A DNA stretch of 64,000 nucleotides from Ampullaceana balthica (Eukaryota; Mollusca; Gastropoda; Lymnaeidae). Of the stretch, positions 1 through 64,000 are shown piece by piece. Made by a program: the position numbers and the translations under genes. The stretch's first letter is position 1. Every line of letters starts with the position of its first letter. Location of the stretch: contig CALYLW010000137.1 of NCBI GenBank assembly GCA_944989445.1, forward strand, positions 1,122,134 through 1,186,133, read 5' to 3'. Under the pieces are notes generated by a model that did not search any database, had not been told where the DNA came from, and saw nothing but the letters and a program-made list of their open reading frames with translations.

Positions 1-2
1 AC

Positions 3-167
3 TATAGCACTGGTTCTCTGAAGTTGATCCTGTAGAATTGGTTGTATTGCCAGCTGGACATGTCTTACATGCATCTTGCCATTTCTCATTGTTGTATGTC
101 CCTAGTGGACAAACTTCACACTGATTGGATCTTGGGTTCCTGTACTCTCCTGGCTTGGTACAGTTTC
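3..167 (-). CDS. GCC module type A, copy 1 (last exon in the window)
   Basis: A complete A-type exon whose GT donor is the first two bases of the window. The gene therefore continues beyond base 1, possibly with more cassettes. Confidence 0.9.
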
Positions 168-3100
168 CTTGATAGATAAATGTAAGCAAGATTAAATCCA
201 TGATTCCTAAATTGCATGAACTGTTAGTTTCTGTATGCTGAAGTGTTTAGTAACAGAGAAAAAATGGATAATTCACTGCTTTAACTGTAATGTAAGTGAG
301 GTACATGTAATTCTATTATTGCTTAACCATTTAGTTGTTATCAATTTTTTAATATAAATATTAACAAAAATTGAGATTATATCCGTGAAGCAGTTTGATT
401 AAATGGATTGACAAAAAATAAACAATAAAAATTTTTAATTGGTCACCCCTGTCTACCATTTTAAAATGAGTAATTCACTAACATAGAAATCAGCTTGTCC
501 TAGTAATTGGCTAGTATAGTAATGTACTCACTTATAGAGCAATCTGTTTCAGAAAGTCCACTGCTATTTTTGGCTGTTATGAAATCAACAGGACACATAA
601 CACAAACTGTTTCAGTTAGAATGGATGTATTTCTATAGTAGCCTTGTGGACATGGGAGACATCTGTTTACAGCAGTACAGTTCACTGGAAGAGTTAAGAA
701 ATTATTTAAGAAATCTTTTTTAGGGGGAAATTTATTTTTTAAAATTTGGAATTACAACACACAAAAAAATGCTTCAATCTGCTTCTTAAATTCTAATTAA
801 CTCTGTGACTTCTTGTTTTGTTTGTATCTGCATTCATCTCACGGTCGCCATCCACAAATTTTATGTCAAAGCAATGGAATCTATTTCTGTTAAAATTAAT
901 TATTTGCAAAATTCAGAACTAAAATTAAATAATTCATTTCAAATTAAAGCCCTTAAGGTTGACCTAAAAAGTGACAGCTTTCAAGCAGCTTGGCCTTTCT
1001 TTACCCCTTTTTCCCTCGGACCCACCCCACTTATATAAATATTTTTGCTTTTATGCAAAAAAAGTTCTAAATGTATTTATTAATTAAATAGGCAAATGCC
1101 TTAGAAAACAAGCCACCCATGAAATATATTTTAATAAAATAACTTTAAAGACTTTGTTAAATATAAAGTCTTACAAAGTGTACAGTTATCACTGGACGTT
1201 GAACCAACAGCAGAAGTAGTGTAATTAGATGGACATTCCTGACACTGCCAGCTGGATGAAGCATTTCTATAGAATCCAATTGGACAGTTAGTACACACAT
1301 TTGTGAATTCATTAACCTGCTGACCTGATGGACAAATGCCTGAAAAGAAACATACAAAATTAAGATTTTTCTTAGTAGTTTGGAATATTTATTAGTTTTT
1401 TTTTAATTAAAGGACACATTTTTTATCATTCGCAATGCTTCTTTTGACTAATATTTTGTTGAAGAAATGTATTTTTTATTTCAAAACACAAGCTTGAAGG
1501 TAATATTTTCTATGCTAGATATTTAGATCATAGTGCCTTTACTTAGTTTATGAACATTTCTACACATATAAAGAGTATTTAGTACAGAACTTAGGGCCAT
1601 CCATAAAGTAGGTCACGCTCCAGAGGAGGGGAGGGTGTGCATGGCCGTATGCAGGGGGGGTTCGTACGTTCGAACGAACCCCCTTTTGCGAATTTGTGCC
1701 CTTTTTTGTAACAAATAGACCTTTACATTATTGAGATATTTGGGGGATCCTACTACAGAATATGAGTGGCCAGTGTTATGATGGCGCTGCACTATGTCGG
1801 ACACTGTCTCAGGAGTCCAAGCGCGTATTCTGCGAGAGGCCTCTGTGGCGGTATACACACACTGCAGCAATCACGCTTTAAACCTAGTGATCTCGCATTC
1901 ATGTGGACTTCCCGATGTGCGTAATATGATTGACAAATTAAAAGAAACCTGCATGTTTTTTAACAACAGCCCAGATTCGCAACCTTGTTCTCGCTTTTCA
2001 ATGTTCTTTAGTTTTTATTTCAACAGTTATTTTTTCCCTCTCTTATAATTGTCTTCGTGTGTTTGTTTTTTTTGAAGATAATTTATCAGTTTATTAAACT
2101 TTGCACATACAAAAATTACGAATACTGTACTGTCTTAATACAAAATTTGTAAATTCGGTTGATCACACACAAAAACAATACGCTAACAGACCGAATGCTT
2201 ATACATCAGTGCGGATGTGCAGGCTCACTAATGAATTTCCAGGGAAAAGGGAGTTTCCCTTTCTGCGTCACTCATTATGCGAATCTTTGCTCGTTAAGGG
2301 AGCAAGTTTTTCCATAAAAATGTTGCTCATTATGGAAAAATCTCGTTATAAGAGGTGCTCGTTATGAGAGGTTTGCAAAATCTTAACATGAAATGCCTTT
2401 GCGACAAGTTTGCAAACCCCCCTTAAAAAATTCTGGGTACGGCCTTGGGTGTGTAAGAACGACAGTTTGTGACGGGAAGGGGGGGGCGTTTTCCGGCCAT
2501 GTGTGATGTCACGGTGTTTCTATTAAATTGTAATTATTTTGTTAATAAAAATAACAAAATTTGTTCGAAAGTGTTACATACTTTAGGGGGGGTGTCTGAG
2601 ATTTGTGACAGTTTGTGAAAGGGGGGGGGGAGGAGTTTAAATTGTAAAAAATAGTATGATGTACTTTATGGACAGCCCTTATTTGATGTCAAGACTGTTT
2701 TAGCACTTTTTAAATCCTTTATATTAACTCGTGGTGTCTGCTTGAGGCAGGCGGGCGGATGGTGCAGGAAAAATTTGGATCGATTTTTAACCCACTTCCT
2801 CATCAGCTAGTGAGCTGAAATTTTGCAGACAGACTCGTGCCAATGATAAAAATGATTTCTCAAAATTTCAGATAAATCGAATGTACCGTAATTAAATTAG
2901 TGAATTTTTAGATTACCTTGATTTATCTTTACGTCACATGTTAAATTTTTTTGCTATAGTGTCGTGGTGCGTATTATATTGAACAACCTTTCCTGTCGTG
3001 CAATAAGGTGCGTATTTTATTGACAATACTTTTTATAAACATATTCCTGATCGGTCTGCATTATATTAAACATGTTTTATGACACATAACTACAATTTTG

Positions 3101-6100
3101 TAGTTTTGGTTTGTCTTTCGCTGCATATTATAATCAACATTCTTTTAGTTATGTCAAGTACATAAAGGATTTATAGTAAAAAACTTGGTTTTTTATTGTT
3201 TTTTTTTATATTTCTATGTACAACTCACTATAGCACTGGTTCTCTGAAGTTGATCCTGTAGAATTGGTTGTATTGCCAGCTGGACATGTCTTACATGCAT
3301 CTTGCCATTTCTCATTGTTGTATGTCCCTAGTGGACAAACTTCACACTGATTGGATCTTGGGTTCCTGTACTCTCCTGGCTTGGTACAGTTTCCTTGATA
3401 GATAAATGTAAGCGAGATTAAATCCATGATTCCTAAATTGCATGAACTGTTAGTTTATTTATGCTGAAGTGTTTAGTAACAGAGAAAAAATGGATAATTT
3501 ACTGCTTTAACTGTAATGTAAGTGAGGTACATGTTATTCTATTATTGCTTAACCATTTAGTTGTTATCAATTTTTTAATATAAATATTAACAAAAATTGA
3601 GATTATATCCGTAAAGCAGTTTGATTGAATGGATTGACAAAAAATAAACAATAAAATGTTTAATTGGTCACCCCTATCTACCATTTTAAAATGAGTAATT
3701 CACTAACATAGAAATCAGCTTGTCCTAGTAATTGGCTAGTATAGTAATGTACTCACTTATAGAGCAGTCTGTTTCAGAAAGTCCACTGCTATTTTTGGCT
3801 GTTATGAAATCAACAGGACACATAACACAAACTGTTTCAGTTAGAATGGATGTATTTCTATAGTAGCCTTGTGGACATGGGATACAGCCGTTTACAGCAG
3901 TACAGTTCACTGAAAGAGTTTAATTATTTAAGAAATCTTTTTTAGGGGGAAATTTATTTTTTAAAATTTGGAATTACAACACACACAAAAATGCTTCAAT
4001 CTGCTTCTTAAATTCTAATTAACTCTGTGACTTCTTGTTTTGTTTGTATCTGCATTCATCTCACGGTCGCCATCCACAAATTTTATGTCAAAGCAATGGA
4101 ATCTATTTCTGTTAAAATTAATTATTTGCAAAGATTCAGAACTAAAATTAAATAATTCATTTCAAATTAAAGCCCTTAAGGTTTACCTAAAAAGTGACAG
4201 CTTTCAAGCGGCTTGGCCTTTCTTTACCCCATTCCCTTGGACCCACCCCACTTATATAAATATTTTTGCTTTATGCAAAAAAAAGTTCTAAATGTATTTA
4301 TTAATTAAATAGGCAAATGCCTTAGAAAACAAGCCACCCATGAAATATATTTTAATAAAATAACTTTAAAGACTTTGTTAAATATAAAGTCTTACTAAGT
4401 GTACAGTTATCACTGGATGTTGAACCAACAGCAGAAGTTGTGTAATTAGATGGACATTCCTGACACTGCCAGCTGGATGAAGCATTTCTATAAAATCCAA
4501 TTGGACAGTTAGTACACACATTTGTGGATTCATTAACCTGCTGACCTGATGGACAAATGCCTGAAAAGAAACATACAAAATTAAGATTTTTCTTAGTAGT
4601 TTGGAATATTTATTAGTTTTTTTTTAATTAAAGGACACATTTATTTCAAAACACAAGCTTGAAGGTAATATTTTCTATGCTAGATATTTAGATCATAGTG
4701 CCTTTACTTAGTTTATGAACATTTCTACACATATAAAGAGTATTTAGTACAGAACTTAGGGGCAGTCCATAAAGTAGGTCATGCTCCAGAGGAGGGGAGG
4801 GGATGTAAGAAAGTACAACAGTTTGTGAGGGAGGGGGGGTCAGGCCACGTGTGATGTCACGATGTTTCTATTAAATTGCCATTATTTTGTTAATAAAAAT
4901 AACAAAATTTGTTCGAAAGTGTTACATACTTTAGGGGTGGGAGGTGTCTGAGATTTGTGACAGTTTGTGAAAAGGGGGGGGGGAGTTTAAATGGTAAAAA
5001 ATAGTATGATGTATTTTATGGACGGCCCCTTATTTGATTCAAGACTGTTTTAGCACTTTTAAATCCTTTATATTAATTCGTGGTGTCTGCTTGAGGCAGG
5101 CGGGCGGATGGTGCAGAAAAAAAATTTGGATATATTTTTAACCCATCTTCCTCGTAAGCTAGCGAGCTGAAATTTTGCAGACAGACTTGTGCCAATGATA
5201 AAAATGATTTCTCAAAATTTCAGATAAATTGAATGTAACGTAATTAAATAAATGAATTTTTAGATTACCTTTATTTATCTCTATGTAACATGTTAAATGT
5301 TTTTGCTATAGTGTCGTGGTGCGTATTATATTGAACAACCTTTCCTGTCGTGCAATAAGGTGCGTATTTTATTGACAATACTTTTTATAAACATATTCCT
5401 GATCGGTCTGCATTATATTAAACATGTTTTATGACACATAACTACAATTTTGTAGTTTTGGATGCTGCATATTATAATCAACATTCTTTTAGTTATGTCA
5501 AGTACATCAAGGATTTATAGTAAAAACTTGTTTTTTTAACTGTTTTTTTTTATATTTCTATGTACAACTCACCATAGCACTGGTTCTCTGAAGTTGATCC
5601 TGTAGAATTGGTTGTATTGCCAGCTGGACATGTCTTACATGCATCTTGCCATTTCTCATTGTTGTATGTCCCTAGTGGACAAACTTCACACTGATTGGAT
5701 CTTGGGTTCCTGTACTCTCCTGGCTTGGTACAGTTTCCTTGATAGATAAATGTAAGCAAGATTAAATCCATGATTCCTAAATTGCATGAACTGTTAGTTT
5801 CTGTATGCTGAAGTGTTTAGTAACAGAGAAAAAATGGATAATTCACTGCTTTAACTGTAATGTAAGTGAGGTACATGTAATTCTATTATTGCTTAACCAT
5901 TTAGTTGTTATCAATTTTTTAATATAAATATTAACAAAAATTGAGATTATATCCGTGAAGCAGTTTGATTAAATGGATTGACAAAAAATAAACAATAAAA
6001 ATTTTTAATTGGTCACCCCTGTCTACCATTTTAAAATGAGTAATTTACTAATATAGAAATCAGCTTGTCCTAGTAATTGGCTAGTATAGTAATGTACTCA

Positions 6101-9100
6101 CTTATAGAGCAGTCTGTTTCAGAAAGTCCACTGCTATTTTTGGCTGTTATGAAATCAACAGGACACATAACACAAACTGTTTCAGTTAGAATGGATGTAT
6201 TTCTATAGTAGCCTTGTGGACATGGGAGACATCTGTTTACAGCAGTACAGTTCACTGGAAGAGTTAAGAAATTATTTAAGAAATCTTTTTTAGGGGGAAA
6301 TTTATTTTTTAAAATTTGGAATTACAACACACAAAAAAATGCTTCAATCTGCTTCTTAAATTCTAATTAACTCTGTGACTTCTTGTTTTGTTTGTATCTG
6401 CATTCATCTCACGGTCGCCATCCACAAATTTTATGTCAAAGCAATGGAATCTATTTCTTTTAAAATTAATTATTTTCAAATATTCAGAACTAAAATTAAA
6501 TAATTCATTTCAAATTAAAGCCCTTAAGGTTGACCTAAAAAGTGACAGCTTTCAAGCGGCTATGCCTTTCTTTACCCCTTTCCCTTGGAGCCACCCCACT
6601 TATATAAATATTTTTGCTTTATGCAAAAAAAGTTCTAAATGTATTTATTAATTAAATAGGCAAATGCCTTAGAAAACAAGCCACCCATGAAATATATTTT
6701 AATAAAATAACTTTAAAGACTTTGTTAAATATAAAGTCTTACTAAGTGTACAGTTATCACTGGATGTTGAACCAACAGCAGAAGTTGTGTAATTAGATGG
6801 ACATTCCTGACACTGCCAGCTGGATGAAGCATTTCTATAGAATCCAATTGGACAGTTAGTACACACATTTGTGGATTCATTAACATGCTGACCTGATGGA
6901 CAAATGCCTGAAAAGAAACATACAAAATTAAGATTTTTCTTAGTAGTTTGGAATATTTTTTAATTTTTTTTTAATTAAAGGACACATTTTTTATTATTCA
7001 CAATGGTTCTTTTTGGCTAATATTTTGTTAAAGAAATGTATTTTTTATTTCAAAACACAAGCTTGAAGGTAATATTTTCTATGCTAGATATTTAGATCAT
7101 AGTGCCTTTACTTAGTTTATGAACATTTCTACACATATAAAGAGTATTTAGTACAGAACTTAGGGCCATCCATAAAGTAGGTCATGCTCCAGAGGAGGGG
7201 AGGGGATGTAAGAAAGTACGACAGTTTGTGACGGGACGGGGCGGGGGGGGTCAGGCCATGTGTGATGTCACGGTGTTTCTATTAAATTGCCATTATTTTG
7301 TTAATAAAAATAACAAAATTTGTTCGAAAGTGTTACATACTTTAGGGGTGGGAGGTGTCTGCAGATTTGTGACAGTTTGTGAAAGGGGGGGGAGTTTAAA
7401 TGGTAAAAAATAGTATGATGTATTTTATGGATGGCCCCTTTTTGATTCAAGACTGTTTTAGCACTTTTAAATCCTTTATATTAATTCGTGGTGTCTGCTT
7501 GAGGCAGGCGGGCGGATGGTGCAGAAAAAAAATTTGGATCTATTTTTAACCCACTTCCTCGTAAGCTAGCGAGCTGAAATTTTGCAGACAGACTTGTGCC
7601 AATGATAAAAATGATTTCTCAAAATTTCAGATAAATCGAATGTAACGTAATTAATTAAATGAATTTTTAGATTACCTTTATTTATCTCTATGTAACATGT
7701 TAAATGTTTTTGCTATAGTGTCGTGTTGCGTATTATATGGAACAACCTTTCCTGTCATGCAATAAGGTGCGTATTTTATTGACAATACTTTTTATAAACA
7801 TATTCCTGATCGGTCGGCATTATATTAAACATGTTTTATGACACATAACTACAATTTTCTAGTTTTGGATGCTGCGTATTATAATCAACATTCTTTTAGT
7901 TATGTCACGTACATAAAGGATTTATAGTAAAAACTTGTTTTTTTACTGGTTTTTTTTATATTTCTATGTACAACTCACCATAGCACTGGTTCTCTGAAGT
8001 TGATCCTGTAGAATTGGTTGTATTGCCAGCTGGACATGTCTTACATGCATCTTGCCATTTCTCATTGTTGTATGTCCCTAGTGGACAAACTTCACACTGA
8101 TTGGATCTTGGGTTCCTGTACTCTCCTGGCTTGGTACAGTTTCCTTGATAGATAAATGTAAGCAAGATTAAATCCATGATTCCTAAATTGCATGAACTGT
8201 TAGTTTCTGTATGCTGAAGTGTTTAGTAACAGAGAAAAAATGGATAATTTACTGCTTTAACTGTAATGTAAGTGAGGTACATGTAATTCTATTATTGCTT
8301 AACCATTTAGTTGTTATCAATTTTTTAATATAAATATTAACAAAAATTGAGATTATATCCGTGAAGCAGTTTGATTAAATGGATTGACAAAAAATAAACA
8401 ATAAAAATTTTATTTGGTCACCCCTGTCTACCATTTTAAAATGAGTAATTCACTAACATAGAAATCAGCTTGTCCTAGTAATTGGCTAGTATAGTAATGT
8501 ACTCACTTATAGAGCAGTCTGTTTCAGAAAGTCCACTGCTATTTTTGGCTGTCATGAAATCAACAGGACACATAACACAAACTGTTTCAGTTAGAATGGA
8601 TGTATTTCTATAGTAGCCTTGTGGACATGGGAGACATCTGTTTACAGCAGTACAGTTCACTGGAAGAGTTAAGAAATTATTTAAGAAATCTTTTTTAGGG
8701 GGAAATTTATTTTTTAAAATTTGGAATTACAACACACAAAAAAATGCTTCAATCTGCTTCTTAAATTCTAATTAACTCTGTGACTTCTTGTTTTGTTTGT
8801 ATCTGCATTCATCTCACGGTCGACATCCACAAATTTTATGTCAAAGCAATGGAATCTATTTCTTTTAAAATTAATTATTTTCAAATATTCAGAACTAAAA
8901 TTAAATAATTCATTTCAAATTAAAGCCCTTAAGGATGACCTAAAAAGTGACAGCTTTCAAGCGGCTTGGCCTTTCTTTACCCCTTTCCCTTGGAGCCACC
9001 CCACTTATATAAATATTTTTGCTTTATGCAAAAAAAGTTCTAAATGTATTTATTAATTAAATAGGCAAATGCCTTAGAAAACAAGCCACCCATGAAATAT

Positions 9101-12100
9101 ATGTTAATAAAATAACTTTAAAGACTTTGTTAAATATAAAGTCTTACATAGTGTACAGTTATCACTGGATGTTGAACCAACAGCAGAAGTTGTGTAATTA
9201 GATGGACATTCCTGACACTGCCAGCTGGATGAAGCATTTCTATAGAATCCAATTGGACAGTTAGTACACACATTTGTGGATTCATTAACCTGCTGACCTG
9301 ATGGACAAATGCCTGAAAAGAAACATACATAATTAAGATTTTTCTTAGTAGTTTGGAATATTTATTAGTTTTTTTTTAAATTAAAGGACACATTTTTTAT
9401 TATTCACAATGGTTCTTTTTGGCTAATATTTTGTTAAAGAAATGTATTTTTTATTTCAAAACACAAGCTTGAAGGTAATATTTTCTATGCTAGATATTTA
9501 GATCATAGTGCCTTTACTTAGTTTATGAACATTTCTACACATATAAAGAGTATTTAGTACAGAACTTAGGGCCATCCATAAAGTAGGTCACGCTCCAGAG
9601 GAGGGGAGGGGATGTAAGAAAGTACGACAGTTTGTGACGTCCGGGCCACGTGTGATGTCACGGTGTTTCTATTAAATTGCCATTATTTTGTTAATAAAAA
9701 TAACAAAATTTGTTCGATAGTGTTACATACTTTAGGGGTGGGAGGTGTCTGAGATTTGTGACAGTTTGTGAAAGGGGGGGGGGAGTTTAAATGGTAAAAA
9801 ATAGTATGATGTATTTTATGGACGGCCCCTTATTTGATTCAAGACTGTTTTAGCACTTTTAAATCCTTTATATTAATTCGTGGTGTCTGCTTGAGGCAGA
9901 TGGGCGGATGGTGCAGAAAAAAATTTGGATCTATTTTTAACCCACTTCCTCATAAGCTAGCGAGCTGAAATTTTGCAGACAGGCTTGTGCCAATAATAAA
10001 AACTTATGTCTCAAAATTTCAGATAAATCGAATGTAACGTAATTAAATAAATGAATTTTTAGATTACCTTTATTTATCTCTATGTAACATGTTAAATGTT
10101 TTTGCTATAGTGTCGTGGTGCGTATTATATTGAACAACCTTTCCTGTCGTGCAATAAGGTGCGTATTTTATTGACAATACTTTTTATAAACATATTCCTG
10201 ATCGGTCTGGATTATATTAAACATGTTTTACGACACATAACTACAATTTTGTAGTTTTGGATGCTGCGTATTATAATCAACATTCTTTTAGTTATGTCAC
10301 GTACATAAAGGATTTATAGTAAAAAACTTGGTTTTTTACTAGTTTTTTAAATATTTCTATGTACAACTCACCATAGCACTGGTTCTCTGAAGTTGATCCT
10401 GTAGAATTGGTTGTATTGCCAGCTGGACATGTCTTACATGCATCTTGCCATTTCTCATTGTTGTATGTCCCTATTGGACAAACTTCACACTGATTGGATG
10501 TTTGGTTCCTGTACTCTCCTGGCTTGGTACAGTTTCCTTGAAAGATAAATGTAATTCAGATCAAATCTATTATTTCCAAGCTTTTTAAATTTGTTTTAAT
10601 GTTTGCAGAGAAATCAAATCCATGATTTCTAAACTGCCATACTGTAATGTGAATGAGATGAAGTCTGTTTATTTCTAAACCATTTACTTGTAATCAATTA
10701 ACTTTATATGGAAAAAAGTAGTATATAAGATTTTATCCATTCAGTAGTTTTGTCAGACACATCAAGAATAACATTTTAAATTTCTTTATTTCTTAACTAG
10801 CAACAAAGCCCATACAAGGACGGGTAAAGGTAGGGTGGCCTGTGAAGTTAATGGAAGGACATCACTACATTACCCACCCCTGTCTGTCCAGAGACCCTAA
10901 AACCACCCACACCGCGGTCTGTCAAGAGACCCTCCCTCCCCCCCTCACCGCGGTCTGTCCAGAGACGCTATCTCCCCCCACCAACACCGCGGTCTGTTGC
11001 AAGCGCCTACATCCCCTCCACCGCAGTTTATCAAGAGACCCGCCGTCCCGTCCGGCCATAAATGTATTATGTCAAAAATACTATACATTATAGTTATAAC
11101 AACATTACCCACTCCCGTCTGTCCAGAGACCTTACCTCGCCTCCACACTTCTGATCTGTCCAGAGACCCTACCTCCCCACACCGTGGTCTGTCAAGAGAC
11201 CCTACCTCCCCCAACACCGCGGTCTTTCCAGAGACCCTGTGTCCAGAGTTATAATAAATAACCCGTAAATACAAAGTTTTTTATTACAAATCCCAACGCG
11301 CACCGCTAAAAATAAACTCTTGGGAAAAAAATGCACCAAAAATAACACGTTTTGAACGTCGTTCAATGTATAAATGAGGCATAATTTTTCTCCACAAGTG
11401 ATTGGCTGTAGGAGTCTGTAGGAGTTTGAGGGACCAATCGCTATCGATGACCGCAGAGAACATTGCCTTTTATTATATAGGATGTATTTTAGTAAAAGAA
11501 GCACACATTAAAATTATAAGAAAATATATTTATCCAAAATTGTTTAAATTGGAAGTCTTACTAAGTGTACAGTTATCACTGGATGTTGAACCAACAGCAG
11601 AAGTTGTGTAATTAGTTGGACATTCCTGACACTGCCAGCTGGATGAAGCATTTCTATAGAATCCCATTGGACAGTTATGACACACATTTGTGGATTCATT
11701 AACCTGCTGACCTGATTGGCAAATGCCTGAAAAGAAATATTAAATTAAACAACCCCGTAAAAACAAAGTTTTTGACTATAAATCCCTTATATATGAGACA
11801 TAACTAAAAGTATTGATTATGTTCAAACGTGACAAACATTTACAGACTGAAACCGACTGATTTCCCCTTGCTGCAAAAACGGGGAAGGGGGGGAGAAGTG
11901 TGGTATTCAATGGCTGGCGTGAACTCAAGCAAGGGACATGTGATTGCAAACAACAACAGACGTTACATTAAGTTATATAGGGATAAACTAAAAATGCATT
12001 GATTTAATTACGGTACATTCAATCGATCTGAAATTTTGATAAGATGCATTGTTAGATGACACAAGACTATGTGCAAAATTTCAGCTCGATAGCATCACAG

Positions 12101-15100
12101 AAAGTGTGTCATTTTTTACTTTTGTTTTTTCGCCAGCCAGCGAACGATAGACAGAGAAAGATGACGACAAGATGGCAAAAATAATAAAAGGGATTTAAAA
12201 ATTAAGATTATTTCTTAGTAGTTTGGAATATTTATTGATTTTATCAAATTAAAGGACACATTTTCAATTATTTACAATGGTTCTTTTTTACTAATATTTT
12301 TTTTAAGACATGTATTTTTATTTCAAAACACAAGCTTGAAGGTAATATTTTCTATGCTAGATATTTAGATCATAGTGCCTTTACTTAGTTTATGAACAAT
12401 TCTACACATATAAAGAGTATTTAATACAGAACTTATTTGATTTTCAAGACTGTTTTGGCACTTTTATATTTCTATGTACAACTCACTATAGCATTGGTTC
12501 ACTGAAGTTGATCCTGTAGAATTGGTTGTATTGCCAGCTGGACATGTCTTACATGCATCTTGCCATTTCTCATTGTTGTATGTCCCTAGTGGACAAACTT
12601 CACACTGATTGGATCTTGGGTTCCTGTACTCTCCTGGCTTGGCACAGTTTCCTTGAAAGATAAATGTAATTCAGATCAAATCTATTATTTCCAAGCTTTC
12701 TAAATTTGTTTTATTTTTTATTTATTTATTTTTTATTTTTTTTTGGGAGGGTTTTTTTGATGTTTGCATTAAGAGAGATCAAATCCATGATTTCTAAACT
12801 GCCATACTGTAATGTGAATGAGATGAAGTCTGTTTATTTCTAAACCATTTACTTGTAATCAATTAACTTTATATGGAAAAAAGTAGTATATAAGATTTTA
12901 TCCATTCAGTAGTTTTGTCAGACACATCAAGAATAACATTTTAAATTTCTTTATTTCTTAACTAGCAACAAAGCCCATACAAGGACGGGTAAAGGTAGGG
13001 TGACCTGTNNNNNNNNNNNNNNNNNNNNNNNNNNNNNNNNNNNNNNNNNNNNNNNNNNNNNNNNNNNNNNNNNNNNNNNNNNNNNNNNNNNNNNNNNNNN
13101 NNNNNNNNATCTGAAATAAAATCAAATAACATGATGAAATGTTTTATAAGCTAATGTTAAATAATTTCTAAAAATAGAACTAGCATAATTTTAATTTGTA
13201 TAATAAATGAGGAAATTAATAGAAGGAGATTAAAATGACACGTGTTTCAACACCATTAAATGGCAATTTAAGGAATAAATAAGGATGTCAAAGAATTTTA
13301 GTAAGTTTAGATGTAGTTTAGTGTTTTAAATGTTTATTCTTTATTAGGTTTTTTTCATAATAATCAGAATTGGTTTATTTTAATCACATTGGTATTTCAT
13401 TTTGTTTCCCCCATAATATCTAATCATATCTTGTTAATGCTAGATCTAGTCAAAAAACAAATATGTGAATTTTTATAACATTATTTAGGACCAGGTTTGT
13501 ATTTTGGAACATTTAAATATTCTTTTGCCTTTTTCAAAGTTTGTGATCTAAGTTGTTACATTTAAGCCTTTTTAAATTACTACACGCTGGTTGTAATTTC
13601 TACTTTGACTATGCTTTTAAAATTAATTCACTGATATGATAAATTTGACTATATAAGCAATTCAGGCATTGAGGGTCATCTTGGAAGGGCTTGAAGTTAT
13701 TTATTATGATATATATCATGGATTAGTCATATAGGAGTTGATATGTTAATACAGAAATATAGAAGCTTATACTTTAATCTGGATATATAACTACACTTAT
13801 TATTTATTTGAATTTCCTTGTTAAATTAAAATTGCTAAAGAATAAGCCTTTAAAACAGTATTAATTTTGTTAGAACGTAATTATTGCTCTGTCGTTTTTT
13901 TTCCTTTTAAGCCCTAATGCTTAATTCTTTTAAATTTGAAAATAACAACACTGACTTGTACAGAAAGATGATGAGTCACTCCCCTTGCTAGGAGTTGTCT
14001 GTCCTGGTGGACAGCTCACACAAGAAAGTAGCCCGGATGCATCTGCAAATTGACCCTTAGGACAGTTCTCACACTCAGTAATATTTACGTTGTAAAATGT
14101 ACCCAGGCCACAAGACACTGAAACAAATTAGCATTTAAAAACAAAATTAGTTGTAAAGGTTAAGGTTGACCAACAGTAATAATTATGTCATTTTTACCAC
14201 AATCATAATTTTAGACTTTATTGTTTTGTTTGTTTCTGAAAAAAAAGTTTTGAAGAAAATGAAACTAACTGTAACCTCTTTTCTGAATGGTGTAATATTC
14301 TCAAAATATAAGGCAAAACAAAAGAAAAGCTATAGTGAGTTCTGGACCAAACAGTTATAACAAAATATGAAGAAGTTAATGAATTTTTTAAAAAGTAAAA
14401 ATATGTAGGTATTCACATCTGCATTCACAGTTATGCCTCAAAAATTCAATGAAATAAAACAATAATGATTTTGTCCGTGACATAAACACACAGGTCTTAC
14501 AGAAAATCCTTAATAGAAGAAACTTCACAAATGGATCTAATGGCAACTAACATCTAAAATAACCACCGAAAAGATAACCATCAACAAAAAATCCAATTTT
14601 CAAAGTCTAACTAATATATTAGCTAGCTTATTTTTTTTCTTTTTTTTTCTCTTCTTCACATAAGCAGATGACAAATTTTATAATTTAGAGTGAGCATGCT
14701 GGTGGCGTGCAAGTTACATTTGTGCCCAGAAATTTTTCCTGCACAAGTTGTTTAGGTTTAATAATAATAATAATAACCCCTTTTCAGACCATGATGACCC
14801 ATCTTATCTTATCTTATCTATACAGACACTCCTTCTATGCAGAAGATAATTGCGTCCACAGACCATGACAGATGATCTGTTGGCAAGTGATGCAGCGATC
14901 ACAGGCCACGGCTTTGTGGGTTCCACGCATTTCCCAGCCGCCTAACTAGTGTTAGGTACCCATTCGGAGCTGGGTGACTCAGGGACGCCTTAGGCCTCGG
15001 GAACAAATCATTGCCTTCACATGGATTCGAACCCGTGACCATCAGTACTCCAGTCGAGCGCGCTGCCACTCGACCACCGCGCCCCCATGGGGCAAGTGAA

Positions 15101-17071
15101 GTAGCGTTCACAAGTTTCATTGAGCCACCACTAACGAGGAAGGGATTGTGTGGCTAGAACAATGCCCTGGGGGCTTTGCCATCACCGAGGCTTGAACCTG
15201 TGACTCTCTTTTGCCTCGGTTCGACAGTTACATCCCACTCTCCCACCATGTACGTTATCAATGCCTACTCTCCCCCACACCCATCCCATACAAAAATCTT
15301 GTGTGACCCTCTCCTGATCACTACTCCCACTCTCCCACACAATCCTTTCCCAATGCCTCAGCACTCTCTCACACCTCTCTAGTGTAGCCCTCTCCACCAT
15401 CCTTCACTCCCACTTCTTTGTCCCCTATTTAACAGCCTTCCTTCCCCTACTTCCCTTTTCCTTCTCTTCTGCACGTACCTATCACATATTCTCTCCTTCA
15501 CCTCCACGTTCAACACCCAACTCTCACTAGTTATCCTCTGGCATTAAAAGAAAATCTCAATCATCAATTAAAACAAATTTCTACATTTTGAATCCACATC
15601 CAATAATTGACTCACCACACAGCCCATTTCGGACCACTTGACCAATAGGACAGACATAGTTGACAGAGATGACAAACTCATCTTTGCTCATTGATGCTGA
15701 TGGAAAGATATTCTAAAGAAAAAAAATGAAATTATCACAATTTACCCAATTTAAATAAAACTTTACAAGTACTGGGTACTGTCAGAAATAAATGTTGTTG
15801 TTTTTTGTATTTTTTGTAGAAAGTTTTGGGAGGACTAGATAATATCAACAAATCTGTGCCAACTATATGTGTATATAGTTTTGTTTCTTTATTCTTGAAA
15901 AATAGAATCGCCTCTAAGGTTTGTTATCTAACATTTCTAAATTGATTTTTTAAAAGATATTTAGGCTAAATTAGATATTTTTTTTAATCAATCAGAATTG
16001 CTGAGAGATTTGTATTAAAAAGTTTCCAATAAAATCAATAAACTCTCTTATATACTCCTCATTGAACGTCATTCAGCTATTTCTATATAATTTTAATGTT
16101 GAACCAGAGATCACAACACCTGCCAGGTGTTAAAATTATCTTTACAAAAGATATCTCTCGTTTTAAATTAAACATAATTAAGATAGTTGAAATAGCTCAG
16201 AAAAACTTACAGAAATACTGAATGCGTTGTTATCTAGAACTGCAACCAGGAATACATCATTGATTGTCATGCTATTTGTGCTGTTGTCTAATTTGGATCT
16301 GGAGTAGAAATTTTTTCAATTAACTAATTTTTTGTGTGTATGCCATTGCTTAAAATTAATTTTTAGCCTAAATCTCTTGCTGCAACCCACACACCCAATT
16401 AAAAGTAAATAAATTAATAAATATAAACAATTAAATTTATAGCTCAAATTCACTGAACATTAATGAATTTCATGAGACTAAATAAAACTATTGCCCTTAT
16501 CAAATAAATTTAAAAAAACTTACGTCACATTTGTCAACCCAATGTTTATGAAAATATTGAAAGGAAGACTACAGTTGACCTGGACGCTTACATCAGAGCA
16601 GTTAGCAGCTGAGCACATTAGGCTTCCCCATTGCTGGCTCAGCTGAAAAATTTGAACATCAACAAAATAGAATATTTATAAGAATGTATATCACTTGTCA
16701 CATTGAGAAATAAAACTTTTTTTTTATGTAGAAATAGAAACATCAACTTTCCTGGTACCCAGCACTGTAGTGAGCTCACAGGCAACTAACTGTCCATTGG
16801 ATGGCAACATGGATTACAAGAAGAAAAAAAAACAGACAAAGCCAGATAAAAACCTTGGAAAGGTCTTGTAATGTCCTGTTCCTCACAGCCTGCTCAGCTC
16901 CAACGCAGCCTGTTTCATTTATTTTATAATTGAAGGTCAACCTTACATTCACCTTGGCATCCTCATTTATTGCTGCAACAAAATCCAAAAAGAAAAAGCC
17001 TGAAGCTCAAATGATTCATTAGATATCTGTTATCACTTGTGGACCCAACACCAAAAATCAAAACCGCTTTT

Positions 17072-17113
<42 letters not shown>

Positions 17114-17118
17114 TTCTT

Positions 17119-17155
<37 letters not shown>

Positions 17156-20100
17156 TAATATGTTTCATATGACAATTTACTAAGATATTTTTTTTAACTC
17201 GGAATAATTTCAAACAATTTCTTGCTGGCTGTTATGCTATATTTGGTTGTGAATTTTTAAACAATCAAATGTACATTTTTATTTATACAGTTTTTGGTTA
17301 TACTTTGGCTTGAACTTGAGGTAAGTTTTTGCAAAATACTTTCTTCAGGATGCAATGCAACACAAGAAACAAAATATAATTATAATCAGAATTCACCAAT
17401 GTACATGTTCAAAAAGCTCAATGTAGTTATATTAATTCCTCTTCACCAATTTAAAATGTCAAAGGTTGTGTTAGTAAGTTCTCATATTATTATTTTAACA
17501 TTAATGTTGCAACATGTAACATTTTCCCTCCTAGCTATTTTTTTGTCAACAGTTTAAGTGAGCACAGATTATAAACTAAACATTTTCAAGTCTTCTCCTT
17601 AATTGTAATCTTCTACACTCTTTCCTATCTTAGCTTTTCCATGTCAACCTCTGTGTACCAAGTGTCATTAAAGTAATATAACTTGGAAATAAATCTCTAA
17701 TCAAAGGAGTTAAAAGTAAAACTTTCTCTACTCACGTCCACAAGCTGGGTACAGGCCGTCAGTCAGTGAATTCCAGTCTCCGTCTGGGCCACAGGTTAAA
17801 TAAGTCGGATGGTCCCTGACAAAAGTGAAATTCAAGGGGCACCCAATGCTGCAAGATGAAAAGTTTCTAACATCTGAGCAGATGTCACGTCCCATTGCCC
17901 CTAGGGCGTGTGATTTTGGGACAAAATGCAGCTGAGCGAAAAGAAAGAAAAGTAAATACTTGATTCTCAGGACTTAAATTATGAGCAGATGGAAATTTAC
18001 TGTCTGGCTCCTTCTTGACCATGAAAAGAAATATGTACTTTCTACCCATCATGCATGGTAACTTAACTAAAAAGAAAATAACACCACATATATTTCTAGT
18101 GTCATAATATGATGAGTCAATTTAGAGCAGTTTTAAAATTAAAATTAAATGTTCAGAAGAAGCCCTAGGTGTAATAAAACTGGGGGATATATAAATTAAA
18201 CAGATCTTTAGAGATAAGAAATTAACACTGAACTGTGGTATTAATTTCCCAGACAACCAGTACAGAGAGAGTGCAAACTTACTATTTATGTAGATGGAGA
18301 AGTCGCAGAGTGCAGCATTACCAAACTCATCTTTTGCCACATACACAACTGTGTGTTTCCCTTGTGTGAAGTTAGCACCTGGCAAAGGTCAGTTATATAA
18401 AACTTTAATTGGCGAATGCATTGAAAACTACTGGGAACTGTAAGAGAAATTAATAGAGATATAAAAACTTGATTGAAAGCAGTGTGAATAAGCAAATAAG
18501 TGAACCTGGTGTGTTTGTTGATGAAATATTCACAGTCTCATTAAAAACGGGCGCAGTCCAAGACACCGCTTCTTCCTGATAGATACTTGATACAGCGAGA
18601 TTGGCTGGACAGTCCACTATGACAGGAGGTGAAACATCTGAGGAAATCATACATGAATAGACTATTTATATTCAGTCGCAAAACTTTTGGTACTTTTACA
18701 TTTATTTTTTAAAGACTTCAGAAAAAAAAACAGATTCAAACATACTGTTTGTCTAAGCTTTATGCAAAACTTATTGCCTCTTATTTATTTTTTAATTTTA
18801 ATTTTATTTGTAGCTGCCAGTGACGTGTTATAAAGATCTTTTCATAAATTGAGAATAATTTATTTTTTTTAATCTACCTGTATCTGTTTTAAATTAACTT
18901 TCCAAATTAACATATTTTCATTCTGCTACTTCCTAAATCATAATAAAATCATATTAAATTCATGATTTTAAAATATTTTAAGTAAGATATTTTCAATGAG
19001 TTTGGCTTACCTCTGGGAGCTGGACACAATTGGGAAACACCAACACACTTATTTAAGCTTGCAGCGGAGGGGCGAATGACCAGAACATTTCCATAGACTT
19101 GAAGCTCACCCCATCTAAACACATCTCCCAGGTAAGTGCTTGGGTTGTTGCGCACGAGGGGTAACTCTGAGCTTATGTTTAGAGCCCGGCTCAGCACGTC
19201 TAGTCTTGACACGCAGCCATAGAAGCTCTTACCTCCCCCTGTTTTAGGTGTTCCCACAACAGGCAGGAATCTAAGTAAAACAATTTTTATAATAGTACCA
19301 TGACTTTTTTGTTAAATAGCTGTACAATTTAATAGTTAAAAAACAGTTTCCTCTAAATGTAGGTATAGGGGCCGTCCATAAATGACGTCACACGATTTAG
19401 GCCGATTTTTTACCCCCTCCCCCCTCGTCACACGTTGTCACAAAAAGTTAGACCCCCCCCCTCTAAAAATACGTCACAAAGCTTTGACCCCCCCCCCAAA
19501 AAAAAACACCATATTTTCTATATGCCAATAAGTATGTTTCAAATCACTTTTATTGTCATTTAAGCATTTATTATTTATTTAGTGAAGGTCTACATTGTAA
19601 TATTGTAACCCGCGTTTTTTAAAACGCTTAACCGGTCTTTAGAAAACGAACTGTGTTAACATCCTTAGATTACATTTTATTTTAATGCATAAAAATTAAA
19701 CATTGACTATTAATCATCACAGTTAACGTATTTTTTACAAAAAAATTATTTAAAAATAATATTTTTAAATTGTATTTTTTTTAAAATCCCTCAATTGACT
19801 GACGGGCATCCCGTAAGAAAGAGGTCGGCGAACAGGAGTAAATAACCTAATCTGAGGTCAAAAGGGAATTCTTGGGGGTAATGCAGACTTATTTGGGACA
19901 TATAACATCCACTACAATCCACTAGATATATTAAAATACATCATGTGTACGTGTACGCTTGGAAAATATGCCCATTATTGAACCGGTTCTGACAACTATG
20001 TAGATTTCTTACCTACATACTATACGAAGACACCTAAATCCACACTACTTTCATTTATATTGACACGAGTGACAATAGGCCTAATCTTAATCCACATGAC

Positions 20101-23100
20101 TTGTCTGTATCACGTATCCTTTCTGGGATATTTAAAATTAATGCCTTAAAAACTGAGCTAAGAAGAAAAGTTGTTTTGTGCTCCTCTCAAATAGCGATGT
20201 AATGAATTTGATGCATTCAAGAAAGTCAATGAATACTTGACTAATTTTAAATGGGCTCATTTATCATTATATCTAGAATGGCCAGGGGCGTTTGACCACA
20301 AACCAATCGAACAATTATATCAAACTTAAAACGTTTATAATTCTATCAAATATTTCTTTTTAAAGAAAAATGATATTCCGTGTCGTTTTGACTTAAAATA
20401 TCTTCACATAATCCTAGTCAGATCATTTTTAGACACTTGTCATGCTTGTAAAACTCACCAGTAGCATTTTTGGGGGAGGGGGGGGGCTAACAACGCTCCC
20501 CCAAATCCCAGGAGTCATGTGAGCAGGACCTAGAGCCTCGGGGTTGGAGGGGGGGGGCGTGACGCACACATAAACTTGTATATTTTGGGGTAACGGGCAA
20601 AAAAGTCGCCTGCCGTGAGAGAACCAAGCGGAGCTGTGGTTACATCACAAATGCTTTGATGTCAACATCAAACGAAGCAGGGTAACAATTTCATACGTTA
20701 TCTTGGGGTTCTCAAACTTAAGGATTATAATTAGCTTTAATTTTCGTGTCTTGATAGCTTACGCCAACCAGCGTCTGATGGCCTACCGATGGCACATTGA
20801 GAAGCACTGATTTTTTTAAAAAAAGAAAAAGACAAAAAAAAATTTTAAAGTTATTAAATAAGTTGTAAGCAACCACATATTTCAGTGGGAGTTTTATTAA
20901 AGTTACCCTTTTGATGTGATGTCACATTTCTTCAACCCCCCTCCCTTCCCCTCGTGACGCATCGTCACAAAAGTGTGACACTAGGTGCGTGATGTCACTT
21001 ATGGACGGCCCCATAGAGACTGGCCAAAGTCTTATGTTAAAATTTGATAGATGTCAACTTTAGCAATAAAATATAGCATTATTTAAAGAACATTAAAACG
21101 ATGACTGTGTCTGAGCAACATTAGATATTCTCTTACCCCTGTTTCTTATGGTGTCAATAAATTTTTGGCAAAGTCTTTTATGTTTGACCTTATTTATGAG
21201 ATGGAAACCATCTATAGGAAGCAAAGACTTACTTTCTACAAACTTTTTGGAATAATACTAAATCCAAATACCATTTAAAATTGTATGCACCCAAAACAAC
21301 TCAAATTTCCTCCAAAACACATTCAGTTTTCTCACCCTCCTCCTGATAGTGCTGCTCTCTGCAAACCAGACAGGGCGCTGGTGTTATTGAAGTCCACAAC
21401 CAGGTCAAGGCGACCATCCCCCTTTCTCCAGGACACTATGATGTAATGCCAGTTCCCATCATTGACTGGCTGACCACTGTACCGGAGATGAGATGAATTC
21501 CTGAGCTGTACTCCCTGGTGGTCAAGAGAGAGGACAGGTTCCAGGGTGTCACTGGTGTATCCACTCCTTGAAATCAAAATAGTTTTACAATGTTTACAGC
21601 GTTACCACAGTGATGAGGTTCAGCCACAACACAACATGGTACAAAGTAATGAGGAAATCTCATATACTCAGCACAACTGATTGCCAGGCATTCCATGTAA
21701 CCAGGGTGCCGCCAAGTAACCAGGGTGCGGCCAAGTAACCAGGGTGCTGCCAAGTAACCAGGGTGCTGCCAAGTAACCAGGGTGCCGCCAAGTAACCAGG
21801 GTGCCGCCAAGTAACCATGGTGCCGCCAAGTAACCATGGTGCCGCCAAGTAACCATGGTGCCGCCATGTAACCAGGGCCCTCCATGTAACCAGGGCACTC
21901 CATGTAACCAGGGCACTCCATGTAACCAGGGCACACTATGTACACTTTAAATAACCAGGCTGTTACGTTCTATGTTCTAGTATTTGTATGATCGAAAAGA
22001 CAGGCCAAAACTCAACCCCGCCAGGACTATATATATATTAGCTTAATATCTCTAACCGTTTACAACGTGCTTCCACTCATAACAACATCTATGGTAGAAC
22101 TGACTACTGACTGCCTAACCGTGCTATGTTACATTCCCTAACACACTTCATATCCCCTAGCACTGCGTCATAATTAAAAGTGTGTTCAATATAATACCCA
22201 CCATGCCACAGACTAGCATAAACATTACTGATGGAGAAATCCCCATTACCTCTAATATTGTCCTGGACATATTCACTTCAAGATTCAATTCATGGAGTTA
22301 AATCTATAACCTTAAAATTATACCAAACCAAAGAAACATTTCAAAAATAAAAAATAGTGAGGCCTAAGTTTATCACAACGATGTTAAATAGCTCAGTGTG
22401 AAAATTGAAAAGAAAAAAAAACCTGTTCACAACAAGATTATTAATAATTGAATTATCACACAAATTCTTTCTAACAAAGAATCATTCATTGATTGTCCCC
22501 CGAATGAGACATACGTTATGTGATAACATATATTTTTTTTGTCTGTACCACTCATACAAAATAAACACTACTTGCTATTTTAACACGATTATCATGAATA
22601 TTTTCCATATATATTTTGGACAGGCCTACCCACTTTTCTCTTTTAACATGGCATATTACCCTGACCATGTTTAAAGATTACATATGGTATTTAGACTTTT
22701 TTTAAATCCCAAAAGTACTACAGCTCTTGTATGATTGCCTCACACACCTTGTCACTAAACAAAGCAAAAGTAAAAGCAAAAAAATCAACACTTCCAGTTA
22801 ATCCCTTCACTAGACCAACAACCAACACTTCCAATTAATCACTTCACTAGACAAACAACCAACACTTCCAGTTAATCACTTCACTAGACCAACAACCAAC
22901 ACTTCCAATTAATCCCTTCACTAGACAAACAACCAACACTTCCAATTAATCACTTCACTAGACCAACAACCAACACTTCCAATTAATCCCGTCACTAGAC
23001 CAACAACCAACACTTCCAATTAATCACTTCACTAGACCAACAACCAACACTTCCAGTTAATCCCGTCACTAGACCAACAACCAACACTTCCAGTTAATCC

Positions 23101-26100
23101 CGTCACTAGACCAACAACCAACACTTCCAGTTAATCACTTCACTAGACCAACAACCAACACTTCCAGTTAATCCCGTCACTAGACCAACAACCAACACTT
23201 CCAGTTAATCACTTCACTAGACCAACAACCAACACTTCCAGTTAATCACTTCACTAGACCAACAACCAACACTTCCAATTAATCACTTCACTAGACCAAC
23301 AACCAACACTTCCAGTTAATCACTTCACTAGACCAACAACCAACACTTCCAATTAATCACTTCACTAGACCAACAACCAACACTTCCAATTAATCACTTC
23401 ACTAGACCAACAACCAACACTTCCAGTTAATCACTTCACTAGACCAACAACCAACACTTCCAATTAATCACTTCACTAGACAAACAACCAACACTTCCAG
23501 TTAATCCCTTCACTAGACCAACAACCAACACTTCCAATTAATCACTTCACTAGACAAACAACCAACACTTCCAGTTAATCACTTCACTAGACCAACAACC
23601 AACACTTCCAATTAATCACTTCACTAGACAAACAACCAACACTTCCAGTTAATCACTTCACTAGACAAACAACCAACACTTCCAGTTAATCACTTCACTA
23701 GACCAACAACCAACACTTCCAGTTAATCACTTCACTAGACCAACAACCAACACTTCCAGTTAATCACTTCACTAGACAAACAACCAACACTTCCAGTTAA
23801 TCACTTCACTAGACCAACAACCAACACTTCCAGTTAATCACTTCACTAGACAAACAACCAACACTTCCAGTTAATCACTTCACTAGACCAACAACCAACA
23901 CTTCCAGTTAATCACTTCACTAGACCAACAACCAACACTTCCAGTTAATCACTTCACTAGACCAACAACCAACACTTCCAGTTAATCACTTCACTAGACC
24001 AACAACCAACACTTCCAGTTAATCACTTCACTAGACCAACAACCAACACTTCCAGTTAATCACTTCACTAGACCAACAACCAACACTTCCAGTTAATCAC
24101 TTCACTAGACAAACAACCAACACTTCCAGTTAATCACTTCACTAGACAAACAATCATCTGAGCTAAATAGTCACATGTGTAATATAAATTTTGCTGCAAA
24201 CTTTCAAAAAAAAATTCTTCATAGATTTCAGATCAGATTAGATTTTGAAGGTTAGGTTATCGAATAAAAGATTCACACTAACGTTGCATAGTAGAGAGCC
24301 AAAAACGTCCCTGTAGCTCCAGGTGTTGTGTATCTGACCCAAAGTTTGACAGTGAAGCCGTCTGTATCGTTGTAAGGTGCCGGGTAGTTCAGCTCAGCAC
24401 CTGAGTTGTCCAGTGACGGTTTCATGCACACATCAAAGTCATCATTGACGTCTGGGGATAAAACACAATGAACAATTCAATTGATAGTTTCATGCACACA
24501 TCAAAGTCATCATTGACGTCTGGGGATAAAACACACTGAACAATTCAATTGATAGTTTCATGCACACATCAAAGTCATCATTGAGATCTGGGGATAAAAC
24601 ACAATGAACAATTCAATTGATAGTTTCATGCACACATCAAAGTCATCATTGACGTCTGGGGATATAACACACTGAACAATTCAATTGATTCCTAAAATTG
24701 TGATTATGGTTAACTGATTACATGAAAGATTTAATTATGTATGATAAATTTAACAATTCTAGTCCAGTTTATATGCGTTATTATTTATTCAAAGTTTGTA
24801 ACTGTCTGCAATCTATAAACACTGCTTTGTCTGCATATTATACCAACTGTTTCCATTTTTGTGCATACTCTATAAACTGATTCTACCGGTTTCTATGGGT
24901 AGTGACCAATGTTCCCTTTAAGCTGCGCGGGTGCGCGACCGCGCAGATATTTGGCAGACCCCGTGCAGCAGTTTGGAATTACCGCACAGCAAATTTGCTA
25001 TAATATTGCACAAAATATGGATGCTGGGCAACTTTGCACACAAGTTTTATGACTTTGCACACGGACCAACGAACCTTAGAGGGAACATTGGTAGTGACTT
25101 ACCTTCAGTGCATTGTCTCCCTTTCTTCCCAACTGGACACCGACAAAATGACTGAGATAAACCATCAATGCACCTTGCACCTGTGGGACAGGTGGTCTGA
25201 CTGCAGGTGTTGACGTGAGTGTCACACTGAGCCCCAGTGTATTCTGACATGCAGGGGTCAAAAGAGAAAAAAATGAAAAAAAATTCCAACATTGGCCAAC
25301 CAGATCAACCAGGGATACTTTCAATGTCATTTGTACAGAAGTCAACCATTGTAAATAATAGAGAAGATTTTTAAAAAATTAAGTGATGTTGTGTTTCATG
25401 CAGAGGAAAATGTGTCCGCCTCTGATATTAGAGTTGAAGTCTATCTCACAAAATAAAGCTCAAGCCTAATGACAAAGTCTTGCAAACTTCTCATAGATGC
25501 ATCAAGGCATATGAAGGGCGCGTGCCTAAATGGCTATGATGGTTAGTACTCACCTTAGTTAATACCCGCCCAAGTCTTCACCCATTAACATTTTAAAATA
25601 AAGCCTATATTGCTACTAAGATAAGGTGATCCTGGGGGGGGGTCACTTCCCCACTTACTTGTTTTATTTTAAGTGGTGACTTGATGTACACCAGAAAACA
25701 AAAGTAAATAACTTTCCAATGGGAAATGGTAATTTTTCAGAACAAAAAAAAACCCACAAAGGGAATACTACATAGAAGACAAATTTGATTTTTTTAGCAT
25801 CCCTTACCTTAAAAAACCCAACATAAACACATAAGACATCTTATCTATAACAGACAATTCTTCTATATAAAAGACATGGTCAAATATGTAAATACTAGAT
25901 AAGCCGCAGAGTTATTCATCATGCTTATTAGCTCGAGTCTTGTACTTTCATTATTTATGGTGAATTATATTTATAGACTAGTGCAGTGCTTCTCAAACTT
26001 TTTATTATTGTGGACCGGCAGGAATTTTTTTCATTGCACCAGGGACCGGTGAACTATTTTCCCTGCACTGACGTGGTAGCGAAATGTCCTTTCCTTGGTA

Positions 26101-29100
26101 ACTTCGGCGGACCGGCACTTTGAGAAGCACTGGACTAGTGTATTACCCATCAAAAATGATGGAAGTTTTCAAAATAAATACATTTCAGCTGACATCTATT
26201 TATTTTGAAAAAATACACATCAGAATAAAAAATAATGTAATACAGAACTTTCATTTATTTAATTTATTTTTATTTTATTCATTTATTTTCATATTGAACA
26301 ATTTTATCAAGAATGTTCGAAAAGAGTTATTTTTGGTGCAGTAATTTGGTGCGCTGCTTTCTAAAATTAGTAGCATCATGGACAGACAGACGGGACAGAC
26401 AGACCTGACATACATTGCAAATTATGTATATTGATTTTTTGTCTCTAATTTAACTCTCTGTTTGTTTCTCTTCTTTTCATTTGTAAATTCACATTTTCTC
26501 ACACTTATAAATTGCACCAACATTTCTAAATGTTTAGAACACACAAGCTCATTTAACTCACCATCAGTGCACACACAGGTGGGTGCTGATGTTGTGCCAG
26601 CTACCAATGTTCCCCCATTTGCACACCTCAGAAATTCCTGCAGCTGACAGTATTCTCCAGTTGTACCTGGAAATGCTTAATCAAATGAGAGCATGATTTA
26701 ATTTGGCAAATATAAGGAGTATTAAAGCTGGGCATCAAGTAACTCTAATTACAAGTTAATTATTTATGCAGAGGTGGCGCCCATTAGGTGGATTTGGTCT
26801 AATTACAAATTTTAATTATTTACCAAAAAAAAATCCAACAAAATTTGACCTTGAAAATTATAGGTGTATTTTTTCTTAGCATGTGGTAAAAAAAAAGACA
26901 ACAAGAATAAATGGAAGTACCTGGCACACAGTTACATTGCTGGCCGCTGGACAAGCAATGGCCTCCATTTCTACATGGATTTACTGTGGTGCAGACATCT
27001 GATACTTGTCCACAAGTTTTACCATAAGTTTGGCTTGAACAGCTGGGATGAAAATAAAAACATAGCTAGGGAATCTACAAGATAAAACATTCTATAATGT
27101 CCCTACACTGTCAGCATTTTCCATCCACAAAACTTTATTGCCAGACATTTGACACATTACTTTTTTTTTATAAAGTTTGCTTTGTTTAGATATACGTATC
27201 TGAAAAAGAATACTACATTTTTTTTTGCTTGCTTTATTTCATACTTTTAATTTTCTTTCCAGTTTCTTTTCTTTTTTTAATGAAATTTTTTTATGATCCA
27301 GCAAAAGATGCAAGAACTTCTGAATCATTTTAAAAGACCAATTAAGTCTATGTATATCCTCAACACATCACTCCACAGGCTTACTTGCAGTAGAAATCAT
27401 TCAACAAGTTCAGGCAAGCAGCTCCACCTTCACAATGTGTCTGGTTATTGTTACTGCACTGGTCAATCATTGTCTCACACTGGTGTCCTGTCCAGCCCCT
27501 GGCACACTGACATAGGTACCCATTCACCAGGTCAGTGCAGTTGCCTTCATGCAAGCACGGCGCGGACAAACATTCATTTACATCAGTCTGAAAGAGAATA
27601 ACAAATGAAAGATGCATATTTTATATTTTTTTCTATCACAGTTGGCTCTGAATATTGCATTTATATTGACATGCCTGAAACACTTGACAAATTATTAATA
27701 TAAATTTATTTAAACGTACAAGTACCTACAAAGTTAATTAGCACCTGTAACCAAACCACCCATACGTACCTACAAACTTAATTAGCACCTGTAACCAAAC
27801 CACCCAAAAGTACCTACAAACTTAATTAGCACCTGTAACCAAACCACCCAAAAGTCATAAAATTTATCATTTTTTTGTGAAGTAATATTTTAATGGATGT
27901 TAAAGCAAATTACTTCATGAGTTGCTTCACATTATTCAATGCAGTTTTGTGTATAAAATATTTTTCTATAAAATAAAATCATTATTTGTCTCAGTGTTTT
28001 CAAATCAATTATAGGTTTTAAAAGATATTTGCATATTGTTCTTTTTGTGTATTTTAAAAAAAAATTAATTACCTCACACTTCTGACCATCAAACCCAGGT
28101 CGACATTTACAGGTGAACTTATTTATGCCATCCATACACTTTTCTGTCCCATTGTTGTCACAGTTTGATTGAAGGCACTCATTGATGTCTGTTTCACACT
28201 GGATTCCTGCAATGATTTGTAAAAACACAAATTGCAAATTATATTTTCTCTAAATTTTAAAAGGGTTTCTTAAATTTTTATTTCCATTTTTCAAATCGAA
28301 ATTTGTATTAATATATTTTCAAAAAAATTAGTATTTTTAATTTTTAAACTGCCAAAATGCAACAGCTCCTATATGAGCACCCTTTCCCACCAGTCACTGA
28401 ACTCAGTGGACATGATTTTCATAAAATAAAGCTCAGAGAACCACATCACTAATGACTAAGGAAGCTCAGAGAACCACATCACTAATGACTAAGGACCAAA
28501 AATGTCATGTAGGTAAAAAGAAATAACATCTCAACAAGATGGAAATAAGAGTAAAAACAAAGCTTTTACAAATAGGCTTCAATTTACTTAAATTTAGCCC
28601 CACCCTACCCATTTAAACAGCCTGCTGCTTAGAGTATTAAAATGACTCAAGAAGATTAATATCAATTTAAGCAAAAAAAAATATAAAAAAAATAACAAGA
28701 ATATATAGGTAACAGCAAATAAAGTGACTGGCGTCTTTATCACAAGTTTCTATTGTACAACAAACCTGTGAATCCAGGTGCACAGTGACAAGAGGATCCG
28801 TTTATCTGGTCAATGCAGGTAGCTCCATTGAGACATGCTGGTCCCCCAGAAGATAGCTGGCAGTTATTGATCTCATGCTGACACTGCGAACCTTCATATC
28901 CTAGGTCACACTGGCACTTGTAGAAAGGAGGGACAGTTGAGTTGAACACGCACTGACCTTTCACACATGGGTCTAATTCTGTGCAGGGATTTCTTAAGCT
29001 GCATTTGCTGTTAGCTAATACAGGACAAAATAAATAACTTTTATAAAATTAATTAAATATTAGCGCAAAAATCAATAAGAAAAAACAATGTGAAGCTGTT

Positions 29101-32100
29101 CAGCTATCCTCACGGCTGCTGGAAGGTTAAGATATTTAAGGGGTTCAGAGTTTAAATTTGTTTAAAAAATGTAATAATCAACTTCTAATGGAGGGGGGTA
29201 AGTTGAAAAAAAAAGTGGCAGGGTGTCCAAAAAAAGAAAAGAAAAAAAAGCAATGTGCAGGCTCTGACTCTTTGGTAGCTATGTCAATAACAATATTCCT
29301 TTGAATATATTGTCATCATTCAAATTTTTTTTTAAAATCCTTGTATAAAAATTAATATTGATATATATATATATATTTATAGTCTTTCTTTTGGCCACAA
29401 GTATCCAGGTTATCAACATGCAAGACAACAGACAAATGCTGGCCATAAACTTTTATGCTTGAAATAAAATTAGAGACAAATCATTTAGCAATGAGGACGC
29501 AATTTTCCAATCTTTGCATATATTTTTAAAGACAAAACATTAAGAGGGAGGTGGTTACCTCCTCATTTCTTTCTTCATGTCAGTGCAGCTTAGAAATAGT
29601 TCAAGGATAAATTTTTAGCTTTACCTTATTAGTAATTATTTATTTTTAAAAAATTATTGTTTAAAATCCAAGAGAAGTAAAAGTGTACTTTCAAATGTTA
29701 ACAGGATATTACCCTCTAAAGCAGGGGTCTCCAAACTACGGCGCGCTGGCCAGATGCGGCCCACTAGGCCCTCTCCTCCGGCCCTTGGAGAGCTTTTAAT
29801 CTCCAAAAAAGATACTATTTTTACCTATAGTTTACTACAAAAGTTAGTAATTGGGGGTTAGTAGTCGGCCCCCAAAATGCTGTTTGACATTTAATGCGCC
29901 CTCCGGCAGAAAAGTTGGAGACCCCTGCTCTAAAGCATCAAAATATATAATTTGCTATGTATGTTTGTAACGCTATGTAATTTTAGAAAGCGCACCGCAA
30001 AAAAAAAGCCTTGAAAAAAAATTACTGCATCAAAAAAACTCTTTTCGAACACCGGCATAAAACTGTTCAATATGGAAATGAGATTATATTTTTCTCTCTT
30101 TGTCTTTTCTGATTATAATTATATACTTATTTAATTAATTGACTTCAGCTGATATATATTTATTTTGAAAACTTCTGTCATTTTTGATGGGTAATACACT
30201 AGTTATCCACATATAAAGAAAGCCACTAATTTTGTGTTTGAATAACCATAGAATGACATGTCCAAACATAATGTAATGCAATAATCCTTTTTATAAAAAT
30301 ACAATAGGTATTAAAGAAATTAATATTCCATTTTTTCAAAACATTGAAGCTAATTAAATTATTTTATATCAAATTAGCTGTATTCAAGTCACTCACTACA
30401 ACTGTTCTAATAGTTCTTAAAGTAGGCAAAGCTTACTATTTATATTCTACACAGATACAATGTGGTTTCAGTTACCAAATGAATGTGGGTACATATCATG
30501 TTGTATAGAAATTAAAATTAGTTTAAAATTTCATTAAATGGCCATTAACGAATTCTAATCAGTAAGAAATTTTTTAAAACCCCTAATTGTAAATAGGATT
30601 TTTAAAAACGAAAAGTCCATTAAATATTTTTTTTACCCCTCCTCCTCCTCTCCAACATCATGAATGGGACACAATTTTTTTTTCATAATTTGCAACCATA
30701 AACTGTTGACCCGTCGCCCCTCCCAACCAACACACCTTATTTTTCGCAGCATGATTTCTATAACAGATAGTCCAAAACTACAAGTAATTTTGTAATCAAT
30801 TTTAAGACTGAATTATTTTTTTGGAACAGACTGAAGAAAAAAAAAGGACAAAAGATTACAAATGTCAGAAGATAGAATTCCAACCTCTGCTTCTGGCACA
30901 AAGAAATCGAACCTCAACATCACTGCAGTTGACACCTTTGTCAGCAGGGCAAGTAGCCCTGTCAAACCCACAGGATACCAAAGGTGAGAGTGACTGACCA
31001 GGCTGTTTGGATCGACATTCTGCTTTCAAAGGTTGGGTTGATTTACAAAATACTTCCAAAAACTGGAAAAAGTGATTGGATTACATTGAAAGTGATATTC
31101 CTTAAAAAATATAATTATTTTCAAGAACATATTTCAGTTTAGGGATTCTAATTGGTTTTTGTTGCATAAATTCATGTAAAGACACTAGAATGAAAATATT
31201 TTTTGAGTGATTATGAGGGTTTGTTCAAGCTAAAATTGGTTTTAAAAGATTTTAAAATTTAAAGAAATGTATAAATTTCTTTTAAAAAATGCTTTTAAGG
31301 CAATGTTTAACTGAAGAATAGGGATATAAAAAAAATTATTAAATTAAATTTCCCCTTTAATTTCCTTCATTAAAAAATTTCATTTTAAAGGAAAAATTCC
31401 TTCCATCAAACAAACTTTTGTTTAACTATTTTCCTTAAACCAAATTTTTTTGTACAAATTTCCAGGAACTGCTAAATTTATTTGACATAAAACATCTTAA
31501 GAGAGAAGGCTTTCCCAAATGAAGAAGGGAAGGGTGAAAATAGCTAAAGCTTTTTCAAAACATTTGTACATATAATTCCAATAATTTCATGAAATCTACA
31601 AATGCTTCCAAGAATTTTTAAATGTCCAATGTATCAGTATATAAGTAGAGAAGCACACATATAAAATACTGATATCTCTTAAAGTCATCTTACCTCGTTA
31701 CTAACATTCTCTAGTTTTACATCAAAACCCTTTTCATATCCCATGGGTGTAATCCATTGAGAGAAAAAAGTTTCACCTAATAAAAATAATAAAAAAGATA
31801 AAAATACATTAGCAATAAATTTCAGTGGCCATAGGAAAAACACTGCATTTATTTTTCTCTGGTTCAATTCAATGCAATTGCTATTTAACTATTTTATTAA
31901 ATGATTTTAAAACATAAATTAATTTTTAAAATGTTAAAGAAAAAAAAATTAAAGTGTCCTACACATTTTATTAATACATGTATTTAAAATCCATTTTTTA
32001 AAAAAAAGCTTTTTTAAAAAAATATCTTTTGACAAAATTTTTATTAAAAAATTACCCTCAATATCTTCACAAATCTTTGTAGCTGATAAACTAAATTTTG

Positions 32101-35100
32101 TGGAATTAGCAACATTCTGTTCAACTTTTGAGTAAAAACTGCAGTTGCCAGTAACAGATCCATTTAGTATAGGATCAGATGTAGAAACAAAGGAAAACCC
32201 AACACAGGATGGCTCATCTCTACATGTAACAGTGCAACCTCTCAGAGTTGGATTCAGTCCAATCTGGTTACTGTTGAGCTCACCAATCAGGGAGTGTCCA
32301 TTAAAATAGTTGAAGTAGCATACTGGAGCTAAAAATAAACACATGTTTTGTCATTACAGCAAAAAAATTGTCATAAGACAATTAGTCAACAACAAAAAAA
32401 AAGCGGGTTTTAAATAAATAATTCTCTAAGTATTAGGGTGTTGAAGCCAGATCACTGCCAATTTTTTCAGACTCCAACTGCACACAGTACTCTAATTGTA
32501 TTAAATTGTGTTTGTAGAAAGAAAAAAAATGATAGCTGCTTGAGGTCTTTTGAGTCCAGTTTTCATTTAACCAAAATAATTTTTAAAATGTTTAAATTAT
32601 ACACAGGTTTATAAAAAAAATAATGTCAAGAAGACAAAAGAAAACACGCTGGCAATTATACCACAAGGACATGTTCTGTGTTGCTGCTTATATCATAAAG
32701 AATTTCAAACAGATATTTACACTGTGTGTTCTCAGGAGGACAGATACACATGGGCAGCCCAGTGCGGTAGTCATTTTCACAGCTGTATTGACCACACAAA
32801 TCTCTCTGGCCACAAGTGTCAGTTGAGGTCTCACATCTGTTTCCAGTGAACTTAGAGACACAAGTGCAAGAAACTTGACCATTGCTCTGGTAACATTTTC
32901 CACCATTCTGGCAAGGTTCTGAGGCACAAATATCTGCAGGTAGGTTGGTTAAGTAAATCAGTAAGATAGTTTATAAAAAAAAATATTCCCCTTGTTAAAT
33001 CTAAACAGTTATGGTGATAATTAAATTAATTTTCTAAAAAGACTAATCATTGAAAGTAAATCAGTAAATGCATTACCAAGTATTATTGTTACGGTCAGAT
33101 GTTGTGGTGTGGGGATGACTACGCATAAATGGGGTGGTGAACACTTGTCCTCGTGGAACGGGGGCAAGTGAACTCAAGGTACGTGCAAGTTGTAATGAAT
33201 TGACAGGACCACGGTCAAAGGGAGACATGGTGATTGACCAGGGGTCCAGTCAAAAACCGGTCGGACAAGACGGGGGTATAATAGGGGTCACATTGTGTGT
33301 CGCGGGGAGAGTGTTAAGTTGCCAAGTAGCAGGCAGGTAAAAGACGTACGATAGAGTGTGGAGTTTTGTGAACATGGTCCAATCCGGTCAAGCTGGACCG
33401 AGGACTCTGGATGGTATGACCATCAACTGTAAACTGCCAATTGTACTGTACCATAAATATGTTCAAAGCTTCTGGATGTCATTAAACTTATGTTGAAAGA
33501 AAAAACAACCCAGCGTTGCTAAGTCTTTTACCCGTCTACGTGGTAAATATCTGTGGCCAAGGGGGACCTCAACCCCTAGACAACGACTCCGCCACAGTGG
33601 GGGCCCGTCGAAAAACCGAGCCAAGACGCAGTGCATCAAGACACGTCACTAAAGGAGAAACGACAAAAAACACATCAACGAACTGGCCGTACTAGCCATC
33701 CCGATAGCAAGATCATCACGAGAGCGTAGGGCATACACCTCGTAACGACGAGACCAGGGGTGTTGAAGACAGCCGTAGCAGTGATGTTGAAGACAGCCGT
33801 AGCAGTGATGTTACAGACAGCCGTAGCAGTGATGTTACAGATAGCCGTAGCAGTGGTGTTACAGACAGCCGTTGCAGTGGTGTTGTAGACAGCCGTAGTA
33901 GTGGAATTGCAGACAGACGCAGAAAGGGAGGCCATACAGACTACACCCGGAAGAGCATCGGAGGAATAACGAACACTAACTTAGACAGTAACACAGAAGC
34001 TGACTACAGCCTGGACAACTTCGAGGTTACAACCTCAGTAATACGTGACAGTGAAGGCGGTGACTTTGTGACTCTCTCGCCTATGGATATTGATACTGCC
34101 CTGGTATAATGTGTTTTTCTTATGTATGGGTACTATTTGTGTGGTAATTTCTATCGTACAGGCAAGTACAACTTAATTTCTAATATTACATTAGTATTTT
34201 TTTAGATATTATATATTATATATTTGTATATGATGAATCCCCAAATTGTATTATTGAGATAGTAATTGTTATATTGGGTCCCTATTACAAAACGATAGAA
34301 GACGGTAGACGAATTTGAGATTGTGACCGTAGAGTAACTACTAATATAGAAACATCGACATGGAATTGCCTAATGTAGAAAAACTGAGACAAAGTGCCCG
34401 GGAGCTGGGATTTGAAGGGGAGGAGGCAAAGAGATGGGTTATAGAGGCGTACAAGAGGGTGGAAGATGAGGAAAGAGATAGAAGGAAGAGCGAGCAAGAG
34501 GCGCGCAGGAGGGAGGAAGATGAGGAAAGAGATAGAAAGAGGAGGGAGGAAGATGAGGAAAGAGAAAAACGAAAAGAAGAAAGGGCTTTCAAAAGGGAGG
34601 AGGAGAGTAAAAGGTTGGAGCACATTAGGATAATGGAATTGAATGCAAGGGAGGAAAAGACCCCGAGGGTAGAACAAAAAAGCACAGGGAGCTCGGGAAA
34701 TAAACTACCAATGTTTGACGGGATAGGGGATAACTTAGAATTTTTTTTGGTACGATTCGAGGACGAAGCGAGACACAAGGAGTGGCCAGTGAAACATTGG
34801 GGGTATGAACTTAGAAAATTGATGCCACAACCGCTACTACCCGTGTGTTATGCGGGGAGTGGAAAGGGAGTAGAGGCCTCATATGAGGAGGTGAAAACCG
34901 CCTTATCCAGGCATTTTGGGCTAACAGCCCAAGGATATGACACTGAAGACAAGCACTCTTCTACAATATATGTAAACATGGCACATATTTAAAAAAAAAC
35001 AATTAGTTCTAGTTAAGGGAAGAAAAATGTAATAATTTTAATGTTTTTTCTCTTAGTAATTGATTAAATATTAAAATATTTCAAAGAGAATAGTAATTTT

Positions 35101-38100
35101 TTTTCTGACATTATATAGAGGTAAATTTTAATTTTAACATTAGTAAAATAGCCAAGTTCATTATGTCCCTTCTAGCTAGATGTTAGAAAAATAGTTAGAT
35201 GCATTTTGATAGCTGACTGGTCAATTTTAATCTATTCATTTAAAACATCATGTAAGTTTCATTCTGACATGAAAGCAGCAGTGAAAAATAAAACAAGTGA
35301 AATATAATTTAGTAAGTGTACTAACCAATTATCTGTGAGCAGTTTTGGCCACCATATCCAGCTCTGCAGACACACCTGGCATAAACCTCACTGCCATTTA
35401 GTGGTTCACAAAACAGGGTTCCCTTGAGGTCACAATGGATTCTTGCACAGGCCAGCACTTGTCGATTTTCACACCTGGTGAAAATGGGAAAAGATTATCA
35501 TTTGACAAAACAAACATGGACCATGACGATAACTGTTTAATACAGCCAGTTCCAGAAAAGGAAGACAAAGTAAGCTGCTCATATAGTCTTATAGTAAAAA
35601 CATAAACACATTGTTATAAACACTAAACTGCAGCTATTCACATTGATGTCTAAAAAAAGTTTACATCCCAAAGTAGATAACTGCTGTTTTATATATTTTA
35701 AAAAATCCTGAATTTGAAAAATGGAAATGGGTTTGGAAAAGGGCCTAAACCCCTTCCTTAAAAATAGTGTACAAATCAAAATGCAGGAATGCACATCTGT
35801 GTATACCAGAAATCAGTTTTGCATTCTTCATATTGTAAAGCATGTGAATAATTAGGTTTCCAAAATCAAGCCATGTATTTTTAAATCCTAAAAAAAATTT
35901 TAATTTCTTTTTTTTAAGATTACTTATTTCAATTAATTTTGTTTAAAGTATAAAGAGCGTGGTGCTGGCGTGCAGATTAATGGGTACTATCATAAAAGTG
36001 ATATTGAATGAATGAAGAAATAAGCTAATTTGTGATGCTATTGGACCATGCTATATCCATCAGCAACCTGATTTCATTTATCCACTAAGACATTTTCTTC
36101 CAATAACTACATCAAGCTGTATTGTGAGAAAGGAGAAGGAGTGCTGCCACAAGAATGGTCTATTAAAACCGTGGGGCTGTCAAGTGACTTCTAAAATAAA
36201 TTTCCAATGCTGTTAAATAAAACTTTTAAAAAATGTCAAAATCTAATGTTGCACTGTAGAGAGCAGTTAAGAATACACTTTTAAATAGTTCTGTAGTTCT
36301 GTCCCTTCATTTTCAACAACTACCCTTCAACTAAATTATTATGTCACATTACAATGTCAATTCATAACTGAAGAAATTTTTTGCCACATACCCATGTGGT
36401 CACAAGAGATCAAAATTATGACAATCTGTCTCATTTTGAAATGAGCTATTGATATTTATCATTGCTATAAAAATGTCTTAGCATACGCAAACAAATGGTG
36501 CATTGGATCCCAAAATCACATGAGTAAACAGGTCTGACAATATTTTGTTACAGTTTACATATTTTAAAATTGTAATGCAATTCATTTGTTTACTTGTATA
36601 AGGTAATTAGCATTAAACTGTGTTACTATTTTTTTTAAAGTTAAAATTTAGTTTGATGCTTGGAAGGTTAATTTAAGAATTGTGTACATGGGTGATGCCA
36701 GAAAATTTTTAATTCATGAAATAAATTTTTAATTGTATCACATTATTATACTTCGCTAGACAATAATCTCTTTTACATCAAAGAGATTAAAGAGATATCA
36801 AAGTTTCCTAACCTTGTTCCCATTAAATCCATCAATACACAGGCAAGAGAAGTTACCCAAGCCATCTATGCATGTACCATGGCCACTACAGCTGTCCAGT
36901 TTGGCAGTCATTGATGTTCACTCCACAGTTATCCCCTGTTGTGCCTGGAAAGGGAATATAATAACAATCATTATATTTTTTTTAATTATTTTAATTCAAG
37001 TTCAGCATTGTTTTTTTTAATTCCTTTTTCAAATTACTACATAATGAAAAAATCATAATTCAAAACACTCTCTTTCAAAACAGACAGTCATTTAATTCAA
37101 ATAAATCTTTGACCACATATATCTTACATCATTTTGCACATTGAAGAAACAAATCAACGTATACATTACAAATAATGACAATGAATTAAAAGTCACTTTT
37201 ATCGTTTAAATCCATATAAGTGTGAAGATGTCAGCTAGATGAAAGAAAATAAGTGGTATTTACCGATGGGGCAAGTACAGGTGAAGTTTCCAGAGGGTGT
37301 GGCCAAGCAGGTGCCTCCATAGTAACAAGGCGTCGATATGCAAGAATTGATAGAGTCTTGACAGTTTCTTCCAGTGTAGCCTTACAGAAAAGCAGGTGTA
37401 TTATTAGTCGTGTGAAGGTTCTTCCATTGAATGAGGAGAAAAACACCTTGCATGATTTATTCAAACACCATACAGATATCTGTTAAGGTTTTTTGTAATG
37501 TCTAAGAAATGTGTCATAAAGTTTAAGGGTCAATCAATTGTTTAAAATGGTTTTTGTGAACATCTAATAAATGTCTCTTATGTTGTTTTTTAAAGATTTA
37601 ATAAGAAGTTACAAAAACCATTTCCCAACATTTAAACCCTTCACAGAGCCAATACCCAGCTACCCATTATACCACGGAGCCCAATCAATACCCGGATACC
37701 CATTAAGCCATAATGCAAAATTAATTCTTAAGAAAATATATAGACACAAAAGTAGAAATATACTTTTCAATGTGATTTTAGGTGACATAAAAGAATTGTT
37801 TAGATAACCCTCACCTGGCAAGCAATGACAAAAGTAGTTGTGGTTTGCCACATGACATGTCCCATTGTTCAAACATGGATTAGAGTCAGAGCCACAAAAT
37901 AGTGAGGCTGTCAAGAGAGGCATGATATCATGTAAGGCATTGGAATATATATATATATATATATATTTATGTTAAATGATGTCCTTAGATTTTAATATTT
38001 TTTTGCTTTTGATCCCAATGAATTAAAATATGTCTTGATTACAATGAACATTCAACAAATTAAGATAACAATTTGTAATGTGCAATTAAAGTACATTGCA

Positions 38101-41100
38101 TTAAGTATTTTTTATGTGAAAACATCAGTATTTATTGATTGAAAATCTTCTCTTCCTTCTTAAACACACTTCAAAATTAATTACAGCAGGCCAGGAAATA
38201 AGCTGGTCAATTCTGATTGATAATTTATAACAATAAGTTACTTCAGATCATTGAACTCACAAACGAAATAATTTTGTTTAAAAACCAATGTCTCAATACC
38301 TACACTTCAAAAAGCTTTTTTCTTTTTAAAAACTACTTTTATTACAAACAGTAAAATTTTTAAATATAACGATAAAATATAATAAACTTACTGGCATCGA
38401 CGCAGTCTCCATACCCAGGTACAGAGGTTTGATTGGACAGACATTCTGTGCATCTCACCGAACCACTGGAACTTGTGTATCCTGCTGGACACTGTCTACA
38501 AACTGTTCCATAGCCTGAGGCAGAGTAGTGGCCCTTGGGACAAGCAGGCGCACATTGACAGTCTGGAGAGTAGAGACAGCTCAGGTATAGCAACCAAGAC
38601 TCGTCTAGAAGCAGGTTAGGTGGGTATAGTCATGGACAATAAAGTTAAAACACGATGAATGAATACATTCTGAGCTCAAGATGGAAAAACACAGCATTTT
38701 TAATTGAGGGTAGCTAGTGGAGGTCTACACCAACTGACATTCCTATAAACTTGTGGCAAAACTAAGCAAACATTTTTGAAAAATTGAGTTAGCTCATCCG
38801 TACTGGGAAACTTGGTTCTGGAAAAGAGACAGTGTTCATTTTGAATAAACATAATATTGATTATTGACCCACATCTTCATTTATCAAAAAAACTTTTTAA
38901 AAACTCTTCTTCAACCCTCCCTAGCTGTCAAGACACAGAAAGAACAATGAGTCTTTGAATTTTACCCATACCGACAACCTGGTCGACATGACACAAGCTG
39001 TCAAGACACAGAAAGAACAATGAGTCTTTGAATTTTACCCATACCAACAACCTGGTCGACACGACACAAGCTGTCAAGACACAGAAAGAACAATGAGTCT
39101 TTGGCTTTTACCCATACCAACAACCTGGTCGACACGACTGAAGCTGTCAAGACACAGAAAGAACAATGAGTCTTTGGCTTTTACCCATACCGACAACCTG
39201 GTCGACATGACACAAGCTGTCAAGACACAGAAAGAACAATGAGTCTTTGGCTTTTACCCATACCAACAACCTGGTCGACATGACAAAAGCTGTTCAAGCA
39301 TTGGGATAATGTTGACGTCATTGAGACAACGTTTTGTCTTCAAAAGAACTCACAGGTAAAACAGATTTTTGAGCCACTCAAATAAAATGATTACCTGTGC
39401 CAGAACAATTGAGGTTTGATGGACTTCCTGCTGGCAGTGCTAGTGTATTGTTGGGGCAAGGCTGGCAGTATGTGGTGTTGACTCTGTACGTGTTCCCCCT
39501 GCACTCTGAACATGGCAGTACTCCAGATGTGGAATTAAAAGTACCGTTGCAAACATCTGCAAGCGACAAAAAAATATTCCATAAAAATAATATGGCAGTG
39601 TGCTAAAATAGAATTGTTATTTTAAAGCCACAAGTTATAAATTACCCCTGCACAGCATACTAGAGCCAAAGAAGGCATTTTAAAGGTTTTTGTGCTTTGG
39701 CCAAAGAGTAAAAATTCATTTCAGGAAAACCCAGTGCTTTTACCATAAATGATTTCTTATTTGAAAGTGGATTTTAGTATCCAAAATTAAAACACTAATT
39801 GGCACTATAGTTCTTAAGACCAGATAATTCCTTTATTTACCCTTAGAGCAATAATAATAATTAACATTAAATACAAAGAAAATTCTATTTTAAAAAGCTT
39901 AAAGAAAATTAAAGTTTTAAAAAATTAAATTTAGTGTATAAACACAAAACTTATTTTACCAGAACTAAAATATTTCAGAATAGTTATTTTCACCTGTTAC
40001 GTAAACATGAAATAGGCAGCTGGCATTATTGCCTGCAGCATCAAAAACAAAAACTGTGACATTGAAAGCCTGGCCCTTGTCGGATGAGGTCACGGTGATG
40101 TTGAGAGGTGAAAATTTTGTGTCCACCACACCAACATCATCTGTGGCATTGACCAAGTCATTTGTGAATGTTAAAGTGGTGTTGGAATTGAAGATCAACG
40201 GACCAGGACATTGGACAACTGGGGGTGTGTCATCTGGAAAAACGAAACATTACAACCTTTTACTTACAATATAAACACGGGTTCTCCTTACCTGCTAGGT
40301 AGATTCATATTTACACTAAATTTGTAAAGCAAGATTTTTCAGTCAAAAAAAATCTATACTCTGTTTGAAACAGGTTTTAGTAACCTTTTAATCCTTGAAT
40401 GGCGGCAGGATAGCGAAGTCAATAGTGCTCTTGCTTCACAAGCTGAGGGGCATGGGATCAATCCCCCATTAAAGCCACTATAAAAATATTGATAATTGAC
40501 TAACGCTAAGAAAGTCCTCCACTGACCTTGAGAGGGATGGGCGCCACCAGATCTACCAAGCCCCGAGAATTTTCTAATGGAAACATTAGAACCCCCTACG
40601 ACTACGAGGTTATAACGACCACAAGGTTATGCGACTAAAAAAAATTTTTTTTGTAAATCCTTGAATAAATTTTTCAGTCAGATATATGGCAAAAATAACC
40701 CGTGTTAAGTTTTTGAAAGCATGTTGTTAAATTACAAAGAAGATACAGCTCATGAGCCTAGACCAGGGGTTGGCGAACAGGGGTAAATTACCCCATTTGG
40801 GGTAAAAAGAGAGTTCTTGGGAGTAACGGAGACTAATTGGGGATATATAAATCAGCTATATATATTTAAAATCCGTCATGTGTACATGTATGCTTGAAAG
40901 ATAATTCCACTTTTGAAATGGTTCCTTCTAGAAAACGCATTCAATAAATGCTAATAAATTCTTTGCGCAGCTTATGGTGTATGTTCGCTGTTATTGGGGT
41001 GCACATCTCGCATGCTTAGTTGATATTTTTGGGCATTTGAATGTGTTGAACAAAGAATAGCAGGGAAAAAATATCAGTATATCAGAAATTTGAGGGTTAT

Positions 41101-44100
41101 AATCTCAGCCAAAGAAAAGATAACAGTATTTGGATTAAAGCTTTCATATTTGAAACAAAAAGCAGAAGGCAACAAATTAGCGGGCCTTTTCAAAGTTGCC
41201 CTTGTACGTTGCAGATTGTGGAAATTTAACTTGACAACATCAAAGATATAGTTATAAGACATCTTACCAAGCTCAAAGAGCAGTTCAATGTTTACTTTCC
41301 AGTTATTGATTCGCATTATGTCAGTTGGATTGTAGATCCCTTTCGATGCGACATGTGTGTCATTGCGGTTGTACCAAATGAGCCTCAGGGGTTGGCAGAT
41401 GCACTTCTTGAACTTTAAGACAATAATGAGGCACTCCTTGAACTTTAAGACAATAATGAGGCACTCCTTGAACTTTAAGACAATAATGAGGCACTCCTTG
41501 AACTTTAAGACAATAACGAGGCACGTATTGAATTTGCAAAGAAAGCAGATCTGACACATTTTGGAGGATAAATGCTCCATAGTCTTTCATCATTGAACTT
41601 GAGTAGGCCATCAAAACGCTGTTTCCTTTTGCAACAACGTACCTTGTCAGCAAGGGCTTTCTACTCTTGTGAACATAAAAACAAAGCTGCAAAATCGATT
41701 GGACCATGAAGATAGTTTCCAACTTGCCCTGGAATCCAAGGCACCAATGTCGGTGTAATTATTCAAGTAACTTTGTATTTATCCGACTTTATCACATTAT
41801 GTCAGATTTACCATAATAGAATGGCCAGTGCCGTTAAGCCTATAACAGTGTAAGTTATAACCATTAAATTTGACTGCAAACTTTTATAATAGTATCAAAT
41901 AAATTCGCCCTCAAATATGATTCCTCCGTGTTGTTTTGGGTTAAAATATCTTCGCATTATCCTTTTCAATTTACTTTTTGGACACTTGTCAGGCTTCTAA
42001 AACTCACTAGATTCATTTTCGGCTGGGGCTTTTCCCCAGGTCCTTGTGGGGTTACAACGCTCCTTTAAACCCTGAGTCGTGTGGGCAGGACTTGCGCCTT
42101 CAGGGGTAACGTCAACATAAACTTTTCTATTTCGGGGTAATGGGCAAAAAAGTTGGATGACCCCTGGCCTAGACCAACTAAATATGAATAACACCTGGAA
42201 TAAAATATTCAATAAAATTGTACTTTCTGGTTATGAGAGAGGAAGCTATTTAGACTAATGCATACAAAGTTAATAAGGAACTAAATACATAAAATTTCAT
42301 CATATGCAAGGATAACAAATATTCTGCCACAATGACTTAACAGTCATCATGTATTTTTCCACCTTTGCATTGAGTATTAATGTTTATATAATTTTTTATA
42401 AATTTAAACTTTTATCTCATTCAATGTTGGTTTGAATGGGCCAGTACCATGTATGGTAATCAGTTTATTTCATCAATTACAGTGGAACTTCTTATAACGA
42501 GTTTAATTCGTTCCAGAGTCTTACTCGTTAAGCGAAACACTCGTTAAACAAAACAATTTTTCCCATACAAATCAATGTAAAATGTGATAATGCGTTCCAT
42601 GCTGAAAAAATACTCATTATTTAAAACTTTTTAAAAAATTTAATTAAATAAAATTACTTATGAATTTTTAAAGAGTGTAACAACCTGGAATGCAATTTAG
42701 ATTTGAAACAAAAAACGTAAATAAAAATATGAATTTATGACAAATAATTAATTCTTTTTAACTAGAAAACTGTCTAAAGACATTTGTTTGCTGATGCTTT
42801 AAAATTTGATGAAAATGTGTCGTAACCATTTCGTAGACATTATTGACACTCCCTATGAAGCATCCATCTCCTTAATTTTAATTTTGGTCTTGAGAATAGT
42901 GCAGATAGTTGATGTTGACCGATTGTATGCGCTTGATAAGCTACGCTCACTCCTTGTTTTCGAAATTCAATGATTTTACCTTTAATTTCAAAAGATATTT
43001 TTTTTCTCTCTTATGATTGTCTTCTTGAGGTTTTTTTAGGTTTTTTTTAAAAGACATTTTAGCACAGGTTATTACACATAGACAAATTACGAATACTGTC
43101 TGAATTCAAAATTTGTACAACGAATGATCACACACGAAAACAATACGCTAACATACTGAGTGCTTAACATATACTTACTAATGCATCAGGGCGGAAGTGT
43201 CGGCTTACAAATGAATTTCTAGTAAAAAGGGACTTTCCCTTTCTGCGTCACTCGTTATGAGAATTTTTCGCTCGTTAAGGGAGCAACTTTTTAAAAAAAA
43301 CATGGTGCTTGTTATGCGAAAAACTTGTTATGAAAAGTTCCACTGTATTAGTTTTCACTAAACATCTGAAATTAAGAAGCTTCTTTGAAACCTTACTGAA
43401 AAGTAACTTACCTTGAATCTGTATAACAACTGTACAATTTGAATTGAGGCCAGCATGATCTTTAGCAGTGTATGTCACATTAAGATCTTCAGAAATGAAC
43501 TGACCAGGCAGGAAGTATAGGGGGTCAGTGATGAACTCTGACAACATGCCCGAATTATCCTCGGCTGTGGGTATCTCAAAGTTAACAGCTGCATAACGTT
43601 TGACCAAAATCTCTGAGGTCATACAGTTTTTGAAAGTTGGCCTTGTTGTGTCTGCACATCAGAAAAATATGAAAACATTGTTTATCTAACTGTTATATAT
43701 TTGTTATTTTCAAAATGCACTGTTTAGGTAGAATAAACAAAATTATAATTTTATCTTTAAAAAATTAGATAAAAATAATACCCATTTAAAAGTTTTTAAT
43801 ATTTTTTTTAAGTAGATAAATTTTTTTTCCATTTTCGCTTCATTTATCATGATTGGAATGGACTGAAATGTTAAAGTGCATAATTAAATCTGTTAAGATT
43901 ATTTGATAGGAAAAGCATAGATCAAATACCAAGTAATTTTATGATACAGGAAGATTGGAGATTTGAAATGTGACACACTCACCCCGACATACTGGGGGAG
44001 CACTGCTCCATTCCAAAGATAACCCATCCTCCGTCTGCTCACACAACAAGTTTGTAGTTGGCATGGGTTCAAAACCTGGCCTTGAGCAGGTGTAAGTTGT

Positions 44101-47100
44101 CTCATTCTTGTACTGGTACCCAGTGGCTAAAGCAGTTCCATCCGGTGGGCTTCCTGGGTGAGGACAGACTCCATCTAAGGAAAGTAGTGAAAATATAAAA
44201 TCATTTTCTTTAAATATTTCCAGACATGTTACTTTTTGTAATCTACTTTCCATTTTTAAAGTCCAGACCAGTTGTTCTCTAGCAGAGGTACATTTACCAA
44301 TAGTGATACATTTAATTGATCCAGGTTTTCGTATGTTCAAAAATTTGCTGTATGTTCTTCACACATTTGAGGAACATTTGTGGACAATTAAAAGCTGTAT
44401 TCCAAAGCATCTGCTGTACGGAGAGTTGGACATTACAGCTGTGACTTAAAAACATTTGTAACAAGGAACATGAGTGAGAGTGCCATAGAAATTAGTTAAA
44501 GGGAGATCACCTCACAAACCACGAAGAACAAGACTTGCTACAGAAAGTCTATTCAACTTCAACCTGCTCTAGCCTTGATCGTAACAGCAACAAAGATGGT
44601 TGGCACTGCAGGTGCAAAAATGGCACAAAAACCTCCAAAAACAGCAAGTTTTAAGTCTTGAGTAACATAAAGCTTAGCTCAACTGAAGCACGGTTGATTC
44701 CGGACATCCTGGCTCGAAAACAACAATAAGACAACCAGCCAAACACATTCAGAACATCTTTCAAACAGGAGCTGGAGGTTTTATGAAGTATATGTCCCTG
44801 CTAGACATAGCCTCGTATGAAGTATATGTGCCTGCTAGACATAGCCTCGTATGAAGTATATGTGCCTGCTAGACATAGCCTCATATGAAGTATATGTGCC
44901 TGCTAGACATAGCCTCATATGAAGTATATGTGCATGCTAGACATAGCCTCGTATGAAGTATATGTGCCTGCTAGACATAGCCTCATATGACATATATGTG
45001 CATGCTAGACATAGCCTCGCTCTCACTGATTACTGTTTTTTACCACTAACGCTAGATATTGCATTTGACTTGAATAAAACTGAGAGAAAAAATTATAAAT
45101 ATTCTGTATTTATAAGTAATTTACACATCTCTCAAAAAAATGTCAGATTAAAGAAGATTTTTAAAAATTAAATTTAAAAAATTAAATTTAAAAAATAATA
45201 TTTATTTTACATTGGCAAAAGTAGTTGAGAATTAAATAAGGATGTGCTGCAGAGTTGGACACATTAGGTAAGTCTGGTATTTTACTCACATATGCAATCC
45301 AGTTTGCCAAAGTCCCAGAATCCAGTATGCTGACATGTTACATTGGTGCCCAGTGGTTCCCCTTTGATAAAGTAAGGGAAGGTGCACTCAAACCTAAAAT
45401 AACTTCCCACCAGAGTGGAGTCCCCATACAAGAAGAGCGCCACGCCCCCTAAGGGCAGGTATTCTTCTGGAGGTCCACAGTCAACAGGTGGGTCTGAAAC
45501 ATAACAATTTACACAATTTTAATGTAAACAAAAACCCAGTGCTAGACATGTAAAATGGGATTTAAGCTATTTAGAAGTAATGGATTCATTCATTTGCAAT
45601 ACAGATGTGAATTAAAATGACTTTTTAAAATAAAATATTGTTTTCTGTAAAAAATAAAATTTAAAAAAAAACATCTTTTAGGAATAAACATAACGTGCTT
45701 TTCTAGCTTTAACCTTAACACAAAGTACCAGTATATCTATTTTTTTTTAAATTAAAATTTTATTTAGCAATGTTTTTTTTGCGGTTATATATTTTCATCT
45801 TATGCAGCAAAATATTTTAAAATATCCTAAGTAATCATTGTCTCGGGGCACAGTAGTGCAATATAAACAACACCTTAATCCATATATGTATCAAAAAATA
45901 TTTGATTAGTTTGAAAAGTTAAATGCAGGACATGGCACATTGGAAAAACACATTTTCAGGTTTTATGAATACTGAAGTTTTTCCAACCTCCACACTCGTA
46001 TCCCTCTCCTTGCAGGTGGTAGCTGAGGACACTGGGGTCATAGACACAAGTTCTTGTTCTGATTCCAGTGATGAGTCCCTGGTATCTGCAGATAATGGTC
46101 ACATTGGTCCCCATAGTCCACATCAGAGCTTGGTGTCACCTGGTCAGGGGGATTGGACAGATTTGAAGGCCTATCAGGTGGACATCGAGCAACTGAAAAA
46201 ATTAATGGGTTTGATAAGCATGAAATTCTTTTTTCCTACTTTAATCCATGAAATAGTTAACGATATATGAACCTTATGACATCATCTCTTCCTTTTTACA
46301 CTAACTTTAATAATTTTTTTGTTTTGAAAGCTATATAGCATGGCTAGTATCCGGTTATGTTAAACACAATTTAATGTTAACCTTAAAATGTTTAAAACAA
46401 ATTTGCAAACAAAAGTTGCCCTAAAAGTATTAGCTAGACGTTGTCAATTTTAGTATTTAATTACAGGTGTACATCTTCTTCTGAATAATGTCAAATACAT
46501 GAGTATATAAATGCTTGTGTGTGTGAATCACCTGTGCATGTAGGAACTCTTGGCTCCCATGTCCCAGACACAGAACATGTTGCCGTGCTGACATTTGATA
46601 TAAAACCAAGATGACAGCCAATAGATATGGTATCGTTCACATGATAGGTTGATCGTGGATTGTTTATATAGCCATTGGCTATAAAATTTACTTGAGGGCA
46701 GACATTTACTGGAACAAAAAAAATTAAATAAACCATCAATGGCCTTTCACAACTCCAGTTTACAGCGAGGTAGGTAAAGTCACAAGTTGTTCACAGTTAT
46801 CACAATTCGTGATATTCTCTCAGTGACAAAATCATATATGTTGGAAATAATTTGATTTATACGATTCTTTTTTAAAAATCTAATGTTAAAACACCAGAAA
46901 ATGTGCTTTACCTAGACCAATTTAATCTATATATATAAAAATCAAAGTATATCTGTGTGTGTGTGTGCATGTCCTTTATAGCTGACTAAACCATTCATCC
47001 GATCGTCATGAAATTTTTGGAGACTGTTGAGTACCTACCTGGGATGGTAACTGGCAACTTTGTTTTCTAAATTTGACACTCATGGGGCACCGGGGGCCCA

Positions 47101-50100
47101 TAATGTAATTTTTTGCTTATATGAGCTATATAAAAATTAGTTTAAGCGCTAGCTACTGTGTAAATTGTTGGATCTTAACCAAACTTTGTATATGAAAACT
47201 TGATAGCCAATATTAAAATACTATAGGGCACTGAACTGCAAATAGTCTTTCCTTTGGGGCTGGGGGCCCAAAAATTCACATTTCTTAAACGTTTAAGATT
47301 TTATTCACCATTCAGTCATTAACAATCTTGACAAATAATGACACATGTATCCATTATTATACAAATTGAAATGAACAGGGGTTTTTAACTTTATATCTTG
47401 CACTGAATGGGCCCCTGGGGCCCTTAATGTCTTTTTTTGCTTATATAAGATTTATAAAAATTAGTTTATGCGTTAGTTACTGAGTAAATGAATGGATCTA
47501 AACCAAAATTTAAATACAAAAACTTGGTAGCCCATATTAAAATACTATAGGGCACATAACTTCAAATGTCCATTCCTTCGGGGCCGGGGGCCCCCAATGT
47601 CTTTTCTTCGTATATGTTTAATGTATTTTCCCCCATTCAATTTTTCACGATCTTGAGGAATATATCTATGAGGAAACTTAATTAAATGAAAAGGTTTTTG
47701 AAATTTACATCGATCACCAAATGGACCCAGGGGCCCTAAATGTCTTTTTTTTTCTTATATCTATCTATATATATAAAAATCAACGTATGTCTGTGTGTGT
47801 GTGTGTGTGCATGTCCTTTATAGCTGACTAAACCATTCACCCGATCGTCATGAAACTTTTCGAGACTGTTGAGTATGCTCCCGGGATGGTAACTGGCTAC
47901 TTTTTTTTCTTCAAAATTTAACACTCATGGGGCACCGGGGGGCCATAATGTCATATTTTGCTTATACGAGCTATATAAAAATTAGTTTAAGCGTTGTCTA
48001 CTGAGTAAATGAATAGATCTTAACCAAACTTTGTATACAAAAACTTGGTAGCCCATATTATAATACTATATGGGCAATTGACTCCTAATGGCTACTCCTT
48101 CGGGGCTGGGGGCCCAAAATACCTTTTTACTTAAACTTTTAAGATTTTATTCCTCAATTCAATTATTTAAAAAACTTGACAAATAATGGTAAATGTATCC
48201 ACTATTATCCACATTGAAATGAACAGGTTTCTGAACTTCATATCTTGCCCTGAATGGGCCCCCGGGGCCCTTAATTTCGTTTTTTGTTTATATGAGCTTT
48301 ATAAATATTAGTTTATGCGTTAGCTACTTAGTAAATGAATAGATCTTCACCAAACTTTGTATACAAAAACTTGGTAGCCCATATTAAAATACTATAGGGC
48401 ACTGAACTTCTAATGTCGATATCTTCGGGGCCGGGGGCCCCAAATGTCTTTTTTTCGTATATGTTTAAGATATTTTTCCTATTCAATTTTTAAAGATCTT
48501 GAGAAATATATCCACAATAAAATCTGAATTAAAATGAACAGGATTTTGAAGTTGACCTCTTGCATGGGCCGGGGGCCCCTTAATGTCATTTTCCCCCTAT
48601 ATTCGCTATATAAAAAGTAGTTTAAGTGTTAGATAATATGAAAATAACTGGATTTTGACCAAACTTAGTATATAAAAACTTAAGAGCCTATATTACTATA
48701 GTGCACTGAACTCCTAATGTCCATTCCCTCGGAGCTGGGGGCCCCAAATGTCTTTTTACTGACCTTTAATAATTGTATTCCCTATTCAATTTTACACGAT
48801 ATTAAGGAATATAGCTTGAGTACAATGGCAATAAAAAAACTATATTATCACTCATTTTGGGGCAGGGGCCCTTGATATCGTTCCTTCTTTTGTACGCTAT
48901 TTAATTATTAATTTATTTATCCGTTTGCTAGGAAACTTGGAATTTTTTCCAACTCTTCCGCTGAGGTTTCTGCATAATTGTTTTTAAACATAACACTCAT
49001 TGGTTTCTTTAAATTTATTCATTTTTACTGAGATCGTTGCAACGATTAAATAAAGTTAAACTTAAAATATATCTCATTTCAATTATCATCATTCAATTTT
49101 TTTGGATAGGTTACCTATATAAGGGAAACTTTTGCTTGATTTGGGACAAACACAGTTAACTATACTGAACTTTGTTCCATTACACCAAGCAAGTCTATCA
49201 TTCACTTTTAACTTATGGTAAGGTAAAGTTTTTTTTTAAGTATTGACTTACAAACACATGTGTGGTTGATATAGTAGATATCACCCACCCTAAGTCCAGT
49301 CTCTCCATCAGGGATAGTGTAGTTATTCAAACCGTTATAAGTGTAAAGTGAAAATCCTGACTGACAGGAACAACTGTAACTTCCTGGTAAGTTGTTACAG
49401 ATTTGGCTGCAATGGTCTGTGTCTTCCTGGCATTCATCAATATCTGAGGAATTGAAAATATCCAAGACATGCAACTTCATTCCGTTTTCTTTTTTAAAAC
49501 TTTGATTATCAATGAGATGTTTTATTACATTCCATGTCTCCTGTAAGTACTTTTACATTTTTTCCTGAAGACATGATCACCTTAAAATATCCAGTATGAA
49601 AAACTGCTTATTTATGGTTAAAATATAAGAAATGATATCTTTATCCCCATCAAGCTGTAGTTCTCTTATCTTATTATCTCTACAAACGCTTCTTCTATGC
49701 AGAAGATATTTGCGTCCACAGACCATGGCGGATGATCTGTTGGCAAGTGATGCAGCATTCACAGGTCATGACTATGAGGGTTCCATGCATTACCCAGCCG
49801 CCTTTATTTCCCTAACTAGTTTTAGGTACCCATTTGGAGCTCGGTGACTGAGGGACGCCCTGAGCCTGAACAAATCCTTGCCTTCACATGGATTTCGAAC
49901 GTGTGACCATCGGTTATGCCAGTCGAGCGCGCTGCCACTCGACCACAGAAAAAAACGAGTAGATATGAGAGTCTGAGTATGGAGAGATTTATGAGGTAAT
50001 CAGTGTAGAGATAGGACATCATTATTCATGATTCTGATACAATGCCCTTCAAAGTGATCAAGAATTTATGCAGAAATGTTTTAGCTCTGAGTTCAGAGGT

Positions 50101-53100
50101 AGGAGATACAAAAGTGCTTACAACTTACTAAGAACTAAGAGTGACATGGGTTCAAGAAAATACTTTAAGTCTTACCTTGGCATAAGTTTCCTTGCGTTCT
50201 GTAACCACTTTTACACTGACATTCATAACCACCAATAGTAGGGGAGCAAATCTGGTCAACACTGCATGGTCTATCAAGACAAAAGTTGTATGCTGAAATA
50301 AACCAACCACAAATCTGGTCAACACTGCATGGTGTATCAAGACAAAAGTTGTATGCTGAAATAAATCAACCACAAATCTGGTCAACACTGCATGCTGTAT
50401 CAAGACAAAAGTTGTATGCTGAAATAAACCAACCACAAAAAATAAGTGACTTTATTGTGATCACATCCATCACAGCCCTGCTTGGAACTGTGCAAATTAA
50501 AAAGTCATTCATTGGGTTAGGCTCAGGGGTGGATTAAGACCGCATGAGGCCCCTGGCTGCAATTCAAACTGGGGCCCTATCCAGCCAGCGTTCCCTTTAA
50601 ATAAAATGATTGCCAGCAGCTAATATAAGACTGTAACTTGTAAATAAATAGTGCATTGGTTCCTTGCTCATTCTTTGTCTGTACTATGGGATTGGCCTTC
50701 CCAGCCAAAAAGATTATTCATGAAAAAACCGAATACGAAGAAATAACTGTTTGCCGGTATACTAAAATTGAGTGTAAAAAGACAATTTTATTTAAAAAAA
50801 AATGAAAAAAAAATTATTCCCACGCGGGAATCGATCCGTGACCGCTTGCACCGCAAGCCAACTTTCTTCCACTAGACCACACAAGCTTGACGAAAAATGT
50901 AAATTAAAAAAATATAAACATCATTCTTTAATATTTTCTCTAATTGAGCCTATAAAATCAGGTTTTTATCAAATCGGGTCCAAATAGCGATCAGATTAAT
51001 AGATAAGATTTTATAATTTATTTAATTTATGATATTTTCAGGAATTCATGCAAACATTTGTACAATGTAATCTAATTTTATGAAACAAAAATAAATGAAT
51101 ACTACAAACGCAACTATAATTTCTTGTCAGTGATCATTTATGTGAAATGAAAGCTAATGTGTCTTTTGATTTTGAATATATTTATTTTACAACTGAACTT
51201 TTGATGATATTTGAATAAGAAAAGTCTAGTAAAAAAATTATTAGTCATCATTACCTTGACATGTAGGCAAAGTACCAAATGACAAGTCATGCTGACATGT
51301 CAATATCATAGAGGAACTATTAGATCCATTAATCCTGTAGCCACTGTTACATTGTATAGTAACAATCTCTCCAAAGTACACGGTAGTTGCATTGGTTTTC
51401 AGAGTGGCGTCGCTGATGGTTGGCACAAGACATAATCGCCCTGGAAAAAAATTATTTTGTAGCTCCATCATGGAATATCTGTGGCTTCTCTTATAGACAG
51501 CATTATTATGTGAAGCTATAAAATTAAGATCTCTGCTGACAAATTATACCACATGAGCATATTTCATAGGAATATGAAAACTGTAATCTTGATCTTTCTC
51601 TGGTTGGATTTTAAAGACTAATCATTATACAAAGAAAAAATATAATAAATAAATAACAACAAAACTCCATGTGGATATTTTTCCAGACATCCATTATATT
51701 TAAAATTACTTTGGCAGGTTGGAAGTTGGCCGCTCCATGTGCCGTTCTGCTGGCAAATCAAAGTAGGAGAGCCCGTCAACTTGTAGCCTTGTTTACAGGT
51801 AAAATTGTAGATGCTCCCTACGGATGTACCATTATTTAAAACCAGGCTCCAGGTGATGTTAGATGACTGGAAGTTGATTTGTGGACAACTTGAAAGTGCT
51901 GAGAATATACATTTCTTGTTTAATTTAAATAGCAGGCATTTTTTTGCTTTTGGAGGTCTATTCCATGTTAGGAATCTTCTTCAAAAAATACAACTTAGTT
52001 CCTTCTCCCAAATATTTTTTTAAGATGTGCATCACTATTTGTAAAAAAAAATCTTATGAAAGCCTCACGGCAAAAAAAATGGATTAATTTTTATATGAGA
52101 TTATTTAAGTTATCACAGTCGAGATTATAAGATTATCTCAAGTGTGTGAGTCAAAAATGTATTGAAAATATTTGATTTTTGACTTATCAGAAAATATTAA
52201 TTTTTTTTTAAAAGTCTAACATACCATTACATGAAGGCGGGGTACTCCAGTTTCCAGTAGATAGGCAACTCACATTACTGTCCCTTGACAGTTTGTATCC
52301 ATTGAAACATGTGTAGGTTAACAGGGATCCAAAGTTTATCCCTGTGCTTGTCTGCACAAATCCGTTGTTTATAACTGGAGCTGCACCGCATAACTTTGCT
52401 GACATAGAAAAAAAAATCAAATATACATGTATTTATGTTTCTTTGGACAAGTTACTCTTAAGTAGAGTATAAATATTTGCTTAAATAAAATGTTCTAGCA
52501 AAACACAAAGTCTTTTCTAAAAACTTTTGTTCAATTTTAATAAATTCATTCCTATGTTTAAAAAAAATTGTATGCAATCTTAAAATCCAATCCCAAAACT
52601 TACGTATGCAGTTAGGTGTCCTCTGAACATTCCAAACCCCACCCAGTCGACACTCCATGGATACCCTTGTCTTACTTTGCCAGCCTGATGTAACATTTTC
52701 ATAGAATTCCTCACTGTCAAACACAAAACCTGAGCTGCATGTGACATTCAGTACAGTCCCCAGGGTGAAATTGCTAGCTGAAGGCTCAACAGTTGTGTTG
52801 GAGTTAAACATTGGCTTTGGACAGTCTGCAGGGAAATAACACATTGAAGAATTGGTTTTTCTTTTAAAGTTACATTCCGGTAATTGTTGTTTTATAAATT
52901 TGTTAAAAACATAATTTTGTTAATAACCTTATAACATCCCAAGCTTTTTTAAACATTGAAAATATTAAATATATCTATGGTAAGTTGTAAAAGATAAGAA
53001 AATATGATTTGTATGTCACAAACAATTAAACCATTGTAGTATGTGTTAAGTTAATGACAAGACATTTTGATAGATGCTTAGGTTCCCGCATTATGAAATT

Positions 53101-56100
53101 CTAGATGAATGACAAAAAGCAATGACAGATATGTTCTCAAATTTAGTCTCAAATTTAGTCTCAAATTTACTATCACACTCTTAAAATAAAAATCAAACTA
53201 AAATGCTAAACTTACTAGTAATATTAAATGAATTTTTTAAAAAGAAATTGCTCTTACTTATAGAAAACACAGCATAAAATCCTCTAGCATTTAAAATTGC
53301 ACTTGTCTGGAACTGCAGTAATAATCGGCCATCAAGCACAGTTATATCTGATGGCTTTGTTAATGAAAAACCTTTGTCAGGGAGTAGTGCTGGACTCTGG
53401 GAATCTAAACCACCATAAATCTAAATTGAAAATATTATTACATTTTTTATTTACAGTAAGTAGTTCACCTTTTCAAAGATTGGTCTACATATTACACATT
53501 GATAACAATTCATAATTTCCTCTCAACTTTTCATCTCAAAACATTTTCAAATAGCCTTATTTTTACTGCATTTTATAAATTTTATCAATTGTTCATATCA
53601 GTTTTGGAACATTTTAAAATTATTTTCTTAAAGCAAATAAGCTAATATTAAAAATATATATCTCTGAGTATATACTTCTACTGTAAAACAATGATTCTGT
53701 TTCTGAATAAAAAAATAATGCATAAGTAGAGCTGCCATTTCAAAATGGTCACTTAGGAGTCAATACTTTTCTCACATAACTATAATTTCAATGACAACAA
53801 TGTCAGGAAGAAACTTTAAAAAAAAATTGAGCTAAAAATGCTGGCTCACTTTTTACCCAAAAGAAAGCATGCATCAATAATTTACTGTCAAGTTATTTTT
53901 TTACTTCTTACCTGTACAAAATCTGAAGGATGAATATTAAAGTCAATAAACTTCAAGGTGATTGGTTTTGGTAATGCAGTTTTGATTTGCCATCTGCAGT
54001 TCTGGAAGTCAGCGTAATTTATGTAAGGATACCCAGGAGACATAATTTCTCCACTGTCTTCTTCTAACGTAATAGAACATCCTACAATAGCAAAATAGTA
54101 ATAAAATTAAACATCAGGATTTATGGGGTAGGGCAAGATGTGGGCAAGATGCACCCTGTACAAAATAAGGAAATGATAGATATAAATGCCCAATGGTGGG
54201 AAGTTTCAATACGTTTTTGGATTATTGTATCCCCAGCACTGATCCTAATTATTGCTATATCTGACCAACCTTATAATGATTTTTATTGATATTTAAGACT
54301 AAGGGTAAAAAATTATTGCTTATCTGCACTAGACAAATTGCTCCCTGGGAATATAGTTCACACAAAATTATTTCACAATATCCAGTTACTTTTAAGCTTA
54401 AATGATTTGTATATCCACATAGGGTTTTTTGGGGCTGCAATTCATTACAGATTACTTGGAAAAAATCTGCACCCAACCCTTAATGGGGCCACATGCGGCT
54501 TTAGAGCCATGAGCTGCCTACCTCTGGGGTAAGGGACCATAATTTACATGAGAATAAATTGTATTACATGTAGTATATTATTTAAGTAAGCCTGTTTTAT
54601 AAATTGATTATAAGGGTAAAATGAGATCACACTCGATGTGTTAAAGATTATTTATATGTTTACAAACCTGTTTTGTATTGAAGGCTAAAACCTTTGTTTG
54701 ATTTCTTTACCATCTGGGTTGTTTTGAAGAATAAATACATGTTTGGAGTTGTAGAAAAGATGTGTCGTCTCAATGTTGATGTCGTGGAATTCAGCTGTGC
54801 AACAAGAGAACCTTTGGCATCTACTCCACTACGAATATTTATGTAATCTCCTTCAGCTAAATCTAGATCTAGTATCTTTAAAAGATTATAAAAATTAATT
54901 GAAATGTTAGAAAAGTATTAAAATGTAATTAATTTCTATTTTTTCCAAGTTTAATTTAAAATATGTATGGGGATATGCATGAAAAAATTTTTTTAGAGCT
55001 TAAAAATCAATTTAAGACCTTTCAGAAATGTTTATTAAATGGTAAAAAATTAAATATTAAAGTTAAGAAAAGTTCTTATTTGATCCAGTCCAGTTATAGT
55101 GGAATTTATTTAAAATGTAAGTTTGTGTGAAAAATAATTTGAGGTCACATTTTTATTTTACTTTTTTAAATAATGTTTTGCATTCCAAATATATCTTGCC
55201 ATAACCATCAAATATAGTTTTAAATTACAGATAAAACCCTACCAGGTCTGAAATCGTAACTTTTAAAAAATTGGATAATACATCAATATACAATATGTAT
55301 TAAGATATTACTCACCTTAATAACAATAAGCTGCCTACTCTGCTGTGTAGAAATAATATAAATGCTTTCCTGATTTGGAAGGTAAGGATTAGGGTATCTA
55401 AAGGAACTCAAATTCTTGAAAGATGTGTCAGAATTTAACATTTCCCCATAATCAGAGTACTGAGATTGCACTGAAAGAAAGAAATGTTAATAATAATAAA
55501 CAAGAGGCTCCTCGTAACCTATTTTCTTTTTGATGTCTACTTAGACTACACATGGCAGCTAAGATTTACATTTTTATTTACTTCTTGTTGTTTATGCTGT
55601 TTGATAAGGAACTCTTCTTGGAAATGCATTAATTCTTTCTTTCTTTTTTTTCTGGTATCTATTTCAGGCTTACCTATCCCTGTTTAATAACTTCCTTTCA
55701 ACCTAGCCTGATTTCAGTCCCTCCCCTCCAGTCTTATCCATGTAAATGGGACACTTTAAACTAGTATATCCTGTGTCTCCTTAAAACATACACACACATT
55801 CCTATAAAATGTTAAATAAACTTCCTCCTTTTTCCTATATCCTGTGTCCTTTTTTGAATTTTCCTTTCTTTTTATTTTACATACATATTTTATTATATAA
55901 TATGTTTTAAGAATTTAAATATTACTTATGTAAGTATGTAGTTTTATGTTATTGTACTGATGAAGTCTTTAGCCAAAACGTCTACTGTTGTGTTAGTTTA
56001 AAAATAAAGCTAAAATTTATTGTTTTCATTGCACAATTTGTTTGTGTATAAAAAGCTTTATCGCAGTCCCATTCTATATAATAAATAAAGCTCCAAATAT

Positions 56101-59100
56101 TCAACCTATGACTTTCTACACCTCCACCCCCCACACCCTGCTGATCATAAAGTGACGAGTTTTTCTATGAATATTATTCAGTTGTGTTATTTTTTAGGTG
56201 TTACAATTAATTAGATTTTTAATTGATATATTTAATGTGTGTCACGGATGACCAATGTTCAATGTAACTTGTGAGCTGCGCGCACGGTGGTGTTGTTGGC
56301 TTGTTGGAGCGAAAGCGTGAAAAGCGAGAGTTTTTTTGTTGACGTGTTTGGAATGTGTGTAGAGGTCAGAGAGACGGTTGAAGTGAGGGGGTGTTGTATC
56401 AAGAAGTTGGAATTAAAGTTTGTTTTCTGTTAGCAGTGTTCGACTATTTCTTGTGTAATTGGTGTTGATGAATCTTAGAGCAAGCGATCCAGACATAGAC
56501 TAAGGACGCCTGTGACATTTCTGGGGGCCCGTCCGGGATTTTACACAGGAAACACGGACACTGAGGAAGCAACGAGAATGCCAGTCACGACTCTGGAGGA
56601 GATCATAGCACTGGTGGATGCCCTGCAACTCAGAGGTGAGGAAAGAAGAGATTACATAGAGAGAGAGGTACAACGAGTGAGAGATGCTGAGAGAGAGGCG
56701 GCCGAGAGAGAAATGGCGGACAGGGCGGCTGAGAGAGAGGCAAGGTTAGAAGCCAAGAGAATTGAAGCTGCTAATGTAGGAAATGCAAATGGGACTGACA
56801 ACAGACCAAGACAGCCTAAGCTTCCACCATTCATAGATGGGGTTGACCAGCTGGATGGCTACTTGACGAGGTTTGAAACTTTTGCTAGGATCAGTAAATG
56901 GCCAGAAAGTGATTGGGCGGTGTCACTAAGTGCGCTTCTGTCTGGTCGAGCCTTGGAGGTATACTCTAGAATGCCTTACGAGGATGCGTTGGTATACCAA
57001 AAGGTGAAGGAAGTGCTTTTAAAGCGTTACAATCTCACCGAGGAGGGCTACAGAAACTTATTCAGAAAGAGCAAACCCCAGGCAGATGAATCGCCATCCA
57101 TTTTTATAGGAAGAATTCGGAGCTATTTGTCGAAATGGATTATCTTGTCGGACATTGATAAAACATTTGACGGTCTTAGAGACCTCATAGTGAAAGAGCA
57201 ATTTATGGCTGTGTGTCCCGAAGATCTGGTGATTTATCTAAGGGAGCGAAATAATGACACCCTGGAGGAAGTTGCCAGAGTGGCTGAATTATTCCTGGAG
57301 GCCAGGAATAGAAGCTTTAATTACAGCCATGGTGCAACACAAAATGGCGATGGTGTTGGAGATGACATGTATGGGAGAAAAGTTGAGGGGCAACAGACCA
57401 GATCGGGTCAAAGAAAATGGCAAAGTAGGGCCGAGAAAAGATCAAGGTCAGACATACACTGCTTTGTGTGTCATAGGGTTGGCCATATAGCCCGCTATTG
57501 TCCCAGTTCAAAGGAGGGCGAAAATACGAGCGTGAAGAGGGCAGCAGCGGCACATGCTATTCCAGTGCGTAAATGGACGGATAGCACGTACATGTGTGAT
57601 AAAAGCCAAAAGGAAGACGGAGAAAGAAAGTTAAAGGTTGTGGAAGGGTTTATAGGATCAAAGAGTGTTGAGGTATTAAGAGATACAGGATGTGAAGCAG
57701 TGATAGTGAAAAGACACTACGTCAGAGATGACCAATTAACGGGCGAAATCGGGTTGATAAGAATGTTGGACACCAGAATAATAAGAGGAGAAAAAGCGAT
57801 AATAGACATAAGAACACCATACTTGAGTGGCAGAGTGAAGGCGGTATGTGTGGAGAACTCAATAGTGGACCTTATTGTGGGAAATGTGCATGGGGTAAGG
57901 AGCTATGACGACCCAGACATGGAGTTCAAGGGGGCGAGGTTGACAACGCCAGAGTGTGGTATGGTAGAGAGGTCACAATGTGAGGTCACATCGAGGGGAA
58001 AACAGCCGGATGTGAATCGCCGTGAAACTAAAAATTCACGGGAATGTGCTATGGTCGATGTTGGAGTCTGCGCAGAAACGGAATCAAATGAAGAGGTGAA
58101 TTCCGGTGAGCATCGGTCGTTTCCCGCATTCCATTCTCGACCAACCACGAAGAGTCAAGTGAGGCGATTTCTTGGACTCACGGGCTACCATAGAGACGTT
58201 GTACCAAACTACGCAACCCTCGCATACCCGCTGACCTCCGTGACAAAAAGGGGTCAGCCCGACAGAGTGAAATGGGGGAAAGAACAGGAAGAAGCATACG
58301 ACGCCTTGAAGAGAGCCATCACAACACGGCCAATACTACACAAACCCAATATGCAAAAGTCCTTCGTTTTAAAGGCCCATGCATCGGACGTTGGACTTGG
58401 TGTTACGTTACTTCAGGAAGATAACAGGGGAATACTGCATCCTGTTGCCCTTCGCCAGCAGGAATTTCTTTGAAAGAGAGATAAATTATTCTACGATTGA
58501 GAAGCAGTGCCTGGCGATTGTGTGGGCGGTCAAGAGGTTTAAACACTACCTCTACGGCAAACTGTTTGTTTTACAAACTGACCAACAGCCTTTAAAGCAT
58601 CTTACTACAGTTCGATTCGTAAGCGCCAGGATTACGAGATGGGCCATGTTTCTGCAGAACTACAGCTTTACAGGGCAGTGAAGTACCGGTGAAATCAAGC
58701 TCAAGATGTGGTGACATTAACCCAAAGGAGTATTATGTTTAATATTGACATTTTTTAATATTAACTTAATAAATATAATGTTATAAGTTAGTGTATTTAA
58801 TATAATGAATGTTTATAAACACTATGCCAAGTTATCGGATAGTAATGGTTAAACTGTTAAGTAAAATATGTTATCATTGGTTAGGATTATTTGAGGGCAG
58901 ATGTCCGTAGTATATTTCAAGTTGTAAAAGGATATTCTCGTGTATAATTAAATGTGTAATTTGGTCATTCGAGATAGTGGAAATTTGCCGCTCTCGGAAA
59001 ATTTCTGGAAAGGGGGGCATATGTCACGGATGACCAATTTCCCCCCTTTAACTTGTGAGCTGCGCACGGTGGTGTTGTTGGCTTGTTGGAGCGAAAGCGT

Positions 59101-62100
59101 GAAAAGGGAGAGTTTTTTTGATTGAAGTGTTTGGAATGTGTGTAGAGGTCAGAGAGACGGTTGAAGTGAGGGGGTGTTGTATCAAGAAGTTGGAATTAAA
59201 GTTTGTTTTCTGTTAGCAGTGTTCGACTATTTCTTGTGTAATTGGTGTTGATGAATCTTAGAGCAAGCGATCCAGACATAGACTAAGGACGCTTGTGACA
59301 ATGTGTTTACACAAACCTGCAGTCCAGTTTGCTGAAAATCCTCTCAACTGTGTAAATCCATCTGAAGTAAATCTAACAATCATAAAATTATTTCCACTTC
59401 TAAAAGTGTAGTTGCCGACTGTTCCAGACAGACGACCTAGTGTTACAGAGGTACTCTCTGTTTTTCCGCTGCCTAAAATCACAATTTCATCCACCCCTGG
59501 CTCAGTGCTGACATTTGTAAACTGATACAAGAAGAATTATAAAATCAATGTAAGATCTATGCCAACCTAAAACATTAAAACGAACAATTTAGTAATATAC
59601 ACTATAAGTATAATATGCTATCATGTTAAATGACTAATGATGAAATAATATTATATGGTAAAATAATAGTTATTTCCCTTGCTTACATAAATTTCAATTA
59701 CTGAGCCAACTGGTCCCTCTATAGTCCATTTGCAGCTAGTGTTTGCACTGTAGAAGTCAGGGTAACCTATAGACATTATATTTCCTGACTCTTTTTGGTA
59801 GAAGCTATGGCACAAGCTGGCTGAAATCCAAATTAATGTTTTAATGAAGTTTGATAAGCAATAATTCCATGGTACACTCAAAAGAAATGCTTAATAATCT
59901 TTAAATATGAGCTTTTAAGTTTTATCACCAGCTGAATTTAATTGTGGCAGAAAAAAATCATAGTATTTCAGAAAAACTTGAGATATTAATTAATTACTAG
60001 TTCTATCCTATATAATAAAAGGCTAAGTTCTGTCCCGTCATCTATAGCGATTGGTCTCTCAAACACACATGACTCCTACAGCCAATCATATCAAGTTTAC
60101 GCGGACGTTCAAAACGAGTTATTTTTGTTGCAGTATTTCTTCCAAGACTTTATTTTGAGTTATGCGCGTTGGGATTTATAGTCAAAAGCTCTGTTTTTAC
60201 GAGTTATTTTTTTTAACTATAATGAATAGCATTTTTGACGTGATGCACATGTATACCGGTCGAGACGGCTGTTGAAGGGGAGTTACAACATGCCACCAAA
60301 CGGTGGCAGAATGTCCTTGGACGGGCTTGGTTGCTCGTTGTTAATAATATAAAAGTTAATTTATGTTCAAATTGGAATTAAAATTTTTAAAAATGTTATT
60401 GTAGGTGCAATTTCAAAGTGGAGAAAAAACTATAAGTACTTCTTTAATTTAATAGTAAATTATAAAATAAATAGTTCAAAACATTTTTTAATAATATATA
60501 TGTAACTTTTCAATTTATATTCATTTAAGAAAATTTAATATAATTTTAAAAAAGAATTAAGAAATATGTTATTAACAAACAATTAAGAAATGCTAAATGT
60601 GCAATCAGAATTTGCTAACAATTAATATAAATTCACTACAATGAATTGATCAAATTAAAGGAAAAATGAGTTTTTGAAAATGACTTACAGCAGCTGATCT
60701 CATCAGATCCATCTGGACAATCTTCTTGACCATCACAAACAAGACTATTTGATATGCAGGCACTATTCATACACCTAAAACTAGCTGGGGAAAAAATGAA
60801 CAAATTTAGAACACTGTAGGATCGTGTGACATTGAATTGATAATTAAACTAATTTGATAGTTTTAAAATAAAATTTACAGTAAAGCTTTGTAAATTAATT
60901 TATTTAAATAATTATTTATCCATGAAATATTCAATTAAATTGAAACAATATTTTAAATATATTTTTAGGGGTAAATAAATCATTATTTTTTTGAATACGA
61001 AACAGACACTCCTTCTATAAAATCTATATAGAAGATTATCTCATCCTTCAGTTCCTTTAAAAAAAAATTAGAATTCACAGACCATGCCAGCCTTTTTTGG
61101 CAAGTGAAGCAGCATTCACAAGCCACGGCTACTAGTGGATTGTGTTGCCCAATGCCCACTTGCAATTGTTTGCCCCAAGCAAATTTCAGGTACCAATCGG
61201 AGCTGGGTGGACTCTGGGACACCCTTAGCATGTCCCTGTCTTCACAGGGACTCTAGTCTGCAACACTCCATATGCCAGCCAAGTGCACTTGCACTTAAAA
61301 TGTTAGGCTAAAAGAATTTAGGTTAGGAAGTAAGAAATAGATTGAAGTAAATAAATCTTATTCTAACCATTATCACAGGCTTCAAATTCACATATTGCTG
61401 GTTTCTTTTCTTCACATGTCCCTAAAGACCACAGATATCGGCCACTGTCTCCAGCAGCGTACACACAGTCCCCAAGCAAGAAATTTGGCTGATTGTCTGA
61501 CCAGAAACCTGAATAAAATGACCATGGGCTGCCATCACTCCACTCTGCATTGTCATATGGCCCAGAATTAAAAGCTGCTTTCTTTAAACCTAATAAAATA
61601 AATAGGGAAAAAAACATGTTAAATGGTTAGTAAATTTCAATCAACTAGGCTACCTGACTTTGAAATTTAAATTTTAAAACATAAATCAAAAATTAGATTT
61701 AGAGAATTGGAAGTTATTTTAAAATATTTAATTCATTAATTCTTTATTATGAAGCCTCTATAAAAGCTTTAGGTTTAAAATCGTAATTAAAAAATGAAAA
61801 GAGAACTTTATAGGTCTCAAATTTAAAAAATAATAACTGTACAAACCAATCCAAAAATCTGTAAAAGATGCATTTGAGACCAATGAACCGATATAATTAT
61901 TAGTGGGGAGATCGCGAGCCTGTACAGTGGTTGCTCCCTGCCTGTAAAAATATAACAAAAAATAATTTTTTTAATTTTTCTGTTTTCATAGAGAATAGAA
62001 ATGAAATTTAAAGAATCAAATTCAAAAATACCCAGGTGATATTAAAAGAAGATCACACACCAGTATGTTCTTCTAGTTGGCAACTTAACTGCAAGCGTCT

Positions 62101-63174: not shown

Positions 63175-64000
63175 CTGAAATTATTGAACACGAAATAAAC
63201 ACTAAGTCATCAAGATTCATTAAAGATTATATTTTTTCAGCATGGACAATAATTCCAGTGTTCAAAATTCATTGTGTAAAAGGTGGTGTTTGATGGGGAA
63301 TAGGATCCAATGATAGCAGGGGCGTAGAAATGGGGGGGGAGCGGGTACATACGTCTACAGGCGCCAAGGTACAGGAGCGCCAAAATGAGGTTTACAACGT
63401 TACAAGTAAGTGTTGGGTTGGGGGGGGGGTTAATATTACAATATATTAAAGTTCATAGGCATGATAAAGAAAAAAGTTCGGGGCATACGGAGAGGGAGGT
63501 TAAAAATTACTTAAGAGCATATCTTGCAAAAGTAACTTTAGTAGATGGCAAATTCCCACAATGGCGCCACCATATTTTGGTGGGTTATGTCTGGCCGCCA
63601 TTATTTAACTCCACCTCAATCCATGGTGGCACTACTTTCATTGCGTTTTTGGCCGACATTTTCAACGAAAAAACTTTTCGTGGAAGAACGTGGCAAATAG
63701 CTTGTGTATGATCTAACCTCAGACCCTTTTTCCGCCAGAGTACTTGGAAAGAATGATAAATTTACTTTAGCTATTTTTAGAAAAGTTTTCTGACAACCTG
63801 GTACATGTGTTTTTCATCGGTCTTGCGCAAACCCGGTCGCGCTGAATCCGCAACTGCTTCCCAGATTTATTTGATGAACTCATACTTGAAAAGTCTTGGC
63901 TATAAGTCTAGGCTATCTCAATAAACATCCTTCATCTTTCAGTTGCCCATACAATCCTTTCATAACCTCTCCGAGAGAGGAAAAAAAGTAACTCTCCTGA
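63175..64000. other. Upstream region without a recognised exon or promoter
   Basis: It contains G-rich runs (63334-63341, 63420-63430) and a 108-codon plus-strand frame with no recognisable domain. No minus-strand signal peptide exon that fits the required phase was found, so the true start is further upstream. Confidence 0.5.

Follow-up and report, generated by a model that had tools for sequence, protein, structure and literature searches.

In the snail Ampullaceana balthica, a very large type I transmembrane protein carries a GCC2/GCC3 stalk next to the membrane that has probably undergone a lineage-specific expansion, with repeated unequal exchange among in-frame exons as the most likely process altering the length of the stalk. 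The window analysed here is a stretch of 64,000 nucleotides from contig CALYLW010000137.1, in which the gene lies on the minus strand and its module array is truncated by the left window edge.

Anatomy of the module array

Within positions 1-12651 (minus strand), the window holds 15 GCC2/GCC3 exons, namely six of type A (165 bp), five of type C (165 bp), and four of type B (153 bp), in the order A-C-A-(C-B-A)x4 in the direction of the gene. Fourteen of these exons were located by pattern (AG/GT splice sites, a length divisible by 3, and phase-1 ends), and for the fifteenth, an A exon, the donor GT coincides with the window edge. The features are as follows, the exons having been located by splice pattern unless noted otherwise.

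3..167, minus strand: exon A of cassette u1, its donor lying at the window edge; the array extends further left on the contig
532..684, minus strand: exon B of cassette u1
1175..1339, minus strand: exon C of cassette u1
1636..2455: dispersed repeat of ~810 bp within the MITE of the long intron; boundaries approximate
3229..3393, minus strand: exon A of cassette u2
3757..3909, minus strand: exon B of cassette u2
4396..4560, minus strand: exon C of cassette u2
5573..5737, minus strand: exon A of cassette u3
6102..6254, minus strand: exon B of cassette u3
6743..6907, minus strand: exon C of cassette u3
7979..8143, minus strand: exon A of cassette u4
8507..8659, minus strand: exon B of cassette u4
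9148..9312, minus strand: exon C of cassette u4
9569..9829: MITE-like element in the long intron of u4; GGGCC...GGCCCC ends with TTA on both sides, by eye
10372..10536, minus strand: exon A of older unit o5, no adjoining B found
11562..11726, minus strand: exon C of older unit o5
12487..12651, minus strand: exon A of o6, the oldest visible unit
13009..13108: 100-N assembly gap at the upstream array end, which may conceal more modules
13956..14117, minus strand: GCC2/GCC3 module that is not amplified
15616..62798, minus strand: upstream part of the gene, as identified; approximate exon bounds, without the most 5' exon

On the whole contig, the array comprises 21 exons (8 A, 6 B, and 7 C) in the gene order A-C-A-(C-B-A)x6, of which 20 were identified by splice pattern and phase-1 ends and the last A by eye. 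The initial annotation had counted four cassettes and two older units, together 15 modules; this count stands for the window, but the array runs past its edge and contains six B-bearing cassettes. Its statement that all exons are phase 1 agrees with the splice pattern of those 20 exons. Each cassette unit measures 2.3-3.2 kb and has three exons, each a complete module. All 18 exons of the six cassettes are free of stops and carry six cysteines, and the array edge falls within the last A exon. Self-alignments of the window extend up to 3,557 bp at 97%, indicating that the repetition of the array is not due to chance. The proposed recent tandem amplification inside one gene is supported. The 100-N gap starts where the match of the oldest unit to its neighbour ends, and thus the upstream end of the array is not closed.

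The search for a B remnant in the older C-A intron scored 27.2, which is not above the shuffles (mean 26.9, maximum 38.5), and the young C-B intron compared with the older intron scored 66.9, somewhat higher than its shuffles (maximum 51.6). From the module order of the orthologues, B would have been lost from the older units. A search of the entire window against Rfam at gathering thresholds gave no matches.

Divergence and exchange among the copies

Among the four cassettes of the window, variable columns numbered 13 of 483 in the exons and 105 of 1,836 in the introns (p=0.005). The two short introns (27/848) did not differ from the exons (p=0.74), whereas the long A-to-C intron (78/988) did. 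Since columns adjacent to gaps inflate both the intron variation and the counts of private sites, both were recounted without them. When the columns within 10 of a gap were dropped, the long intron (43/698) still differed from the exons (p=0.005), but the pooled introns did not (p=0.11). The claim that introns are as similar as exons therefore applies to the two short introns and fails for the long one. Because the short introns resemble one another as closely as the exons do, selection alone was set aside as the cause of the exon likeness.

When young and older units are compared, the intron beside A has a homologous stretch of 232 columns with 78% identity, and the young A exons depart from the A exon of each older unit in 3 of the 162 bases at codon positions. 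The changes among the young copies were seven synonymous and eight non-synonymous (p=0.029), and the old-young pairs gave a pS of 0.029 and a pN of 0.027. The weak excess of synonymous change, seen for the young copies only, hints at purifying selection on the array modules. A within-array partner at ≥0.92 identity was found for 20 of 22 modules, 12 of which have an identical one; for two other arrays of the same genome (19 and 16 modules), the best within-array partner reached 0.44 at most.

The long introns carry nested insertions. The MITE-like element, which may be Harbinger-like, is dispersed elsewhere in the genome, and its site is empty in the older unit o5. The ~810-bp insertion is present in only two of the six cassettes, u1 and v1 (the latter left of the window), and a 57-bp deletion in one of the six. 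The nested insertions give the order of some of the events.

In the long intron, the nearest neighbour of u1 was v1 in 100% of the bootstraps (83-98% without the columns near gaps), and around exon B in 0.1-0.4%. The cassettes are mosaics, mixed by exchange between copies, and together with the nested insertions these results uphold the view that the copies are both young and mixed. The sites private to v1 and u1 numbered 27, falling to 8-14 without the columns near gaps, and those private to v2 and u2 fell from 6 to 3. Because of this drop, the duplication of a two-cassette block rests mainly on the shared insertion.

The protein and its relatives

After the last A come a hydrophobic, transmembrane-type exon and a tail exon with a stop, as judged by hydropathy and eye, which makes the array the stalk adjoining the membrane in a very large type I surface protein. 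The upstream part, modelled exon by exon through splice choice into a stitched model that is approximate and may miss exons, contains C-lectin, LDLa, CUB x3, sushi, EGF, HYR, GCC2-like, EGF, laminin-G, and HYR domains. Pfam detected in this model the C-lectin, three CUB, four sushi, and two HYR stretches (HYR in both halves), and a third HYR-like exon and additional sushi-like exons were recognised by eye. PF07699 (GCC2/GCC3, Ephrin_rec_like) matched six stretches of the model over the curated cut-off, with E=1.2e-63 in a six-module segment. In an exon-by-exon, genome-wide search with this profile, 8/8 A and 7/7 C exons exceeded the cut-off, and none of the six B exons was among the matches listed. 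A sushi exon near 46.1 kb has an apparent one-base frame change, and the assembled allele may thus be interrupted upstream of the stalk.

The gastropod orthologues have the same domain order, with a GCC2/GCC3 run ahead of the C-terminal hydrophobic segment. For P0001, P0002, P0004, P0005, and P0026, collinear identity is 36-44% over 1,145-1,324 columns in the N-terminal part and 34-43% over 1,272-1,452 columns in the EGF/laminin-G part. With the family of P0001-P0005, P0026, and P0169, in which P0003 is without part of the N-terminus, the A. balthica protein shares this collinear similarity and also a GCC2/GCC3 stalk that precedes a transmembrane segment with a short tail. In the module tree, A groups with stalk position 12 (local support 0.94), B with 11 (0.87), and C with 13 (0.83), which indicates that the copied unit is B-A-C in the ancestral register; the initial annotation's C-B-A describes the repeats in gene order, but not this register. 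The unamplified upstream module groups with position 1 (support 0.80 among gastropods and 0.90 with Dreissena). Apparently, the ancestral stalk had 14 different modules.

For Aplysia (LOC101861248), the model has 14 stalk modules, compared to at least 22 in A. balthica, where the amplified block is B-A-C and the upstream end of the array touches the gap. Fourteen modules are likewise found in the Babylonia model (LOC143287751) and in P0004. The models of Biomphalaria (LOC106061064) and Bulinus (Btru_036094) have four and five, respectively, that of Physella (LOC131956252) has 12, including nine near-identical C modules, and that of Elysia crispata (RRG08_001670) has 20, with a duplicated six-module block. 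The Physella and Elysia amplifications look separate from the one described here; in related snails, this stalk seems to have gained or lost length in ways particular to each.

The best-known coding repeats built from entire exon-intron cassettes are those at human loci such as LPA. In that gene, the KIV-2 repeat is described as a 5.6 kb unit with two exons of ~160 and 182 bp, present in 1 to ~40 units per allele (PMC11462820). The snail array likewise consists of highly similar multi-exon cassettes with their introns, head to tail inside one coding gene, whereas its unit has three exons and 2.3-3.2 kb, encodes GCC2/GCC3 modules of a transmembrane protein, and is seen in a single assembly. Drosophila Uninflatable (Uif) is described as a very large single-pass protein with a C-lectin, three CUB, eight sushi, three HYR, and 18 EGF domains (PMC3340373, PMC12867482). 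A C-lectin, three CUB, sushi, HYR, and EGF domains and a single transmembrane segment are also found here; the two proteins are compared by domain description only, and orthology is not claimed. Uif has two FA58C domains, whereas Pfam matched none in the approximate stitched model, and a GCC2/GCC3 array is not among these described features of Uif. Several database relatives of the snail protein are named SVEP1/polydom. SVEP1/polydom shares sushi, EGF, HYR, GCC2/GCC3, and pentraxin/laminin-G-type modules with it, whereas the SVEP1-named P0006 and P0008 have von Willebrand A and pentraxin domains, four GCC2-type matches each, and no comparably hydrophobic C-terminal segment. In the open-access literature, nothing was found on uninflatable in molluscs or on GCC2/GCC3 in snails. 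Among the matches listed there, those on ephrin_rec_like in molluscs concerned only Eph/ephrin evolution, those on exon duplication did not concern this gene by title or abstract start, and none was a print record of this array.

Alternative explanations and course of the expansion

If haplotypes or misplaced reads had been laid out in tandem, the true gene would have one or a few cassettes. The 100-N gap adjoins the array, and v1-u1 and v2-u2 are only 0.6-2.6% apart by segment outside exon A, a distance also seen between alleles in molluscs; this block may have been falsely duplicated by the assembler. As an account of the whole array, however, such an artefact is very improbable. One cassette per haplotype would yield only two types, and the six distinct sequences need at least three cassettes on one haplotype even if every one of them were a haplotype duplicate; u1-u4 differ by 2.5-5.7% in the long intron and by insertions and deletions (810 bp in 2/6, 57 bp missing in 1/6); the older units are structurally different; and the search of other contigs, in which 40 of 3,632 first-look candidates were scored, turned up no further copy of the array.

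A real array might still change in length by neutral tandem turnover, transposon-bearing introns and in-frame exons letting the copy number drift without any gain from a longer stalk. This is a serious possibility, though it falls short of an even chance: stalk size varies in both directions (from the 4-5 modules of the planorbid models, through the 14 of Aplysia, Babylonia, and P0004 and the 20 of Elysia, to at least 22 here), the amplified blocks differ by lineage, and pN and pS are equal in the old-young pairs, whereas the six cysteines, open frames, and splice sites are kept and the young copies show the weak synonymous excess. The kept features count against a dead array, not against neutral length. 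An array that itself serves as a surface for recognition or adhesion, with variants differing between individuals, is improbable. GCC2/GCC3 modules are extracellular and cysteine-rich, and the PDB holds a mastigoneme-like protein and Eph receptors as sequence relatives, but the copies are alike rather than diversified, and the usual binding-type domains are located outside the array in the same protein.

For the lineage-specific stalk expansion, the starting material would have been 14 different module exons in a row, all of phase 1, of which the Ampullaceana lineage shows only position 1 and positions 11-13 (B-A-C). An older exchange would have produced the A-C units. The MITE-like element would then have entered the founder of the young family, and unequal exchange would have raised this founder cassette to six copies. 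A second element would have inserted in one copy, and the stretch holding it would have been duplicated in turn, most simply in a block of two cassettes. Since every exon starts and ends in phase 1, any copy number stays in frame. Gene conversion or crossing-over would have mixed the copies, the modules remaining foldable. We infer this exact order of exchanges, and also that the gene is expressed and that the longer stalk acts as a spacer, possibly variable in length among individuals, which sets the distance of the lectin/CUB/sushi/EGF part from the membrane.

A bolder and rather unlikely reading is that the stalk is an evolvable ruler, in which lineages amplify different blocks (B-A-C here, C in Physella, six modules in Elysia) or shed modules (planorbids), and in which copy number still differs between living individuals, altering the reach of the protein under selection. 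In this gene, the apparent ancestral state of 14 distinct modules can be read from other gastropods, so that the founding unit, its register, part of the event order, and the comparable processes in Physella and Elysia are distinguishable. The stalk would thus be a natural test case for length change in a cell-surface protein, and a tractable system for asking whether selection acts on the stalk length of a receptor-like protein and at what rate that length changes within populations.

Extent of the array and order of insertions

The window spans C137:1,122,134-1,186,133 in a 1.097-Gb assembly, and the gene lies on the minus strand with its 5' end toward the right. Within 1-12651, 15 GCC2/GCC3 exons of three types, A, B and C (165, 153 and 165 bp), were found with AG/GT borders and phase-1 ends, the latter as the initial annotation had proposed.

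GCC2/GCC3 exons and assembly gap in the window
3-167, 3229-3393, 5573-5737, 7979-8143, 10372-10536, 12487-12651; minus; exon A, six copies
532-684, 3757-3909, 6102-6254, 8507-8659; minus; exon B, four copies
1175-1339, 4396-4560, 6743-6907, 9148-9312, 11562-11726; minus; exon C, five copies
13956-14117; minus; single non-amplified GCC2/GCC3 module, upstream of the array
13009-13108; 100-N assembly gap, starting where the mutual match of the older units o5 and o6 ends

The claimed 15 modules are thus present, but the array is not complete in the window: the left edge interrupts it, and contig sequence farther left adds two C-B-A cassettes (v1 and v2) to the four inside (u1-u4). The whole array, on contig C137, reads in gene order A-C-A-(C-B-A)x6, or 8 A, 6 B and 7 C. 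Because the 100-N gap begins where the match of the older units stops, the upstream end is possibly incomplete, and the gap may conceal further modules.

All six B-bearing cassettes align with one of their number over at least 1,600 bp, whereas the two older units match in pieces only. The long intron holds a MITE-like element whose ends read GGGCC...GGCCCC and which has TTA on both sides in u4; in u3 the right-hand TTA is TTT, and in o5 the insertion site is uninterrupted. An 810-bp dispersed repeat breaks the MITE-bearing region only in v1 and u1, which differ from each other at 7 of the 825 columns of the insertion and at 14 of the 1,046 of the long intron. Among 149 variable gap-free columns, 27 sites were private to v1-u1 and 6 to v2-u2; many of these adjoin gaps, and with a margin of 5 to 15 columns around each gap removed, 14 to 7 and 3 remained, respectively. 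In the simplest order of events, the older A-C units would have come first, the MITE-like element would then have entered a founder cassette, and this cassette would have multiplied; the 810-bp repeat would have entered one copy, and the stretch bearing it would have been copied last, perhaps as a two-cassette block.

It is possible that the assembler duplicated the v1-v2/u1-u2 block. A genome search with a cassette lacking the 810-bp repeat (40 of 3,632 first-look candidates scored, giving lower bounds) found at least six complete or near-complete copies and at least four pieces of older units, all on C137; at least 32 matches outside C137 fall almost wholly on the MITE portion of the query. 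One cassette per haplotype would yield two types at most. Six distinct sequences are seen, so that each haplotype would carry at least three cassettes even if all were haplotype duplicates.

Divergence and exchange among the cassettes

The introns had been described as being as similar as the exons. Variable columns in the four cassettes of the window numbered 13 of 483 in exons, as against 105 of 1,836 in introns (p=0.005). The description holds for the short introns (27/848, p=0.74) and fails for the long intron (78/988). When columns within 10 of a gap were dropped, the short introns gave 20/739 (p=1.0) and the long intron 43/698 (p=0.005), and all introns pooled gave p=0.11 against exons.

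The distinct changes in the six cassettes, counted without the last A exon, a hybrid, comprise 7 synonymous and 8 non-synonymous ones where 78% non-synonymous was expected (p=0.029), which weakly suggests purifying selection among the young cassettes. Such selection was not seen in old-young pairs of A and C (pS 0.029, pN 0.027), and the homologous stretch of intron beside A is 78% identical between old and young units over 232 columns. Exon-centred exchange would explain alike exons within unlike introns; the two older A exons count against it, since they differ at 6 bases although the adjoining intron is 99% identical.

Long agreement runs, compared with column permutations in the window cassettes, were significant for two of the six pairs (u2-u4, p=0.002; u1-u3, p=0.008), borderline for u1-u2 (p=0.03) and not significant for the other three, the p values being uncorrected for six pairs. 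Across all six cassettes, bootstraps of the long intron put v1 closest to u1 every time (100%). Around intron A-B, exon B and part of the intron after it they did so in only 0.1%, the closest being v2 or u3 instead, and tree supports in that block are low (61-67). Without near-gap columns, the values were 83-98% and 0.1-0.4%, respectively. The last A exon equals its neighbour over the first 72 bp and then has 19 differences, and the next 60 bp downstream look unrelated; the edge of the array therefore falls inside an exon. Unequal crossing-over and conversion are consistent with the head-to-tail repeats, the phase-1 one-module exons, the long homologous introns and the signs of exchange.

Host protein

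Next after the last A exon comes one with a hydrophobic stretch, and after it one with a basic tail and stop. The stitched upstream model, which is approximate and without the most 5' exon, matches Lectin_C, LDLa, CUB (three stretches), Sushi (four), EGF and laminin-G, with one HYR stretch per half. Given these extracellular-type domains upstream and the hydrophobic and stop-bearing exons downstream, the array most probably forms the juxtamembrane stalk of a large type I surface protein. A six-module segment matches Ephrin_rec_like (PF07699) at E=1.2e-63. Exon by exon across the genome (150 of 259 candidates scored), 8/8 A and 7/7 C exons passed the Pfam cut-off, and none of the six B exons was among the matches listed over it. 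The closest solved structures by sequence are mastigoneme-like Mst1 (8tx1, E=6.8e-12) and Eph receptors (E 0.0008-0.009).

Several further repeats lie in this gene. A tandem repeat at 50247-50439, with a 63-bp (21-codon) unit and 3.1 copies, includes the acceptor and initial codons of an EGF exon, so that acceptor-like sites are repeated there. At 24419-24689, four copies of a 68-bp unit, a length not divisible by 3, seem to extend across the acceptor into the first codons of the laminin-G exon. A 37-bp minisatellite (22786-24153; 37 copies, 96% matches) is intronic, and several imperfect repeats of about 0.2-0.8 kb with 75-85% identity (46925-48820) apparently lie within one intron. One sushi exon, at 45940-46240, shows an apparent one-base frame change within the module near 46.1 kb, which may be a base-calling error, a polymorphism or a damaged allele.

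The domain set resembles that of Drosophila Uninflatable, which is able to antagonise Notch in flies, according to PMC3340373, PMC12867482 and PMC13178913. FA58C was not found by Pfam in the approximate stitched model, and the likeness is drawn from published domain descriptions; the tie is therefore one of resemblance, not membership.

Related stalks and the ancestral register

Among the protein matches examined, the same layout was found in Elysia crispata, Aplysia californica, Babylonia areolata, Bulinus truncatus, Biomphalaria glabrata and Physella acuta, and in further database proteins. Counted on gene models that may be incomplete, with a profile built here, the stalks hold 14 modules in Aplysia, Babylonia and the database protein P0004, 20 in Elysia, 5 in Bulinus and 4 in Biomphalaria; Physella, from a record marked partial, has 12, of which nine are near-identical C modules, and the runs of matches are 14 in P0193 and 13 in Batillaria P0253 (partial).

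A module tree was built from the stalks of seven proteins (six gastropod, counting P0004 as one, and Dreissena; Physella left out) and seven modules from here, with positions numbered after Aplysia, Babylonia and P0004. B, A and C group with positions 11, 12 and 13 (local supports 0.87, 0.94 and 0.83), and the upstream module at 13956-14117 joins position 1, at a support of 0.80 among gastropods and of 0.90 with Dreissena. The modules are short, and support is low at some inner nodes (0.37 for the A copies together and for B with planorbids). By this grouping, the copied unit reads B-A-C in the ancestral register. In Elysia crispata, the module pairs from 6/12 to 11/17 share 70-88% identity, marking a duplication of six modules that Elysia marginata appears to share; the gene model of the latter carries the annotation Pol polyprotein and could be chimeric.

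Likeness was measured as the best within-array protein identity per module, matches under 39 residues being discarded. In the gene studied here, 20 of 22 modules reach at least 0.92, twelve with an identical partner, and the other two 0.38 and 0.83. Two other GCC2/GCC3 arrays of the same genome, picked among its contigs for many profile matches, gave 0.33-0.44 (C155; L014/L015, G000:C155:183001-202000; 19 modules) and 0.37-0.44 (C116; L016/L017, G000:C116:787001-802000; 16 modules). Values were at most 0.50 in Aplysia, Babylonia, P0004, P0193, Batillaria, Bulinus, Biomphalaria, Dreissena and one Lymnaea paralogue. High values were found in Physella (9/14 at 0.92 or above), Elysia crispata (12/23 at 0.70-0.88), Elysia marginata (12/20 at 0.70-0.92) and the Biomphalaria glabrata paralogue P0036 (LOC106069146; 11/25 at 0.60-0.90), the last perhaps a further amplification. 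Strong likeness, on these comparisons, is thus neither unique to this genome nor the rule, and modules of one species may be nearly identical because they were amplified separately or because they were homogenised separately. Over 1,038 columns, the C155 modules share 75.5% identity with a Lymnaea stagnalis protein, which points to a lymnaeid source. On contig C531, two GCC2/GCC3 exon pairs with equal profile scores, at 403336-405519 and 489478-497189, are separated by about 86 and 92 kb, which suggests that a gene or segment was duplicated.

Overall, the best explanation, and one we consider quite probable, is stalk-module expansion by exchange in a large type I transmembrane protein. Cassette amplification within a coding gene is already known from LPA KIV-2 (PMC11462820). 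New here are the readable ancestral register and the amplification of different blocks in the same stalk of other gastropods. The effect of the amplification is likely to be on stalk length. A GCC2/GCC3-type module spans a few nanometres, and at that size 22 modules would reach several times beyond 4 or 5.
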